A stretch of DNA of 64,000 nucleotides from Levilactobacillus huananensis (GTDB lineage: Bacteria > Bacillota > Bacilli > Lactobacillales > Lactobacillaceae), in the NCBI RefSeq assembly GCF_003946145.1, contig NZ_RHOC01000006.1, forward strand, positions 1 through 64,000. The letters run 5' to 3'. Position 1 is the first letter of the stretch, and each line of letters starts with the position of its first letter. Of the stretch, positions 1 to 64,000 are shown one piece after another. The position numbers and the translations under genes are program-made. Below the pieces are notes generated by a model, which worked only from the letters and a program-made list of their open reading frames with translations, made no database searches and was not told the origin of the DNA.

Positions 1-270
1 GCATTCACGTCAAAAGCTTTCAATAATTTAATGACTGATCACGAAGTGATCAGAAGCATGTCACGTCCAGGAACACCATACGATAATGCGCCAATGGAGC
101 GTTGGTGGAATGAATTCAAGCTTAACTGGTTGGATAGTCACCCAATGCCAAAGACAAGGGAAGAATTAGTGAAACTGATTGAGGCAGGCATTTACTATTT
201 CAACTATATTGATCGCACAGCACAAAGAAACGGCTCCACCGCGAATGAATACCGCGATGAAGCCGCCTAA
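1..270 (+). CDS. IS3-family transposase, C-terminal part (5' end outside the window)
   Basis: The reading frame is open from base 1, so this is the tail of a longer gene. The segment PYDNAPMERWWNEFK has the C-terminal signature of the IS3-family DDE (rve) integrase domain: the catalytic Glu followed seven residues later by Lys. The YFNYIDRTAQRNGSTANEY stretch matches the usual 'YN..R.H..LG..sP.ey' ending of OrfB proteins. Only about 89 residues are visible, so it cannot be told whether the element is intact. It catalyses cut/copy-out transposition of its own IS. Confidence 0.85.
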   Translation, partial: AFTSKAFNNLMTDHEVIRSMSRPGTPYDNAPMERWWNEFKLNWLDSHPMPKTREELVKLIEAGIYYFNYIDRTAQRNGSTANEYRDEAA

Positions 271-311
271 GCAATACTAAAAATTATATTATTTCAACTG
301 TCAACTTGACA
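1..311 (+). mobile_element. Right end of an IS3-type insertion sequence
   Basis: The transposase stop at 270 is followed by about 40 bp of AT-rich sequence and then the palindrome TGTCAACTTGACA at 299-311, a plausible terminal inverted repeat end (IS3 ends commonly begin TG..CA). The left end lies outside the window, so neither the other inverted repeat nor the target-site duplication can be checked. The exact right boundary is uncertain by several bases. Confidence 0.5.
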
Positions 312-352
312 GGTACTAGTGCAGAAATAATCGAAGTGGGCCTTTATTTGTT

Positions 353-790
353 TTAACCCGCCGGCGTAGTCGCTTGTCGTTGCCGCAGATCGTCAATCAT
401 CATCTGCAAGGTCAGTTGGGCCATCTCGGCCTCAGCTGCCTGTTGTACCCGATCATAGGCCTGGTCCAACGTCTGCTGGATATGTGCGCCCACTGGACAA
501 GCCATATTCGTCTTGGGATCAACATGTAAGAGATCCTGATTAACCTCTACCGCTTTAAAAATATCAAGTAAACTAATTTCACTCGCTGGTCGTGCCAGAT
601 AAGGGGTCGCCGCCCCGGCCCGACTAACCAGTAAGCCAGCTCTCTTCAAGCTAGCCATTAGTCGCCGAACTACACTAGGATTGGCTTCCACACTGGTGGC
701 AATGGTGACGCTATCCAACGCCTCCGTTGGCGCAATCTCGATGTACGCCAAAATATGGACGGCATCACTCAACTTATAAGAATACTTCAT
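353..790 (-). CDS. Rrf2-family transcriptional regulator
   Basis: A 145-residue protein of typical Rrf2 length. The N-terminal half is a winged helix (residues 5-60: YKLSDAVHILAYI...SVEANPSVVRRLMASLKRAGLL), followed by the Rrf2 segment around ISLLDIFKAVE. One Cys is seen, in NMACPVG; the three-Cys cluster of Fe-S members is missing, so it resembles the YwgB/YwnA type rather than IscR or NsrR. The start has AGGAG eight bases upstream. It stands alone next to the insertion sequence, diverging from the secreted protein at 1025, so its target may be itself or that gene. Function is by family only. Confidence 0.85.
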   Translation of the reverse strand: MKYSYKLSDAVHILAYIEIAPTEALDSVTIATSVEANPSVVRRLMASLKRAGLLVSRAGAATPYLARPASEISLLDIFKAVEVNQDLLHVDPKTNMACPVGAHIQQTLDQAYDRVQQAAEAEMAQLTLQMMIDDLRQRQATTPAG

Positions 791-1024
791 GGAAACCGCT
801 CCTCTCGATCCGTTTTATCCAGTTTATCATCTGTGGTTTTAATTGCAACAGCACACCGTCGAATTATTCAAACTCGAAAATTTCCCATTTTGGAAAAGAA
901 TTCACCAAAATATAACCCGGGTTGTGAGCGGTCTTGGTCTACGACTAATCCATTCAATTTTCCCGTTCATTTAATTCTAAAATTCGGTATACTAGACATT
1001 AATAAGTCTTCATCAAAGGAGGTT

Positions 1025-1933
1025 TTGACAACGAAACGACGATGGTTCAGCTTTGGTACCGGTCTTATTGTAGCCGTGATCGCTCTCATCGGGAGCTGGT
1101 CCGCCGCTCGGGCACAAACCGAGAAACCGAGTGCCATTGTCAAAGTCGGCCAGTATGCCGCCAGTACCGATTTTCTTAATCTCAGTCAATACTTTCAGCT
1201 GACCAGTCCATTACAGGTCAAAGTTAACTACGTTCCGACCACCAAGGTTGGCCATCCGCTACGGCGAACGCTGACCCTGCCCCAAGGAACAATCGTCGCC
1301 GGTTCTCTCACGACGACCAAGTCTGGGGACTTTCTGGTGCCAACCCTGCAACTCTACCTGGCACGGCTCAGTTACCCTCTGATTCATCGTGAAGCACCCA
1401 TGGGCTACACAATTGACCCGGGCGCTGGTGCCTACGATGCTCAGGTCACGTTGAGAGCCACGGACAAGCTCTCAGCCTTCAAACGCGTCCCTGCCCCAAA
1501 GTACATGCCGGCCTATAGTCACGGTGATCTCTACTTGGGTGGCGCAAAGTCGGCGCTCAGTTCCCAAGAACCTGACAGCCAAAGCATTCGCATCACTCCC
1601 GATGGCTACTTGGAATACATCACCTATGATGACACGGTCAATCCTGGTCTAGGCTTCATGCAGCAACCAACCGGGATGGCCAAGATCACCCGGACCGACT
1701 TCCATGATCCTTATCGTGATCTCTATTTCAAGAAACCCATTCGTGGACTCCATCTCAAGCACGTGTCTCTGACGGGTGATCAGCAGTACAAGCTCACCTT
1801 GAAGAATCTACATACCCCACAACATACCTGGGGCAATGAGGATGCCGGAATCGCGGGAACTTTTAATAGTCTATACCTAATAGATGATAAACAGTACTAT
1901 ACGTTTATTGGTTATGATGGTATCAGCGGTTAA
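1025..1933 (+). CDS. Secreted protein of unknown function
   Basis: About 302 residues if started at the TTG at 1025, which follows AAAGGAGG at 1015-1022 with unusually tight spacing. An upstream ATG at 755 would overlap the Rrf2 gene and has no ribosome site. Residues 2-30 form a signal peptide: TTKRRW, then a hydrophobic core GTGLIVAVIALIGSW, then an SAARAQ cleavage region. The mature part has no domain I recognise; it is rich in Thr/Tyr, as in beta-rich extracellular proteins. No LPxTG and no C-terminal membrane segment, so probably released or loosely bound. Followed directly by a hairpin terminator. Confidence 0.65.
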   Translation: MTTKRRWFSFGTGLIVAVIALIGSWSAARAQTEKPSAIVKVGQYAASTDFLNLSQYFQLTSPLQVKVNYVPTTKVGHPLRRTLTLPQGTIVAGSLTTTKSGDFLVPTLQLYLARLSYPLIHREAPMGYTIDPGAGAYDAQVTLRATDKLSAFKRVPAPKYMPAYSHGDLYLGGAKSALSSQEPDSQSIRITPDGYLEYITYDDTVNPGLGFMQQPTGMAKITRTDFHDPYRDLYFKKPIRGLHLKHVSLTGDQQYKLTLKNLHTPQHTWGNEDAGIAGTFNSLYLIDDKQYYTFIGYDGISG

Positions 1934-1942
1934 TTAAGAAGA

Positions 1943-1978
1943 TGACTGACGAGAAAATACGACTCGTCAGTCACCTTT
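1943..1978 (+). terminator. Intrinsic terminator of the secreted protein gene
   Basis: Perfect 11-bp stem TGACTGACGAG / CTCGTCAGTCA (1943-1953 with 1963-1973), 9-nt loop, followed by CCTTT. It lies just 10 bp after the stop codon. Confidence 0.7.
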
Positions 1979-2004
1979 CGTTTAGCCCTATCCTGCAGAG
2001 ATGC

Positions 2005-2010
2005 TATACT
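2005..2010 (+). promoter_or_regulatory. Likely -10 box of the small membrane protein gene
   Basis: TATACT within GATGCTATACTGAAGAC, about 30 bp before the GTG start. The same ATGCTATACTGAA string recurs at 4237-4249 before the next plus-strand gene, suggesting a shared promoter style. The -35 box is not clear. Confidence 0.45.
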
Positions 2011-2040
2011 GAAGACAAAAGTCTCGAAGGAGGCCTGGCC

Positions 2041-2160
2041 GTGAATAAGCGGGTGATAAAACTCATCTTGGCTATTCTCATTCTAGGAGCCACCGCCAGC
2101 ATCTGTCTTCGTCACTGGGGCACGATTGCGAGTGCGCTCCCACTTTGGTTAATCAAATGA
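2041..2160 (+). CDS. Small single-pass membrane protein (39 aa)
   Basis: A GTG start at 2041 follows GAAGGAGG at 2027-2034, a strong ribosome site, and its own promoter lies after the preceding terminator. The product is VNKRVIKLILAILILGA..., a basic N-terminus, one hydrophobic helix (residues 5-18) and a hydrophobic C-terminus. It could be a small membrane protein or a cleaved peptide. No homologue recognised. The terminator and promoter arrangement makes it a believable independent small gene. Confidence 0.55.
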   Translation: MNKRVIKLILAILILGATASICLRHWGTIASALPLWLIK

Positions 2161-2198
2161 CAGACCACATGGCCTGCCATTTTTTATTTTCTCTATGG

Positions 2199-3080
2199 TT
2201 AATGATGCCAGAGTCGTGACCCAACATTACTGAGTGTAACCGCCCCGATAATAATAAGAACACCCAGCAACTGGCTTATCGATACCCGTTCACCTAGCAA
2301 CAAAAAGGCCACGACAATCGACGCCGGAAGTTCCAATGAAGACAGAATAGGACCCACGCCAGGAAGCAACTGCGGCATAAAGAACGAATAACAGGCCAGA
2401 GGCAGAATCATCGAGAACACCGCGACCAACGCACCCCAACCTATCGCTATTCCTGTCAGAGGGACTCGCAAGAGTTGTGGTCCCCAAACAATGGCAATCA
2501 GAATGAAGGCCCCGACGGTCATTAGCCAGGTCTTACTCAGAGGATCAAGGTTATTGCCCAGGCTAGCTGTAGCCTGTAACGTAGCGGCATAGGCCACCGC
2601 CGCTAGGAAGCTCAGCAACATCCCCATCAACGACAAGCTTCCCGTTATTGGCAAGAGCCCGGCCGCCAAGACCGTGCCCCCCAGAACGAAAACAATACTA
2701 ATCACTTGTAACCGCGATGGCCAACGATGATGAATGACTGCCCCTAATAACACCGACAACCAGACGGACTGCATTAACATGACCGCCGCTACGGCCACCG
2801 GGATCGACCGCAATGCCGTGATATAAAAGGTGTTGGTCAGCCCAGAGGTGGTGCCGGCCATCGTCACCAAAAGGATCTGACGCCAACCCGTGGTCTGAGT
2901 CAACAGACGTCGCCCGCGAACCAAATGAACCACAGTCAGGACCACGGCAGACGTCAGAAAGGACCAAAAGAGGAGTGGCCCATTAGCCACCCCATCTCGT
3001 CCGGCTAATTTGAATAAGGACGCCGGAATCCCATAACTAATCGCCCCAATGGCGACGAATAATGGGGCTAATCTCTTCAA
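2199..3080 (-). CDS. EamA/DMT-family transporter (downstream copy)
   Basis: 293 residues with about ten hydrophobic helices in two five-helix repeats, the normal EamA (DMT superfamily) architecture. It starts with TTG at 3080 after GAGGAG. It begins LAPLFVAIGAISYGIPASLFKLAG, nearly the same as the upstream gene at 3097-4008, and the two are separated by only 16 bp, so this is a co-transcribed tandem duplication. EamA proteins usually export amino acids or other metabolites, or take up nucleotide sugars; the substrate cannot be read here. Tandem EamA pairs may work as heterodimers, but each copy has a full ten helices. Confidence 0.85.
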   Translation of the reverse strand: MKRLAPLFVAIGAISYGIPASLFKLAGRDGVANGPLLFWSFLTSAVVLTVVHLVRGRRLLTQTTGWRQILLVTMAGTTSGLTNTFYITALRSIPVAVAAVMLMQSVWLSVLLGAVIHHRWPSRLQVISIVFVLGGTVLAAGLLPITGSLSLMGMLLSFLAAVAYAATLQATASLGNNLDPLSKTWLMTVGAFILIAIVWGPQLLRVPLTGIAIGWGALVAVFSMILPLACYSFFMPQLLPGVGPILSSLELPASIVVAFLLLGERVSISQLLGVLIIIGAVTLSNVGSRLWHH

Positions 3081-3096
3081 AGAATCGTCTCCTCAA

Positions 3097-4008
3097 TCAT
3101 TGTTCATTCGAAGCCTGTTGCATCTCACGTTCTGTGATAGCCTTGTCTCCGACATTACTCAGAATGACCGCACCGATAATCACGAGAACCCCCACAATCT
3201 GTAGCCAAGTAACGCCCTCACCTAAAAGAAGAAAGGCGAAAACTACTGAGGCTGGCAATTCCAATGAAGATAGGATCGGCCCGACACCCAACTTGAGCAT
3301 TGGCATAAAGATCGAGTAGCACATCAAAGGTAACGTCATCGAGAAGATTGACGACAGAGCGCCCCAACCCACGGCAGACCAGGTGACCGGCGTGCTTAGC
3401 AACTGTGGAACCCAGGCTACGGTGACCAGAACCAGCGCCCCAATACACATCAACCAAGTCTTGGTTAAAGGATCCAAATTGTTCCCGAGACTAGCGGTAA
3501 ACTGCATCGTTAAGGCGTAGGAAACTGCCGACAAAAAGCATAGGAACAGCCCCCACAATGAGACGGCCTGCGTCATCGGGAAGAGTTCTGCCGCGAGAAC
3601 CGTTCCGGCCAATACCAAAATAATACTGATAATCTGCAGACGAGACGGCCATTTACGCTGGACCACCGCTCCGATTAGAACAGATAGCCAGACTGATTGC
3701 ATCAGCATCACCGCCGCGATCGCCACTGAAATATAATGAAGAGCGGCAATGTAAAGGGTTTCCGTTATCCCCGACGTCGTGCCGGCGGCGATAACGGCAA
3801 TCACCTGTCGCCAACTTGTATGCTGATGACTGAGCCAATTTTGTCGACCAACGTGGACGATTCCCAGTAACACTACCGAACTCAGAAACGTCCAGAATAG
3901 TAGTGGTCCGTTAGTGATTCCAGCGTTTCCAGCCATCTTCACAATCGACGCGGAGATCCCAAAACTTACCGCCCCAACCGCAACAAATAAGGGTGCCAAT
4001 CTCTTCAT
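3097..4008 (-). CDS. EamA/DMT-family transporter (upstream copy)
   Basis: 303 residues, ten predicted transmembrane helices. A close paralogue of the next gene throughout its length: both share MKRLAPLFVA, NGPLLFW, LMQSVWLSVL, ASLGNNLDPL.KTWLM and GVGPILSSLELPASVV. ATG start. The C-terminal tail carries a charged extension (KAITEREMQQASNEQ) absent from the other copy. First gene of a two-gene operon. Substrate unknown. Confidence 0.85.
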   Translation of the reverse strand: MKRLAPLFVAVGAVSFGISASIVKMAGNAGITNGPLLFWTFLSSVVLLGIVHVGRQNWLSHQHTSWRQVIAVIAAGTTSGITETLYIAALHYISVAIAAVMLMQSVWLSVLIGAVVQRKWPSRLQIISIILVLAGTVLAAELFPMTQAVSLWGLFLCFLSAVSYALTMQFTASLGNNLDPLTKTWLMCIGALVLVTVAWVPQLLSTPVTWSAVGWGALSSIFSMTLPLMCYSIFMPMLKLGVGPILSSLELPASVVFAFLLLGEGVTWLQIVGVLVIIGAVILSNVGDKAITEREMQQASNEQ

Positions 4009-4240
4009 GACGCATTACCTCTTTTACAACATTTACCGAACAAGGGCCGGGGTCACCCTGACGCTCCGTTTCCCCGAAATGCTTTCACTGCTTATCTTAC
4101 CATGAGATCGTAAGCCCGCGCACACCGACTTTTTCGGATCGCTATCGGTCTGAGTACTGATAACTCGGCCGCGCCTAGTATTTAGAAACTCCAACCATTG
4201 TCATTTATGAAAAAAACGGCGTCGCGGCATTCGACTATGC

Positions 4241-4246
4241 TATACT
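4241..4246 (+). promoter_or_regulatory. Likely -10 box for the gene at 4306
   Basis: TATACT in TATGCTATACTGAAAAC, about 60 bp before the start codon; no convincing -35 box. The rest of 4009-4305 holds no gene that I can support. Confidence 0.4.
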
Positions 4247-4305
4247 GAAAACGAATCAAACCATTTCACAGACTTCACTAAACTAATTTAGGAGTAAACC
4301 TCGCT

Positions 4306-4767
4306 ATGACTAACTCACCCGAATCAGGCTCACAAAACCCATCTCAAGTCCCCGATCCCCGCAGCTTTGGTAAAGCCCCCAATCTCGAAAATATTGATCG
4401 TTACCGTAAAGCCTTGGGTTACACCAGCACAGGCAACCCCGTCGTTTACGGCTATATGCTCGATACGGGTCTGACCCTGCTCGTTGGGGTCGTCGGCGTT
4501 CTCGCAACCCAGTATGACATGATTAGCTTTGAAGACGATGGGGTTCTCTTCTTAGGCATGGACCTTACCTCCCATTTTACGGGTGAAAATGCCTTCATTA
4601 AGTTTGCTGACTTGGAAAAAATCACCTTCAAAGGCTTCGGACTTAGTTACACGCTCACGCTCAGCGATGGCGATAACACCATGAAGGTTAAGGTCAACCG
4701 TTTCATCATGGGCCGTCCTTGGCAAGGCACTAACGTTAAGATCCTGGCACAACGCTATCACAAATAA
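4306..4767 (+). CDS. Conserved-looking hypothetical protein (153 aa)
   Basis: Starts at ATG after TAGGAG, ends just before a perfect terminator. The N-terminal 40 residues are polar and Pro/Ser-rich (likely disordered). Residues 50-68 contain a hydrophobic stretch (LTLLVGVVGVLATQY), and the C-terminal part alternates hydrophobic and charged residues as in a small beta domain (FLGMDLTSHFTGENAFIKFADLEKITF, split by Gly). It may be a PH-like membrane-associated domain, but I do not recognise the family. It is a single-gene unit with its own promoter and terminator. Confidence 0.6.
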   Translation: MTNSPESGSQNPSQVPDPRSFGKAPNLENIDRYRKALGYTSTGNPVVYGYMLDTGLTLLVGVVGVLATQYDMISFEDDGVLFLGMDLTSHFTGENAFIKFADLEKITFKGFGLSYTLTLSDGDNTMKVKVNRFIMGRPWQGTNVKILAQRYHK

Positions 4768-4780
4768 CTTACATTTATAA

Positions 4781-4810
4781 AAAGACTGATCAGCTGATCA
4801 GTCTTTTTTG
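4781..4810 (+). terminator. Bidirectional intrinsic terminator
   Basis: Perfect 13-bp palindrome AAAGACTGATCAG/CTGATCAGTCTTT at 4781-4806, followed by a T run on the plus strand and preceded by an A run, so it can serve both this gene and the convergent glycosylase gene. Confidence 0.8.
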
Positions 4811-4824
4811 ATATCTTAGATTGC

Positions 4825-5544
4825 CTACTCTGCTCGCCGCCGAGCCAAGATTTCCGTCAATGTCCGCTTTTGTTCTGGCGTCGTTCGCCGGAGTGACTTG
4901 ATCTTCTGGACAGTTCGTTGGACCAGGGGCACCGGCATCGTTTCTAGAACCTGATATACTCGATTCGGATCGTCCTTGAAAGCCGCTGCTAAGAACCAGG
5001 CCTGTCCCAATTGAACGTAGTTGTCATCACTGGTCACACTTAAAGCCAGTGTAAAGGCCTGATCGCGAAATTCCGGCGTCAGGTAGAACTTTAGCAGGAA
5101 CACCAACCCACTTCGCTGAAACCACGGGTGATCACTCTTCAGGTAACGCGCGATGGTCGTCAAAAATTCTGCAGGATACCGTTTGACTTGTTTAAAATGA
5201 ATCGCCATATCACAAATGGCCCAACAATCGGCGGTCGCAAAGTAGTGGTCACAGATCGCGATAAAATCCGCCAAATTAAACCGTAGCCGACTAATAACGA
5301 TGGCTCGAACCAGAATCATTTCGTAAACCTCAGTACCCGCTACTGCGAGAAATCCCATCGGATCCCCTTGACTAATGGCGGTTCCCCAGACTTTAAGTTC
5401 GGCCATCGAAATCCCTAAAATCGGATAGTTAGTCCGGACAATCTTAGCTTCTCGTGCCTGGGCCTTATCATTGCGCTTTAACTCTAGGAACGTGAGAAAT
5501 TTGGTATAGTTTTCTGATGTCCACTGGGTAGTCGTCAAATCCAT
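4825..5544 (-). CDS. DNA alkylation repair protein, AlkD-like HEAT-repeat glycosylase
   Basis: 239 residues, the usual length for the AlkD/AlkC (DNA_alkylation) family, all-helical throughout. The central motif TADCWAICDMAIH resembles the AlkD 'NWDxVD' segment, with Trp and Asp four residues apart as in the W109/D113 pair of Bacillus AlkD; a further Trp occurs in HPWFQRSGLVFLL. AlkD removes N3/N7-alkylated bases from DNA in the cytoplasm. It lies alone between two convergent/tandem units. The family call is fairly sure; activity is inferred. Confidence 0.85.
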   Translation of the reverse strand: MDLTTTQWTSENYTKFLTFLELKRNDKAQAREAKIVRTNYPILGISMAELKVWGTAISQGDPMGFLAVAGTEVYEMILVRAIVISRLRFNLADFIAICDHYFATADCWAICDMAIHFKQVKRYPAEFLTTIARYLKSDHPWFQRSGLVFLLKFYLTPEFRDQAFTLALSVTSDDNYVQLGQAWFLAAAFKDDPNRVYQVLETMPVPLVQRTVQKIKSLRRTTPEQKRTLTEILARRRAE

Positions 5545-5624
5545 GAGAATGTCTTCCTTTCAATCTCGTCATTTATCGTCATTATTCCATATTATGCCTA
5601 CAAATGCGAGATCCCTTAGCCAGT

Positions 5625-6920
5625 CTAATCATCAACTGGATCTTGTCGGTGTGCGTAGAAGTATCCCAACGTTCCCAGACTAAAGACAATGATAATTCCC
5701 ACTAAGATGCCGACGATCGACGCAATCGATCCGCCCAATGAGATCGTGTGGCGGAACCCCGCCATCGCAATCGTCATCGGCAAGTAAGGATGAACGATCT
5801 CGTACAGCTTGTTTGTCAGTTCAATCGGATAGGTCCCACCTGAACAGCCGATTTGAAAGAGCATGAAGAGTAGCATCAACCAAGCCCCCGTGAGGCCTAG
5901 CCACAGCCGGAAACAGGTCACAATGCTGAAGAAAGCCACGATGACTAGTAGACCAAATAGATAAGTCTTAACCGGTGCTAGTGGCCGCAAACCATTGATA
6001 TACCAGACCCCCAACCACATACCTGAGGCTGCCAAAATAACAAATCCCCAGAGAAACGCCATCTTATCCAACCAGGCCGTCAGAAAGTTTCGTGAGTGGC
6101 CATGACGTTTACCTGCATCGTAGATAATATTTAATGTAATACAACCGACGAATAGTGAAATTGCCATAAAGTATGGTGCCATCCCCGTCCCATTGTTGGC
6201 AATGGGCGCAACGTCATGTTGAACCAACTTAATTGGGGCGGACAGGATCTTTAACTTTGCCACTGTGTGCCCCTGCGCGCCAATCTGGCGACTCCCTTGT
6301 TGCAGGCCCTGACTAATTGCCAAGTCAGCAGCGGTTATCTGTGGACTCACCATCCCCGCTGCCATGGCCTGTGTGGTTTGTGATAACTTTTTAGAGGTCT
6401 CACCGAGCTGTTGTCCCAGCTTAGCTGACGCCATCTGTAGTTGATTGAATTCAGTCTGAACAACTTCCTGATTGAGCGTTGCCTGAAGTTTTTGCATCGC
6501 CGAGTTCCCCATCTTAGCCGCAACTGCGCTTTGCCCAGCGTTTGTTTCATAGGTAACTTTCAAGACTTGTGCTCGACTTCCTAAATGACTCAGACGCCAA
6601 GAAGCGCCGGTCGGAATTCGCAAAATCAGATAAACCTTGCCAGAGTGAAGATCTTGTAAGGCGCGCTTTTCAGTAAAGCGATGAAACTGTAACGTATGGT
6701 TTCGGACCAATGCCCGGGTGACGGAATTCCCCCATTCTAACCCCTTAACCGGGCGATCTTGGTTCACTACCGCCATTGGCAATCGGTGAAGTTCCCCATA
6801 AGGATTCCAAACTGACGCCAAGAAAGTTGCGGCATAAACCAGTGGAATCACCATAATTCCCAATAAGATCCGCCAAACTGCTGGATGTTCCCGTAAATAC
6901 TGCCATTCCTTAAACTTCAT
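5625..6920 (-). CDS. YhgE/Pip-type ABC-2-like membrane protein (short form)
   Basis: About 431 residues. I choose the second ATG (6920), nine bases after GGGAG; the ATG at 6929 touches that ribosome site. One N-terminal helix (LLGIMVIPLVYAATFLASVWNPYG), an extracytoplasmic part with the family motif LPMAVVNQD, a Gln-rich helical region (residues 165-215), then five or six C-terminal helices containing GTGMAPYFMAISLFVG and GTYPIELTN, shared with the large paralogue at 10663. It lies 126 bp downstream of a TetR gene, with an operator in the gap. YhgE/Pip proteins are ABC-2-like exporters or phage-infection proteins; the substrate is unknown. Confidence 0.85.
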   Translation of the reverse strand: MKFKEWQYLREHPAVWRILLGIMVIPLVYAATFLASVWNPYGELHRLPMAVVNQDRPVKGLEWGNSVTRALVRNHTLQFHRFTEKRALQDLHSGKVYLILRIPTGASWRLSHLGSRAQVLKVTYETNAGQSAVAAKMGNSAMQKLQATLNQEVVQTEFNQLQMASAKLGQQLGETSKKLSQTTQAMAAGMVSPQITAADLAISQGLQQGSRQIGAQGHTVAKLKILSAPIKLVQHDVAPIANNGTGMAPYFMAISLFVGCITLNIIYDAGKRHGHSRNFLTAWLDKMAFLWGFVILAASGMWLGVWYINGLRPLAPVKTYLFGLLVIVAFFSIVTCFRLWLGLTGAWLMLLFMLFQIGCSGGTYPIELTNKLYEIVHPYLPMTIAMAGFRHTISLGGSIASIVGILVGIIIVFSLGTLGYFYAHRQDPVDD

Positions 6921-6939
6921 ATCTCTCATCTCCCAAACC

Positions 6940-6956
6940 GAATGAACGAATCATTC
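6940..6956 (-). promoter_or_regulatory. Putative TetR operator in front of the yhgE-like gene
   Basis: Inverted repeat GAATGA-N5-TCATTC, extended by further TCATTC-like repeats, located between the TetR gene and the YhgE gene it precedes. The spacing and palindromy fit a TetR-family site; binding is inferred. Confidence 0.5.
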
Positions 6957-7046
6957 ATTCAAATTGCCATCAGTCTAATCACCACGAGCCCAAGCTCACG
7001 TGTTCAGACTTTATTCGGCCATGTTTGGTTGGTGAAATTACAATGA

Positions 7047-7685
7047 TTAGTGATAACTACGTAACAGAAGTTCCCGTACAACTGCCAGCATTTCGGTCTC
7101 CGTGCCACTTGCCATTTCCTTTTCAAAACTGTCAAACCGTTTGTGCGCACACCACCAAAAAATCAGATCGACCACAACAACCCCATTTCGTAAGGGATCC
7201 TTCAGGTCTGGCTGAAGGTGTTCCAGAAATTCACCGACCCGTTGATACAAGGTCTGCCGCTGTTGCCGGTACAGAGCCGTCAGTGCGGGGTTAAGGGTAG
7301 GGTTATGCTCTAAAATCAAGAAGTAACGTCCATACCGTTGAAAGGCCCCGAACAGTACCGTTAGGAGATCATCCAACGATTGAATATGTTGATCCGCCAA
7401 CTGATGATTCCAAACGGCATAGGCCTGTTCGGTCTGTTTGACCAACTCACGTAAGTCCACCGACATTAACGGAAAGTCTAGTGTCGCCGGTGTTTGCGTG
7501 GGAAGTGTTGACAAAAAGACATAATCTAACAGCGCCGCCTTACTGGCAAATAGCCGGTAAAGCGTTCCCACTGCCAACTGTGACCGCTGTGCGATCATCT
7601 GCATTTGTGTTTCATGATAGCCCGGTTGAATGAACAGTTCACTCGCCGCAGCATAAACACGTTGTAATTTTTCTTCATCAGTCAT
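7047..7685 (-). CDS. TetR-family regulator
   Basis: 212 residues. The N-terminal helix-turn-helix (residues 5-50) reads LQRVYAAASELFIQPGYHETQMQMIAQRSQLAVGTLYRLFASKAAL broken by normal TetR spacing: the 'G..LYR.F.sK..L' signature is clear. The rest is the helical ligand domain. It is the first gene ahead of the short YhgE protein on the same strand, so it most likely represses that gene and possibly itself via the 6940 palindrome. The inducer is unknown. Confidence 0.9.
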   Translation of the reverse strand: MTDEEKLQRVYAAASELFIQPGYHETQMQMIAQRSQLAVGTLYRLFASKAALLDYVFLSTLPTQTPATLDFPLMSVDLRELVKQTEQAYAVWNHQLADQHIQSLDDLLTVLFGAFQRYGRYFLILEHNPTLNPALTALYRQQRQTLYQRVGEFLEHLQPDLKDPLRNGVVVVDLIFWWCAHKRFDSFEKEMASGTETEMLAVVRELLLRSYH

Positions 7686-7794
7686 CTCTGATCCGCCTCC
7701 TCAACTCCATTTAACCTCCTACTCATCAGCTGACCCCAGACCAGACCACCACTCAGGAGAGTGACCTTACGAACCTCACTGACCGGAGACACTT

Positions 7795-7815
7795 TTCGCC
7801 AAAAATCTTGGCGAA
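7795..7815. repeat. Inverted repeat in the 7.69-7.91 kb intergenic region
   Basis: TTCGCCAA-AAATC-TTGGCGAA, a perfect 8-bp stem, 130 bp upstream of the TetR gene and 100 bp upstream of the reductase gene, with no T run. It could be an operator. A TATACT -10 candidate for the reductase gene lies at 7876-7881. Confidence 0.4.
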
Positions 7816-7914
7816 GGTCCCAGTTCAGCGAAAAGGTTGGGCACTTTGCTTGCCTTAGAGCAGCCTCAACCCCTTATACTGAAAGGGTAAACACATAGAA
7901 AGGAGTCGATTAAT

Positions 7915-8646
7915 TTGGATCGACCTTATATTTTTTGTCACATGGAAACGTCACTAGATGGCAAGATCACCGGTCCCTTTATGCAAGCCGCCGATGACAA
8001 CTACAAGGGTGATGGCGATCTCTTCTACCACATTGCCTTTGACGATGATGGCTACTACCATCCCCAGGGCTGGCTGTCCGGGCGGACGACGACCGACGAC
8101 AATTTCACGCATTATGCCAAACCACAGCTGGATGAACATGCTGCACCGGTTCCCGCTGGCGACTTCATCCCCACGACCATCGCGCCACAATACTACATTT
8201 CGATTGATCCCCACGGCAAATTGGCCTGGACTACCAATCAAATGACGTTCATGGCCACGACAGCTCATGTCTTGGAAGTCCTGACCAACCAAGCCAGCAA
8301 CGCCTACAAGGCCTTTCTGCGCCGACTCGACATTCCCTACATTATCGCGGGTGATACCGAGTTAGATGCCCCGCTAGCCATGAAAAAGCTCAAAGACCTC
8401 TTCCACATGGAAACCGTCATGTTGGGAGGCGGGGGCGTGCTCAATTGGTCCTTTATCCAACAAGGACTCTGCGATGAACTCAGCCTCGTCTTAAGCAACG
8501 CCGCCGATGGGTCGACCGATACCCCAACGCTCTTCTCCGCGGTTCCCGGGCTCTCATCAACGTCGCCACGGACCTTTACCTTGAAGAATGTCGAGGCACA
8601 TGACAACTTCGTCTGGCTCCGTTATCTGATCGACCCGAAAAAATAA
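7915..8646 (+). CDS. RibD C-terminal-domain reductase (dihydrofolate reductase fold)
   Basis: 243 residues from a TTG start preceded by AAAGGAG. The beginning YIFCHMETSLDGKITG is the classic RibD-C start ('SLDGkia'). The middle has RLDIPYIIAGDTELD, and KKLKDLFHMETVMLGGGGVLNWSFIQQGLCDEL is the NADPH-binding GGG loop followed by the family's 'DEl' motif. Members reduce pteridine/pyrimidine-like substrates with NADPH. Outside a riboflavin operon, as here, the substrate cannot be assigned. Single gene with its own terminator. Confidence 0.85.
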   Translation: MDRPYIFCHMETSLDGKITGPFMQAADDNYKGDGDLFYHIAFDDDGYYHPQGWLSGRTTTDDNFTHYAKPQLDEHAAPVPAGDFIPTTIAPQYYISIDPHGKLAWTTNQMTFMATTAHVLEVLTNQASNAYKAFLRRLDIPYIIAGDTELDAPLAMKKLKDLFHMETVMLGGGGVLNWSFIQQGLCDELSLVLSNAADGSTDTPTLFSAVPGLSSTSPRTFTLKNVEAHDNFVWLRYLIDPKK

Positions 8647-8753
8647 GGTTGACGTGCCGGAGTCAACGTGCGATACTACTCCTGGTGCCAAACCAAGGTG
8701 GGGGTACGCGATCGGTGCGCAAGCATTCCGAAGGTCGCCGCACCTCACCACTA

Positions 8754-8790
8754 AACCAGCTCTGCGCTTTGCGTAGGGCTGTTTTTTTAT
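8754..8790 (+). terminator. Intrinsic terminator after the RibD-like gene
   Basis: CAGCTCTGCGC-TTT-GCGTAGGGCTG, an 11-bp stem with two G-U pairs, followed by TTTTTTT. The 100 bp before it (8650-8750) holds no gene I can support. Confidence 0.75.
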
Positions 8791-8941
8791 ATTTAATTAT
8801 TAAATTTAATTATTAATAATCAGTGGGTGACCCCTTTTAAGATGGTCCACATAAAACATTGGTCCGACTAAAATCCACCGTTGCTTTCCCTTCTTGACAT
8901 GCTACGCTAAAGGCACTACCTCTGTGAAAGAAGGTTTCTTC

Positions 8942-9688
8942 GTGAAAATCATTATCGCACCGGCCAAAAAGATGGTCGTCGATACCGACACCTTTGCCGT
9001 TGAGCAGCTTCCCCAATATTTGCCACAAACGACTGAGATTTTAAATACGCTCCGTCAACTATCTTATTCCGAAGTCAAGGCTCTCTGGCACTGTAGCGAC
9101 AAACTCGCTCAACCAAACTATGATTGGCTTCAACAACTAGAACTGACACGTGTTCTCACGCCGGCCTTACTGGCCTTCAGTGGCATTCAATATCAGTACA
9201 TGGCCCCGGACTTATTTACGGCTCCCGCTCTCGACTACGTCCGCGCCAACTTACGAATTCTCTCCGGTTTCTATGGTATTCTGCGGCCTTTCGATGGTGT
9301 CGTCCCCTACCGCCTAGAGATGCAGACTAAACTGAAAGTTGATCACTATCGTACGCTATATGATTTCTGGGGAGAACGTCTCTATACCGCTCTATCTAAG
9401 GACACGGGTCCTATTCTTAACCTGGCTTCACAAGAATACACCCAGGCCATAGAACCCTACCTACTGCCCAACCAACCGCTAGTAACCGTCGTCTTTGCCA
9501 GCGTCGTCGATGGTCACCTCAAGACCAAAGCGACCCTAGCCAAGATGGCTCGAGGTGCCATGGTCCGCTACTTAGCCGAAAACAACGTGACGACCATCTC
9601 CGGTGTGACCCGCTTCGATCATCCCGACTGGCAATACGCCCCAGCCGAATCACAAACAAATCGCCTCGTCTTCATTCATCGACCATAA
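8942..9688 (+). CDS. yaaA: YaaA family protein (peroxide stress / DUF328)
   Basis: 248 residues from the GTG at 8942, which opens the conserved KIIIAPAKKM; the longer in-frame ATG at 8894 adds a segment unlike the family. Typical YaaA features follow: a helical part with LWHCSDKLAQPNY, FSGIQYQYMAPDLF, LRILSGFYGILRPFDGVVPYRLEMQ split by normal spacing, NLASQEY, and a C-terminal MARGAMVRYLAEN. YaaA in E. coli lowers free iron and limits oxidative DNA damage. It is a monocistronic housekeeping gene here. Confidence 0.92.
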   Translation: MKIIIAPAKKMVVDTDTFAVEQLPQYLPQTTEILNTLRQLSYSEVKALWHCSDKLAQPNYDWLQQLELTRVLTPALLAFSGIQYQYMAPDLFTAPALDYVRANLRILSGFYGILRPFDGVVPYRLEMQTKLKVDHYRTLYDFWGERLYTALSKDTGPILNLASQEYTQAIEPYLLPNQPLVTVVFASVVDGHLKTKATLAKMARGAMVRYLAENNVTTISGVTRFDHPDWQYAPAESQTNRLVFIHRP

Positions 9689-9801
9689 CTTGGCAGGTCC
9701 CCCACACGCTTCTCTCGCGGATCTGTATGGGTCCGTCATGACTGTCGACGATACTGACTCACTAACAAGCCACTGATCCTTAGCATAAAATAAAGTGACT
9801 A

Positions 9802-9845
9802 AACCAGCGGATCGCCCAAAATTAGGCGACCCGCTGGTTACTTTC
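9802..9845. terminator. Bidirectional terminator between yaaA and the TetR gene
   Basis: AACCAGCGG-A-TCGCC...GGCGA-C-CCGCTGGTT stem-loop at 9802-9839 with TTACTTT following; lies between convergent genes. Confidence 0.65.
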
Positions 9846-9924
9846 AACCTCTTTACCCAACAATTTGTTAGGTCCTTCCATGACTCGAGACTTGTCAAAA
9901 CGAACCCGCTCACGATCACCGTCG

Positions 9925-10503
9925 TCAAGGTCGATTCGTTCCGTACTGATCTAAGAAACTTTGTAGACCCCCAAGGTTCAAAGTGGCCAATCGCTCCTTA
10001 AAATCCGCCAATGAAATGTCTAATTGGCCCGTGATGTATAGCCGAAACAGTGTCAATGTACTGTCAATTAGGAAAGTGACGCCTAATTTGGCATCAGCCA
10101 CGCTTAACTGATACTCGGCCTGAAAGCTTGCGACCAAGCCATTGGCGACACGGTACTTCACCCGCCGCGATAGGGAACTATAGTCGTCAGAATTCAGCAT
10201 AAAGGTATAGAACTTGGGCGCCTGTTCAAAGAAGTCATTGAGCTGCTCGAACCAAGCTCCAGGATGGGTCAATGGATCTTGCGCCTTCAAGAGCAGGGCC
10301 AACAAATGATCAGCAATCTCAGCAGTAAAACTATCCGCCAGATCGTCGATTGAATCATAGTGTAAATAAAAAGTTTTACGATTAATGTTGGCTTCTGCCG
10401 TGAGCTGTTGAACGGTAAGCTCATGAAATCGATATTGTTGGGCCAACTTACGAAACGCTTTTCGCAAAGCTTGGTTTGTTCGGATAACGCGTCGATCAGT
10501 CAT
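9925..10503 (-). CDS. TetR-family regulator, divergent from the large YhgE gene
   Basis: 192 residues. The helix-turn-helix is in the first 55 residues, ending NINRKTFYLHYDSIDDL, the 'R.tFY.HF.s...L' signature of the DhaS/YcdC-like TetR group seen in lactobacilli. It is transcribed divergently from the 920-residue YhgE/Pip protein, and a perfect palindrome sits in the shared upstream region, so it most likely represses that gene. This repeats the TetR-YhgE pairing seen at 5.6-7.7 kb. Confidence 0.9.
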   Translation of the reverse strand: MTDRRVIRTNQALRKAFRKLAQQYRFHELTVQQLTAEANINRKTFYLHYDSIDDLADSFTAEIADHLLALLLKAQDPLTHPGAWFEQLNDFFEQAPKFYTFMLNSDDYSSLSRRVKYRVANGLVASFQAEYQLSVADAKLGVTFLIDSTLTLFRLYITGQLDISLADFKERLATLNLGGLQSFLDQYGTNRP

Positions 10504-10569
10504 CGAATTCCTCCCATTAGACCCCAGATGTGGCAGAAGTGGGGCTTAATCCCCATCTCCACTTAATTT

Positions 10570-10584
10570 GTTGTGGATCACAAC
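10570..10584. promoter_or_regulatory. Putative operator in the TetR-yhgE divergent region
   Basis: Perfect inverted repeat GTTGTG-GAT-CACAAC, with a third CACAAC half-site a few bases downstream. It lies between divergent TetR and YhgE starts. Binding by the TetR protein is inferred. Confidence 0.6.
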
Positions 10585-10662
10585 CCACAACCTCGCTATT
10601 ATTTAGCCACACCTGAGGTGGATTTACCTTCAGCATATCATAGAAACGGGGGGGCGGCGCCG

Positions 10663-13425
10663 ATGATCAAAGCAGAGTGGCGCTATTTAATCAAACACAA
10701 ATTATTGTTAGTTGTTTTAGTGGTAGTTATGTTAATCCCATCAATTTATGCGGTAACCTTTCTAAAGTCAATGTGGGATCCTTATGGTAAGCTCTCAGAC
10801 TTGCCGGTTGCAGTCGTTAATCAAGATCAACCGGTCTCTTATCAGGGAACTCGCCTAGCAGCGGGGCAAACGCTCACGCGAAGCCTCAAGGCGTCCACCG
10901 CCATGAAATTCACGCCGGTTGCCAGCGAAGCCTCGGCGACCCACGGCCTCACAGCTGGAAAATACTATATGGTTATAACCATTCCGAAAGCATTTTCTCA
11001 CGATGCAACCACGCTAATGGCCAAACATCCACAGAAAATGATTCTACATTACCAGACTAGTGCCGGCCATAACTACACGGCTTCCAAGCTGACGGCCACG
11101 GCGGCAAAGCAGGCTGCACAATCCGTGGGTGACGAGGTTACAAAACGCTATGCCAAGACCCTCTTTGCAGCCATCAAGCAGCTGGGAACTGGCCTAAAAG
11201 CTGCTGGAAACGGGAGCCAGAAGTTGGCTCAGGGAAGCCAAAAATTGACGTCGGCCAACGCACAAATTTCACAGGGTCTTAACACGCTTGCGGCGAGCAC
11301 TCTGACGCTGACCAATGGCGTACACACACTGTCCAACAAGCTCAATCAGTACGTCGTTGGGGTCCAGCAGGCCCAAGCTGGCAGTCAACAGCTAACAACT
11401 GGACTCGACCAGCTTCTCAGCAAATCTAATCGCCTCATCACCAGCATTCAGCAATTGGCAGCTGGCGGACAACAAGTTTCTACCGGCGTCACGGCCTACA
11501 CGACTGGAGCGGGTAAAATCAATACCGCCGCTGGCCAGTTAGCCCATGGGAGTCGTTCCGCTCTGAATGGTACCACCCAGTACGTGAGCGGTGTGACTGC
11601 TGCTAACTCTGGCGCACAGAAACTCACGTCTAACCTGGATTCTTTAACTACCAATACCCAACAATTAGGAAATAGCGTGGCGGCTTTGGGTTCTGGAACC
11701 CAAACACTAACCACCCAATTTGGCCATCTCACTACCGGAAGTGCCGCCCTTACCAGCGGGTTGCAACACCTTCAAGCTGGTCTACAGGCTTCACAGACCC
11801 AAGAAGCCACCTTGAAAGAAGCCCTCACTAAGCTCTCTGCCTCTGATCAGAGTACTCAGACCATTAAGAACGATGCCAATCGCCTTCAAACAGCCTTGAA
11901 CGCTCTCACCAGTACTCAGACTAGTGATCTTCAGAGTAAAATTGCGGCGGCGGCCGATGCTCAGAAGCTAACCGCAACGCAAAAAGCAGCTATGATTAAA
12001 GCGGTTACGACAAGCAACGATAGTTCCGCCATCACGGCTACGCAAACGGCATCCAAACAACTCAATAGTGACCTGGGTAATCTTGACGACTCGCGTAACA
12101 CGTTGAGCGGCTTACAACGAACCTTAACCACGACCACCACTGCCCAAAGTGACTTAGCCACGGGAATCGCGACGCTGGTTACGAACGCCGCATCCCTAAC
12201 TAGTGGTCTACAACAAGCCAATCAGGCTCTGACTAGCCTGAATACCGGCATTCAAACCCTTCGGTCTAAGACACCAGCGTTGGCATCCGGAGTTGACCAG
12301 ATTGCAACTGGCGCCAATACCTTGGCCACCGGAATCCAACGCTTAACAACTCAAGGAACTCAGCTCACCAATGGGACCCAACAAGTAGCCAATGGCAACT
12401 CGCAACTCGCCGCGGGAACCCAACAACTCACTGCCAAGAGTGGCACCCTCACAACTGGTGCCGCTCAATTAGCAGAGGGCCTCGTCAGTCTCAATGCCCA
12501 GGCACCACAACTGACCAGCGGCGTCACTCGCCTGGCAGACGGGGCTAATACCCTCAATACCGGCCTCGTCACCTTGGCCACGAAAGGGCCTCAGCTCGCG
12601 GCAGGCATGCAAACGGCCGCTAATGGGGGTCACCAACTGGCGACCGGCACCAACCGACTGGCCAACGGCGCTACTCAGGCAATGACCGGAGCTAATAGCG
12701 TTCAACAAGGAAATGCTCAGTTGGCCTCGTCGTTAACTCAAGCCAGTCACAAGGCCGCCGTACAACCGTCCCATCTAACCTATCAACAATTCGCCCAGCC
12801 AACGGCAACGACGCACACCGATCACGATGACGCACCGGACAACGGGACAGGGATGGCTCCTTACATGATGTCTGTCTCCCTCTTCGTCGGCGCGTTAGCC
12901 TTCAACTTGATGTTTGATATGTACACCCCCCGCAAATACCCGCGTAGTGGTTGGGGCTGGTGGTTAGGTAAATCCTCCATCATGAGTGCTTTCGTTCTTG
13001 GAGAGGCCCTCTTTATGACGGGGCTACTCGCTAGCATTGATGGTCTAGCTCCGATTCACCCATGGGCAACATTTCTCATGTTGTTGATTACCGGTGGGGC
13101 CTTCATGAGTATTGTCTACTGGCTGAATTTGGTCTTCGGTAAGCCTGGTGCCTTCTTCAGTATGGTCCTTCTGGTTCTCCAACTCGGCGGATCCGCCGGA
13201 ACTTACCCACTTCAGTTGACTAACGGTTTCTTCAAAGATCTTCATCCATGGTTACCCATGAGCTATTCAGTCGCTGGGCTACGTCAAACATTGATGATTG
13301 GAAATAGCGCCTTACCCGACATGGCTGTCTTGCTCCTCATCGGGCTAGCCTTCTCAGGCATGGGCATCCTATTCTACGCACGACGCCACGGCAGAATTCG
13401 CGAAATGGATATCCCAGAGATTTGA
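10663..13425 (+). CDS. YhgE/Pip-type membrane protein, long form with repeat stalk
   Basis: About 920 residues from the ATG at 10663; the earlier in-frame ATG at 10573 overlaps the operator palindrome and encodes an unrelated 30-residue stretch. An N-terminal helix (LLLVVLVVVMLIPSIYAVTF) is followed by DPYGKLSDLPVAVVNQDQPV. The extracytoplasmic stalk runs from residue 200 to 700 and is built of repeated 11-13-residue units such as 'G...L..G...L' (e.g. QLTTGLDQL, QLAAGTQQL). Five or six C-terminal helices contain GTGMAPYMMSVSLFVG and GTYPLQLTNGFF. It is probably an ABC-2-like exporter or phage-receptor-type protein with a long stalk. Paralogue of 5625-6920. Confidence 0.9.
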   Translation: MIKAEWRYLIKHKLLLVVLVVVMLIPSIYAVTFLKSMWDPYGKLSDLPVAVVNQDQPVSYQGTRLAAGQTLTRSLKASTAMKFTPVASEASATHGLTAGKYYMVITIPKAFSHDATTLMAKHPQKMILHYQTSAGHNYTASKLTATAAKQAAQSVGDEVTKRYAKTLFAAIKQLGTGLKAAGNGSQKLAQGSQKLTSANAQISQGLNTLAASTLTLTNGVHTLSNKLNQYVVGVQQAQAGSQQLTTGLDQLLSKSNRLITSIQQLAAGGQQVSTGVTAYTTGAGKINTAAGQLAHGSRSALNGTTQYVSGVTAANSGAQKLTSNLDSLTTNTQQLGNSVAALGSGTQTLTTQFGHLTTGSAALTSGLQHLQAGLQASQTQEATLKEALTKLSASDQSTQTIKNDANRLQTALNALTSTQTSDLQSKIAAAADAQKLTATQKAAMIKAVTTSNDSSAITATQTASKQLNSDLGNLDDSRNTLSGLQRTLTTTTTAQSDLATGIATLVTNAASLTSGLQQANQALTSLNTGIQTLRSKTPALASGVDQIATGANTLATGIQRLTTQGTQLTNGTQQVANGNSQLAAGTQQLTAKSGTLTTGAAQLAEGLVSLNAQAPQLTSGVTRLADGANTLNTGLVTLATKGPQLAAGMQTAANGGHQLATGTNRLANGATQAMTGANSVQQGNAQLASSLTQASHKAAVQPSHLTYQQFAQPTATTHTDHDDAPDNGTGMAPYMMSVSLFVGALAFNLMFDMYTPRKYPRSGWGWWLGKSSIMSAFVLGEALFMTGLLASIDGLAPIHPWATFLMLLITGGAFMSIVYWLNLVFGKPGAFFSMVLLVLQLGGSAGTYPLQLTNGFFKDLHPWLPMSYSVAGLRQTLMIGNSALPDMAVLLLIGLAFSGMGILFYARRHGRIREMDIPEI

Positions 13426-13432
13426 GTCTACT

Positions 13433-13475
13433 AAAACGTGGCATCCCGCCAAGAATAACGGGGTGCCACGTTTTT
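13433..13475. terminator. Bidirectional terminator between convergent genes
   Basis: AAAACGTGGCA-TCCCG...CGGGG-TGCCACGTTTTT stem-loop just after the yhgE stop and overlapping the last codon of the convergent peptidase. Confidence 0.8.
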
Positions 13476-14364
13476 ATTCAGCGTCATGTTCTGCTAACCA
13501 CTGTCTCAATCGGTCAAAATAAGCCACCGTTTCTTCCACGAAGGCCATATGCCGACTGTGGGCGAAGATCGTCCATTCGGCATGTGGCAACTGATCTACC
13601 ATGGTTTTGGCGATGAGTGGCGTACAGAGGTCATTGACCCCACTGGTTACCAGCGTTGGTGTCGTGACCTGAGCTAATTTGGCTGTATAGTCATATTGCC
13701 CCAGAGTACCCGTCGGACAGTACTCGTTAGGGCCCCAGGCGGTCGTGTAAGCCACTGTTCCGCTTTGCTTGGACCGCCGGAGATATTCGGGAGAATCGGC
13801 CGTGACGGACCCCGCAGCGTGGTTCAACATGAAACGTTGATTGGCCGCCAGATAGGCTGGCGTCGTGAAGTCGCCACTGGCCTCTGCCTGAGCGATCGCA
13901 GCCTGGTCTGCCGCTGACATGAACCCAATCAACCGATGCTGTTCCTGCTGCCACAGCTTGGCAGAGGACAAGGTACTGGCTAGAATCAGGCTCTGAATCC
14001 CTTGTGGCCGGTGATCACAGAGATAAATGATCGCTAACATGCCACCCCAAGATTGTCCCAATAAATGGACGCGTTTGAGTCCCAGATAATCGCGCAACGC
14101 CTTAAGTTCAGCGACCCAGGTTTCAGCACGCCAGAGACTGGGATCATCTGGCATGGATGATCGCCCACACCCCAGCTGATCGTACATCACGATCGGCCGG
14201 CCGGTAGTCTCGGCCAGTTGGTCAAAGGCCTCGAAATAGTTATGCGTCGACCCGGGACCACCATGCAGTAAAAGTAACGGCGTTTGACCCGCGTTTAGGT
14301 CTCCAACGATCCGATAATACGTTTGATAATTGTGAAAGGGCATAAAGCCTTCTTGAATAGTCAT
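13474..14364 (-). CDS. Proline iminopeptidase-type alpha/beta hydrolase
   Basis: About 296 residues from the ATG at 14364, seven bases after GAGG; the GTG at 14373 overlaps that site. Alpha/beta hydrolase fold with the oxyanion segment LLLLHGGPGSTHNYFE, nucleophile elbow GQSWGG (Ser), acid in SGVNDLCTP (Asp) and catalytic His in AHSRHMAF. HGGPG plus GQSWGG is the S33 (PIP) signature, so it likely releases N-terminal proline or other residues from peptides. No signal peptide, so cytoplasmic. The prolyl-peptidase role is known for the family; exact specificity is inferred. Confidence 0.85.
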   Translation of the reverse strand: MTIQEGFMPFHNYQTYYRIVGDLNAGQTPLLLLHGGPGSTHNYFEAFDQLAETTGRPIVMYDQLGCGRSSMPDDPSLWRAETWVAELKALRDYLGLKRVHLLGQSWGGMLAIIYLCDHRPQGIQSLILASTLSSAKLWQQEQHRLIGFMSAADQAAIAQAEASGDFTTPAYLAANQRFMLNHAAGSVTADSPEYLRRSKQSGTVAYTTAWGPNEYCPTGTLGQYDYTAKLAQVTTPTLVTSGVNDLCTPLIAKTMVDQLPHAEWTIFAHSRHMAFVEETVAYFDRLRQWLAEHDAE

Positions 14365-14396
14365 TGACGGCACCTCACTTTGCGCCTATTATACCG

Positions 14397-14924
14397 CTAT
14401 TCTGCGTCGCTATCCGTCGGCTTCCGATCCGGAAAGAGCTTAAAAACTGCGCGATAAAAGTAATCGGAAGCGTAGCCGATCACAAAGATTCCCAGAATCA
14501 TTGACCCGTACAGTTGACCCACGAAGAGCCCCCAGTGATGAACCGGAACATTGGTAATGATGAGCATCGTCGTCCCCCACGCAATCAACCAGGCCGGTAC
14601 CAGCGTAAACTTCATGATGGTTCCCTGCAGTAACAAGACAATCGTGGTCAGAATACCAAACATGATGGCACTGGGCCACATCTGCCCGAGAAAGGGAATC
14701 TGCATGAGGCGATAGGTCATCAGCCCAAAACCAATCCCTAACGCAAAACTCAGCAGGATATTCCAAACCTTGTCTTTTGGGAACCCGGCCCCAAAGAAAT
14801 ACGACACCGCGATAAAGGCCGCCGATCCCATCCACAGCGAAAAACCACTCATGATCAGACTGTAGACTAAGGTGAAGAGGCCGACCCCGACGGCATCGAC
14901 CCAGAGCATTTTACTAATTTTCAA
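14397..14924 (-). CDS. Polytopic membrane protein of unknown function
   Basis: 175 residues with about five hydrophobic helices: LFTLVYSLIMSGF, AAFIAVSYFFGAG, ILLSFALGIGFGL, SAIMFGILTTIVLLLQG and AWGTTMLIITNVPVHHWG, plus a C-terminal one ending in a charged tail. Start ATG after AAGGAG. It may belong to the DUF1097-like small membrane proteins, but I am not sure. It is 32 bp upstream of the peptidase gene on the same strand, so the two could be co-transcribed. Confidence 0.7.
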   Translation of the reverse strand: MKISKMLWVDAVGVGLFTLVYSLIMSGFSLWMGSAAFIAVSYFFGAGFPKDKVWNILLSFALGIGFGLMTYRLMQIPFLGQMWPSAIMFGILTTIVLLLQGTIMKFTLVPAWLIAWGTTMLIITNVPVHHWGLFVGQLYGSMILGIFVIGYASDYFYRAVFKLFPDRKPTDSDAE

Positions 14925-15133
14925 GATGATTCTCCTTTACTTTAACCACTTACCCGCAAAAATAATATCTAATTAGGATAGTTTACGGGAGGGAAACGTA
15001 GCATGCAAGAAAAAACTCACCAACCGAAGCATATCAACCATGTCACCACATCAGAAAGCCCTTTCACAGTCGAAACGTTTGTGCTAACATTCACATGTAG
15101 GCACCAACCCTAGTCAATTAAGGAGGTTTCAGC

Positions 15134-16150
15134 ATGAAATCTGTTTATGTTACAGGTCCTGGTCAAGTCGCTTGGAAAACCATCGACGACCCCCAAGTGG
15201 GCCCAAATGATGTGCTGTTGCGGATGAAAGCCTGTGGTATCTGTGGATCAGATGCCATGTACACTCGAATCGGTGGAATTCCACCACGTCAGGGTGCCAC
15301 CCCTCTAGGCCACGAACCCGCGGCAGAGGTTAGCCAGATTGGGGCCCACGTCAGTGGTATTGCCGTGGGGGATCACGTGGTCATTAACACCCTGAAATTC
15401 ACGGATGGTCTATTAGGGAGTGGTGGTGCTCAGGGTGGCCTCTCCGACTTCGTCTTAGTCAAAGACTTCCAGCCAAAGCAACAGCTCCGCGTCATCCCCA
15501 AGGACATTCCATGGCAGGTCGCGGCTTTAAATGAGCCCATGGCCGTCGCGGCCCACGCCGTTAATCAGACGCAACCCAAACCAGGAGACAAAGTCGTGGT
15601 ATTTGGCGCCGGTCCGATCGGCCTAGGTGCCCTCCTCAGCTACAAACGCAAGGGCGTTGCCAGTGTCGTGGTTGTGGACATTCTCGAGTCTCGCTTGGAT
15701 AAAGCCCTAGAAATCGGGGCCGACGCCGTCATCAATTCCGCCAAGGAAAATGTCGGCGAACGGCTAGTAACCCTACAAGGGAACGGTGCAAGTGGCTTCA
15801 TGCGAGGCGTCCATCCCGCCACTGATATTTATCTCGATGCCGCTGGGGCCGCCCCAGTCTTCCAGACCGTGCTCGACATTGCCAAGCACGGCGCCACTCT
15901 GGGGGTCGTTGCTGTCTATACCAAACCGGTGGAACTGAATTTCGCCAACGTCCTGACGTCAGAACTCCACGTGGTCTGGTCCATGGGCTACCCGACGGAA
16001 ATCTTCGAAGTCACCGACGACATTATCGATCACCCTGACAAATATGCGAAAATTATCAGCAATACCTTCCCATTCGACCAGGCCCTCGACGCCTTAAAGA
16101 TGGCGCGAACCCCTGGTGCCGCGGATAAAGTGGTCGTCACCTTCAATTAG
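15134..16150 (+). CDS. Zinc-type alcohol/polyol dehydrogenase (MDR family)
   Basis: 338 residues with ribosome site AGGAGG. Catalytic zinc ligands are visible: Cys in ACGICGSD and the LGHEPA motif. The NAD-binding GAGPIGLGA follows at about residues 160-170, then the acidic end of beta-2 (VVDILESRLD), suggesting NAD(H). The structural-zinc four-Cys lobe normal in ADH/TDH is missing; the region instead reads GLLGSGGAQGGLSDF. It is therefore a sorbitol/threonine-dehydrogenase-like enzyme without structural zinc. Substrate unknown. Single gene with its own terminator. Confidence 0.85.
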   Translation: MKSVYVTGPGQVAWKTIDDPQVGPNDVLLRMKACGICGSDAMYTRIGGIPPRQGATPLGHEPAAEVSQIGAHVSGIAVGDHVVINTLKFTDGLLGSGGAQGGLSDFVLVKDFQPKQQLRVIPKDIPWQVAALNEPMAVAAHAVNQTQPKPGDKVVVFGAGPIGLGALLSYKRKGVASVVVVDILESRLDKALEIGADAVINSAKENVGERLVTLQGNGASGFMRGVHPATDIYLDAAGAAPVFQTVLDIAKHGATLGVVAVYTKPVELNFANVLTSELHVVWSMGYPTEIFEVTDDIIDHPDKYAKIISNTFPFDQALDALKMARTPGAADKVVVTFN

Positions 16151-16165
16151 TGAAAATCATTTAGC

Positions 16166-16204
16166 ACCGTCTCAATCAGCAGCAAGCCAATTGGGACGGT
16201 TTTT
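16166..16204 (+). terminator. Terminator of the alcohol dehydrogenase gene
   Basis: ACCGTCTCAAT...ATTGGGACGGT stem followed by TTTTT, 15 bp after the stop codon. Confidence 0.75.
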
Positions 16205-16313
16205 GTGTTGGTTCCCCTTAATGCTGACACAACACATCCGACACGCCTCATAGATCGTTTCAGACAAGAAGTAATCCGGAATGTGATTATTAGTTTAGAA
16301 CAACTCAAAAATA

Positions 16314-16352
16314 GGGCCACCACGGCTAGTCGCAAACTAATCGTGGTGGCCC
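16314..16352. terminator. Terminator of the TetM-like gene
   Basis: GGGCCACCACG / CGTGGTGGCCC perfect 11-bp stem with a 17-nt loop; on the minus strand it is followed by TATTTTTGAG, so it ends transcription of the gene at 16363. Confidence 0.7.
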
Positions 16353-16362
16353 TTTCAAGTTG

Positions 16363-18336
16363 TTAATTACTGTCGTGTTTCACATGAAACATCCCTGCCG
16401 AATAGGCATAATCCACGTGTGCCATCCTCGGAACCTCATCCCAAGGAACGGGGTACCCGGCACCGTGCGCACAGAACACCGAGTCCGGCGTATTCGGCAA
16501 GTCGCCTACTGGATCGTAAGCTTGTGCTGCCACCACCTCATCAGCATTGTGACACGGCCGGTAGCCATCGATCAGACACTCTAATTGGCCCTTACCATGC
16601 GTATACGCATTGACCTCCTGCGCGTAATCTTGCATCGCAGATACCGGCGCCGTGCCCGTCAAAACAGTCATCTCGCCCGCTGCCGTCGGTGTATCAAAGG
16701 TGCCACTCATTCGTTGAATATCTGTCATGGCACGACCCACTTGTTCCTGACCTACTTCCAATCGGAAATGATACCACGGCTCCAGGAGCTGTAGACCGTT
16801 ATTTTCACGCAACATCATTAGGCCCTGACGAACCGCGCGCCACGTGGCCTCACGGAAGTCGCCACCGACCGAATGTACAATACTGGCACGACCCGTCACG
16901 AGCGTGATCTTCGCATCAGTGAGTGGTGCTCCTGTCAAAACGCCTAACTGCTCCTTGGCCCGCAGATTTGACAACACCTGATGTTGCCAATTTTTACCCA
17001 AGATTTCTAAGGAACAATCCGCCGCAAAGGTCAGGCCACTGCCTCGAGGCGCCGGTTCAATCAACAGGTGGACCTCCGCGTAATGCCGCAGGGGTTCGAA
17101 ATGACCGACCCCCTCAACCGCCTTCGTGACAGTTTCCTTATAGAGAATGCTTCCGGCATCGAAGCCAATATCTAGTTGGAACCGATCATGCAGAATCTGT
17201 TGAAGAATCTCCAATTGAACCGTCCCCATGATCTGAACGCGAATCTCCTGCAGATGACTGGACCACGTGACATGCAGCTGCGGATCTTCATCCGCCAATT
17301 GTTGAAAAATTGTGAGACAGGCATGTAGGTCGTTGCCCCGCGGATCCACCGCATAGGTTAAGACCGGTTGGATTTCCGGTGTCCCTTCATCAGAGACATT
17401 GCCCAAACCTTGTCCGGGATACGTCCCCGTGAGATTTGGAATCGCACAGACTTCACCGGCCGAAACGCTCTGTCGAACGTCAAACTTCGTGCCGTTATAC
17501 ACCCGCAATTGATTGACTTTCTGCTCACCCAGCAAGACAGTCTTAGTTGCCAACTGACCCCCGGTAAGTCGCAGCCAAGTCAGCCGGACGCCTTTGTCAT
17601 CATGAGAAATTTTAAAGACCTTGGCACCAAAGTCTGCCGTCGTCACGGGATCATTGGTCCAATGGTCCAATCCTGCTAGAAGGGCCGACACCCCTTCTAA
17701 TTTCAAGGCCGATCCGAAGTAGCAGGGAAATACTTTACGCTGGCGAATCAACTGCCGAACGGTCTGGTCGGCTACCGCTCCCGTGTCCAAGAATTGTGCC
17801 AATACGGCGTCGTCTTGCATCGCCACGTCTTCATAAGTCGCCTCCGGAAGGGCTGCATTCTCCCCACCGTCAAAGGCTAAGCATCCTGGTGAAAAGGTCG
17901 TCTGCAGTTGGTTCAGTACCCGATCGCGATCGGCCGTTATGGCATCCATTTTATTCACAAAAATAAAAGTGGGTACGTGGTAGTGATCCAATAATCGCCA
18001 CAGTGTCCGTGTGTACCCCTGAACGCCATCGGTGGCTGAAACCACTAGGATGGCATAATCCAGCACGCTAAGCACTTGCTCCGTCTGTGAGGCAAAGTCC
18101 ACGTGTCCCGGGGTATCGAGGAGTGTCAGCGTTAAGTCTTGCATCGTCAAATTGGCTTGATGGGAGAAGATGGTAATTCCCCGTTGCTTCTCGAGAGTGT
18201 CCGAGTCCAGAAAGGCGTCGCCGTTATCGACGCGGCCTAACTCCCGTACAGCTCCTGTTTGATATAGCAGGGCCTCCGAAAGCGTCGTCTTCCCAGCATC
18301 GACGTGGGCGACGATTCCCGCTGTGATTTTTGGCAT
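16363..18336 (-). CDS. TetM/TetW-type translation GTPase (ribosomal protection-like)
   Basis: 657 residues from the ATG at 18336, which opens MPKITAGIVAHVDAGKTT and follows AAGGGAG; an in-frame start 63 bp upstream lacks a ribosome site. G1 AHVDAGKT, G2 RGITI, G3 DTPGHVDF and G4 NKMD motifs are intact, and the length matches TetM/TetO (about 640) rather than EF-G (about 690). These proteins dislodge tetracycline from the ribosome. No mobile-element features surround it and base use resembles its neighbours, so it is likely an intrinsic homologue; resistance cannot be claimed from sequence alone. Confidence 0.85.
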   Translation of the reverse strand: MPKITAGIVAHVDAGKTTLSEALLYQTGAVRELGRVDNGDAFLDSDTLEKQRGITIFSHQANLTMQDLTLTLLDTPGHVDFASQTEQVLSVLDYAILVVSATDGVQGYTRTLWRLLDHYHVPTFIFVNKMDAITADRDRVLNQLQTTFSPGCLAFDGGENAALPEATYEDVAMQDDAVLAQFLDTGAVADQTVRQLIRQRKVFPCYFGSALKLEGVSALLAGLDHWTNDPVTTADFGAKVFKISHDDKGVRLTWLRLTGGQLATKTVLLGEQKVNQLRVYNGTKFDVRQSVSAGEVCAIPNLTGTYPGQGLGNVSDEGTPEIQPVLTYAVDPRGNDLHACLTIFQQLADEDPQLHVTWSSHLQEIRVQIMGTVQLEILQQILHDRFQLDIGFDAGSILYKETVTKAVEGVGHFEPLRHYAEVHLLIEPAPRGSGLTFAADCSLEILGKNWQHQVLSNLRAKEQLGVLTGAPLTDAKITLVTGRASIVHSVGGDFREATWRAVRQGLMMLRENNGLQLLEPWYHFRLEVGQEQVGRAMTDIQRMSGTFDTPTAAGEMTVLTGTAPVSAMQDYAQEVNAYTHGKGQLECLIDGYRPCHNADEVVAAQAYDPVGDLPNTPDSVFCAHGAGYPVPWDEVPRMAHVDYAYSAGMFHVKHDSN

Positions 18337-18481
18337 GAGGCATGACTCCCTTCTTCTTACTGATTCTTTAATGGTCTCATCTTCTGACGTTAATCCCAAT
18401 ATCTTCTCAATTATACCGGGTTTTGCTCGTCGGATCAGTAAAAGCCGGTCAAGTTTCGACCGGCCTGAGACGTGGTGGTGC

Positions 18482-19633
18482 TTAAACGGTTCCTAATTCG
18501 CGGAAATGCCGACTCAACACTAGCGCTAAGGCAATGTAAACAGCCGCAACCGCTGTGAGCACCAGAAACATGGCCTGATACCCCACGGCTTCAACAACCC
18601 AGCCTAAGACGACGGCACCTAAGCCCATCCCTAGATCGTAAGAATTCAGAAACATTCCTGTCGCCGTGTCTCGGTTAGCCAGCGTCGTTTCCTTAAAAAT
18701 CCAGGCTTGTAACGTGGGATAAATGGCACCATCAGCTACGCCGTATAGAACCCCTGCGACTAACAATAGCCAGTTGTGATCCATGAAGGCAAGCACGACC
18801 ATCCCACCAGTCAGTAAGACGGTGCTCAAGAGAAGAATCACCCGTGGCCCTTGATGGTCGAAGGTTCGACCCACGATTGGTCGAATGACTACGCCGGCAA
18901 TTGCCGCGATAAAGAAGAAACCCGAAATGACACTCAAATGACGCATCTGTGCGTAAATTGGCGTGAAGGTCATGACCCCACTCATTAGAACGCCAAGAAT
19001 GAAGACCAACCCACATTGGGGGAGAAATTGGCTGTCAAATACCGGTGCCTTCGCTTCCGTCTCAACGGGACGCTGCGTAGGCTTACTGGTCCCAAAGATG
19101 GCCAGCATTGCCGCAAAAAGAATGACGATGCAGGCTAAGAAAAAGGCGGAAAACCCGTGCCGTTGGACGAGATCCAGAGCCAAGAGCGGCGCCAAGGAAG
19201 CCGTCACCATCGTCCCGATACCAAAGTACCCCATCCCTTCACCAATCTTGTTGTTGGGGAGTTCTGCCGCGGCCGACGTCGCGAAATAGGTCGTGGTGAT
19301 CCCGTGGCCTAACCCATTGAATAATCGTAATAAGACGAGCAACCCAAAGCTTCCCAGTAAGGGGTACCCCACCGCCGCTAAGAGATAGAGCAAAATACCA
19401 ACGACCAGTAGGATCTTCTTACTAAACCGGCCAGAAAACCACGGAACAAATAGCCGCGTAATCAAGGCTGCAAACATAATTGCCCCCACGAAAATACCAA
19501 TCTGCGCGGGAGACATCCCCAAATATTTCCCATAGAGTGGTAGGACTGGCACCTGCATGTTGTAAACCATGAATAACAGAGCATTCCCGATTAAGATCAA
19601 AATAAAGTTACGACTCCAGTACGAAGTTTGCAT
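18482..19633 (-). CDS. Major facilitator superfamily exporter
   Basis: 383 residues, 12 predicted helices, with the MFS loop 2-3 motif (WFSGRFSKKILLVVG) and RPIVGRTFDHQGPRVIL in the second half. Ends FRELGTV. Start ATG after GGGAGG. The family exports drugs or metabolites, or takes up solutes; the substrate is not readable. What is unusual is the 5' leader: a strong intrinsic terminator lies just upstream of the ribosome site, so expression is probably controlled by attenuation. Confidence 0.85.
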   Translation of the reverse strand: MQTSYWSRNFILILIGNALLFMVYNMQVPVLPLYGKYLGMSPAQIGIFVGAIMFAALITRLFVPWFSGRFSKKILLVVGILLYLLAAVGYPLLGSFGLLVLLRLFNGLGHGITTTYFATSAAAELPNNKIGEGMGYFGIGTMVTASLAPLLALDLVQRHGFSAFFLACIVILFAAMLAIFGTSKPTQRPVETEAKAPVFDSQFLPQCGLVFILGVLMSGVMTFTPIYAQMRHLSVISGFFFIAAIAGVVIRPIVGRTFDHQGPRVILLLSTVLLTGGMVVLAFMDHNWLLLVAGVLYGVADGAIYPTLQAWIFKETTLANRDTATGMFLNSYDLGMGLGAVVLGWVVEAVGYQAMFLVLTAVAAVYIALALVLSRHFRELGTV

Positions 19634-19656
19634 GTGATTATTCCTCCCTGAAAGAC

Positions 19657-19696
19657 AAAAAAGGCCAAATAAGATGAACGATCATCTTATCTGGCC
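19657..19696 (-). terminator. Leader terminator (attenuator) ahead of the MFS gene
   Basis: Minus-strand stem GGCCAGATAAGATGA / TCATCTTATTTGGCC followed by seven Ts, ending about 25 nt before the MFS start codon and just ahead of GGGAGG. A second AGATAAGAT copy lies about 40 nt further upstream in the leader and could compete for the same 3' arm. This is the layout of a transcription attenuator; I do not recognise a known riboswitch consensus. Confidence 0.65.
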
Positions 19697-19818
19697 GTAA
19701 CCCTCCGATACCCCTGATGGGGATCTTATCTAACTAAATAGTCTTCCGATAGTGTATTAAGTTACTCAAATTGTAGCGCATCTCACTGCGGTCATGCAAG
19801 CACAACCTGTTCCACCCA

Positions 19819-20853
19819 CTAAGCCGTCACCAGGCCTAAATCAATCATAGACTGGGCCGTTGCCGTGATAGCTTCCGCAGCCGAACGTGGTTGCCATCCG
19901 AGCAATCGCCGAGATTTTTCATTACTGGTTTCCGCATATTGACCGACCAGTGTTGACAACATTTTCAATTCTGGTTTGACTAACGCCGCCATCTTAACGG
20001 CTAAATTAGGGATGGTTCGGGTCGGCAACCGTGGCGCGAATTGGGGAAAGGCCGCGCGCAAAACATTGGCCACATCGAGCATCGATAACGTCTCGCCGGT
20101 CGTGGCTAGAAAACGTTCGCCAGCAGCCTTGGGGGAGGTCATCGCCAGTAGGTGTAAACTCGCGACATCGCGCACATCCACATAGCCTGAGGACACGTTA
20201 GGAACTGCCTTCACCCGGCCTTCGAGCAGCTCGCGTACCTGAACATTTGAGTGCGAATAATCACTGGCTAAGACGGGCCCCATAACACCAACGGGATTGA
20301 CCGTCGCTAATTCCATTCCTTGACCTTCCTGAGCAATGAACGCCCAAGCCGCCCGCTCGGCGAGGGTCTTGGACTTTTGGTACGGGTGAATGCCCTTAGC
20401 CTTTAAGTTCGACCAATCGGCTTCCGTGTAGGGCGTCGTCCGGTGTGGATGCCCGGCAAATATGGCCCCATAAGCCGAGGTTAAGACGACCCGTTTGACC
20501 CCTGCGTCTCTGGCTGCCGTTAAGACACGCCGAACACCCTCTACCGCTGGTTGAATCATCTCATTTTCATCCTTGAAGATCCGATTAGGCGTCGGTGATG
20601 CCACGTGAATCGCATAGGTGGCCCCCGCCATCACCTCGGACCAGTGGGCATCGTGTGTGAGATCTGCCTCAACAAAGGACACCGCACTGAGATCCTGAAC
20701 ACCACCGGCTGTCAGCATCTCCAACACCAATGGCCGTTTTTTTAATGATCGCACCGTCGTCCGGACAGCATACCCCTGCTGGACTAATTGGCAAATAATG
20801 TGACTGGCAATAAAGCCACTACCACCGGTAACCACGACTAATTGTTTTGACAT
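19819..20853 (-). CDS. NAD(P)-dependent extended SDR (dihydroflavonol reductase-like)
   Basis: 344 residues. N-terminal Rossmann motif VVTGGSGFIASHI (TGxxGxxG), Ser in LTSAYGAIF, and the catalytic YxxxK in HPYQKSKTLAE. VNPVGVMGP is the usual 'NP..v.GP' of the DFR/3-beta-HSD group. These reduce ketones or aldehydes with NADPH. The divergent TetR gene at 20966 probably controls it; the pair forms a small stress- or substrate-responsive module. Substrate unknown. Confidence 0.88.
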   Translation of the reverse strand: MSKQLVVVTGGSGFIASHIICQLVQQGYAVRTTVRSLKKRPLVLEMLTAGGVQDLSAVSFVEADLTHDAHWSEVMAGATYAIHVASPTPNRIFKDENEMIQPAVEGVRRVLTAARDAGVKRVVLTSAYGAIFAGHPHRTTPYTEADWSNLKAKGIHPYQKSKTLAERAAWAFIAQEGQGMELATVNPVGVMGPVLASDYSHSNVQVRELLEGRVKAVPNVSSGYVDVRDVASLHLLAMTSPKAAGERFLATTGETLSMLDVANVLRAAFPQFAPRLPTRTIPNLAVKMAALVKPELKMLSTLVGQYAETSNEKSRRLLGWQPRSAAEAITATAQSMIDLGLVTA

Positions 20854-20965
20854 TTTTTCACTCTCGCTTTCGTTTCACTTGTAACGTCTGTGTCAGTAGC
20901 ATACAATGGCGTTAACCGCCTTTCAAGCGGAAAATCAGCATCTCTGACAGAATGGAGCAAGTGTT

Positions 20966-21541
20966 ATGGCAGCGACAAAACATGCCCAATTAATTAAACA
21001 GGATTCCCAAGACTACCTTGCAATCGCCCTCCTCGATCTCTTAAAAAACCATGACCTCAATGATCTAACCGTTACTCAGGTCGTCAAACGTGCTGGCGTC
21101 AGTCGGATGGCCTTCTACCGCCATTTCGATACATTAGCTGACGTGCTCACGGCTCATTTCACCCCGATCATGGCAAGTGGCTTCTCTGATATCCTCCGCC
21201 ATGCGCCAGAAGAACAGAAACTAATCGCGCTCGGCGAATTCTTTTCCAAACTAGGCCCTACCCTAAAACTAGCAGCTGATCGCGGCTTTGAACCCGTCTT
21301 TCAACAGCTCTTTGAGGCTAATATGCAACACTTCTACGCGGTTACGATGACTTGGGACGGAGCCACTCCCACGCAGCAGAAATATTGGACTCAGTTCATG
21401 TCTGCCGGAGTTTACCGCCTCTGGCGAGAATGGTTACTCAATGGTCAACAAGAATCGTTAATGACGATGCACGACCTCCTGGCAGCGTTCCAGTCCGGCA
21501 CCATGACCGCACTGCAGGCGCTCGCAAAACCAACGATTTAA
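20966..21541 (+). CDS. TetR-family regulator
   Basis: 191 residues. Helix-turn-helix ending VVKRAGVSRMAFYRHFDTLADVL, with the typical 'G.sR.aFYrHF' signature. It is divergent from the extended SDR gene with a 112-bp gap, so it most likely represses it. The ligand is unknown. Confidence 0.9.
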   Translation: MAATKHAQLIKQDSQDYLAIALLDLLKNHDLNDLTVTQVVKRAGVSRMAFYRHFDTLADVLTAHFTPIMASGFSDILRHAPEEQKLIALGEFFSKLGPTLKLAADRGFEPVFQQLFEANMQHFYAVTMTWDGATPTQQKYWTQFMSAGVYRLWREWLLNGQQESLMTMHDLLAAFQSGTMTALQALAKPTI

Positions 21542-21543
21542 AA

Positions 21544-21583
21544 ACAGGACGATGACCCCCCCAAGGGCTGATCACCGTCCTGT
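21544..21583. terminator. Bidirectional terminator between convergent genes
   Basis: ACAGGACG-A-TGA...TCA-C-CGTCCTGT stem-loop between the TetR stop and the convergent SDR gene. Confidence 0.65.
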
Positions 21584-21604
21584 TTCACGTGAAACAACTT
21601 GCGT

Positions 21605-22342
21605 TTAACTATCCTGCCGGGTTGCCGCTAGGTCAATCTCGCGAACATTAACGTCTTGTGGCATATCATAAATGAATTTAACCGTCTGGGCGACATACTT
21701 GGGATCTAAGGTTAGCCCACCCATGGTCTCTTTCCAGGCTTGGTAGTCCTTCAAGGCCGCTGCATCAGTCACATGCGTCAACAGCTCCGTTTCACCAGCT
21801 CCTGGGGCCACGAGGGAAATCCGGACGTTGTCATTGGCCACTTCTTGCCGAATCGTTTCGGATAAACCGTGCACCCCAAATTTACTGGCAACGTAGGCTG
21901 CATGGTTGGCAAATGCCTTGAATCCGGCAATTGAAGACATATTAATGATGGTACCATGGTGGCGCTTAACCATCGCTGGCAAGACGATCTGAGTGCCATT
22001 GAGAACGCCCATTACGTTAGTATCTAACATCGTTTGCCATTCCTTAGGATCTTGGCGTTGGACATTCCCCAGCAGCATGACCCCGGCATTATTAATCAAT
22101 AAATCTGTTTCACCATACTTGGCTTCGGCAGCATGAATTGCGTCCGCTAAGGCTTCCTGATCGGTTACATCAACGGCAGCAACCATGATGTTGTCAAAGT
22201 TTAAGGGTAAGTCACGGATTTTTTCATCCCGTCGTCCTAAGAGCAACATCGGGTACCCTGCCGCGTTAAAGAGTTTGGCATCTTCGGCCCCAAATCCTGA
22301 GCTGGCCCCGGTGATGACGATTAAAGGTTTCGTATTAGTCAT
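21605..22342 (-). CDS. Classical SDR oxidoreductase
   Basis: 245 residues. TGASSGFGAED (TGxxxGxG), NNAGVMLLG (NNAG), Ser in INMSSIAGF, and YVASK (YxxxK) are all present, so a full catalytic set. Similar to YdfG/serine-dehydrogenase-like SDRs. It is transcribed from a promoter with a 19-bp spacer of MerR type and divergent from a MerR gene, which strongly suggests MerR activation. Substrate unknown; the family often handles short-chain carbonyls. Confidence 0.9.
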   Translation of the reverse strand: MTNTKPLIVITGASSGFGAEDAKLFNAAGYPMLLLGRRDEKIRDLPLNFDNIMVAAVDVTDQEALADAIHAAEAKYGETDLLINNAGVMLLGNVQRQDPKEWQTMLDTNVMGVLNGTQIVLPAMVKRHHGTIINMSSIAGFKAFANHAAYVASKFGVHGLSETIRQEVANDNVRISLVAPGAGETELLTHVTDAAALKDYQAWKETMGGLTLDPKYVAQTVKFIYDMPQDVNVREIDLAATRQDS

Positions 22343-22414
22343 AAGCTGACTCCTCCTAATTTTTCAGTTCAGTGAGTGCCATGAATTCAGCACCACATCA
22401 CAAGCAATAATGGT

Positions 22415-22445
22415 AGTATAGAATCTAGAGCTAACTCTAGGTCAA
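22415..22445 (-). promoter_or_regulatory. MerR-type promoter of the SDR gene
   Basis: On the minus strand, -35 TTGACC, a 19-bp spacer containing CTAGAG-TTAG-CTCTAG (dyad symmetry), and -10 TATACT. An over-long 19-bp spacer with an internal dyad is characteristic of promoters that MerR-family activators untwist. The divergent gene at 22476 is MerR. Confidence 0.8.
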
Positions 22446-22475
22446 GCGTTAATTTAAATTAAAGGAGAAGTTGCC

Positions 22476-22973
22476 ATGAGCTATTCAATTGGACAAGTTG
22501 CCGAGAAACTATCGATCAGTCCCTACACCCTGCGTTACTACGATAAAGAGGGACTCCTGCCCTTTGTCGATCGTAATCAGGCTGGCCGACGTCGGTTTAA
22601 GGACAACGACTTTAACTTTTTAGAGGTCATCATTTGCCTCAAGGAGGCTGGCGTGCCTGTCAAACAGATCGGGACTTTTATCGACCTTTGTATGACCGGT
22701 GACACCACGCTGCAGGATCGCTATGACTTCTTAAGTGAACACGAAGCCAAATTAGAAGATAAGATGGCTCGTCTGCAACATACCTTGGATTTCCTTCGCT
22801 GGAAAAAATGGTACTATAAGACAGCCCTACAGGCTGGAACAGAACAAATTCACTACCTTCCAGGCACCAACCATGTTGATCCCGCGGTCCACGCCGAATT
22901 TGATAAGTTAGTGGCAGATGGTGCGGATCCGAAAGCATTGGGTAACCTAGCCGAAGGGAGGGCCAAAGCATGA
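22476..22973 (+). CDS. MerR-family regulator
   Basis: 165 residues. The N-terminal helix-turn-helix is textbook: SYSIGQVAEKLSISPYTLRYYDKEGLLPF, with RYYDKEGL. A coiled-coil dimer helix follows (residues 80-115), and there are no metal-binding Cys pairs, so an AdhR/YfmP-like sensor of electrophiles or aldehydes is more likely than a metal sensor. The C-terminal ATGA overlaps the next gene (GNAT), so the two are translationally coupled. Confidence 0.92.
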   Translation: MSYSIGQVAEKLSISPYTLRYYDKEGLLPFVDRNQAGRRRFKDNDFNFLEVIICLKEAGVPVKQIGTFIDLCMTGDTTLQDRYDFLSEHEAKLEDKMARLQHTLDFLRWKKWYYKTALQAGTEQIHYLPGTNHVDPAVHAEFDKLVADGADPKALGNLAEGRAKA

Positions 22974-23425
22974 TCACCATTCAGATCTTAACTCCGACAA
23001 GTCCCAATTGGGCAACTGCGGCCGCTCAGATTGGCGCCATCTCTTGGTCTGCGGGGCCGCACCTCGCTAAGGTGATGACCACGGCCGATTGGCAGCCTTG
23101 GGAACGGGTCGTTTATGCTACGGACGGTGCCCAATTCGTGGGGTGTTGCGCCCTGCTAGCCAATGATATCGTGCCGGCAACTGACTACACACCTTTTATC
23201 AGCACGGTCTACGTCGATCCGGCCTACCGCCAACAGGGCATTAGCCTAAAGTTGGTCCGGGCTGCCGAACAGGCGGCAGTCGTTGCTGACATTTCCGGCT
23301 TGTACATTGTGACCCAGCACGTTGGCCTTTACGAACACTTAGACTACCAATTGATCGACCGCCAAAATGATCAGTTTGGGCGACCTTGTCGTATTCTTTA
23401 CAAGTCCCTGTCGGCTACAGCGTAA
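22970..23425 (+). CDS. GNAT-family N-acetyltransferase
   Basis: 151 residues, overlapping the MerR stop by four bases. Acetyl-CoA motif A is seen in ISTVYVDPAYRQQGISLKLVRAAEQAA (the R/QxxGxx pattern as RQQGIS), followed by LYIVTQHVGLYEHLDYQ, the usual C-terminal 'Y...GF' variant. The substrate is unknown. Co-transcribed with merR. Confidence 0.85.
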   Translation: MITIQILTPTSPNWATAAAQIGAISWSAGPHLAKVMTTADWQPWERVVYATDGAQFVGCCALLANDIVPATDYTPFISTVYVDPAYRQQGISLKLVRAAEQAAVVADISGLYIVTQHVGLYEHLDYQLIDRQNDQFGRPCRILYKSLSATA

Positions 23426-23448
23426 GTCAGAAAACAGGGACAACGCAA

Positions 23449-23487
23449 AAGACCTTCCCACGGATTGACCGTGAAAAGGCCTTTTTT
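23449..23487. terminator. Bidirectional terminator
   Basis: AAAAGACCTT-CCCACGG...CCGTGAAAAGGCCTTTTTT stem-loop between the GNAT gene and the convergent DJ-1 gene. Confidence 0.6.
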
Positions 23488-24187
23488 AATTAACCTTTGC
23501 TAAATTTTGAACCAAGACTCGGGCCACCGCCTTAGCCGAGAAGGGATTCTGCCCGGTAATCAATTGACCGTCTTGTACCGCATATTCACGATAGGCTCGG
23601 CGTTTCAGGAACTTGGCTCCCCGCTGCTCTGCCACATCTTGATTGAAGAACGGGACAATCCCCTTCTTGCCCGCTAAAACTTCTTCTGCTTTGGTAAATC
23701 CAGTAACCTTGCGACCGGCAATCAAATAATCACCGGCGGCCGTCTTAATATTTAACAATCCGGCAATCCCGTGACAGACAGAAGTGACGTAACCGCCTTG
23801 AGCATAAATCTGGGTAGCAATCGCCTGTAACTCGGGATTGTCGGGGAAATCCCACATGACGCCGTGGCCACCAGCATAGTAAATCGCCGCATACGCTGTT
23901 GGGTCAACCTGCGCTGGCTTCAGAGAGTGGGTCAACGCCCGTTGTTGGAAGTCAGTCGTTTCGTAAAACGCCATAATCTCCTCATCCACATACTTCATAC
24001 TGCGGGGGTCTAAAGGTACGAATCCCCCTTTGGGACTGACATAATCGACTTGATAACCCGCTTTCTGCATGATCAAAGCAAACTCAGTTGCCTCGCCCAA
24101 CCACAGACCGGTCGCCTCAGGTCGATCGCCATAACGGGTTGTATTGGTCAACACTATCAAAATTTTCTTTACAGTTGTTGATTGCAC
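23486..24187 (-). CDS. DJ-1/PfpI-family protein (Hsp31-like)
   Basis: 233 residues. The nucleophile elbow TSVCHGIAGLLN holds the reactive Cys-His; YAGGHGVMWDFPDN is the family's glycine-rich motif seen in Hsp31/glyoxalase III-like members (class I glutamine amidotransferase fold), and EATEFALIMQKAGYQVDYVSPKGG carries the conserved Glu. It probably acts on glyoxals or as a protein deglycase/chaperone. It overlaps the ArsR gene by 19 bp, so it is co-transcribed and likely autoregulated with it. Confidence 0.88.
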   Translation of the reverse strand: MQSTTVKKILIVLTNTTRYGDRPEATGLWLGEATEFALIMQKAGYQVDYVSPKGGFVPLDPRSMKYVDEEIMAFYETTDFQQRALTHSLKPAQVDPTAYAAIYYAGGHGVMWDFPDNPELQAIATQIYAQGGYVTSVCHGIAGLLNIKTAAGDYLIAGRKVTGFTKAEEVLAGKKGIVPFFNQDVAEQRGAKFLKRRAYREYAVQDGQLITGQNPFSAKAVARVLVQNLAKVN

Positions 24188-24513
24188 GTCATCACCTCCA
24201 TCACATGGTCTAAAAGGGTCTTTAACTGGTCGATTTGCTTGGTCTGGTGCGTAAGGTAATAGAAGTTCTTCGTACCTTCTGGCCGATAATCCACCAATTT
24301 GACCTCACGCAGTAGCTTTAGATGATGAGAGACTGCCGGCCGCGAAAGTCCCGTGACCCCCATGAGATCGGTCACCTGTAGCCCCCGGTGAACGACCTTC
24401 TGATCGAGTAAAGCAATGATAATCGCCTGACGCTTCTGATCACCCAGCGCCACGAGAAACTCACTCGCATTGGCAAATTCATGTTTTAGTTTGGTTAAGT
24501 TTGACATTTTCAA
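24169..24513 (-). CDS. ArsR-family regulator
   Basis: 114 residues, winged helix with GVTGLSRPAVSHHLKLLREVKLVDYRPEGTKNFYYL broken by the normal turn. No ELCVCDL-type metal site; no Cys pair except the single C-terminal Cys, so probably a redox or non-metal sensor. It is the first gene of a two-gene operon with the DJ-1 protein, and divergent from a quinone oxidoreductase; three palindromic sites lie in the gap. Confidence 0.9.
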   Translation of the reverse strand: MKMSNLTKLKHEFANASEFLVALGDQKRQAIIIALLDQKVVHRGLQVTDLMGVTGLSRPAVSHHLKLLREVKLVDYRPEGTKNFYYLTHQTKQIDQLKTLLDHVMEVMTCNQQL

Positions 24514-24521
24514 CCTTCTTA

Positions 24522-24537
24522 GTTTAATATTTTAAAC
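24522..24537. promoter_or_regulatory. ArsR operator candidate
   Basis: Perfect palindrome GTTTAA-TATT-TTAAAC immediately upstream of the arsR start. Related half-sites (TTTTAAACCA at 24611-24620, and AGTTTAAAAATATGAACT at 24643-24660) occur nearer the divergent gene. Binding is inferred. Confidence 0.6.
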
Positions 24538-24679
24538 CATTAAATCATTTATCACGTTCGATGTCAACTCGATAGAACTAGGCATTTGATCGATTTTTAT
24601 TGGTTGACAATTTTAAACCAATAACGTATTATCCATCCTAATAGTTTAAAAATATGAACTAAGAAAGTGTGCGTTTAGA

Positions 24680-25690
24680 ATGCCAAAACTTATGCAAGCT
24701 GCCGTCATTACTCACTATAAACAAACTTCACCAGAGATTAAATCCGTCCCAATCCCCACACTTCAGCCGACCGATGTGCTGGTTAAGATTAAAGCTGCCA
24801 GTCTCAACCCAATTGACCTAAAAACCATGGCGGGCGGCTTACGACCCCTCTTAACTTATGACATGCCGCTGATTATCGGAAGTGATTTTTCAGGTGAGAT
24901 TGTCGCGATTGGCTCACGAGTCACTCAATTTCAGGTTGGCGATGCCATCTACGGACGACCCCGGAAGACTCGTATTGGGTCATTTGCAGAATACTTAGCG
25001 ATTGATGCCCAAGAGATTGCCCTGAAGCCCAGCAATCTTAGCTATGAAGAAGCCGCCGCGGTTCCCTTAGTGGGCTTAACGAGCTATCAGGCACTTCATG
25101 ATATTCTAAAGCTTCACCCTGGTCAGAAAGTTCTAATCCAAGCAGGGGCCGGGGGAATCGGTACGCTAGCCATTCAGCTTGCTAAGCGGCTAGGCGCCAC
25201 CGTCGCAACCACTACTAGTGCCGCCAATGTGGACTTTGTCCGAAGTCTCGGGGCAGAGCAGATCATCGATTACCACACGCAGAATTTTGCCGATCTGCTG
25301 ACAAATTATGATGCCGTCTTCGATACCTTAGGCGGCCATGCCTTGGAACAAGCTTTCTCAATTGTGAAGCCCGGTGGTCAAATCGTCAGTATTTCTGGCC
25401 TGCCCGATCGCCAATTTGCCCAGGAATATGGCCTGCCACGATGGAAACAAGCCCTGTTTGGCGTCGTCACACACCGCCTAACCCGTCTACAGAAACAAAC
25501 GGATACAACCTATCATTTCCTCTTCATGTGGCCCAGTGGGGCGGAACTGGCAACGTTAGCCCGGTTAATAGAAGCACAAGAACTTCGACCGATCATCGAT
25601 CGCACCTTTCCCTTTCACGAACTCGATCAAGCCTTGACGACCCTAAAAACCGGCCATGCTCGAGGGAAAATTGTCCTCAGCCTAACCTAA
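24680..25690 (+). CDS. Zinc-independent quinone oxidoreductase (MDR family, QOR-type)
   Basis: 336 residues. Starts MPKLMQAAVITHYK; no catalytic zinc Cys/GHE motif. IGSDFSGEIVAIG plus the NADPH-binding AGAGGIGTLAIQLAK (GxGxxG) are the QOR signature, and the C-terminus ends GHARGKIVLSL. It is divergent from arsR and the DJ-1 gene, forming an electrophile/quinone-stress module under shared ArsR-type sites. Confidence 0.9.
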   Translation: MPKLMQAAVITHYKQTSPEIKSVPIPTLQPTDVLVKIKAASLNPIDLKTMAGGLRPLLTYDMPLIIGSDFSGEIVAIGSRVTQFQVGDAIYGRPRKTRIGSFAEYLAIDAQEIALKPSNLSYEEAAAVPLVGLTSYQALHDILKLHPGQKVLIQAGAGGIGTLAIQLAKRLGATVATTTSAANVDFVRSLGAEQIIDYHTQNFADLLTNYDAVFDTLGGHALEQAFSIVKPGGQIVSISGLPDRQFAQEYGLPRWKQALFGVVTHRLTRLQKQTDTTYHFLFMWPSGAELATLARLIEAQELRPIIDRTFPFHELDQALTTLKTGHARGKIVLSLT

Positions 25691-25740
25691 CAAAAAGTGA
25701 TAACTTGCTGTTTTCTAAGTCATCACTTTTAATTTCTGAT

Positions 25741-26193
25741 TTATTTAATAACCGGTCCACCACTCTTAAAATGTTTCACCTGTCTGGCATAACTGCCCTT
25801 GGTGAATCCGTGTTTTTTATGATAACCGTAATCAATACTAGCAAAGGTCTTCCCTTTACGATAAACAGCAAAGTCGACATTCGCTGCATGAACCAGACCA
25901 TTCTTCGCAACATGCCCCTTAAGTCGATAAAGGTGTGACCCAATCTTTTTATACCTGAGTCGAGAAATTGTCTGGCTGGGCATGTTGGAAATGCCAATTC
26001 CAACATGCCACTTTGTCACTTCATACATGGCGCCAAAGCCTTCCGCCGTCGATTGCCTTTTATATTGAAACTTTCCCCGTAACGCTTTGGGACTCCCCTT
26101 ATGCCAGTGGGATGCACTAGCTGATGTCGGGACTGTACCACCGATTACGAGTACTGTCAGCGCCATCAGCATTCCCTTACCGAATTTAATCAC
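25741..26193 (-). CDS. Secreted small protein of unknown function
   Basis: 150 residues from the GTG at 26193, which follows GGAGG; the earlier in-frame ATG lacks a ribosome site. Signal peptide: VIKFGKGMLMALTVLVIGG, cleavage near SASA. The mature part is rich in His/Lys/Tyr (SHWHKGSPKAL, YGYHKKHGF) and basic. No anchor, so released or wall-bound by charge. Resembles small basic extracellular proteins of lactobacilli, but I do not recognise the family. Confidence 0.65.
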   Translation of the reverse strand: MIKFGKGMLMALTVLVIGGTVPTSASASHWHKGSPKALRGKFQYKRQSTAEGFGAMYEVTKWHVGIGISNMPSQTISRLRYKKIGSHLYRLKGHVAKNGLVHAANVDFAVYRKGKTFASIDYGYHKKHGFTKGSYARQVKHFKSGGPVIK

Positions 26194-26344
26194 TCTCTTC
26201 GCCTCCAAGCCTAGACTCACGTCCAGTCTGTTTATTAAGATAATTATTATCACCTGTAATCATTTGTTAGAATCACTATACCCAGTATCTGGCGCAACGT
26301 CAATCAAAACGCCACATAAATAACTTCATAAAGCCTGCAAAAAA

Positions 26345-26390
26345 GATCTTCAACTACGACAATTTAATCGTAGTTGAAGATCCTTTTTTA
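26345..26390. terminator. Bidirectional terminator
   Basis: Perfect 15-bp stem GATCTTCAACTACGA / TCGTAGTTGAAGATC (26345-26359 with 26368-26382), flanked by an A run and a T run. On the minus strand it ends the LRR surface protein gene. Confidence 0.85.
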
Positions 26391-26403
26391 GAAGCATATT
26401 CGC

Positions 26404-28983
26404 TTAATCTTGACGAGAGCGCTTAGAACGCTTAAAGCCAAATAACGATCCAATGACTGCCAATAATGCCAGCCCCCACCAGGAAGAAACCTGGCGATCG
26501 TTGGTTTGTGGTAACGTTGTCGCCTGAGTCGCTGGTGACTTCGCTTGATTATTCCCAGTTGTCAGTTGAACTGCCTGGCCACCATGGGACCCCGGCTTCG
26601 TTACTGTTTGACCCGTGACTTTATCGGCCTGACCACCAGCAGCTGGTTTCGCAGGTTTCGTAGGTTTCGTCGGCTTAGTTGGTGCCACAACCGCGGGTTT
26701 GCCACCGTTCTCAACAGCCTGGTACGTGTAAATCACGTCTTGGCTAGCCGATGTATAAACACCGTTGGCATTCGCTGATGCTGTAACCAGCTTGTAACCG
26801 TTGATTTTCTTAGGTGTTGTTGTGTAAGCCTGACCAACCGTCCCAGTCAACGTGTCATCAGGAGCCAGTTGCTTGCCTGCTGCTGTCTGGTAATGAACCG
26901 TCACTGTTCCATCCGTAACGGGTTGTCCCGGATCAACGGGCGTTACCGGCTTACCATTAGCCTTGTAATAAACATAAATATCATGGTTAATATCCTGAAT
27001 CGTTCCACTCAGGTTCTGATCCGTTAATGTGCCATCTCCTTCAACACGATCGAAGTCGTAGCCATCGATCTTAGGTAAGGTAACGTTCCAAACCGTATTC
27101 GTCTTTCCAGATTCTTTGATAACCTTATCGCCAATCGCGTTGCCATTTTCATCGACCAGATAGATCTTTTGGAGCGGGCTGAAAAGCAACGTGATGTTTT
27201 GTGCATCGCCATCGTAAGTCACCGAGGAACTCTCGGATGTCGCCGTAAGATTAGGCACATATTTAACTGGCTTTTCGTAGGCAAAGCCGCGATCCTCAAG
27301 ATCCGCAATCGCTTTTTGAATAGCTGGATCATTCAGAACATCTAGCGTCGATCCCGTCTTACCACTCAGAATGGTAAACGGCGCAATCTTCACCCCACCA
27401 TCGAGTTGATAGGCGACGGTAACCGCCCCCACACTCGCATCTAAAGTATATGGCACGGTGACAGTCCCATTGAAGGTCATCCCGTTAGGCGCTTCCGGTT
27501 CGGACAGATCACTGTGACGGCTACTATCCCAGTTAGCGTACAAATAACCAGTACCGTCAGGTCCCGTCGTCAAATTGTGCCAAGTCCACCAACGACTAGC
27601 ACCGATCGATGATGCCTTTCCCGTCGACTGTAACCCGGTCAGAATATTGCTGACATCGCCATCCATAAACTCATTGAAATTATACAAATTATCATAGGCG
27701 AAAGACCACATCGAAAGCTTTGTTGTATTGGGATTCAGCACGACTTGATCCGATGTCCAAGTCTGACCACCTGCGGAAATCATATAAGAAATACTTCCAA
27801 GGAATGGTTGCCAATTTAACCCCAGTAAGGGCGTAATATCAAAGATATGATTACCCGTAAACGTCATAAACCCAGGATCCGCCGTAATGTTACGCAATGG
27901 AGAAAGATCAGAAATGTTGTTATATGAAAAGGAAATATTCGATAGTTTGACCAGCTTAGCCAATGGCTTCAAGCTCGTCACTTTATAAGTACTGTCCTTA
28001 GGCTGCGAAAAATTAATGGTATTCAATGCTGTTAACTTTGACATGAATGAGAGATCGGTAATATCGTTATAAGATAAATTCAACGATGTAAGATTTGTCA
28101 AATCAGCTAAGGCCGGCGTATCTGCATCCGTGATTTGATTCCAGCTTAGGTTTAAGTTGGTCAACTGCGTGAGCCCTTTAAGCGCGGAGATATCCGAGAG
28201 CTGACCATGTTGGCCAACTTTGCCAAAATTCTTGCTGGCAGTAGCGTCAGGCAAAATGGCTAACGTGGTTAATTTCTTAGCGTACTGCAGCCCTTCCAGA
28301 GATTTAATGTTGATCACCGCATTATAGAAATCTCTATCATCCTGTTGCTTAATTTTCGCATCGTTACTCCACAAATCAATCTTAGTCAATTCCCCTAGAA
28401 GATCCGTATTAATCTGTGAGACAGACGTGATTTCAGGATGCGTCTGTTGAATGGCATATAAAACAACCTGCTGGAGATTCTTATCTGGAATAAGATCGTC
28501 TACCGTTGGTGTAGCAGCTTCTGGAACGGGCATAGATCTCAATAAGGTATTCGCTCGTTTGCCCGTAGACTGCTGCTCTTCTGTAGGTTTTGGGGTCGTC
28601 TCCAAGTTTTGATCGGACGCAGACGATTCCTCAGTCACCTTCTTCGCTGGTTCCACGGGATCTTCAGCCGTTTTTTCACCCGGTTCTTCATCCTTGAGCG
28701 TATCATCTTTAGGCGTCGACGGATCAGCATCACTGGCTGGCGCCTCAGTAGGATCCGATTCAGACTGAGAAACCGGAGCGGAAGTCTTACGCAAAACAGC
28801 TTGTTGCTGTTGCTGTTCTTGTCCCGAAACTGTCTGCCCCGCTGAATCACCAGTCCCTGTCGAGGTATCAGCGTGGGCCACTTCCGTTGTGAACCCCACA
28901 GTTCCCAAAGTTAATGCAACAGCACTCGTGAGTAGCCACCGATTTTGATATTGTTTCCTTGCCTTTTTTTGATCTGTTTTCAT
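26404..28983 (-). CDS. LRR/MucBP cell-wall protein with LPQTN anchor
   Basis: 859 residues from the ATG at 28983 after AGGGGA. Order: signal peptide (residues 15-40, ending AHA); a Pro/Glu/Ser-rich region; an internalin-like leucine-rich repeat block around residues 190-390 (TNLNLSWNQITD, TSLNLSYNDITD, SNISFSYNNISD); Ig-like/MucBP domains near 560-760 (TVHYQTAAGKQLAP...GYKLV); a Pro/Lys spacer; and a C-terminal sorting signal LPQTND, helix (WWGLALLAVIGSLFGF) and basic tail. Probably an adhesin or mucus-binding protein. The sorting motif differs from the LPxTG of the pilins in this window. Confidence 0.88.
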   Translation of the reverse strand: MKTDQKKARKQYQNRWLLTSAVALTLGTVGFTTEVAHADTSTGTGDSAGQTVSGQEQQQQQAVLRKTSAPVSQSESDPTEAPASDADPSTPKDDTLKDEEPGEKTAEDPVEPAKKVTEESSASDQNLETTPKPTEEQQSTGKRANTLLRSMPVPEAATPTVDDLIPDKNLQQVVLYAIQQTHPEITSVSQINTDLLGELTKIDLWSNDAKIKQQDDRDFYNAVINIKSLEGLQYAKKLTTLAILPDATASKNFGKVGQHGQLSDISALKGLTQLTNLNLSWNQITDADTPALADLTNLTSLNLSYNDITDLSFMSKLTALNTINFSQPKDSTYKVTSLKPLAKLVKLSNISFSYNNISDLSPLRNITADPGFMTFTGNHIFDITPLLGLNWQPFLGSISYMISAGGQTWTSDQVVLNPNTTKLSMWSFAYDNLYNFNEFMDGDVSNILTGLQSTGKASSIGASRWWTWHNLTTGPDGTGYLYANWDSSRHSDLSEPEAPNGMTFNGTVTVPYTLDASVGAVTVAYQLDGGVKIAPFTILSGKTGSTLDVLNDPAIQKAIADLEDRGFAYEKPVKYVPNLTATSESSSVTYDGDAQNITLLFSPLQKIYLVDENGNAIGDKVIKESGKTNTVWNVTLPKIDGYDFDRVEGDGTLTDQNLSGTIQDINHDIYVYYKANGKPVTPVDPGQPVTDGTVTVHYQTAAGKQLAPDDTLTGTVGQAYTTTPKKINGYKLVTASANANGVYTSASQDVIYTYQAVENGGKPAVVAPTKPTKPTKPAKPAAGGQADKVTGQTVTKPGSHGGQAVQLTTGNNQAKSPATQATTLPQTNDRQVSSWWGLALLAVIGSLFGFKRSKRSRQD

Positions 28984-29373
28984 TTCTAAGTCCCCTGTCA
29001 TTAATGACGTTGCCCTAGTCGCTATCAATCAGTATATGTACTATATTTCAAACCTCACATTTAATATAACACCGTTAACTGTTTTAATCAACACCGTGAA
29101 CGCTTACTTTATATATATTTCAGCAGTACAAATTAACAAATTAGCGACACGTCAGGGATTCAGACGGGTTTTATTTAATTTAAATTCAAAAAATAAGAAT
29201 TGAAATTTTTTGTCAAATTTAGCTTTTATTTACTGTTGTTACAGCGTTTGTATGAAATACTGTCAGTACTACTCAATTCATCATTATCAATGTTTCACAT
29301 CATTTAATTTGGAGTGAATTCGTAATTATAGTTACACGTGTTTCGTAAAATGTGACAATCTACCATGACATAC
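28984..29373. other. AT-rich intergenic region upstream of the LRR protein gene
   Basis: About 390 bp without a supportable gene. Very AT-rich, with several T/A runs; it should contain the promoter of the LRR gene (minus strand), but no box pair stands out. Confidence 0.5.
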
Positions 29374-29418
29374 AAAAAAGCCAGTAAAACTTCTTCATTA
29401 ATCCAGAAGTCTTACTGG
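29374..29418 (-). terminator. Terminator downstream of CRISPR array 1
   Basis: Stem CCAGTAA.ACTTCT / AGAAGT.TTACTGG (one internal mismatch); on the minus strand it is followed by TTTTTT. It ends the cas-array 1 transcript, about 100 nt after the last decayed repeat. Confidence 0.75.
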
Positions 29419-29518
29419 TAATTGTGTTTATTTCTAAAACTATTCTGTTCTCATCAGAAGATCCCTTTGTGGTATCTAAGTTACCTGCTGATTTTATTAG
29501 GCTGCTTGAGAGAACAAA

Positions 29519-30757
29519 ATACATCCCGACATGGGAGTACTTTGGCAAGAGTTACCTGGCTAATTCATGGGATCATCCCCCACATCTGTGGGGAGTACCA
29601 GCCTCTTTTTTCGCGCTCAATTCGTAAGCGGGGATCATCCCCACATCCGTGGGGAGTACGCCGAAAAATTCAAATCCGATTGCTCGCCCAAGGGATCATC
29701 CCCACATCCGTGGGGAGTACATTTGGCTGCAGCTCTTCGTCATTGGTGTCTAAGGATCATCCCCACATCCGTGGGGAGTACCACCGCTATTGACTGATAA
29801 CTACAGGCTAGATGGGATCATCCCCACATCCGTGGGGAGTACTTATTTATCGTGCCATTGGAAAAACCTAGGTCAGGATCATCCCCACATCCGTGGGGAG
29901 TACTCACCCAATGAAATTAGAGTACAGTCTTCAAAGGGATCATCCCCACATCCGTGGGGAGTACAAATTAAAGATATCTAAGTTATCTGGATGCTTAGGA
30001 TCATCCCCACATCCGTGGGGAGTACAGGATGACTCATCGACTGTCGCAGAGTCATTATGGATCATCCCCACATCCGTGGGGAGTACTGGGTTAGGCAACA
30101 AAACCATTATCCAGCAGTGGGATCATCCCCACATCCGTGGGGAGTACGTGGAAAAGTCTATGACAACTGGGTGGCTGAGAGGATCATCCCCACATCCGTG
30201 GGGAGTACATTGATTTGGGCCCAAGACAGCTTAGACGAGACGGATCATCCCCACATCCGTGGGGAGTACACCTACGATTGTGAAGCCGATGGGTACGTTA
30301 AGGGATCATCCCCACATCCGTGGGGAGTACTCAGTAATTGTGCCGTCAAGAGAAGTTTTGAGGGGATCATCCCCACATCCGTGGGGAGTACTTTTAGATC
30401 AGAAGGTAACTACTGGTTATTTGAGGATCATCCCCACATCCGTGGGGAGTACATAAATTATAAATAATAAATTATTTATTTTAAAGGATCATCCCCACAT
30501 CCGTGGGGAGTACCGATGACTGGTATCTACCAAACTGCTTCTATGAGGATCATCCCCACATCCGTGGGGAGTACCGACATAGCCATCTCTTGGTCACTGC
30601 CCCACAGGGATCATCCCCACATCCGTGGGGAGTACACAAATTGTCCCAGGAACTTTTTGGTGTCTGGAGGATCATCCCCACATCCGTGGGGAGTACCCGA
30701 TGGGTACGTAAAATTAGATAGTTCTGGGAGGATCATCCCCACATCCGTGGGGAGTAC
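29519..30757 (-). CRISPR. Type I-E CRISPR array 1 (20 repeats plus one decayed)
   Basis: Nineteen identical 28-nt repeats at 61-bp spacing (29632 to 30757), one degenerate repeat at 29570-29598 with an inserted C, and a strongly decayed, shortened copy at 29519-29540. On the crRNA (minus) strand the repeat begins GTACTCCCCAC, has a loop GGAT, and ends GTGGGGATGATCC: a 6-bp hairpin and a 7-nt 5' handle (ATGATCC). Nineteen 33-nt spacers. Decay at the 29.5 kb end marks it as the trailer; the leader side faces cas2, only 29 bp away. One spacer (30453-30485) is pure A/T. Confidence 0.98.
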
Positions 30758-30786
30758 ACTAAACAAACGCAGTCATACCGCGATTC

Positions 30787-33303
<2,517 letters not shown>

Positions 33304-33315
33304 GCTTACTCCTTC

Positions 33316-34017
33316 CTAGATAGCACCGAAAGCGTCATGTGTCGTGTCCGGTTCACTTTCTTGAGAATTTAAATGCGTGAGATCGACCGTCGTTCTTGCA
33401 ATTGCTCGGAATCCGTAACGCCGATCACGTTGATCGAAGGAGACCACACGGTCCTTGACCATGGCACTTGGCTTGTCTGAAAGCAGACTTGCATCGGCTA
33501 CAATTTCTAAACGATGACTTTTACTTCGTCTCTGATACCGTTTATTGGCCTGCCAAGGGAACCTTCTTAACACCGCCACCGGAGTCACGTCTGAGAACAC
33601 CTGAGTAATTAGAAGACCTGCAGGAACATTTGCGCGACGTCCAAGAAATAATTGGAAGCGCGGATGATGCAGGGCCACATTGATGTTTTCAATCATTTGG
33701 GCGTCGTCACTGCCCAACGCAACAACGAACACCGCGTCCTGAATATAATCCCGATAGGTAATCTTACGTGTTTCTTTTTTCCATTCAACCGTCTGAAAGT
33801 CCGTCAACTTCCGACCAATTTGATCGATTCTGACGGCAAAGCTTAGATCGTTTAATGCCAAGATCCGCTCGTCATTTCGGCGATATCCTAACGCGGCGGC
33901 AATCATTCCGATCACCGCACTTTTTGTAGGGTAATCATTCGTTGTCCGCCGCGTAAATGAGGCTTCATTCCCGTACGACTGTAAGGGCGCAGTCAATTTA
34001 ATCGTTAGTATTTTCAT
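33316..34017 (-). CDS. cas5e: Cas5e Cascade subunit
   Basis: 233 residues, starting MKILTIKLTAPLQSYGNEASF, the conserved Cas5 RAMP beginning, with TRRTTNDYPTKSAVIGMIAAALG. It binds the crRNA 5' handle and caps the Cas7 backbone. Overlaps the end of cas7 by 20 bp, indicating tight coupling. Confidence 0.95.
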   Translation of the reverse strand: MKILTIKLTAPLQSYGNEASFTRRTTNDYPTKSAVIGMIAAALGYRRNDERILALNDLSFAVRIDQIGRKLTDFQTVEWKKETRKITYRDYIQDAVFVVALGSDDAQMIENINVALHHPRFQLFLGRRANVPAGLLITQVFSDVTPVAVLRRFPWQANKRYQRRSKSHRLEIVADASLLSDKPSAMVKDRVVSFDQRDRRYGFRAIARTTVDLTHLNSQESEPDTTHDAFGAI

Positions 34018-35071
34018 CTGGAACCACCTTCGATAACGTCTCAGTGACCTTGTCTAACAGCTCAGATAAATTGGACACGCTATCACCAATTTGTGAATCT
34101 GGCTTACCTAAAATAAAGTTTTCGAGTGGCTTCTCAACGAAACTCTCTGTGCGTTGGTACTCATCGTCCAATCGCTTAATCGAAGGGACAACATAGCCAC
34201 CGTCTGAATGAACTGGGTTCTCGAAAGCTGAGACTAAATTGACTGGCGTGTCGGTTCGAATCGTAACCATGACATAGCTTGGTAAGGTCTTATTCGCAAA
34301 TGTATTCTGCTTACCAGTTGGCATTGAAAGTACGAAATCCTTAATAAAGTCCGCTGCCCCATGAATGGCATCTTCTGGGTTAAGATTGTAGGCCAATTCA
34401 TTCATATTTATGTTGGCATAGCGGTAAAGGGTTGCCGAATTGTAATCAATTGTCCCCAGCATGGCAGCACCAGCTGTATCATCGGCTCGCGCATCGTCAA
34501 CCGCCGTAAAGTAGTCATATTCTGGAACCACTTCATGCGTTGAAACGGCGTGGGCAACTTGTGCTGCGGCATCCACATTTAACTCTGGATTATCCGCTAC
34601 CATCCGACCAAATAGGGCCAAATCTAGTGATTGATCACTCTTTAGAACCTTCTTGACTTCTTTTTTATCTAGTTCTTCATTATCTAAGGCATATTGTGCC
34701 AACTTACGAAGCTGACCCTCGCTAACAAACAACAATGCTCCCGTCTCATTTTCCTTGTTCAACTTGATTGAAGCCGCCTTGAAGATGTCGCCGACCTTGC
34801 CCATTGCCGCATCGTCATCTAGCGCGGGATCCAGTGTCTTTAACTCATGAGCAAGCAAGCTAGCAGCCTTTTTCGTTCGTTTTCCAGTAGCCACATTTTC
34901 TTTATCGAATCGGTCCCGAACAGCTTTTTTCCAACTTTGGGAGGACACTCGAGACCGCGTCACACCGCCATAAAAAGCCGTCTTAGGAGCACCGGTATCA
35001 TCCCGGTTAATGTTGGATGATGGCACGGTTTGTAACACGTTCAAATCAACATATAGGTTTTGATTAGTCAT
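33998..35071 (-). CDS. cas7e: Cas7e Cascade backbone subunit
   Basis: 357 residues from the ATG at 35071 after GGGAG; a longer in-frame start lies inside cas11. Starts NLYVDLNVLQTVPSSNINRD and GGVTRSRVSSQSWKKAVR, typical CasC/Cse4. Six copies wrap the crRNA spacer. It overlaps the end of cas11 by 8 bp. Confidence 0.96.
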   Translation of the reverse strand: MTNQNLYVDLNVLQTVPSSNINRDDTGAPKTAFYGGVTRSRVSSQSWKKAVRDRFDKENVATGKRTKKAASLLAHELKTLDPALDDDAAMGKVGDIFKAASIKLNKENETGALLFVSEGQLRKLAQYALDNEELDKKEVKKVLKSDQSLDLALFGRMVADNPELNVDAAAQVAHAVSTHEVVPEYDYFTAVDDARADDTAGAAMLGTIDYNSATLYRYANINMNELAYNLNPEDAIHGAADFIKDFVLSMPTGKQNTFANKTLPSYVMVTIRTDTPVNLVSAFENPVHSDGGYVVPSIKRLDDEYQRTESFVEKPLENFILGKPDSQIGDSVSNLSELLDKVTETLSKVVPDENTND

Positions 35072-35666
35072 TATTTTTCTCTCCCTTAGCTTTATCTGCT
35101 TGTCTGAAATACTGTTGTCCCCAAAGTAAGCGAACTCGGCTGGCCTGTTCATAACTCACTTGTAACCAGTAGAGATCCTGTGCCAACTGGGCAAAATCAA
35201 TCTGCTGGTTATTCCCATGTGATTTCAAAATACTAATCAAGTGGGAAAGCTCGTTGATCACACCTGCTACGTTGGTAGTGGCCAGAAGTGGCTGTACACG
35301 ACGATCCATGGCCACTCGTAAGTCGTCATTTCCTCGCAAGTTACCCAAGGCCCCAAAAAGCATTTGCCCTTTGGCATCCGTACCTCTGGCTGGCGCATAA
35401 ACACACATCGTCTGATTGCCTTGTTGGTAGATCGCATAGAACCGAATAGCCGTGTATACGGCCACTTCTTCTCGAGTTGGTACGCCATTTTTGCTTAGCT
35501 GCTGCTCACTTAGGTTAGCCATTAAGATCGGCCAAACCTTCTGCGAACGTTGACTTGCCACAGTCGGTGCATTTCTCAAATTTGCTAACACTGCCTTGTC
35601 TACCGCGCCATCTCGATAAATCGCGTGAATTATTCGACCGGCAATCTGCTTAAGTTCATCTGCCAT
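35064..35666 (-). CDS. cse2: Cas11 (Cse2) Cascade small subunit
   Basis: 200 residues, all-helical. Conserved YTAIRFYAIYQQG, MFGALGNLR (here MLFGALGNLRG) and RRVQPLLATTN...LSHLISILKSH are Cse2 features. It binds the displaced strand and links Cas8e to Cas6e. Placed between cas8e and cas7. Confidence 0.95.
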   Translation of the reverse strand: MADELKQIAGRIIHAIYRDGAVDKAVLANLRNAPTVASQRSQKVWPILMANLSEQQLSKNGVPTREEVAVYTAIRFYAIYQQGNQTMCVYAPARGTDAKGQMLFGALGNLRGNDDLRVAMDRRVQPLLATTNVAGVINELSHLISILKSHGNNQQIDFAQLAQDLYWLQVSYEQASRVRLLWGQQYFRQADKAKGEKNND

Positions 35667-35675
35667 AGATCCTCA

Positions 35676-37394
35676 TCACTCCTTCTTTAAGTCAAGATGT
35701 TTCCAGACGCTAGACATCAAGTGATTCTTGGCCGTAAAGATATTCAAAGGCCCATTTTTAGTAGAGATCCCCTTAACATCTCTTGGTGAACTGGTCTGCA
35801 TCACGTCATTCACTGACGCTACTACAATTCCCTGAAGTTCCTGTTTCCATAAGGTAATTTTTTCGTCTCGGTTATCCTGGTCGGTCAGACCTTCTAACCA
35901 TTCCTTAAATGGATCATTCAGTTGTTCATAAAATTTCGCACTCATTCCACTAGCAAACGGCCGAACGTCTAAATTACGAATCGTGCCGATGTCACTGGCA
36001 AAATGATAGTAATCTGTTCCGATCGTTTGTGTGAGGCCAATGGTGTCTTCAATCCGCATTGGCCACCGTTTTAGTGGCTCGTTCTGGTCATCGCTAGGAA
36101 AGAGGACATCCGCCTGTAACTGCATATCATCAACTACTTCTGCCGCTGGTGATTGCGAGGTCGCAACGCCGTCACTAATCAGGGCCACTGAATTCAAAAT
36201 CAAAGGGGTCTCACGTGAAATCAATTTTCTCTTTTTCAGTTTATGTAGCCAAACCACAATTCCTGGTTCATGGACATCGTCTGACTGTCGAGCCTTGACA
36301 TATTGACCGAAATTGCGCCACATCGCGATTCCTAAGGATCTTAATCCCTTAACTGCCGGCCGATAAGCATGCTCTTTTTTATCAAAACGCCAAGTTGTCA
36401 TCGGTTCAATCAAGGCATCTTCATAATCAAATATGGGGATACCGGCACTAAAGATATGAGGCGCTCCAGCTTCGTCCCACTCGATATGTAAGATTCGCGA
36501 CCATGTCGTATACAGCTCAGCTAAATTATCTGGTAAAAGCTGAGCCTCCCGGTGCGACACATAGTCTCGGACAGACTTATATTCCCAAACCGGCTTAGGC
36601 AAGGTGTATGCAATCTCGTCCTGCCAGTCGTTCACCAGAATCAAATTCAACAATAACGTTTCAAAAAGCGTCTTTCCCTTAGCAAATACGGGATTAATTC
36701 GGTAGATCCACCCAGCTGAATTTGAGAACTTTTCATCTGTCACAACCTTGGATTTATCAGTCACACCTGTAAAGTTTTGGTAGCTAATGATCCAGCGTAC
36801 CAGCTCATCCAGTGGTAAATCGTTCTTAGTTTCTCCCGCTCTTGGCGCAAAGATAGCCGGTGTATTTCCACTCTCTGAGACCTGACGATTAAGCTGTTTA
36901 ATAGCAACCTGACCTTTACCTCCGGCAACACGTTTTGCTTCAGGCACTAGGGCATCGTAATCTTCTGCGGTCACTTGATAGAACGGGCGAGGACCAAAGA
37001 AATCAAAATCATCACTGTGCGCCTTTAGATAGCGCGTCACCACTGGTGAAAATTGACCCGCCTGACTCAAATTCTGCCAAGTCTTGAACAGATCATCTTC
37101 GCTATCGTCTTCATCAAATTCATCCATGTCGATGCTAACTTCTGCTTTTTCATTTGTCTGTAACCAATCGTATAGCTTCCCCTCGGCATCAAATCGCGAA
37201 TAGACAGTTGTCAAGATAGCTAGCAGAAGCCGTAAGATCGCCAGATCTTGACTACGCATATCACCGGCTAATTGGCGATAGCGATGAGCATTTTCAAATA
37301 AATCAATCAGAGATACCGTTTGTTCCTGATTATCGTCTAGCGTGATGACCTTGATCCACGGTTCCGTGGTTAAATTAAAACTTTCATTGTCCAC
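35676..37394 (-). CDS. cse1: Cas8e (Cse1) Cascade large subunit
   Basis: 572 residues from the GTG at 37394, which follows CAGGAGG at ideal spacing; a longer in-frame start lies inside cas3. The start NESFNLTTEPWIKVITLD is the Cse1 hallmark. It recognises the PAM and recruits Cas3. The 11-bp overlap with cas3 indicates co-translation. Confidence 0.95.
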   Translation of the reverse strand: MDNESFNLTTEPWIKVITLDDNQEQTVSLIDLFENAHRYRQLAGDMRSQDLAILRLLLAILTTVYSRFDAEGKLYDWLQTNEKAEVSIDMDEFDEDDSEDDLFKTWQNLSQAGQFSPVVTRYLKAHSDDFDFFGPRPFYQVTAEDYDALVPEAKRVAGGKGQVAIKQLNRQVSESGNTPAIFAPRAGETKNDLPLDELVRWIISYQNFTGVTDKSKVVTDEKFSNSAGWIYRINPVFAKGKTLFETLLLNLILVNDWQDEIAYTLPKPVWEYKSVRDYVSHREAQLLPDNLAELYTTWSRILHIEWDEAGAPHIFSAGIPIFDYEDALIEPMTTWRFDKKEHAYRPAVKGLRSLGIAMWRNFGQYVKARQSDDVHEPGIVVWLHKLKKRKLISRETPLILNSVALISDGVATSQSPAAEVVDDMQLQADVLFPSDDQNEPLKRWPMRIEDTIGLTQTIGTDYYHFASDIGTIRNLDVRPFASGMSAKFYEQLNDPFKEWLEGLTDQDNRDEKITLWKQELQGIVVASVNDVMQTSSPRDVKGISTKNGPLNIFTAKNHLMSSVWKHLDLKKE

Positions 37395-40170
37395 GATTGT
37401 CGTCCTCCTGTACATACTTAAGTCCTAGTTTTGAAGAATACGTGAGGTGCCAGCCTTCAAAGGTTACTGAGAAGGCTTGGTCTAACGGCAATACTAGTGC
37501 CCCCTTGAGCCAGACATCACTTTGCCAGCCTGAGAAGTAGCGACTAGTTAACGTCTCGAGATCCCTAATCGCCTGATCAACCTTGTCAGAATTCGGTGTA
37601 ATCACAAAGGGAAGTCGAATAATCTGCTGGGCGATTTCCTTTGAATGAACATCTGCCAAAGGTCGACCATCCAACAAGAAGTTCCCCTCCTCCGTGTGCT
37701 GAACCAGAATAACTTCCAAGGTTTCTTTGATATCACGAACCGCTGCACTAGCCTGCTGTTCATCATTACCAATGTTTCCTTGATCACGACTTAACCAGCC
37801 ATGAATAGTCTTACCAGCTTTGAGTTTAGGCTCTCCCACTTGAAAAACATGGGCCTTCTTCTTTTCCTTTTCAAGCTTCACTTTAAATTTAGCTTTAGAC
37901 TCATCGATATCTGCAATTTCACTATCCGTCTTGGGATCGTAAACTGCTTGGACTAGTGGTGAGATGTCGTCTGGTAAGGTGATCTCATCTTTCAAAAAGT
38001 GGTCCGTCTTCATGAGTAGGTACTGACCATAAACAAATCCACTACCGGATTCATATTCATTCGTTCCCTCAATACCCATGACAAATAATTGTGGACTCTG
38101 TAGTGCCGCGGGCCGTTCAATCCGGTGTCGATGAAGCCGTCCCGCCCGTTGAAGGATCAAGTCCATTGGGGCGACATCCGTATACATAACATCGAAATCA
38201 ATGTCCAGTGACTGTTCCAGAACCTGCGTTCCAATTACAATCATTTTTTCCGGACGTGTGCCACGCCTTCCAATTGCATCCTGTATCTTAGTCTCCTGAG
38301 CTGCCCGATCATTGGCCAGAAATGCCGAATGTAGCACCATTAATTTAATGTCTTCAGGCACCAACTGTGCCAGCTTCTGTGCTCGTTTGACGGTATTAAC
38401 AATAACTCCTGCAATACCGCCATCACTGATTTTATTAGCCACATGGGCAATAAGATCTTCATCAGGAAGATTCAATCGTTTAACTTGCAGATGCGTTGGC
38501 TGTTGATCGCTTTTTCCTGGGAACGACGTAACCTGTTTGATTTGACTACCATCTAGAATACTCAGTAATGGATAGGCTTGCGTTTCTTTCCATCCTTCAG
38601 GTGCGATCAGTTTCTTCGTGTACTTTTTGCCATACTTTCCCTTTAAATAAGCCTCTAAAAGCTCATTACGTTTAGCCTTTGGTAGGGTCGCTGACAGGAC
38701 GACAATGGGCACATGATATGCACCTAGCCAGTTGATTGCCTTATACAGGTATTGGTTCATATAGGAATCGTAGGCGTGGACCTCATCAATCACGACCACT
38801 TTGCCACTCAGCCCCAAGTGCCGTAAAAACAAGTGCTTTTGTTTCAATCCCATCAACAAGAGATTATCGATTGTCCCAACCGTAAACTTAGCCAAGATAG
38901 ACTTCTTGCCAGAAAACCAGCCATTAACCACCACTTCTCCAGGTTTGTCTTCATCGCCATAAACGCTTGAAGCATCCGGTAAATCTTGATACTTTTTATT
39001 AAATTGTGCCTTACTATGCATCAACTTAATCTGAAAATTCCCATGTTGTAATTTAGCTAAAACGGCCAGCCAGTCATCGACGCGATCAAACATGGCATTG
39101 GTTGTGGCTTGGGTTGGTAATCCCATGAAGAGGCCATCACTACCAGTAACATAAGCTAGCTGTTCAACTGCCAGCAGAGCTATCTCGGTCTTCCCCAATC
39201 CCATTGGGGCCTCAACAATCACCATACCTGGGTCGAGCGCTTCACCGATAGCTTGACTCATGGCTTTTTGAACCGGACGCGGCTTGAATTTCCAACGATC
39301 AATATAGATTGCATCGAAGTTATTGCGTTGACTCGAATTGAAACGTTGTGGATTCCATTCATCATCAACTGACCAATTTTCTAGTGCATCTCTAAATCGA
39401 GTATTCACATCTATATCATGCCATGACTGATCAAGCGCAATTAAAGGGAACAACGGCTTTGTCTGCTCACGATCTAGATATTCACTAGACGCAAGCCAAT
39501 CTGCCATAATCAACAACCCTTCCAAAATAACTGCTTGTGGCTGTGTGACATCAGGAACATCCTCTGCCTCTTGGTAGCCTGAGGTGGTCAAACCATACTT
39601 AAATAGTTCTTCCTGAACAGCCTTCCATGGCTCTTGAATTTTAGCATCGACATCATCCTGATAGTAATTCGCTGTATAGACATCAATTTGGTCGTCTGGT
39701 GCTTCTTTAGCTGTTTTCCCATGATGTCCGCCAATAATGGCACCAACAGACTCAGGAACACCTAAATCTTCAATGATGGCCTCACCAGCCAAAGCATGCG
39801 GAGATTTGTTTGCAGAGGCTAGCAGCACCTCATCAAGTCCCTGAAATCCACCTTGGGCCAATCTTGCTCTGAGATCATCATCTAATGAATCGTCATGATC
39901 GTATGATTTTTTAATTTGAAAAGCTGTGGTACTTTTGCCAATATCATGAACAAACCCGACAAATTTGACTAATTTTTGTGTTTCTTCTTCCGACATCGCT
40001 CCAGCCAGTAGTCGTTGCTGTGCAGGGCTTAACCAGTGAGTAAATAAGTAATTAATCGTCTTTTGCGTGTCCATCAAGTGAACAATCAAGGGCAACCAAT
40101 ACTGGTACCCTTCCTCACTGCGTTTCTTCGCCCACAACACTGCTGCTTGATCGGATATTTTCATTCCCAT
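37384..40170 (-). CDS. cas3: Cas3 HD-nuclease/helicase, type I-E
   Basis: 928 residues. N-terminal HD nuclease: H31, then HDIGK at residues 75-79 and GGHHGK around 147. Helicase: Walker A APMGLGKTEIA near 318, DEVHAYDS near 463, SATLP after it, and GTQVLEQSLDIDFD plus QRAGRLHRH in the C-terminal RecA lobe. It is recruited by Cascade and degrades target DNA. First gene of the eight-gene cas operon; the gap to array 2 is 426 bp and has a candidate small toxin-like ORF. Confidence 0.97.
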   Translation of the reverse strand: MGMKISDQAAVLWAKKRSEEGYQYWLPLIVHLMDTQKTINYLFTHWLSPAQQRLLAGAMSEEETQKLVKFVGFVHDIGKSTTAFQIKKSYDHDDSLDDDLRARLAQGGFQGLDEVLLASANKSPHALAGEAIIEDLGVPESVGAIIGGHHGKTAKEAPDDQIDVYTANYYQDDVDAKIQEPWKAVQEELFKYGLTTSGYQEAEDVPDVTQPQAVILEGLLIMADWLASSEYLDREQTKPLFPLIALDQSWHDIDVNTRFRDALENWSVDDEWNPQRFNSSQRNNFDAIYIDRWKFKPRPVQKAMSQAIGEALDPGMVIVEAPMGLGKTEIALLAVEQLAYVTGSDGLFMGLPTQATTNAMFDRVDDWLAVLAKLQHGNFQIKLMHSKAQFNKKYQDLPDASSVYGDEDKPGEVVVNGWFSGKKSILAKFTVGTIDNLLLMGLKQKHLFLRHLGLSGKVVVIDEVHAYDSYMNQYLYKAINWLGAYHVPIVVLSATLPKAKRNELLEAYLKGKYGKKYTKKLIAPEGWKETQAYPLLSILDGSQIKQVTSFPGKSDQQPTHLQVKRLNLPDEDLIAHVANKISDGGIAGVIVNTVKRAQKLAQLVPEDIKLMVLHSAFLANDRAAQETKIQDAIGRRGTRPEKMIVIGTQVLEQSLDIDFDVMYTDVAPMDLILQRAGRLHRHRIERPAALQSPQLFVMGIEGTNEYESGSGFVYGQYLLMKTDHFLKDEITLPDDISPLVQAVYDPKTDSEIADIDESKAKFKVKLEKEKKKAHVFQVGEPKLKAGKTIHGWLSRDQGNIGNDEQQASAAVRDIKETLEVILVQHTEEGNFLLDGRPLADVHSKEIAQQIIRLPFVITPNSDKVDQAIRDLETLTSRYFSGWQSDVWLKGALVLPLDQAFSVTFEGWHLTYSSKLGLKYVQEDDNRGQ

Positions 40171-40448
40171 ATGTACAGCCTCTTAACCTTTGTCAATTAA
40201 GTGTTATATGTAACTATGCACATTACCTCAAGGTTCACAATCGGAATTTCAAGAACGTTATATCCTCGAATATACAGATCAACGCTCCCCAATTCAATAT
40301 AGATGACTTATAAAATAGTAAATAACATTACTTAAAATATTTGATGCCTTTTACTAATCTTTGTTATTTTTGTAATCGTATTCATTTATTTTATCATAGT
40401 TTTCTATGTCTGGTAGCTCGTTAATAAAGAGCCTTTGATGTCTCATGA
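40171..40448. other. Intergenic region immediately upstream of cas3
   Basis: 280 bp, AT-rich, expected to contain the cas operon promoter on the minus strand. A TATGAT box lies at about 40393-40398 with no convincing -35. Part of it (GTAAATAA at 40318-40325) resembles the -10 flank of the mini-CRISPR promoter at 52.77 kb. Confidence 0.4.
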
Positions 40449-40532
40449 CTAGAAAAAAGTTGACCACAATAGACCAAATGCTAAATAAAGCATACACCCG
40501 GCAATGAACAACATGAACAGGCCCTCAATCAC
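40449..40532 (-). CDS. Candidate 27-aa hydrophobic peptide (toxin-like small ORF)
   Basis: GTG start at 40532, nine bases after AAGGA, then 27 codons to a TAG at 40451. The peptide begins VIEGLFMLFIAGCMLYLAF and ends WSTFF: one continuous membrane-helix-length hydrophobic stretch, as in holin-like or type I toxin peptides of lactobacilli. It lies between array 2 and cas3 on the cas strand, in a place where CRISPR-regulated toxins (CreT) can occur. T-rich DNA can give hydrophobic ORFs by chance, so this is tentative. Confidence 0.4.
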   Translation of the reverse strand: MIEGLFMLFIAGCMLYLAFGLLWSTFF

Positions 40533-40557
40533 AGCTACACGTCCTTATCAATCATAC

Positions 40558-40566
40558 AATGATATT
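40558..40566 (-). promoter_or_regulatory. Nine-base match to the start of the mini-CRISPR pseudo-spacer
   Basis: Minus strand AATATCATT, identical to pseudo-spacer positions 1-9 of the element at 52689-52766, preceded by AAT. It lies directly before a possible -10 box TATGAT (40556-40551) and 25 bp before the small hydrophobic ORF. Could be a Cascade seed site; this is inference. Confidence 0.35.
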
Positions 40567-40596
40567 ATTTTTTAACCTGTGCTATTAAGATACTTC

Positions 40597-42577
40597 GAAT
40601 CACCCCCACATACGTGGGGAGTACGAACGGCTATATCCCATTTCGTCGCCCACTACAGGATCATCCCCACATACGTGGGGAGTACAAATTAGGAAGTCGA
40701 CCGGTTAACTGATTATCGGGATCATCCCCACACACGTGGGGAGTACGCCGAGCTGGTCACGTACACACTAAACATTTGAGGATCATCCCCACATACGTGG
40801 GGAGTACCATCAGAACTGCCACGCAACTTCATCTCGTCCAGGATCATCCCCACATACGTGGGGAGTACACCTAAAGCCTTTGATGCCACTTATGGCAATC
40901 AGGATCATCCCCACATACGTGGGGAGTACAAACTGGTTGAACTATCAATTTCGATTGTTCCGGGATCATCCCCACATACGTGGGGAGTACGGTCGTATGA
41001 TACGTGGTCCATTACCTTAGCCAGGATCATCCCCACATACGTGGGGAGTACCATAACATCCAGTACCTTGCCGTTTTCTTCTGTGGATCATCCCCACATA
41101 CGTGGGGAGTACTAATCAAATATTATACATCGCTCTATGGAAACGGGATCATCCCCACATACGTGGGGAGTACTCAAAGTTGGCCTTCTCAGCCGTCCCA
41201 GCGTCAGGATCATCCCCACATACGTGGGGAGTACCAGCGCTACACTGACGCATAGCCAGTTGACTTAGGATCATCCCCACATACGTGGGGAGTACAAATA
41301 GTAACGCATTGACGTGTGGTAGTCGTCAGGATCATCCCCACATACGTGGGGAGTACAAAGCGATATGTGACAGCGCCGTCTCCTTGGTGGGATCATCCCC
41401 ACATACGTGGGGAGTACGGATAAACATTACTTGGTAGCCATTTGGAGCGGGGATCATCCCCACATACGTGGGGAGTACTGATTCTGACGAGGATGATGGC
41501 TACTGATGCGAGGGATCATCCCCACATACGTGGAGAGTACAATTTGTCAAGTAATTACGGGTCGTTTTTAACGGGATCATCCCCACATACGTGGGGAGTA
41601 CATCATCGCGCCGCTAACCGTCACATTATCCTTGGGATCATCCCCACATACGTGGGGAGTACGGTAATCACAATCACTGGCAGTGGTCAGGGTTAGGATC
41701 ATCCCCACATACGTGGGGAGTACTCCTTTGGCAACTCTTTAATGGCCGCCCAGTAAGGATCATCCCCACATACGTGGGGAGTACGTGGTGACAGCTTGGA
41801 TAACCAGCCGGCGTTAAGGATCATCCCCACATACGTGGGGAGTACAATTACCGAATCCATTGTGTAAAGAGCTAGTGGGGATCATCCCCACATACGTGGG
41901 GAGTACCGGGAGAAACCGGCGCCGCCGGTAAAGATGGTGGGATCATCCCCACATACGTGGGGAGTACATAGTGAATAAGTAAATATCGTTCTGACAATAA
42001 GGATCATCCCCACATACGTGGGGAGTACACTTTGGCCCGTTGAACTGGACGACGGTGTGAGGGATCATCCCCACATACGTGGGGAGTACTTGTGATAACT
42101 GACGTGGGTCTGCATCTGCAAAGGATCATCCCCACATACGTGGGGAGTACAGTGCCTGTGAGTTCTTCCCAGTATGCCGCTAAGGATCATCCCCACATAC
42201 GTGGGGAGTACGCTGCGGGTCCCCAACAACTTTGCCGCTAAATAGGATCATCCCCACATACGTGGGGAGTACTTTTCTTTTGGCGGCGGCTTGCCGTCCC
42301 AAAAGGGATCATCCCCACATACGTGGGGAGTACAAAGCACTGACTAACCGGCTGAGTGACTGCTAGGGATCATCCCCACATACGTGGGGAGTACTGTATC
42401 AGTTGTCGTATCTAAGGTGGCGACTCGGGATCATCCCCACATACGTGGGGAGTACCTGACCCACGGGGGTTCTTACCTCAACGGGATAGGATCATCCCCA
42501 CATACGTGGGGAGTACTATTGGTTGTCGTTGAGGTAGCAGTATTAGTGGGGATCATCCCCACATACGTGGGGAGTAC
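40597..42577 (-). CRISPR. Type I-E CRISPR array 2 (33 repeats, 32 spacers)
   Basis: 28-nt repeats at 61-bp spacing from 40597 to 42577. One spacer (41479-41512) is 34 nt, the others 33. On the crRNA strand the repeat is like that of array 1 except for the loop (GTAT in place of GGAT). The first copy at 40597 is slightly degenerate (two changes), marking the trailer; single changes occur at 40719 (loop) and 41513 (stem). The leader is at the 42.58 kb side. Spacer 41907-41939 reads as GETGAAGKDG on the plus strand, typical of collagen-like phage tail fibres. Confidence 0.98.
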
Positions 42578-42660
42578 ACTAAAAGAACCTTGATATATCA
42601 GCATCTCAGATTTGCAAACTAGCCTATTTTAGTTGGTTTGCATTTCACAATCCACTTACC
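42578..42660 (-). promoter_or_regulatory. Leader of CRISPR array 2
   Basis: The 83 bp beside the newest repeat begin ACTAAA and include CTCAGATTTGCAAAC and GCCTATTTTAG. The same start and a closely related block at the same offset (27-28 bp) occur next to array 1, inside the 3' end of cas2, which identifies conserved leader sequence. Confidence 0.7.
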
Positions 42661-43076
42661 TCTATAGCATAACCTAACTGGCTTCAACTGCCAACATGCC
42701 AATTCCTAGTGAACGCTAAGCTATCACAATAAACGTAGCATTTTTCGAACCCCCATAGTAAATTTCAACCACATCTCTATAACCCAAGTAACCACTCAGA
42801 AAAATTTTAGCGAATTCTAGTTTTTGAGTGCTTGTCACAGATTTAGTTAAACAAGATTTTTTTAGATTACGATGGGCCATCTAGAACTGTCCTACCAACA
42901 CTCACCCACTAGCCGTTATTCACGCCCCAAAATATGATATAATCACCGCTGGAAGTAAATCCGAGTACATGGTCCGCCCATCACCTTTAACGCTTAAACC
43001 AGGCACCTCATGTCTCGGAATTTACCAGGCGCCTAATGCCCCAATGACGCTAAAAAACTAAATTAGGAGCCCTAAC
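42661..43076. other. Intergenic region and 5' leader of the DUF2075 gene
   Basis: An extended -10 box TGATATAAT ends at 42943, giving a 5' untranslated region of about 125 nt. In it two imperfect direct repeats ACCAGGCACCTCATG (42998-43012) and ACCAGGCGCCTAATG (43024-43038) match at 13 of 15. No gene is seen. The array 2 promoter should lie on the minus strand here. Confidence 0.5.
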
Positions 43077-44240
43077 ATGAATGAAATTCTAAAAACCCAG
43101 TTCTTCGTCGACGATCTATCCGACGATCAGAAACGGATCATCACCAATATCAACGACTACATCAAGCAAGGCCTGCAAGGCGACACCTCTTCCGTCGCCA
43201 TTATCGAAGGCGCTGCGGGAACCGGGAAGTCGGTTGTCTTGATGGAACTGGTTCGCCAATACATGACTGACAAGCGTTATAAGACCTCCCTAGTGGTTAA
43301 CCACCCCGAGTTGTACAAGGCTTACCAGGACATCGCCGAATCAATTCCCAACATGAAAGTCAACTCGATTCGCCGGCCAACGTCATTGATTAACTACGCC
43401 CAAAAGAACCACAAGAAGTATGACGTCATTTTCGTTGACGAGGCGCATCTGCTCTACTCGAAATCAGAACCCTACGCTCATTATCGTGGGCAGAACCAAC
43501 TGACCGACCTGATGGATTTAGCCAAAGTCGTCGTCGTGGTTTACGATTTCGATCAGGTCTTCCAATCCAAGATGTACTGGGACAAGGATCTACTCTTCAA
43601 GACGATTGGCTCTCACCCCCACAAATCGTTCAACATGAACTTCCAGTACCGGATGGTGGCTAGCGATGAACAAGTGGCCTGGATGGACGACCTGACCGCT
43701 GAAAAGCCTCTGAAGCCCTTCCCTGACAACAGCGACTTCGACTTCAAGATGTTCGATACCGCTGGGGCGATGTTTGACACCATCAAGAAACGCAACAAAG
43801 AAGTCGGCATGAGCCGGATGGTTGCCACCTCTGGCTTCCCCCGAATCGATGGCCGGCACAATGTTGAAATGGACTCCTTCAACCTGCCATGGGACGAATG
43901 GGACCCGCAACGAACTCACTGGGCCAAGCGAGAAGGATCCATTACCCAAGTTGGGACTATTTACACACTTCAAGGCTTCGACCTGAACTACGTTGGTATG
44001 ATTATCGGGCCTTCGTTTGGTTACGATCCACAAACGGATACCATGACCATCATCCCCGAGAAGTACTCTCACAAGGAGATCTTCAAGAAACGTAAGGATA
44101 TGAAGTTCACGCAAGATGAGTACCGGACGTTCATTGCTAACGTCTTGAACGTGCTGATGAAGCGTGGTAAGTATGGCCTGTACCTGACGGCTTACGACGA
44201 TGCGCTGCGGAAACGCCTGCTAGAAATCACTAAAAAGTAA
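43077..44240 (+). CDS. DUF2075 (Schlafen-like) P-loop ATPase/helicase
   Basis: 387 residues. Walker A IEGAAGTGKSVVL, Walker B VIFVDEAHLL, then VYDFDQVFQ (motif III-like), FQYRM and a C-terminal GTIYTLQGFDLNYVGMIIG, the 'T.QG.E.d.vGvi.G' of DUF2075/Schlafen group 3 helicases. Full-length single-domain form without an N-terminal nuclease. Such ATPases appear in housekeeping and phage-defence settings. It stands divergent from array 2 with its own promoter and terminator. Function not known. Confidence 0.85.
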   Translation: MNEILKTQFFVDDLSDDQKRIITNINDYIKQGLQGDTSSVAIIEGAAGTGKSVVLMELVRQYMTDKRYKTSLVVNHPELYKAYQDIAESIPNMKVNSIRRPTSLINYAQKNHKKYDVIFVDEAHLLYSKSEPYAHYRGQNQLTDLMDLAKVVVVVYDFDQVFQSKMYWDKDLLFKTIGSHPHKSFNMNFQYRMVASDEQVAWMDDLTAEKPLKPFPDNSDFDFKMFDTAGAMFDTIKKRNKEVGMSRMVATSGFPRIDGRHNVEMDSFNLPWDEWDPQRTHWAKREGSITQVGTIYTLQGFDLNYVGMIIGPSFGYDPQTDTMTIIPEKYSHKEIFKKRKDMKFTQDEYRTFIANVLNVLMKRGKYGLYLTAYDDALRKRLLEITKK

Positions 44241-44250
44241 CCTGATCATT

Positions 44251-44300
44251 AAAGTCGTCACGACTGACTTCTCAAGGGAAGTCGATCGTGACGACTTTTT
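44251..44300 (+). terminator. Terminator of the DUF2075 gene
   Basis: AAAGTCGTCACGA...TCGTGACGACTTT stem-loop with GACTTC/GGAAGTC extension and a T run. Confidence 0.85.
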
Positions 44301-44371
44301 AATGTTTCACATGAAACATTCTCGTAATTTGATTCCAGCAACCTATCCATAAAATACAAGCAGGTGTCCCA

Positions 44372-44536
44372 TCATTTATCCAACACATCAAACACGATAA
44401 ATCCCGCAATCGCGTAGCCCACAATCACAACCAACACCACACTGGTCAAAACAACTAACCACCATTGTCGATGCCGAATCCCTGCAATTAATCCAACCGC
44501 CAACAACAGAATCACCACTAGCGCCACAAAAATCAT
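44372..44536 (-). CDS. Small two-helix membrane protein (54 aa)
   Basis: Start ATG at 44536 after GGGGGAGAG. Two hydrophobic helices, IFVALVVILLLAVGLIAG and WWLVVLTSVVLVVIVGYAIAG, joined by RHRQ. No homologue recognised. Orphan gene between the DUF2075 gene and the Xre module. Confidence 0.6.
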   Translation of the reverse strand: MIFVALVVILLLAVGLIAGIRHRQWWLVVLTSVVLVVIVGYAIAGFIVFDVLDK

Positions 44537-45098
44537 GATCTCTCCCCCTAACGCGATCTTAGTCATCACTTATTATACATGCCACCACCCTAAATGGTTC
44601 TTTCCACGCAATTAGAATTAGCCTCTGTAACGTGAAGTCATAGTAGAACGGGTTTAACAACGGTGGATAGCTTCTGATAATTAAAATGTAATTAATAATT
44701 AATTACTAATCTAGCGGCCAATATTTAGTAATTAATTGTTAATTATTAAAAAATTCCGTCCCTTACACCTGTCTTTTTAGCCTCTCCATTCCGCTCATGC
44801 CCTTGGTCAGTCGATCCTTGGGCGCTACGAAACGATCCTCTATAGCTGGGCTAGTATTGGGCCTGGGGGCTACGACAGATAAGTCACGGCCTCCACCAAA
44901 TGAATATCACACTCTAGTAACCTGAAACACATTAATCGCCACATTTAAGGCATTCCTCCACATCTTCACCAGCAAAGCGAACCAAACACCGTGCGACATA
45001 CAATGGGTTATTGCCACCTACCTACCGCCTTAAGTCACTGAAGGCTATCACTATCGTGTTGCGTGATAGTCAACAAAAATGGCCATTTCGCTTAAAAA
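44537..45098. other. Intergenic region, 44.5-45.1 kb
   Basis: About 560 bp with no gene I can support. It contains an AT-rich block of overlapping TTAATTATTAA/TAATTAATTA motifs (44690-44755), similar to that at 8793-8820, and an inverted repeat CTATCAC...GTGATAG near 45046-45070. Confidence 0.5.
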
Positions 45099-45160
45099 GT
45101 CATATATAGTTGACACATCTCAATTTAAGGACTATGCTCATGATGTCAATTATATATGAC
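45099..45160 (+). promoter_or_regulatory. Promoter with paired operators for the Xre gene
   Basis: -35 TTGACA (45110-45115), 17-bp spacer, -10 TATGCT (45133-45138). GTCATATATAGTTGACA (45099-45115) overlaps the -35, and its inverted copy TGTCAATTATATATGAC (45144-45160) follows the start site, with 16 of 17 bases matching. Two inverted operators bracketing the promoter suggest looping or cooperative autorepression by the Xre protein. Confidence 0.8.
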
Positions 45161-45193
45161 ATCTTAACAACCACTTACCTAGGAGGTGTCGAG

Positions 45194-45382
45194 TTGAATC
45201 GAGTCAAAGAGTATCGGAAACGGGCGGGGATGACGCAATTTCAACTCGCCCAGGCCATTGCGGTTGCACGCCAAACCATTAACCTCGTCGAAAACGACAA
45301 GTATAATCCATCACTGGATCTCTGCATCCGTTTGGCCAAGGTCTTAAAGACCGACTTAAATCATTTATTCTGGGAGGAATAG
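45194..45382 (+). CDS. Xre-family regulator (62 aa, YozG/Cro type)
   Basis: TTG start at 45194 after AGGAGG. A single helix-turn-helix domain: RVKEYRKRAGMTQFQLAQAI, ARQTINLVENDKYNPSL, LAKVLKTDLNHLFW. Such short Xre proteins are usually paired with a DUF3278/DUF2178 membrane protein, as here. It likely binds the two inverted sites around its own promoter. Confidence 0.9.
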   Translation: MNRVKEYRKRAGMTQFQLAQAIAVARQTINLVENDKYNPSLDLCIRLAKVLKTDLNHLFWEE

Positions 45383-45385
45383 CTC

Positions 45386-45916
45386 ATGGAAAAAGGGGAG
45401 AATTTACGCGACAAGATCTTCAAACATTGGTTCGGCGTTTCCGGGGAATTCGACGAATACAAGCGTCAGGAAGTCAACCGAATTGCGGCGAATGCTTTCA
45501 TGCTGTACTTTCCCGGCATGTTACTATCACTCGCGGTCGCGGGGATCTTCGCCATTAAGAATCCTGATATGACGTTGGCTGTCCTATTGCTGAGTCAGCT
45601 CGGTTATTTCGTTCTCATCGTCTGTACCTACATCATGTTTGCTTCACGTCGCGCACACCTAACCGATAACGAAATTGACGCCAGGACGACTAAACAGGCC
45701 TACCACCATATCATCCGCAAGGGACTCTCAACGGGCATTTACTTTGGCTTATTCATGTACTTGGAACAAGCCGTCATGAACCTTTGGTTTGATGGTACCA
45801 GCCTGACCCAGTCACTCACCCAACCCCACGTCATCTGGGTCTCCATCTGGAGTGGGGTCGGCATGGGCATCATAATTGTTATTCAGGAAGTCATTCGACT
45901 CCGAAAGTTTCATTAA
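45386..45916 (+). CDS. DUF3278-like membrane protein
   Basis: 176 residues, four predicted helices (LYFPGMLLSLAVAGIFAI, TLAVLLLSQLGYFVLIVCTY, GIYFGLFMYLEQAVM, VIWVSIWSGVGMGIIIVI). Starts 3 bp after the Xre stop and so is co-transcribed. DUF3278 proteins of lactic acid bacteria are known only as partners of small Xre regulators. Followed by a strong terminator. Confidence 0.8.
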   Translation: MEKGENLRDKIFKHWFGVSGEFDEYKRQEVNRIAANAFMLYFPGMLLSLAVAGIFAIKNPDMTLAVLLLSQLGYFVLIVCTYIMFASRRAHLTDNEIDARTTKQAYHHIIRKGLSTGIYFGLFMYLEQAVMNLWFDGTSLTQSLTQPHVIWVSIWSGVGMGIIIVIQEVIRLRKFH

Positions 45917-45931
45917 AACCTATGACATTGC

Positions 45932-45974
45932 AAAGGCATCGAACGACCACTTAACGGCCATTCGATGCCTTTTT
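45932..45974 (+). terminator. Terminator of the Xre-DUF3278 operon
   Basis: AAAGGCATCGAA / TTCGATGCCTTT perfect 12-bp stem, then TT. Confidence 0.85.
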
Positions 45975-46019
45975 ACTGTGTTCAGTACCGTTTTAATGTT
46001 TCACATGAAACATCGCTGT

Positions 46020-46724
46020 CTACACCGCGACCTGTTTTACCGCTTGACGTTCTCCACGAATCACCAAGCGGTTCTGCTCGCCCCGGTTGGCCGTGGCACA
46101 GGTTACCAGCGTTACCATTTTTTTACCAGGAACATCGTCGATAACCTCGACATGATACCGATTCGTCACCCAGACCCGGGTGACCTTATAGCGATACGTC
46201 TGCTGCTTATCCGTCAGGTAGATATTGTTACCCTCCCGAACCCCCGCAAGCGGGGAAAATAAGAGGCGCTTGGCAGTCATATAGTGACCAGCCAGGGCGT
46301 AATTGCCTGTGCCCATCCGTTGATCAGCTTTAAGGGTCCCGGCCCCGCGAACCAGAACGGCGTCGCTCACACCAACCCCGATCGGCAAATCCAGGCCAAC
46401 CGCGGGAACTCGTAGCTCACCGACCGCACGATAGGCACTATTCCCGAATAACTCTCGTAGGCCATAACTGCCGACCGTGAGTGGTGTTAACTGTGACGTT
46501 TTGCCGTAGTCAAACGCAGCCGTCTGGCCTCGTGCCACGCGTCGTCGAGCCTGCTTAGTTGCCTTTTGAACACTTGCAGCTGTCATCTCGTGCTTGGCCT
46601 TATCGCCTAAATGGATCACCGAGAAATTCTGTGTGAGGCCTAACAACACCAGCCCGCACCCAACCAGAAACATCAGTAGTAGCCCGAAGGATCCCCATTT
46701 AACCCAGCGCTTACGCGGCGTCAT
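46020..46724 (-). CDS. Class A-type sortase
   Basis: 234 residues. N-terminal membrane anchor (residues 13-31). Catalytic H147 (LAGHYM), C209 (TLVTCA) and R219 (NRLVIRG). No C-terminal helix, so class A-like topology. It is the last gene of the pilus operon, one base after the class C sortase. It may attach finished pili or other LPxTG proteins to the wall. Confidence 0.9.
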   Translation of the reverse strand: MTPRKRWVKWGSFGLLLMFLVGCGLVLLGLTQNFSVIHLGDKAKHEMTAASVQKATKQARRRVARGQTAAFDYGKTSQLTPLTVGSYGLRELFGNSAYRAVGELRVPAVGLDLPIGVGVSDAVLVRGAGTLKADQRMGTGNYALAGHYMTAKRLLFSPLAGVREGNNIYLTDKQQTYRYKVTRVWVTNRYHVEVIDDVPGKKMVTLVTCATANRGEQNRLVIRGERQAVKQVAV

Positions 46725-47507
46725 TTAGATCTCCCCCTTCGCCCGATGATTGTACCGGATAACAGCCCACATCCCCCAAACAAAGAGAATGCCTACCAGA
46801 ACGACCAACATCACCTTGTACCAATCCCAAACCAGCTTGCCTTCAGGAATCTTTTCAACTTCATTCGGAATCTTATGCCCCGTCACCAAGAGTCGGTGCG
46901 TGTTGATCATATACGGCGTACACGTCATCAAGGTCACCTGGTTTTTAGTCGCGTCTCTTTGGATGGGCCGGCTCGTATTGGCCTTCACCTTGCGAGCCCC
47001 CGTCACCTTGTAGGTCATCATCCCGTAGGCATTTTTCAGGTAGAACCGGTCACCTTTCTCAACTCGCCAAAGGTCGGTGAAGAGTTGGTTACCCGTCAAG
47101 CCTCGGTGCGCCGTGATCAGACTGTGCTGGTTCTTTTTGCCCTGGGGCATGTCCGTCCCCTGAACCAGTCCGGCATACTTCTGGAGGACCTTTTCACTCG
47201 TTCCTTCGAAGACTGGTAACTCCACGTCGATTCCCGGAATCGCCACCAGAGCCAGCGGCGTGGTCTCCAAGAATCGCTCCGTTCCGGTCTTAAAGGGATC
47301 CCTTGCCTGCCTCTTATTGACCGTTTCCTGCCGCTGCAAGGCCCGTTTAAGTGCTCTGAGTTGACTGGCACTCGCAGTCTTTAATTGACTCTTATACGCG
47401 CTTAGAACGCCCTCTTGACGCCATCCAGTCACCAAGTTATTGGCGGCTGGGTAGCCGATGACCCCCAAGCCTAAACAGAAGATGAGAATCGCTAGCCATT
47501 TACGCAT
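46725..47507 (-). CDS. srtC: Class C (pilus) sortase
   Basis: 260 residues. N-terminal helix, then the pilin-sortase lid motif DPF (70-72), catalytic H134 (TAHRG), C196 (TLMTCTPY) and R205 (HRLLVTG), and a C-terminal helix (VMLVVLVGILFVWGMWAVI). Lid plus C-terminal anchor are diagnostic for class C. It polymerises the pilin at 47550 through its YPKN lysine. Confidence 0.93.
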   Translation of the reverse strand: MRKWLAILIFCLGLGVIGYPAANNLVTGWRQEGVLSAYKSQLKTASASQLRALKRALQRQETVNKRQARDPFKTGTERFLETTPLALVAIPGIDVELPVFEGTSEKVLQKYAGLVQGTDMPQGKKNQHSLITAHRGLTGNQLFTDLWRVEKGDRFYLKNAYGMMTYKVTGARKVKANTSRPIQRDATKNQVTLMTCTPYMINTHRLLVTGHKIPNEVEKIPEGKLVWDWYKVMLVVLVGILFVWGMWAVIRYNHRAKGEI

Positions 47508-47549
47508 GTCAGTGTCCTCCTTCTGCCAATAGCTCAGTGACTGATGTCA

Positions 47550-49043
47550 TTACTTGGCTTTCCGTTGCCGGTAGTACAGGTAACCGGCCCCACCCATCAG
47601 GAGTCCCCCGAGGAGAAGGAAGAACCAGATACCCATGCCTCCGGTTGTTGGGAGGAAACCGCGTCGGATTTTGTCACCGATACCGCCGCTCCCATTCTTA
47701 CCAGTTGCCACGTCCTTCGTATTCTTAATTTTCTTGACTTGCTGTTCATTGACTTTAAAGCTCGTGGCCCGCTTCAGGAGCGCGTAGCCCCTCGGTGCCT
47801 TCGTTTCAACAAGATTGTAAGTCACCGCGCCATCTCGCTTGTCGTACACGTAAGGGACGCCGTTGAAGTCGAACTTACCATCCTTGTCAGACGTTAAGAC
47901 CGTCGCCTTATCTTTGTTGCTGACCCATTTAACGAAAGTCTGTCCATCGAATACCGCCCAGAAGATCTTGCCGGCGTGGTCAATCTTTTGAACTTTGAAT
48001 TCGGCCCCGGCCAAGCCTTTTGCCGTGTCAGTCGCGTCAACCTTTTGGAACTGCGCCCCACCCAGAATCAAGTGGTTCAAAATACCAATCTTCGTGCCGC
48101 TAATCTTGAAGTCTTTCTCGCTTGGGAGCATCTCTTTCGGATCGACATTACCGGCTTTATCAACCGTGAACTTCAGAGAAATCTTGTGTGTTTTGTCGCT
48201 ACTCTGGTAGTACCAAGGGTGCTTGGCATTTGAGGATTCCGTTAACACATAGACCGTCCCTACTTCCAGACCACCGAATTCGATGTTCCCCTTGTCGTCA
48301 GTGACTAGCGTCCGTGTCTCGCCTGCGCCATCTTCCCGCTCCAGGGTGAATTCAACAAGGCCAAGGGCGATGTGCGTGTCGCTAGTTGGCGCGTTCGGAT
48401 CGATCCCCACCTTATGAATCTCCGGGTCGACATCTCGCGCGATGAGGTTCTTGGGGTACAGGTGAATCTCTGATTTTTCATTCAGTGGAAGCCCGATAAT
48501 CATCGGTGCTGAGAGCCCCGTTAAATGATGCGTTGGCGCCGCCATTTCCATAATCAGGTAGAAGCCGCGATTGTTGAGGTCGGCGAACGTCAGGAAGCCA
48601 CTCTTGTCACGCAATGTCTTAGTTGCCACTGCGTCCAGCTTCTTTTCCTCAACGAAAGCCTGCTGCGCTTTGAGCACTTCGGCTGGGTCTGTTTTGCCAC
48701 CCGTTATTTCATGAATCAGCTTGTCTCGTTCCGTGGTAAAGGCTTCGTTGGTGACTTTTCCATTCTCCACGCCCCGGTCCTTCAGGAGGCTGCTCACATC
48801 GTAGATGCTGTAGGTCACATCACCATACTTGGTCGCGTCATAGACGGACATGCCACTCTGGAGTGTCATTTCATCCCCAGTGTTTTGCATCATCTGTGTC
48901 GCTTCGTTGTCCACCTTATGCAGTTGAATCGTGACCTTATCTGGAGCCTTGGTGCTAGCGTGAGCGGCGGTTTGGCCACCTAACGCGAGACCGCAAATCG
49001 CGAAGGTCGCGACAATTAGTTGTCGTAATCTCGTGAATTTCAT
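47550..49043 (-). CDS. Major (backbone) pilin
   Basis: 497 residues. Signal peptide ending AHAS; pilin motif LYPKN at 195-199 (the Lys that joins subunits); Cna-B/SpaA-type domains; E-box YNLVETKAPRGY near 425; LPTTG at 464 with a C-terminal helix and RQRKAK tail. All elements needed for sortase polymerisation are present. Immediately upstream of srtC. Confidence 0.93.
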   Translation of the reverse strand: MKFTRLRQLIVATFAICGLALGGQTAAHASTKAPDKVTIQLHKVDNEATQMMQNTGDEMTLQSGMSVYDATKYGDVTYSIYDVSSLLKDRGVENGKVTNEAFTTERDKLIHEITGGKTDPAEVLKAQQAFVEEKKLDAVATKTLRDKSGFLTFADLNNRGFYLIMEMAAPTHHLTGLSAPMIIGLPLNEKSEIHLYPKNLIARDVDPEIHKVGIDPNAPTSDTHIALGLVEFTLEREDGAGETRTLVTDDKGNIEFGGLEVGTVYVLTESSNAKHPWYYQSSDKTHKISLKFTVDKAGNVDPKEMLPSEKDFKISGTKIGILNHLILGGAQFQKVDATDTAKGLAGAEFKVQKIDHAGKIFWAVFDGQTFVKWVSNKDKATVLTSDKDGKFDFNGVPYVYDKRDGAVTYNLVETKAPRGYALLKRATSFKVNEQQVKKIKNTKDVATGKNGSGGIGDKIRRGFLPTTGGMGIWFFLLLGGLLMGGAGYLYYRQRKAK

Positions 49044-49047
49044 GGCC

Positions 49048-51600
49048 TTAACCTCCTTCAGGGTGTGTGCGCCAAATTGAGAGAGAAATTAGGATGAGCA
49101 TGAGACCGCCAACCAGGAACCAGAAGATCCCGTGTCCCCCAGTAACGGGTAGCGTGTACGGATCATTCTTGATCTGGTCAGGATCGACGCCCTGCGCCTG
49201 CTGTTCCTTGGAAATCTCGAAGTCATGAGTATCGCCAATGACGTAGCCATCTGGCGCTTGTGTTTCAATCAATGTGTACTTGCCATATGGGAGACCCGTA
49301 ACCTTAAAGTTCCCGCTTTCGTCGCCCTTTAGGCGCGTTGCCGCTGCTTGGTCTTTCACAACATCTTTGAACTTGCCCTCGTCGTCAAACGTCAGGTACT
49401 GTTGGTCCTCGTTTTGGATGATAAACTCGGCACCGGCCAGTGGCTTTTCAGTCGTGCCATCCACCTTTTGGAATTGGTACGTGCCCCGAATATAGTGCGT
49501 AATCACTTCATTCGTCGGTTGATCCCATCCGGGTCCGAAGCTAACCATCGCCCGATTCTTGAAAGTGCCGAGGAAGTCTTTGTGAACGCTCGCTTTCATT
49601 CGGAAAGCAAAGCTGCTGCCATCGAAAATCAAGTCTTCGATTTCCGCTTTGGAGAGCTTGTACGTGACTAATCCCGTGTCAGAGACAGTGACTTCACCCG
49701 TTCGCTTACCATCTGTGAGAATTTCCTGGCCATTCGTGTTGTACAACTTAACATTGTCAGCCTCAACGGTTAATCCAGCCGGCAACTGATCGGTCATCGT
49801 AATGCTCTTCGGCTTAACGATAGTTTGGTCAGGAATATTGTACGTCGGCTGGTAAACCGTGTAGAACAGCGTTTCCTGATCCGCATGGTCCCGGTCAACC
49901 GTCTCGCCATCTAAATCGTTATTATCTCGATCAAGTTCCTCATCCTTATCAACCGTCTTCGTTGGTGCCGGCGGCTTGAGTGGCGTGAGAACCCCCGTGG
50001 AGAATGACTGCCAAGTGAAGCCAAAGTCACTTCTCAACTTGAACGGTTGCTTAACCCCAACCATGGGGAAGGAAACGGCACCAAGTTCGTAGTTACTAGA
50101 TCCGAGGTAGTCGCCCCAGTCCGTGTCCGCAGTCTCCTTGCCTTTATCCGATCCATTCCCAATACCTTCATACCAGCCCTCTGGGTGTGGTTTGATGAAG
50201 GCACCTTCGGCTATTTTGGCTGGTAGCCCTGATCCGGTACCGGCCCATTCGTTCAATTTATCTTCACGACCGTTTAGTGATCCAAACGTGAAGTAAGTTC
50301 CATAGTCGTCATCCTTGTCTTTATCTGGGAATTCAAGGGCCTTCGTCCAATCTGAGTTGGTAAATGTCATGTCGATAGTGAAAGACTTAATCCCGCTGTA
50401 GACTAGACCAGAGTAGAAGTTGTTAGGGAAGTCAATGTAGGCTCGTCCGCCCCGGATATACTTCGACTCATTGAATTCGATGTTGGAGATTTCAACGATA
50501 ACCCCCATCTGTTGGTCAAGACTTGACTCAGTAGGTGAAGCCTTGTAGGCGCCAACATTGTCGTAGTAGATAACAATGTTGTCAGTTGCTTTCGGTTGCT
50601 TCTCGCCATCCATCGAAATCGCATAGGCTTTCGCCCCGTCAGCTCTCATGTAGGATGAGTGATAGTACTTTTCGTAATTGTTAAAGTAATTGCTTTCATC
50701 GCCACCATAGTAGCCTTTAGGTTCGGTATTAGCGAGCGCTTTAGTTATTTTCTTAACGCCATCTTGCTCTAGTAAGGTCCCACCAATCAGTAAATCACTG
50801 GACCAATTATTCGATTTAACCTGGCCCCGGTGAATCTTGATAGCACCAGCCTCAGTGGGAATTGCTGGAAGAGAGACCCGTTGCTGTTTCGAACGGTCGG
50901 CCTTGTTCGTATCCGCTGTTTGGTCATCTGCCTTGGTGTTATCATCTACCTTCGCCGCTTCACTTGTTTCAGTCGCTTGCTTGTTGTCAGTCGTCTTACT
51001 GTCGTCGGCCGTTACCACGTCCGCGCTACTCGCTGTTTGCGAATCTACTCGGGAATTGTCGACGACTTTGCTCGTCTTCGCCGCTTGATTCTTTTCGGCT
51101 TCTTCGTCATCTTCGGCCGCGATGACGGCGATGCGACGAAGCTGGTATTTTTCAGTCGAGTCGACAACGTGTAATTCAAGTTGGAACTTCGCGATGAGGA
51201 GGGGGTCAGTTAACTTCACTGGCACCAAGACCTTCACCTGTTGTGCCTCATCTTGATCATTATTGAGCAAAAGACGGTGTTTTTCATCAACTTCTGCCGT
51301 AACGTTATCAGCCTGGCCATCTTCAGCCACTTCTAAGTCAGTGATCTTACCTGGTTCTAGCTTAGCCTGGTCCTGTTCGGCCAGCGTGATGGTCGTTTCC
51401 CCAGCGGGAAGCGTCAAGTCCAGTGCCAGTTGTAAGTCCTGTGGCTGGCGGCTGGTCACTTCTTTTGCAACTCGACCCGTTTGGTCCTGGAGAGTTGCCT
51501 TAGTCATGACTGGGTCCCGCTGCTGCGCCTGGATGCGCAATAACGATGTCAAACCAACGAGACAAGCGATGATTGAGATAATTCGTAGCCATTTTTTCAT
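49048..51600 (-). CDS. Large pilin (tip or accessory) with LPVTG anchor
   Basis: About 850 residues from the ATG at 51600 after GGAGG. Signal peptide; low-complexity Asp/Lys/Thr linker (residues 180-250: KTTDNKQATETSEAAK); a large central domain; an isopeptide/Cna-B-like domain; a SpaA domain with E-box YTLIETQAPDGY; LPVTGGHG near the C-terminus with a membrane helix. First gene of the operon, so probably the adhesive tip or ancillary pilin. No YPKN seen. Confidence 0.88.
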   Translation of the reverse strand: MKKWLRIISIIACLVGLTSLLRIQAQQRDPVMTKATLQDQTGRVAKEVTSRQPQDLQLALDLTLPAGETTITLAEQDQAKLEPGKITDLEVAEDGQADNVTAEVDEKHRLLLNNDQDEAQQVKVLVPVKLTDPLLIAKFQLELHVVDSTEKYQLRRIAVIAAEDDEEAEKNQAAKTSKVVDNSRVDSQTASSADVVTADDSKTTDNKQATETSEAAKVDDNTKADDQTADTNKADRSKQQRVSLPAIPTEAGAIKIHRGQVKSNNWSSDLLIGGTLLEQDGVKKITKALANTEPKGYYGGDESNYFNNYEKYYHSSYMRADGAKAYAISMDGEKQPKATDNIVIYYDNVGAYKASPTESSLDQQMGVIVEISNIEFNESKYIRGGRAYIDFPNNFYSGLVYSGIKSFTIDMTFTNSDWTKALEFPDKDKDDDYGTYFTFGSLNGREDKLNEWAGTGSGLPAKIAEGAFIKPHPEGWYEGIGNGSDKGKETADTDWGDYLGSSNYELGAVSFPMVGVKQPFKLRSDFGFTWQSFSTGVLTPLKPPAPTKTVDKDEELDRDNNDLDGETVDRDHADQETLFYTVYQPTYNIPDQTIVKPKSITMTDQLPAGLTVEADNVKLYNTNGQEILTDGKRTGEVTVSDTGLVTYKLSKAEIEDLIFDGSSFAFRMKASVHKDFLGTFKNRAMVSFGPGWDQPTNEVITHYIRGTYQFQKVDGTTEKPLAGAEFIIQNEDQQYLTFDDEGKFKDVVKDQAAATRLKGDESGNFKVTGLPYGKYTLIETQAPDGYVIGDTHDFEISKEQQAQGVDPDQIKNDPYTLPVTGGHGIFWFLVGGLMLILISLSIWRTHPEGG

Positions 51601-51615
51601 GGGGCAATCCTCCAT

Positions 51616-52022
51616 ATCCGAGTGGGTTGCGATCTGTCGTTTTCTTGAATAGTCCTAGAATAACAGCAAAATGTGATAAACTTATGAACTCCATATGTGT
51701 TTTCTAATAACATTAACCCGGTTGCTATGTTACACATTAAATGTATTGTGTGCACATATACCTCGCTGGCTTAGTTATTCCCCTTTATTTCTACCATACT
51801 ATTCCCGTGAGTATGGGCTACCAATCAGTCCTGATCACCACTGGCCATACAATTAGCCAGTCTGCAGGACAGCCACTCCTGTCTTTAGCAAACAAAAATA
51901 AAGGCCATCCAATAGAATTGAACGCCCTTTTTGACTCACCCCACCATACCAGCAGGAATTAACCGTATTCGTAACAAAAGCCGCAACTAATCTTACCCCA
52001 AGTTCAGTTGCCGTCTTTCAGG
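51616..52022. other. Intergenic region upstream of the pilus operon
   Basis: About 400 bp without a gene that I can support; it should hold the pilus promoter (minus strand). No unmistakable box pair. Confidence 0.45.
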
Positions 52023-52382
52023 TTATAGGGCCCCGAAAAATCCTTCGGCAAAGCCCGTCATCCCCAAGAAGATAAAGATGGCCGCCACGACAATCAAAAC
52101 GACCCCTGCGGACACGTGTTTGTTCCTAATGGTTAGCACGCCCAAAACTATCGAAGCGATCCCGATTATCGGAATAAAAAGTGAAGCCACTGCGGATAAC
52201 CATCCCCAAAGAAGGAACATACCAACCCTTTTGCGGGATTGTACTTGTTCCTGAACTGACGCGGGCCCAGTTGCATAGCTCCCCATGGGCTGGGCCTGCA
52301 TCGCGCCACACTTCGGGCAAACTTCCGCATTAATCGTCATTTTCGTCCCACAATTTGGACAAATCTTGGTTCCCTGATCCAT
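52023..52382 (-). CDS. Zinc-ribbon membrane protein
   Basis: 119 residues from the ATG at 52382 after GGAGG. N-terminal double CxxC zinc ribbon (CPNCGTK, CPKCGAM), then two hydrophobic helices (GMFLLWGWLSAVASLFIPIIGI and VVLIVVAAIFIFLGM). Function unknown; this DUF4190-like layout is common in Firmicutes. Confidence 0.75.
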   Translation of the reverse strand: MDQGTKICPNCGTKMTINAEVCPKCGAMQAQPMGSYATGPASVQEQVQSRKRVGMFLLWGWLSAVASLFIPIIGIASIVLGVLTIRNKHVSAGVVLIVVAAIFIFLGMTGFAEGFFGAL

Positions 52383-52582
52383 AAACCTCTCCTCCAATAC
52401 TTCTTACTTGTCGTCCAGACTTGTATTGGGTACATCGCTGCTAAAAGCTAAATACCCGCAACTGTCAGTGAATGTGCTACACTGGGGCTAATAAGCACCT
52501 CGAATTCAGCCTGACTAGCCCGGTTAGGACCCTAGACAAAGCTTCACCAAAATACAACTATGGGCATTGATCCAATCCTGCA

Positions 52583-52609
52583 GACGGGAAAGGACTAGCC
52601 TTTCCCGTC
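52583..52609. repeat. Inverted repeat 52.58 kb
   Basis: GACGGGAAAGG-ACTAG-CCTTTCCCGTC, a perfect 11-bp stem. It lies 80 nt beyond the mini-CRISPR on its transcription strand, so it could end that transcript, though only CTGCAG follows. Confidence 0.5.
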
Positions 52610-52688
52610 CTTGATACTTTCTCCAAGTTAACTCACACCCCGACTGTCTTAAGTTGCAAGTTAACTCAAAACTTCGCATGTTACCAAT

Positions 52689-52766
52689 GACTCGTCCCTA
52701 CATCCGTGGGGAATACTTCAGCAATTCCAAATGATATTGGATCACCCCCAATAACTTGGGGAGTGG
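52689..52766 (-). CRISPR. Degenerate two-repeat mini-CRISPR (crRNA-like RNA candidate)
   Basis: Two pseudo-repeats (52739-52766 and 52689-52716) of the same type as the arrays flank a 22-nt pseudo-spacer (52717-52738). The upstream copy, read on the minus strand, has 21 of 28 matching bases but keeps its hairpin: CCCCAA-loop-TTGGGG in place of CCCCAC-loop-GTGGGG, a compensatory change of the sixth pair, and ends GTGATCC (handle). The downstream copy matches 23 of 28 and has one stem mismatch. The layout (psi-repeat, short psi-spacer, more degraded psi-repeat) is that of CreA/CreR RNAs. Confidence 0.75.
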
Positions 52767-52776
52767 CTATGAGTAA

Positions 52777-52805
52777 ATAATACAACATATCGTTTGGAAT
52801 TGCAA
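52777..52805 (-). promoter_or_regulatory. Promoter of the mini-CRISPR with an internal target site
   Basis: Minus strand -35 TTGCAA (52805-52800), 17-bp spacer, -10 TATTAT (52782-52777). Predicted start about 52770, four bases before the pseudo-repeat. The plus strand 52787-52803, ATATCGTTTGGAATTGC, matches pseudo-spacer positions 2-18 (ATATCATTTGGAATTGC) at 16 of 17, with AA at 52784-52785 just outside position 1. The site covers the -35 and most of the spacer. Confidence 0.7.
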
Positions 52806-52928
52806 ATTAGGATGTGAATTTTGATCACGTTCGGGTAAACTCGGAACGTTCCCTATTAGACGCCCATCCCCTGACTTTATCCTATGTGCATCACTCTTTT
52901 TTAAACGAAATCATTGTCAATAGTCAGC

Positions 52929-52961
52929 AAGTGGTCGTCCAAAAATTTTGGACGACCACTT
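52929..52961. repeat. Perfect 33-bp palindrome
   Basis: AAGTGGTCGTCCAAAA-A-TTTTGGACGACCACTT: 16-bp arms with a one-base centre. It is flanked by TTT on one side only. It may be a terminator without a gene or a binding site. Confidence 0.6.
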
Positions 52962-53445
52962 TTAGATGACAGGTGTCAGTTCAGGCACCACCTAAGACAA
53001 GCCCTCCAAAAAAATAATTTAGCAATTGATCGCATTACAACTAGAGTCCCATGCAACATCTCATCTTTTTCAGTCCTGATGACAGAGATCACTTTAGCAG
53101 TGACATCTACCAGCCACTATCTAATCCCCACCATTCACTTGTTCGGCCATCACAGGAAACCAGACCCTTGACTATCACAATTTAACTTTCCCAATTCCAC
53201 ACAACTGGTCATAATCCAGACGCAGACTGCCTTTCCTCGCCACATAGTTCAGACTAATAGTAAGCAGTCCTGAATGCTAATACTTCAACTGGTTACCAAA
53301 ACATGGTGTTTATTATGAAGAATAAAAGGTGTACACTGAGAACAAAACATATTTATCCAAAAAGTGATATACAGTGCAAATGTTTTTAGCCTCTAAGTTA
53401 GTCAGAACGGCAGCACGATGATCATCTCGGAATCTCGACTAGGAC

Positions 53446-53470
53446 GCCGTTAGTCGTGACGACTAACGGC
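53446..53470. repeat. Perfect 25-bp palindrome
   Basis: GCCGTTAGTCGT-G-ACGACTAACGGC, 12-bp arms with a one-base centre, followed within 15 bp by a T-rich stretch (CATTTTTTCAG). Similar style to the palindrome at 52929. Confidence 0.6.
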
Positions 53471-53576
53471 CTCAATTCATTTTTTCAGGTATTGCTCATG
53501 AAGTTGTCCTGTAACTATCGAAATCAGCCGTATCCCGACATTAGAGAAGTTAGTTGGACTTTTCATACTTTTTTGT

Positions 53577-53599
53577 AACCGTTAGCATTGTTAACGGTT
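53577..53599. repeat. Inverted repeat upstream of the surface protein gene
   Basis: AACCGTTA-GCATTGT-TAACGGTT, 8-bp arms with 7-nt loop, 60 bp before the start codon. A possible regulator site for the PgrA-like gene. Confidence 0.4.
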
Positions 53600-53657
53600 G
53601 TCATCCGTCTCACTAGTAAGTTTTATATACTTTTATTTATAAGGGAGATTTTCTTTT

Positions 53658-56600
53658 ATGAAAAAGACTATTCAGATTGTCGCGGGAACAACTGCAGTTC
53701 TGGCTGGTACCGTTATGACCAGTAACGTGATCGCTAATGCCGCCACAACACCCGCCTCCAATGACGCGACTACTGTTAACCAAGGGGCACAAGACAATTT
53801 AAACCCGCAAGTTGAGGCTTCACCAGAAGTTAAAACTGCTAGTAGTGCCGCCGACTCAGCGGCCGCAGCCGTCACTGCTGCAGAAGGCGATGTAACCAAG
53901 GCAAGCGCCGCCGCTATCAAGGCTCAAACTAGTGCCGGCCAAACGTCACAGGCCGTAGCCGATGCCGAAACGCCCCTTAGTGACGCGATCGATAAGCAAA
54001 CGGCAGCTGCCAAGGCTAAAACAGACGCTCATACAGCATTAACTAACGCCCAAAACAATGCCCAAACTGCCAATGACGCCAGTTCTACTGCCGTTAAAAG
54101 TAGTTTAGCTGCCGAAGCGGCTTCAAAGGCCGCTCAAACTGCAGCATCTGACGCGGCCAAAGCGGCTTCAGATGCGAGTTCAACCGCGGATAGTCTTAGT
54201 ACGGCGGCTTCCAATGCACTACAAGCCGCTCTCACAGCAGATAAGCCTTATGCCGGTTCCGACGCACCCTCTATTGCTAACCTACAACAGGAAGTTGACA
54301 AGCTCAATAAAGATATCGAAACAAACACTGCCACTCTCAACGCACTGGCTACTGACATTCCAAAACAAAGCCAAGCCTTGACTGAGGCTAACGCAAACTT
54401 GGATACAGCCAATACAAATGTTACAAATACAGCAGATCACTTAGAAAAGGCCAAGAACAACTTAACTGCTGCGCAAAATGCCTATAATGACGCACAAAAG
54501 AAGGCAGCTAGCTCACAATTAGATCTGGATGACGCCAACACACTATTAAGCACAGCAAAGGACAACTTAAAAACAGCCACTGATAACGCTAATCTGGCAA
54601 GTGGTGCACTCACAAAATCTCAAGCTGCCTTATCTGACGCTGATAAAACATTGGCTGCCAATTCCTCAGCCGCCTCAACTGCCGCCAAGGCTGCTACAGA
54701 CGCCGCTACCGCTCAAACCGCTGCTCAAGCGGCCGTTGACAAAACTTCGGCAGCCATAGCAACTGCTGAAGCTGCAATTCAAACGCCAAACACGATTACA
54801 TTACCTGAGAGCCTGACCGCACAGGCTCTCAAAGATATGGCCGATGCGAATAATGTACTTGCACCATATCTCCAAAAATACGTCGCAGACACCGCCTTAT
54901 GGAACGCAGCTATTGCAGCTGATAAAGCAAATTCAACCGATGCTACAAAGTCCGCGGCCGATTCTTACGCTAAAGTAGTGTCCGCAGATTCCACAAAAAT
55001 GTCTCCATATCAAACCGCTGTAACCATGGCCGCCGCGAATCTAGCGGCCTTAGCCAAACCTGGTTTGACTGATACAAATAATCAATATCAATCAAGTACT
55101 ACCGACGCAGCTATCCCATATACTGCTGGATCATTAACAAATGAGCAGTTACAAGATCTCGCAAAATATGCAGTTTCTTTAATCAATCAGGTAAGAAGTC
55201 AGCTCGCACAAACACCAGTTACACTTACAACAACCATGATGGCTTTCGCCAAAGAAATTGCGAACGCCTATGATACAGACAAATGGGACCTTGACAACCC
55301 CAATAATGCAAGTGTTCACGACACTTCTGCCATCACTACTGCCGCCGGCGACTATGGATTGAACAATGGTGGTAACTACTACGAAATCACTGGAACAAAG
55401 GCTGCCCTTACCGGTGCAAAAACATTAGATGATGTCAAACGTGGTATCTATAACACCATTAAAACGATGATGTTTGATGACCAAAATGCCGCCTTTGGCA
55501 GTGCAACCACGTTAGCAGGTGTCGTCGATAACGATAGTAGTTCTCCAGCTAACTATTTTGGGTTGGCAATCGACTCTCTCGGACAAATTCACTTTGAACA
55601 AGTTATAGGCACCTCAACTTACATTAAGGATGCCTCCAAGTTTGATACTACTGAGAGCACAGTCATCGACACAACGACAGATGCCACCGCCGCACAGAAA
55701 AAGGTCGACGATTTGAAGACGCAACTTGGCATGGAACAAACGACTTTGACTGATGCTAAGATCGCCTCAACTGATGCTCAAGCTAAGTCCACCACAGCGG
55801 CTACTGACTTAGAAACCGCTCAAAGTAAACAGACGCAAGCCAAAAATAATGCTGACACTGCTCAAAAGGCTTTCGAGACGGCTAATGAGGCTGTAACTAC
55901 AGCCAAAGAGACCGTTGCTGCCAAGCAAGCTGTCGTTAACTCAGATACCAAAATTAACAACGATAACAACACGGATTCGGAAGACAAGAAAAAAATTATG
56001 GATGCCGCTTCCAGTGCTAGCGACAAAGCTGACACCGCGGCAACCAATGCTAAGACGGCTGTTGCTACTGCTTCGACCGCTGTCGAAACAGCGACGTCTA
56101 CACTCAACGCCTCAAAAAACCGGCAAGACGCTCTCCAATCGACCGTCGGCACTGATCAAACGACCGCAACCAGTTTAGCCGCTCTGATCACAGCATACAA
56201 TAATGCTCTGAAGGCTGCGAATACAGCACAGACGACAGCCACCAGCGCCGCTACTACTAGTGCTAAGGCAGCTACTGATGCTCAAGCAGCAGATCAAAAT
56301 CAGGCAGCTCTTGCCGCCAACGTCAAAAGTACTCAAGAAACGGCCGTTCTGGCTAATAATGCCTTAGACGCCGCTCAAAATAAATTTAACGCGGCATCGA
56401 GTGCGGCTAGTGACGCTGACGATGGTGTCACTACGGCTAAAGATAACCTCGATAAGGCTAAAGCTGCTAACGCTACAGCAAAAACCAATCTCGATGAGGC
56501 CCAGAAGACCCTATCCACAGCCAAGGATACCCTCGACCAAGCTAAGCTAGACAAGACGACCGCTGACCAAAATTTGGCCACTGTTCGTCAAAGGGTATTA

Positions 56601-57221
56601 GACGACCTAATTGCTGCAAATAACAATCACAATAACGGCGGTCAAACCGGGACTACGACGCCTACTCAGCCAGGCACCCCAGGCACTGACCCAGCGACGA
56701 CGGATCCCACTGACCCTGCTAAGAAGCCCGCTAAGACGGTTAAGAAGGCCACCAAGGCCGACAAGAAAGCAAAAACGACCACTGGCGTTTCAATCAGTAA
56801 TGGCCGTCGTGCCTCATTAACGACTTCTCGGTCCGGAAATTATCAAGGGACAGCCATTTTAGCCTTTGCTGGTAATCAAGCCCAAGGTGCCTTAAGCGCC
56901 ATCATCCCAGCCGTTAATAGTGGCCTCGACCAACTCACTGGAACGACCGTTGCGAAGGCCGCTACCACGTCCAAGAAGTCTGGTAAAAACACCACTTCTA
57001 AGAACAAGGCCAAGTCTAATAAGTCGTCTAAATCAAACAAAGATGAGTCAACGACTAGCACGACCACGCAACAAGCGTCTGCTCCTAAACACAACGAATC
57101 GGCTGCTAACAAAGCTAACGACAAGCGCCAGCTCTATATTTTAGGTGGTGTCGCCGCTATTGCTGCCGCTGCCTTCTTCTGGTTCTTCGGCGTACGCCGT
57201 CGTCGCCACGATCAAGACTAA
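53658..57221 (+). CDS. SEC10/PgrA-type coiled-coil surface protein, membrane-tethered
   Basis: 1187 residues. Signal peptide (KKTIQIVAGTTAVLAGTVM..., cleavage near ANA). Residues 50-370 are Ala/Thr/Lys-rich heptad coiled coil (repeats such as AAQTAASDAAKAASDA). Residues 490-670 form a globular SEC10/PgrA-like domain (LINQVRSQLAQTPVTL, FAKEIANAYD, VHD). A second coiled coil follows to 1000, then a Lys/Ser-rich linker and a C-terminal helix (LYILGGVAAIAAAAFFWFF) with RRRRHD. There is no LPxTG before the helix, so it is probably membrane-tethered rather than sortase-linked. SEC10/PgrA proteins affect conjugal surface exclusion and aggregation. Confidence 0.85.
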   Translation: MKKTIQIVAGTTAVLAGTVMTSNVIANAATTPASNDATTVNQGAQDNLNPQVEASPEVKTASSAADSAAAAVTAAEGDVTKASAAAIKAQTSAGQTSQAVADAETPLSDAIDKQTAAAKAKTDAHTALTNAQNNAQTANDASSTAVKSSLAAEAASKAAQTAASDAAKAASDASSTADSLSTAASNALQAALTADKPYAGSDAPSIANLQQEVDKLNKDIETNTATLNALATDIPKQSQALTEANANLDTANTNVTNTADHLEKAKNNLTAAQNAYNDAQKKAASSQLDLDDANTLLSTAKDNLKTATDNANLASGALTKSQAALSDADKTLAANSSAASTAAKAATDAATAQTAAQAAVDKTSAAIATAEAAIQTPNTITLPESLTAQALKDMADANNVLAPYLQKYVADTALWNAAIAADKANSTDATKSAADSYAKVVSADSTKMSPYQTAVTMAAANLAALAKPGLTDTNNQYQSSTTDAAIPYTAGSLTNEQLQDLAKYAVSLINQVRSQLAQTPVTLTTTMMAFAKEIANAYDTDKWDLDNPNNASVHDTSAITTAAGDYGLNNGGNYYEITGTKAALTGAKTLDDVKRGIYNTIKTMMFDDQNAAFGSATTLAGVVDNDSSSPANYFGLAIDSLGQIHFEQVIGTSTYIKDASKFDTTESTVIDTTTDATAAQKKVDDLKTQLGMEQTTLTDAKIASTDAQAKSTTAATDLETAQSKQTQAKNNADTAQKAFETANEAVTTAKETVAAKQAVVNSDTKINNDNNTDSEDKKKIMDAASSASDKADTAATNAKTAVATASTAVETATSTLNASKNRQDALQSTVGTDQTTATSLAALITAYNNALKAANTAQTTATSAATTSAKAATDAQAADQNQAALAANVKSTQETAVLANNALDAAQNKFNAASSAASDADDGVTTAKDNLDKAKAANATAKTNLDEAQKTLSTAKDTLDQAKLDKTTADQNLATVRQRVLDDLIAANNNHNNGGQTGTTTPTQPGTPGTDPATTDPTDPAKKPAKTVKKATKADKKAKTTTGVSISNGRRASLTTSRSGNYQGTAILAFAGNQAQGALSAIIPAVNSGLDQLTGTTVAKAATTSKKSGKNTTSKNKAKSNKSSKSNKDESTTSTTTQQASAPKHNESAANKANDKRQLYILGGVAAIAAAAFFWFFGVRRRRHDQD

Positions 57222-57251
57222 TTCGGTGATGCTAAGTCATCATTAGCTATC

Positions 57252-57292
57252 AAAACCTCCTCTCTAGAGAAACTAACTAGGGGGGAGGTTTT
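57252..57292 (+). terminator. Terminator of the surface protein gene
   Basis: AAAACCTCC / GGAGGTTTT stem, 23-nt loop. Confidence 0.7.
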
Positions 57293-57436
57293 GGGATCAT
57301 GGGCAGGTCGAATCGAAATGTGCTGACAACGTTCCTAGAGTTTTACAGCGAGCATCACGCAACCTTTTTCTCCAAATTCACTTCTCCACAAGTCACGATC
57401 ACTGTTTCATATGAAACATTAGTCGTTATTGGCCTT

Positions 57437-57481
57437 AAAAATAGCCAGCCTGGAATTTTACATGTCCAGACTGGCTATTTT
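57437..57481. terminator. Stem-loop between convergent genes
   Basis: AAAATAGCCAG...CTGGCTATTTT (11-bp) with an internal CCTGGA/TCCAGA extension; bidirectional terminator. Confidence 0.75.
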
Positions 57482-57517
57482 GAATCTATGATCGCTGCCA
57501 CGATCCTCTTGTGAGCC

Positions 57518-59347
57518 TTATTTTTCTAACACTTTCATTTTATTACTCGTGACAAAGCTGCCATCATTAAGTACCAAGCGCGTGGTTAAATGATACCGAA
57601 CCAGCTTCTTAACCCGTAAGACCGTCCCGCGTTTCAGATGTCTGACATGCTTTTTTAATGCCTTATCACGGTAAGCATTGGTCCCTTGGATAACTTTGAC
57701 TTGCTTAGGCGCATGCTGGTAATACGTGTGCACCGTAAAGGCTCGCTTGGCCGTCATATAACCGGTCATGCCGTATCGCTTGGATCCTGGTGTCACGTCG
57801 CGAACCAGGTAACGTTTAAAGCCACTCTTGGAACGTGCGACCCCTGTAATCACGAACTGTGGCCGCAACGTTCGCTTTTGCTTGGCGTAGTAATACTGCC
57901 GTGTCTTGCGACTAAAGTCTGGTGTGCGGTAAAAACCAACCTTTTTAACAGCCGTAATCGCGCGATCCTTTCGTGCGACCGGATCGTCAGTTACCTTATC
58001 AGGGATACTCGTTTCACCGTCACCGGAGCCATCCGTCACTGTTCCCGGTGGCGTTGGTAACGCCTGATAGTGCAACGTGACTTCACTCGCATCGTCTTTG
58101 CTGTAGGTTCCTGTCAACTGAAGATCGGGGTCCTCAACTTGCTGATAGCCCTTAATTTCCGGTGGCGTGATTGTATAAGGTTCCCCAGCATCCCCCGTTA
58201 AGACCAGGTCCTCTTGCAACGAACGCCCTGATTCGTCACTAAAATGAACCGTGACAGGCTTCCCTTGAATCGGTAACTTGGTTGGTTGCCACATATAAGT
58301 CACATCGCCCTTGGGCCGAGTAGCTGCATTCTCCCCATACATGGTCATCAGTTGTGCTGAACGATACGTGTTCGGATTGTCACTCTGATACCGATCGTCT
58401 TTATTCTCCCACCGCCCCGTATACATGGGATCACTTTCATCGGGATCTGTTGGAATCTCTGCTAGTCCAGCCTGAGATAAGTCGAGATTGTCATTCAAGG
58501 TTACTTGATAGACGGGATAGATACTTAAATCATCCGTAAAAAGGTCTACTAGTGCCACCTGTGGTCGCCAATTAGAAAGATTCACAGCCAATTTAGCTGC
58601 TCGTGGTAATGAACTAAACATCGCACTGAACCCCGATTCATCACCACTGGCCTTCACCTGACTAACATCAAAACCCGACAAATCAAGAACAAGACGAAAT
58701 GACCCATTACCAACCTCCCGAAACATAAATGCCATGTTTGTCACCTGACTCGTATTAAATCCCTTACTAGTCAATCCGACAATATTACTGGTAAGGTTCG
58801 TGTTTTGTCTGAACATGCTCGCCATACTCGTGACTTTTGAGGTATCAAAACTTGAAACATCCAGCCGCTGTTGACTAGAATCCAAGAACATCCCAGTCAT
58901 ATCGGTCGTCTGACTCGTTTCCAAATTCTGCCAATTTCTAATTTGTGGTATGGGAAAAGGATAATCACCCTTGTCTATATTTAACGTCGAAAAACCACTA
59001 AATAAGTACGCGGCATTCGGCGGTGTCTGAACCTGACCATCAAAAGAGATCGTATTAATGATTGTGCTATACCCCCTGATGAGCGCACTAAAAGGTGATA
59101 CTCTGGGTTGCATCGGCCACGGTGAGGTATCAAGCGGCGCTTCGGGCAGCATTCCTGGTCCAATATGTAGAACATCTCCAACAAATTTATAATCACAAGT
59201 TCCAAATTTTCCGGTAACCGGCGTCGTATCCGCATGTGCCACCACCGTTGGCGACCAACTCTTCACTTTCGGCGAGTTATCTACGAGTACCGCGCCACTA
59301 AAGACCAATGCTACCGTTATGGCTAGGCCCATCACTCTGGATTTCAT
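57518..59347 (-). CDS. BspA-like (DUF285) surface protein with MucBP and DUF5776, copy 1
   Basis: 609 residues. Signal peptide; a BspA/DUF285 repeat block (residues 120-260: DMTGMF, SSFDTSKVTSMASMF, NTSQVTNMAFMF); a MucBP domain (near 365-425: VTVHFSDESGRSLQED); and a C-terminal DUF5776 block (about 460-609) rich in Lys/Arg/Tyr that likely binds the wall. No LPxTG, so retention depends on DUF5776. Nearly identical C-terminus to the next gene. Start after AAGGAGG. Confidence 0.88.
   Translation of the reverse strand: MKSRVMGLAITVALVFSGAVLVDNSPKVKSWSPTVVAHADTTPVTGKFGTCDYKFVGDVLHIGPGMLPEAPLDTSPWPMQPRVSPFSALIRGYSTIINTISFDGQVQTPPNAAYLFSGFSTLNIDKGDYPFPIPQIRNWQNLETSQTTDMTGMFLDSSQQRLDVSSFDTSKVTSMASMFRQNTNLTSNIVGLTSKGFNTSQVTNMAFMFREVGNGSFRLVLDLSGFDVSQVKASGDESGFSAMFSSLPRAAKLAVNLSNWRPQVALVDLFTDDLSIYPVYQVTLNDNLDLSQAGLAEIPTDPDESDPMYTGRWENKDDRYQSDNPNTYRSAQLMTMYGENAATRPKGDVTYMWQPTKLPIQGKPVTVHFSDESGRSLQEDLVLTGDAGEPYTITPPEIKGYQQVEDPDLQLTGTYSKDDASEVTLHYQALPTPPGTVTDGSGDGETSIPDKVTDDPVARKDRAITAVKKVGFYRTPDFSRKTRQYYYAKQKRTLRPQFVITGVARSKSGFKRYLVRDVTPGSKRYGMTGYMTAKRAFTVHTYYQHAPKQVKVIQGTNAYRDKALKKHVRHLKRGTVLRVKKLVRYHLTTRLVLNDGSFVTSNKMKVLEK
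57540..57965 (-). repeat. Near-identical DUF5776 coding segment, copy 1
   Basis: Almost the same base sequence as 59692-60122 on the same strand; the encoded blocks share long identical runs (RTLRPQFVITGVARSKSGFK, KRYGMTGYMTAKRAFTVHTY). The rest of the two genes is much more diverged. Confidence 0.85.
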
Positions 59348-59573
59348 AAAAGTAATCCTCCTTAAGGCTTTGTACGTGTTACTATGAAATAAGCGTTAGT
59401 GAATAAATTCACAATATTGATTAAGCCTAGTATATCAAATAATCACTCCCCTGTGTTGCCCCACATCATGTAATCAGCGAACTTTCTTCCGGTAACCCTT
59501 ATTCGCTAGCCAGTTGATTGAAGGTCATCAGCGACGTTCTAATCTGTTTCTTGCTTGGAATTGACCGAAAAAC

Positions 59574-59624
59574 AAAAAAATAGACAGATTTGAATCGAAA
59601 GTTACGATTCAAATCTGTCTATTT
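59574..59624. terminator. Terminator of the second BspA-like gene
   Basis: Perfect 17-bp stem TAGACAGATTTGAATCG / CGATTCAAATCTGTCTA; on the minus strand it is followed by a T run (TATTTTTTTG). Confidence 0.9.
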
Positions 59625-59671
59625 CATTCCCTATGCCTATCGCTAATCATTCCCAGCGTACTCACAAAGAC

Positions 59672-61519
59672 TTACTTTTCAATAACTTTTTCTTTATTAC
59701 TTGTAACATAACTACCGTCGTTAAGTACCAAGCGCGTCGTTAAGTGGTAGCGTACCAGTTTCTTAACCCGTAAGACCGTTCCGCGTTTCAGATGTCTGAC
59801 ATGCTTTTTTAATGCCTTATCACGGTAAGCATTGGTCCCCTGGATGACTTTGACTTGCTTAGGTGCATGCTGGTAATACGTGTGCACCGTAAAGGCTCGC
59901 TTGGCCGTCATATACCCGGTCATGCCGTATCGCTTGGACCCCGGCGTCACGTCGCGAACCAAGTAACGTTTGAATCCGCTCTTGGAACGTGCCACCCCTG
60001 TAATCACGAACTGTGGCCGCAACGTTCGCTTTTGCTTGGCGTAGTAATACTGCCGTGTCTTGCGACTAAATTCCGTCGTGTGGTAAAAGCCTAGCTTTTT
60101 AACAGCCGTAATCGCACGATCTTTTTTGGCAACCATTTTCACTTGATCTGGGTCCTTAGTGTTGGCGCTATCACTCGAACTAGATGACTCACTGGGCGAC
60201 GGTTTAGGCACCGCCTTATAAGTCAGCGTCACACTCTGCGGATCCGAAGTATAGGTTCCCGTCAGTGAGCCATCAGTAGCCTTGACGTAGTGATAGCCAG
60301 CAATTGTTGCCGGTTTCACAGTATACGTCGCACCTAGATCACCGGGGAGCTGCGTATCCGCCTGAATCGTTTTACCATCTTGATCAACGTAATGGATCGT
60401 CACGGGATTTCCCGGTGTCACATCTGGTTCCATAACGTACGTTTCATCAGTCGTGGGCTTATCGAGACTTCCCTGTTGATAAAGGGTCGCAATGTCAGTC
60501 AAGTTATAAGTCTTTTTATTGGGGTCTGCTGAGTACAAGTCACGTATATTTTCCCATTTTTGATCTAAAGCACTAGTACCGTCCGAGTTTTTTTGTGGAA
60601 AACTCGTATCCGTCAGGTTGATATCCGGACTCAATGTTATCTTCGACAAGTGAGTCCCGTCCCCCATCAAATTATCTAGCGGTACTTGCGGCTTCCAGCC
60701 CGAAAGATCAATCGTGACGGTTTTACCATTCAAATAAAACATTTTGTCAAATCCGCTTCGCGAAACATTATCGCCATAATCGTCTACGTAGTCCATGTGA
60801 TGGACTTTGCTAACATCAAAGTGCGATAAATCAAGCTTCACATCATGATAGCCATCGCCAATCTCGTTAAACATTTTTCCCATATCCGTAACTTGGCTCG
60901 TGTCAAAGTGGTCGAGTCCCACGATGTTACTCGTCAAGTTATTATTACCATCAAACATCTCCTGCATTGAGGTGACTTTACTGGTATCGAAGCTAGAAAC
61001 GTCGATAGCCAGCTGACCTGAACTGGCGAACATGTCTGTCATGTTGGTCGTCTCACTCACGTCTAAGCGGTTTAAATTTTTAATTTGCGGCGCGACATCC
61101 ATATTGTTAACCATATTAAGTTGATAAAAAAGATGGGACGCATTTTCCGGTGCTTTAACAGGACCATCAAAAGATATTGTTTTTACAACGTGGCCATCAT
61201 TACTAAGAGCCCCCAGAATAGCTGCCAACGTTCCTGTCCAACTGTAATAATCCCCAAACGGCGCATGATGAACCGTTCTGGTTGCAGGCGGTAACGTCCC
61301 CGCGCCAATGTGCATGACGCCGTCCGACGTATAATTCCACGGACAGGTGCCTTCACCATTTTCGTCTTGCACGATTCCTCGAGTGGCATTACTGGCATCG
61401 GCATGAGCCACTACAATTGGTGACCCACTCGCTACCGGTCCGCGCAAGTCCCCGCTGACCACTGCGCCACTAAATGACAGAGCAGCTACCAAAGCCATCC
61501 CAACTATACTATGTTTCAT
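59672..61519 (-). CDS. BspA-like (DUF285) surface protein with MucBP and DUF5776, copy 2
   Basis: 615 residues from the ATG at 61519 after GGGGAGG. Signal peptide; BspA/DUF285 repeats (VSETTNMTDMF, SSFDTSKVTSMQEMF, HFDTSQVTDMGKMF); MucBP (VTIHYVDQDGKTIQAD); a Ser/Asp linker; and the DUF5776 C-terminus. A tandem paralogue of the gene at 57518. Likely adhesin. Confidence 0.88.
   Translation of the reverse strand: MKHSIVGMALVAALSFSGAVVSGDLRGPVASGSPIVVAHADASNATRGIVQDENGEGTCPWNYTSDGVMHIGAGTLPPATRTVHHAPFGDYYSWTGTLAAILGALSNDGHVVKTISFDGPVKAPENASHLFYQLNMVNNMDVAPQIKNLNRLDVSETTNMTDMFASSGQLAIDVSSFDTSKVTSMQEMFDGNNNLTSNIVGLDHFDTSQVTDMGKMFNEIGDGYHDVKLDLSHFDVSKVHHMDYVDDYGDNVSRSGFDKMFYLNGKTVTIDLSGWKPQVPLDNLMGDGTHLSKITLSPDINLTDTSFPQKNSDGTSALDQKWENIRDLYSADPNKKTYNLTDIATLYQQGSLDKPTTDETYVMEPDVTPGNPVTIHYVDQDGKTIQADTQLPGDLGATYTVKPATIAGYHYVKATDGSLTGTYTSDPQSVTLTYKAVPKPSPSESSSSSDSANTKDPDQVKMVAKKDRAITAVKKLGFYHTTEFSRKTRQYYYAKQKRTLRPQFVITGVARSKSGFKRYLVRDVTPGSKRYGMTGYMTAKRAFTVHTYYQHAPKQVKVIQGTNAYRDKALKKHVRHLKRGTVLRVKKLVRYHLTTRLVLNDGSYVTSNKEKVIEK
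59692..60122 (-). repeat. Near-identical DUF5776 coding segment, copy 2
   Basis: Partner of 57540-57965. The sudden drop of similarity at the N-terminal side of DUF5776 suggests gene conversion or selection on the wall-binding block only. Confidence 0.85.
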
Positions 61520-61537
61520 AAAACCCAGCCTCCCCAT

Positions 61538-61882
61538 TTGTTCTCACGTTAATCCTAGTTAGCGCTAAATTTCATTCACCACAACCCGTCAAGTGTGGAT
61601 GAACTGCTTTTTAACCGGTTCTACACTCTCTATTATAACCAATACCCTTTAAAACAATTACAGTAATGTTTAAAAATCACAACTTTTTTATTCTAAAATC
61701 ATTTACGCCGTGATTGGTCTTGCACGCCATCCCCAACTCATATCTCTCACCCGCAAACAACCGCCATCCCCAAATACGCTCATCTGGGCAGAAGGCTGGC
61801 CATGGCAACTCTTATTTTCACTTGGTTATAAATTATTCATACTAATGACCCTCCGCGCACCGTTGGCCTTTGTCTCGACTAG
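61538..61882. other. Intergenic region, 61.5-61.9 kb
   Basis: AT-rich sequence upstream of the second BspA-like gene, with its promoter presumably on the minus strand. No gene that I can support. Confidence 0.5.
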
Positions 61883-61926
61883 AAATAAAGCGTGCCACCC
61901 ATTTTTCTGGATGACACGCTTTATTT
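61883..61926. terminator. Bidirectional terminator
   Basis: Perfect 12-bp stem AAATAAAGCGTG / CACGCTTTATTT with a 20-nt loop, after the DUF1697 remnant on the minus strand. Confidence 0.75.
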
Positions 61927-61953
61927 CGGCTTTATCTCAAGACTAGTTACCCA

Positions 61954-62367
61954 TTACTTCTGGACCACCCGTCTAACGGTGTTCGCGGTTCTAATTGTCA
62001 ACTTGTGACTAATGCTTGAATTCGCGGTCTTCGACCACCAATTGGTTTTTTGGTATGACTTTCGGTTAAAAGACCAAAAGACAACATTCTTGTAGTTAGC
62101 TATCGTTTCGAGGGATTCTCTAGGGGCACCTATTTCGTTAAAGACGTCATCAAAGGTTGCCGGTGGCAGAGTGAAAATTAGATTGTCATAGATTGCCTTG
62201 TCTTGATTCCCCCACCACACTGGCGCGTGCTGCAAGACATCACTCAATTTCTCTTTTGAGATAATCAAAACCGGAATGTCCAACACAAATTTATCGGTTA
62301 TCATCCCTTCAATTTGATTGTAAAACCGCTCGTCTTGGTCACTTGAAAAAATAACATTCCCGCTATT
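61954..62367 (-). pseudogene. DUF1697 family, 5'-truncated remnant
   Basis: The open frame reads back from the annotated ATG at 62304 to a TAA codon at 62370-62368, giving NSGNVIFSSDQDERFYNQIEG before the M. NSGNVIFSS is the DUF1697 hallmark that normally follows about 40 residues including ALLRGINVGG; here that part is missing and a stop precedes NSGN. So the first third of the gene is lost. The rest (VFWSFNRK, KTNWWSKTANSSISHKLTIRTANTV) is intact. Confidence 0.7.
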
Positions 62368-62406
62368 TTATCCCCTAGCCTGTTGCCCTTACATCATTGT
62401 CCTGAC

Positions 62407-62778
62407 TTAGTCATGTAGATGGCTTGGCACGATCTGGTCAGCCTGTGCCTGCGCTTCACCCCAGAGGCAGATGCTGTCCATCACGGGAATCAACGACTGC
62501 CCCCGCTTCGTCAGGCTGTACTCAACCTTCGGCGGAATCTGTGGGTATTCTTCTCGATGAACGAGGTCGTCCGCTTCTAATTCACGTAGGGTATTGGTGA
62601 GCGTCTTAAATGCAATCGGTGCTAACACGCGCTTGAGGGCATTGTAGCGTAACGGCCCGTGGTTCATGGATAGCGCGTAAAGCGTCTGCATTTTGTATTT
62701 GCCCCCAATTAGTTTCAGGGTATAGGCAAAACCCGTGTTCTCCAAGCGGGTCTCCTTGATATAATCAATTTCGGCCAT
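62407..62778 (-). CDS. HxlR-family regulator
   Basis: 123 residues from the ATG at 62778 after AAAGGAG. Conserved HxlR core: FAYTLKLIGGKYKMQTLYAL, LRYNALKRVL, FKTLTNTLRELEADDLVHREEY.Q.PPKVEYSLT. The N-terminal Cys typical of HypR is absent. It is divergent from a flavoprotein gene with a palindrome in the gap, so it probably controls it. Confidence 0.92.
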   Translation of the reverse strand: MAEIDYIKETRLENTGFAYTLKLIGGKYKMQTLYALSMNHGPLRYNALKRVLAPIAFKTLTNTLRELEADDLVHREEYPQIPPKVEYSLTKRGQSLIPVMDSICLWGEAQAQADQIVPSHLHD

Positions 62779-62797
62779 GACACTCTCCTTTGGGTAT

Positions 62798-62842
62798 GTA
62801 CCGCACTTTAAATTGCGTACTTGTTTACCGACTGAGTATAAC
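62798..62842 (+). promoter_or_regulatory. Promoter and putative HxlR operator
   Basis: Imperfect palindrome GTACCGCA...TTGCGTAC (62798-62820) overlaps the -35 TTGCGT (62813-62818); 18-bp spacer; -10 TATAAC (62837-62842) for the plus-strand gene. Confidence 0.65.
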
Positions 62843-62882
62843 ATAAACTTTATTCATTCAATTCGAGGAGGACCTACTTATT

Positions 62883-63470
62883 ATGAAAACAATCGTCTAC
62901 GCACACCCCTACGAAGGCAGTCTCAACCACGCAATTTTAACCCGGTTAACAGCTTACTTTGACAGCACTGACCAACCTTACCACGTTATCGATCTCTATC
63001 GGGACGGCTTCGATCCCCGTTATTCTAAAGAGGAACTGCGTCTATTTAGCCGCGGTGAGACGCCGTATCAGTTGGTCAAGGACTACCAACAGGTGATTGC
63101 CCAGTCGGATGAACTCATCTTCATTAGCCCCATCTGGTGGTACCATCTGCCCGCCGAGCTTAAGGGATTCTTCGATAAAGTGATGCTCAAGGGCTTTGCC
63201 TACGCGGAGGACCCTGACTTACGGGGCCTGCTCCACAATATTCGGCACGCAACGGTCATCACGACGGCCACGATGACCAAGGCGGAACTAATCAACGATG
63301 CGGGCGATCCCATTCAAAGTAATCTGATTGCCCAAACATTTCCAGGGATTGGCATCGCGCCGCAGACCGCTCATTGGATTCATCTAGGAGAAGCCAATAC
63401 GACGACCGACGCCGTGCGGAAACAATTTCTGACTGACCTACCGGAGTTGTATTTACACGGACAAGCTTAA
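62883..63470 (+). CDS. NAD(P)H:quinone oxidoreductase-type flavoprotein
   Basis: 195 residues, ribosome site GGAGG. Flavodoxin-2 fold (MdaB/KefF/NQO type): start MKTIVYAHPYEGSLN, then DLYRDGFDP, DELIFISPIWWYHLPAELKGFFDKVM (FMN-binding WWY..PA..K), and LRGLLHNIRHATVITTATMTK in two normal segments. It reduces quinones or azo compounds with FMN/FAD. Probably induced through HxlR. Confidence 0.9.
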   Translation: MKTIVYAHPYEGSLNHAILTRLTAYFDSTDQPYHVIDLYRDGFDPRYSKEELRLFSRGETPYQLVKDYQQVIAQSDELIFISPIWWYHLPAELKGFFDKVMLKGFAYAEDPDLRGLLHNIRHATVITTATMTKAELINDAGDPIQSNLIAQTFPGIGIAPQTAHWIHLGEANTTTDAVRKQFLTDLPELYLHGQA

Positions 63471-63530
63471 TTGAACGAAGACCTGATGGGGGCTGCTGGC
63501 GAAATTCGGCGGTGCCCTTTTTGGTTATCA

Positions 63531-64000
63531 TCAGTCGCCTTGCTGACTGATTTCGCCGTCAACTCGCAGCGGTGTTTTTTCGACAACATGGGTCGGATGC
63601 ATTCTCCAATACTTGTCGAAGCGGCGTGCATTGTTCCCGTCGCGGTTTAACAAATATAGCCGGAAGTATACCGGTATATTCTTGGGTTGCCATTGTTCGA
63701 GATACGTATACTGATAGGCCATCCCCAGCCGCTGCATGACGGCACCACTTTTGGAATTTAGTACGTCATGGGTCGCGGTTAGAAAGGGATACGCGGCCAC
63801 CGGTAAGTGTGTGATCAGTGCCTGCACAGCTTCCGTCATATATCCCTGCCCCCAAAAAGCGCGGGCCAAGCCGTACCCCAAATCGTGGCCACCAGTGGCC
63901 TCAACATTGATGTAACCGATAGCTTTGTTCGTTGTGCGCAGACACACGGCCAGCTGATAGTCCTCCGGGGAATCCAAATACTGGGTACGTAGCAACTTCA
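63531..64000 (-). CDS. GNAT-family acetyltransferase (5' end outside the window)
   Basis: The frame is open to the window edge, so the N-terminus is missing. RimJ/L-like GNAT: AIGYINVEATGG, YGLARAFWGQGYMTEAVQALI (motif A: Q-G-x-G/A as GQGYMTEA) and HDVLNSKSGAVMQRLGM (motif B). Substrate unknown; this group acetylates ribosomal proteins or small amines. Confidence 0.85.
   Translation of the reverse strand, partial: KLLRTQYLDSPEDYQLAVCLRTTNKAIGYINVEATGGHDLGYGLARAFWGQGYMTEAVQALITHLPVAAYPFLTATHDVLNSKSGAVMQRLGMAYQYTYLEQWQPKNIPVYFRLYLLNRDGNNARRFDKYWRMHPTHVVEKTPLRVDGEISQQGD

Follow-up and report, generated by a model that had tools for sequence, protein, structure and literature searches.

A CreR-type mini-CRISPR in the leader of a Levilactobacillus huananensis mRNA may direct Cascade to the promoter of that same mRNA

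The primary description of CreR is that of Liu et al. in 2023. CreR are the cas-regulating RNAs of modulatory mini-CRISPRs and repress cas promoters (PMC12737573; PMC13131331). Related systems are CreTA, which occurs in archaea and bacteria (PMC8501985) and in a type I-E version in Citrobacter rodentium (PMC12055562), and CrePA, in which the protein toxin CreP is repressed by CreA-Cascade (PMC12737573). Here we describe a mini-CRISPR from the window, i.e. the whole 64-kb stretch of L. huananensis DNA that was analysed, consisting of two pseudo-repeats (psiR1 and psiR2) and a single pseudo-spacer (psiS) upstream of a gene for a zinc-ribbon membrane protein (Zn-TM; Table 1). We consider it rather probable that psiS is a CreR-type guide within the leader of an mRNA, and that Cascade would use this guide to repress the promoter of that mRNA.

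Table 1. Coordinates of the mini-CRISPR module and of the CRISPR-Cas locus in the window
Feature	Position	Strand	Detail
CRISPR array 1	29571..30757	-	repeat GTACTCCCCACGGATGTGGGGATGATCC
Type I-E cas operon: cas3, cas8e, cse2, cas7, cas5e, cas6e, cas1, cas2-DnaQ fusion	30787..40170	-	
CRISPR array 2	40597..42577	-	repeat GTACTCCCCACGTATGTGGGGATGATCC
Terminator-like hairpin and T-run after the Zn-ribbon gene	51889..51930	-	by eye; 4/4 species
119-aa protein, zinc ribbon and two hydrophobic stretches (Zn-TM)	52023..52382	-	PF13240; hydrophobic stretches read by eye
Conserved structured leader, psiR2 to Shine-Dalgarno	52398..52688	-	~290 nt
Leader hairpin 2, without U-tract	52583..52610	-	consensus fold
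Leader long hairpin 1	52622..52671	-	consensus fold
psiR2, degenerate repeat with Cas6e hairpin	52689..52716	-	23/28 and 22/28 identity to the array repeats
psiS, 22-nt guide	52717..52738	-	sequence AATATCATTTGGAATTGCTGAA
psiR1, degenerate type I-E repeat, 3' handle GTGATCC	52739..52766	-	20/28 and 21/28 identity to the two array repeats
-10 hexamer TATTAT	52777..52782	-	TATTAT or TACTAT in 4/4 species
PAM AAC (AAY)	52784..52786	+	AA at 52784-52785, C at 52786
Protospacer of psiS	52787..52803	+	sequence ATATCGTTTGGAATTGC; 16/17 pairing
-35 hexamer TTGCAA, shared promoter	52800..52805	-	TTGCAA or TTGTAA in 4/4 species

The window holds a full type I-E cas set, in which cas8e scored 62.4, slightly below the NCBIfam cut-off of 70.05. 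Its Cas2 is fused to a DnaQ-like exonuclease domain (30787-31677). Fifty of the 51 array spacers measure 33 nt and one measures 34 nt, as compared with 22 nt for psiS, and 48 start with a pyrimidine; one array-1 spacer (30453-30485) consists of A and T only. An array-2 spacer matches Lactobacillus phage Lb at 31/33 positions and plasmids of Levilactobacillus brevis and Lactiplantibacillus plantarum at 32/33 each, and an array-1 spacer matches a different place of phage Lb at 32/33. The protospacers of both are flanked by TAA, followed by C or T as the first base. The native PAM read from the window's own arrays is thus AAY, as derived from these two distinct spacers (a second phage Lb place for array 1 and two further L. 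brevis plasmid matches were left out), and the psiS target therefore carries the native motif.

Single type I-E repeats with the same leader-like flank were seen on several plasmids, including those of Pediococcus damnosus (L231, 1501-1542) and L. plantarum (L232, 1501-1544), the latter adjoining an IS30-like transposase gene, and similar single-repeat matches were present on Loigolactobacillus backii plasmids. A search for the module on plasmids gave no match. Elsewhere in the window, a Schlafen-group-3 helicase gene lies beside array 2 (43077-44240; 87-88% identity in three relatives; partial PADLOC matches to Nhi and AbiO), a DUF3278 protein with a weak PADLOC match to Csx18 is encoded between the array and pilus genes (45386-45916), and two adjacent large surface-protein-like genes (57518-61537) are 90% identical over their last 300 bases.

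The earlier note on this DNA had aligned psiS bases 2-18 with 52787-52803 on the opposite strand, next to AA and a pyrimidine, and we re-derived this match as 16/17 with AAC. In the 32-nt E. coli Cascade numbering these bases are positions 1-17, and the sole mismatch falls on position 6, a guide position that Cascade flips out. Pairing ends after position 17, with mismatches at 18, 19 and 21. The protospacer spans four bases of the -35 hexamer and part of the 17-bp spacer between -35 and -10 of a minus-strand promoter, and psiR1 starts at 52766. The promoter claimed to underlie the target, TTGCAA-17-TATTAT, was likewise found on the minus strand, albeit as a type of match that is also common in shuffles: a strict scan of 52380-53000 on both strands returned the mini-CRISPR promoter as the sole site, by two overlapping matches as compared with 1.1 (sd 0.9) in shuffled sequence. 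Promoter quality alone is at chance level, and at about one per 620 nt such sites are not rare. For the guide-target match, the probability of 16/17 with AA within 800 bp on both strands is approximately 6e-7 at even base composition. Of 71 repeat-like pairs, which came almost entirely from unrelated genomes, none had a best site that reached 14/17 with AA. This null was drawn from a repeat-pair pattern scan with at least 119 stretches; 80 loci were retrieved, nearly all of them chance-like and used as a null only, and nine were too short to score.

Across the 2.29-Mb genome, the PAM with the first 11 guide positions (6 left free) occurs free of mismatches solely at the guide's own promoter, and with up to one mismatch there are 10 matches versus 11 for the reversed control. 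That psiS is an ordinary CreR acting in trans on the cas operon or on another gene, its own-promoter match being incidental, would accord with the CreR-type mini-CRISPRs aimed before cas3 in related genomes (see below). This is very improbable in view of the single mismatch-free site, of a co-variation that is with the own promoter, and of the best sites upstream of cas3, which reach 9/15 scored positions and of which none carries AAY among the six matches listed; the next best of the 4652 AAY sites in the window has 12/15, with 5/7 in the seed. Given that neither the region upstream of cas3 nor the rest of the 64 kb offers a good target, the guide cannot set Cascade levels directly. The earlier proposal was that the guide shuts its own promoter via Cascade and so forms a homeostatic loop for Cascade; its first half has strong support at the sequence level, and the loop is not upheld, as no comparable target was found before cas3.

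A search with a 201-base query (E ≤ 0.01) located the module in four of 35 genus genomes, the window's own being one of them and the others being designated G012, G015 and G020. Some match to the query was present in 13 of the 35, those outside the four carriers being repeat-sized (22-35 bases). In a family-wide search, 47 of 397 genomes had matches; among those listed, the module is covered in these four genomes and no others. A cas6e match was obtained in 21 of the 35 genus genomes and in all four carriers. The position of the module is constant, at a distance of 10-14 kb from the array towards cas3, and the main flanking aligned blocks are 82-88% identical. Match and geometry are kept in G012, G015 and G020 with changes on both sides, and the AAC PAM is kept across the carriers. 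Two guide types can be distinguished, one in the window and G012, the other in G015 and G020. Cognate guides and targets pair at 16, 16, 14 and 13 of 17 positions, the lowest value being that of G020, versus 12, 11 and 10 when swapped between the lineages. Guide positions 8-11 change from TTGG to GATA, and the promoter counterpart reads GTTA in G015 and GATA in G020. Co-variation of pseudo-spacer and promoter in relatives, which had been set beforehand as a test of the proposal, is thus borne out. The four carrier species are in effect two lineages, which counts against the reading that the guide represses its own mRNA, and so does the pairing of only 13/17 in G020. The pseudo-repeat stems show paired changes across the module-bearing species, and the psiR1 stem is, by alignment, also kept in G012, G015 and G020. 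One C-G pair of the psiR2 stem appears as G-C in G012, and in the window it is lost to C-A; this broken pair counts against own-mRNA repression as well.

Mini-CRISPRs before cas3 were surveyed in the family by two routes. A two-repeat short-guide pattern occurred at 10 places in nine of the 397 genomes and nowhere in the reversed control. Three of the 10 are modules of the window type; that of G012 was missed because its psiR2 reads GTATTCCCG. In G137, G219, G226 and G362, the guide has a match flanked by AAC or AAT immediately upstream of an ORF whose N-terminus resembles that of Cas3 (identified in G226 and G362 by a search with the N-terminus of the window's Cas3, and in G137 and G219 by eye). 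The remaining three places, without such a match, are an array end in G026, an array member in G362 and a likely chance occurrence in G267. By a direct scan of the regions upstream of cas3, a guide with an AAY target was found in seven of 24, as compared with none of 960 base-shuffled regions with restored handles. The 24 comprise 17 of 18 retrieved within the genus and seven of nine in the genus of G362; two were short. G226 and G362, found earlier, are among the seven, G002 passed a looser scan only, and in G033 the target lies far upstream of its guide and is uncertain. CreR-like mini-CRISPRs are thus no rarity here, even if 17 of the 24 regions yielded none; those before cas3 in other Lactobacillaceae mostly target a site closer to cas3. 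In two genomes of the genus, G031 (L263) and G024 (L265), cas3 is present as two ORFs and the cas6e match is kept; Cascade may persist there without Cas3, or these may be draft errors.

The mismatches within positions 1-15 follow a rhythm: eight of 11 fall on position 6 or 12 in seven distinct guide-target pairs (p ~1e-5, assuming an even spread, with same-clade pairs being not fully independent). The seven pairs are three from the window's clade and four mini-CRISPRs of three other genera, all ranked on the full 17 positions, and each group displays the rhythm by itself (four of five mismatches, p 0.001, in the window's clade; four of six, p 0.004, in the others). The pairs of G001, G002, G006, G025, G033 and G353 were left out of this statistic because the scans that produced them ignored positions 6 and 12. 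A six-base rhythm is what the structure of the Cascade R-loop predicts, and the pattern argues for selection through Cascade over a DNA repeat kept otherwise. Guide and target do form an inverted repeat around psiR1. This would also suit an origin independent of Cascade, in which the match is a relic, or an inverted repeat maintained through DNA-level conversion or because it folds into a hairpin within a longer transcript. Such an origin is extremely improbable, as mismatches at 6 and 12 are equally seen in direct-orientation CreRs, where a hairpin of this kind is impossible, as the AAC PAM is kept and as the pseudo-repeat stems show paired changes.

Between psiR2 and the Zn-TM gene lies a leader under constraint. 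The gene has an intact reading frame in each of the four species, and in the five distant pairs its dN stays well under dS. In these pairs the p-distance of the leader is 0.15-0.23 versus 0.36-0.58 for pS of the gene, and divergence over the 200 nt ahead of the promoter is 0.35-0.44, similar to that of synonymous sites. The promoter-plus-mini-CRISPR stretch differs by 0.15 within the window/G012 lineage and by 0.30-0.31 between lineages, which exceeds the value of the leader; the larger distance is as expected for a joint change of guide and target and is not proof of constraint. The near-identical pair G015/G020 displays little difference in any region. The region between transcript start and gene start has a consensus fold of -109 kcal/mol versus -79 (sd 4.5) in 50 column shuffles, with modest covariation: across the four sequences, both partners changed in four of 117 pairs. 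In one alignment fold (A3) psiR1 can pair with the Shine-Dalgarno region, and in another it forms a local hairpin. No Rfam family matched 52300-53100 up to E = 1. Upstream of the mini-CRISPR promoter, a strong terminator-like hairpin (52930-52960) is present in all four species, with paired changes by alignment.

When the 620 nt preceding the gene were scanned less strictly, all promoter-like sites (at least 8/12) lay at or upstream of the mini-CRISPR promoter in all four species, and none lay between psiR2 and the gene. The mini-CRISPR promoter ranked alone at the top in G012 and second to an overlapping site in G020. In the window it shared first place with sites that use the same -10 or lie 115 nt upstream, and in G015 with an overlapping site and another one upstream. 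A scan of the window found no intrinsic terminator between psiR2 and the gene. Mini-CRISPR, leader and gene are taken as one unit because the constrained leader joins them without a promoter of its own, and with no other recognisable promoter before it, the gene would probably be silenced together with the guide. The leader could hold a promoter or attenuator missed by these scans. On this point turns the possibility that the guide is a self-limiting small RNA whose repression is confined to its own transcription, and that the Zn-TM promoter is hidden in the leader. Negative feedback requires no further output, the strong hairpins after psiR2 might terminate or stabilise such an RNA, and Zn-TM relatives elsewhere showed no mini-CRISPR in a motif scan; we nevertheless hold it to be unlikely, as neither promoter-like site nor terminator was found from psiR2 to the gene and as the leader constraint extends to the Shine-Dalgarno sequence.

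The Zn-ribbon protein matched zinc-ribbon models only in Pfam, with no KilA-N, and had no PADLOC match up to E 0.01. Homologues of 49-53% identity in G007 and G028 lack upstream pseudo-repeats in a simple motif scan, and G007 gave no cas6e match, indicating that the gene is not dedicated to CRISPR. These data also bear on an addiction or abortive-infection module of the CreTA/CrePA type, in which the Zn-TM protein, or a toxic RNA or ORF of the leader, would harm the cell upon failure of Cascade. The logic would be that of the published systems, the product is a small membrane protein, and an ATG followed by CGA or AGA in the leader is conserved across the carriers. The homologue in a genome without a cas6e match and the missing PADLOC match speak against such a module, as does the leader ORF itself, which makes a poor toxin candidate since its frame is not kept, it stops after five codons in G015 and it has no clear Shine-Dalgarno sequence. 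A divergent plus-strand toxin is not favoured either, that side of the promoter being as free as synonymous sites. Taken together, we judge an addiction module quite unlikely.

For the reading that we prefer, own-mRNA repression through the leader-borne guide, we propose the following course. One promoter would transcribe psiR1-psiS-psiR2, the structured leader and the Zn-TM gene. Cas6e would cleave both pseudo-repeats to give a short crRNA that is loaded on Cascade, and psiS-Cascade would bind the promoter via the AAC PAM and an R-loop of approximately 17 bases, with bases 6 and 12 flipped out. Bound Cascade would block RNA polymerase and thereby exert negative feedback on the source mRNA of the guide. 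Cutting by Cas3 is not expected, given that pairing ends at position 17 and that the guide lacks about two Cas7 steps in length; both features should protect the site from attack, an argument that draws on published work on CreR/CreA and on Cascade biochemistry. Loss of Cascade, competition from other crRNAs or inhibition by an anti-CRISPR would allow both guide and membrane protein to be made. Repression of Zn-TM and its release upon loss of Cascade follow if the transcript reads through into the gene. Probably, then, the CRISPR machinery keeps the guide and the membrane-protein gene off until that machinery is lost or blocked.

That Cascade would repress the promoter of its own guide is well supported at the sequence level by PAM, mismatch pattern, co-variation and the full cas set. 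The sequences also show the match itself, a conserved promoter and a constrained leader with no promoter-like site in it. We suggest more tentatively that the leader-borne guide, by acting on the promoter of its own mRNA, turns a gene that is neither cas nor a known toxin into an RNA-guided readout of Cascade availability; this is possible, somewhat short of an even expectation. The Zn-TM gene would then be the output of the circuit, with a putative physiological role as an alarm for anti-CRISPRs. If true, this would be a third output beyond cas genes and toxins, through a compact feedback circuit with one promoter, and lactic acid bacteria would possess a natural reporter for the loss of Cascade or for anti-CRISPR activity. 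It would further offer a concrete test of CRISPR-Cas control over host membrane functions and, together with the mini-CRISPR of G006 described below, point to cis-embedded guides as a general way for type I-E hosts to place genes under CRISPR control.

From its sequence, the window module is filed as a variant of the CreR/CreA kind. As in CreR, two degenerate repeats flank one guide outside the arrays, and the guide partly matches a promoter beside the PAM of the system (here 16/17, AAC). In CreR, Cascade is the repressor, with an expected response to crRNA load and anti-CRISPRs, and the same is proposed here. Unlike in CreR, the guide targets the promoter from which it would be transcribed, which lies 12.6 kb from cas3, the downstream gene is not a cas gene, and the guide sits inside the leader of the mRNA that it would repress; a cas-promoter target was looked for and not found, and the module is for this reason not filed as CreR proper. 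The earlier note had held that a guide on its own promoter is not a standard described case. The locus now appears less isolated, in that CreR is published and G006, a genome of the same genus, displays the same geometry. There, psiS has a 13/17 match with an AAT PAM on the opposite strand, across the -35 and spacer of the promoter that precedes it (TGGACA-18-TATTAT, 10/12), and as in the window the TATTAT stands just before psiR1; the G006 mini-CRISPR differs in its lower pairing, in a second spacer unit and in having cas3 as the next gene. It represents the geometry of the window before a different gene, in a single genome, and would be a cas autoregulator. Among the titles and abstracts listed in one open library, none describes a guide that targets its own promoter and is followed by a non-cas gene, which gives slender grounds for regarding such a case as absent from the literature.

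With CrePA, the module would share a protein gene under crRNA-guided Cascade that is released by anti-CRISPRs (PMC12737573). CreP is described as typically a KilA-N protein (PMC12737573), whereas the window gene encodes a Zn-ribbon membrane protein of no known toxicity. With CreTA it shares a crippled crRNA, the psiR1/psiS/psiR2 order, a short pairing that skips position 6 and linkage to the cas locus (PMC8501985; PMC12055562); unlike in CreTA, no clear toxic RNA or ORF was found in the window module. In the C. rodentium CreTA, guide and toxin lie on opposite strands and the toxin promoter is the target (PMC12055562), whereas in the window module guide and gene share both strand and promoter.
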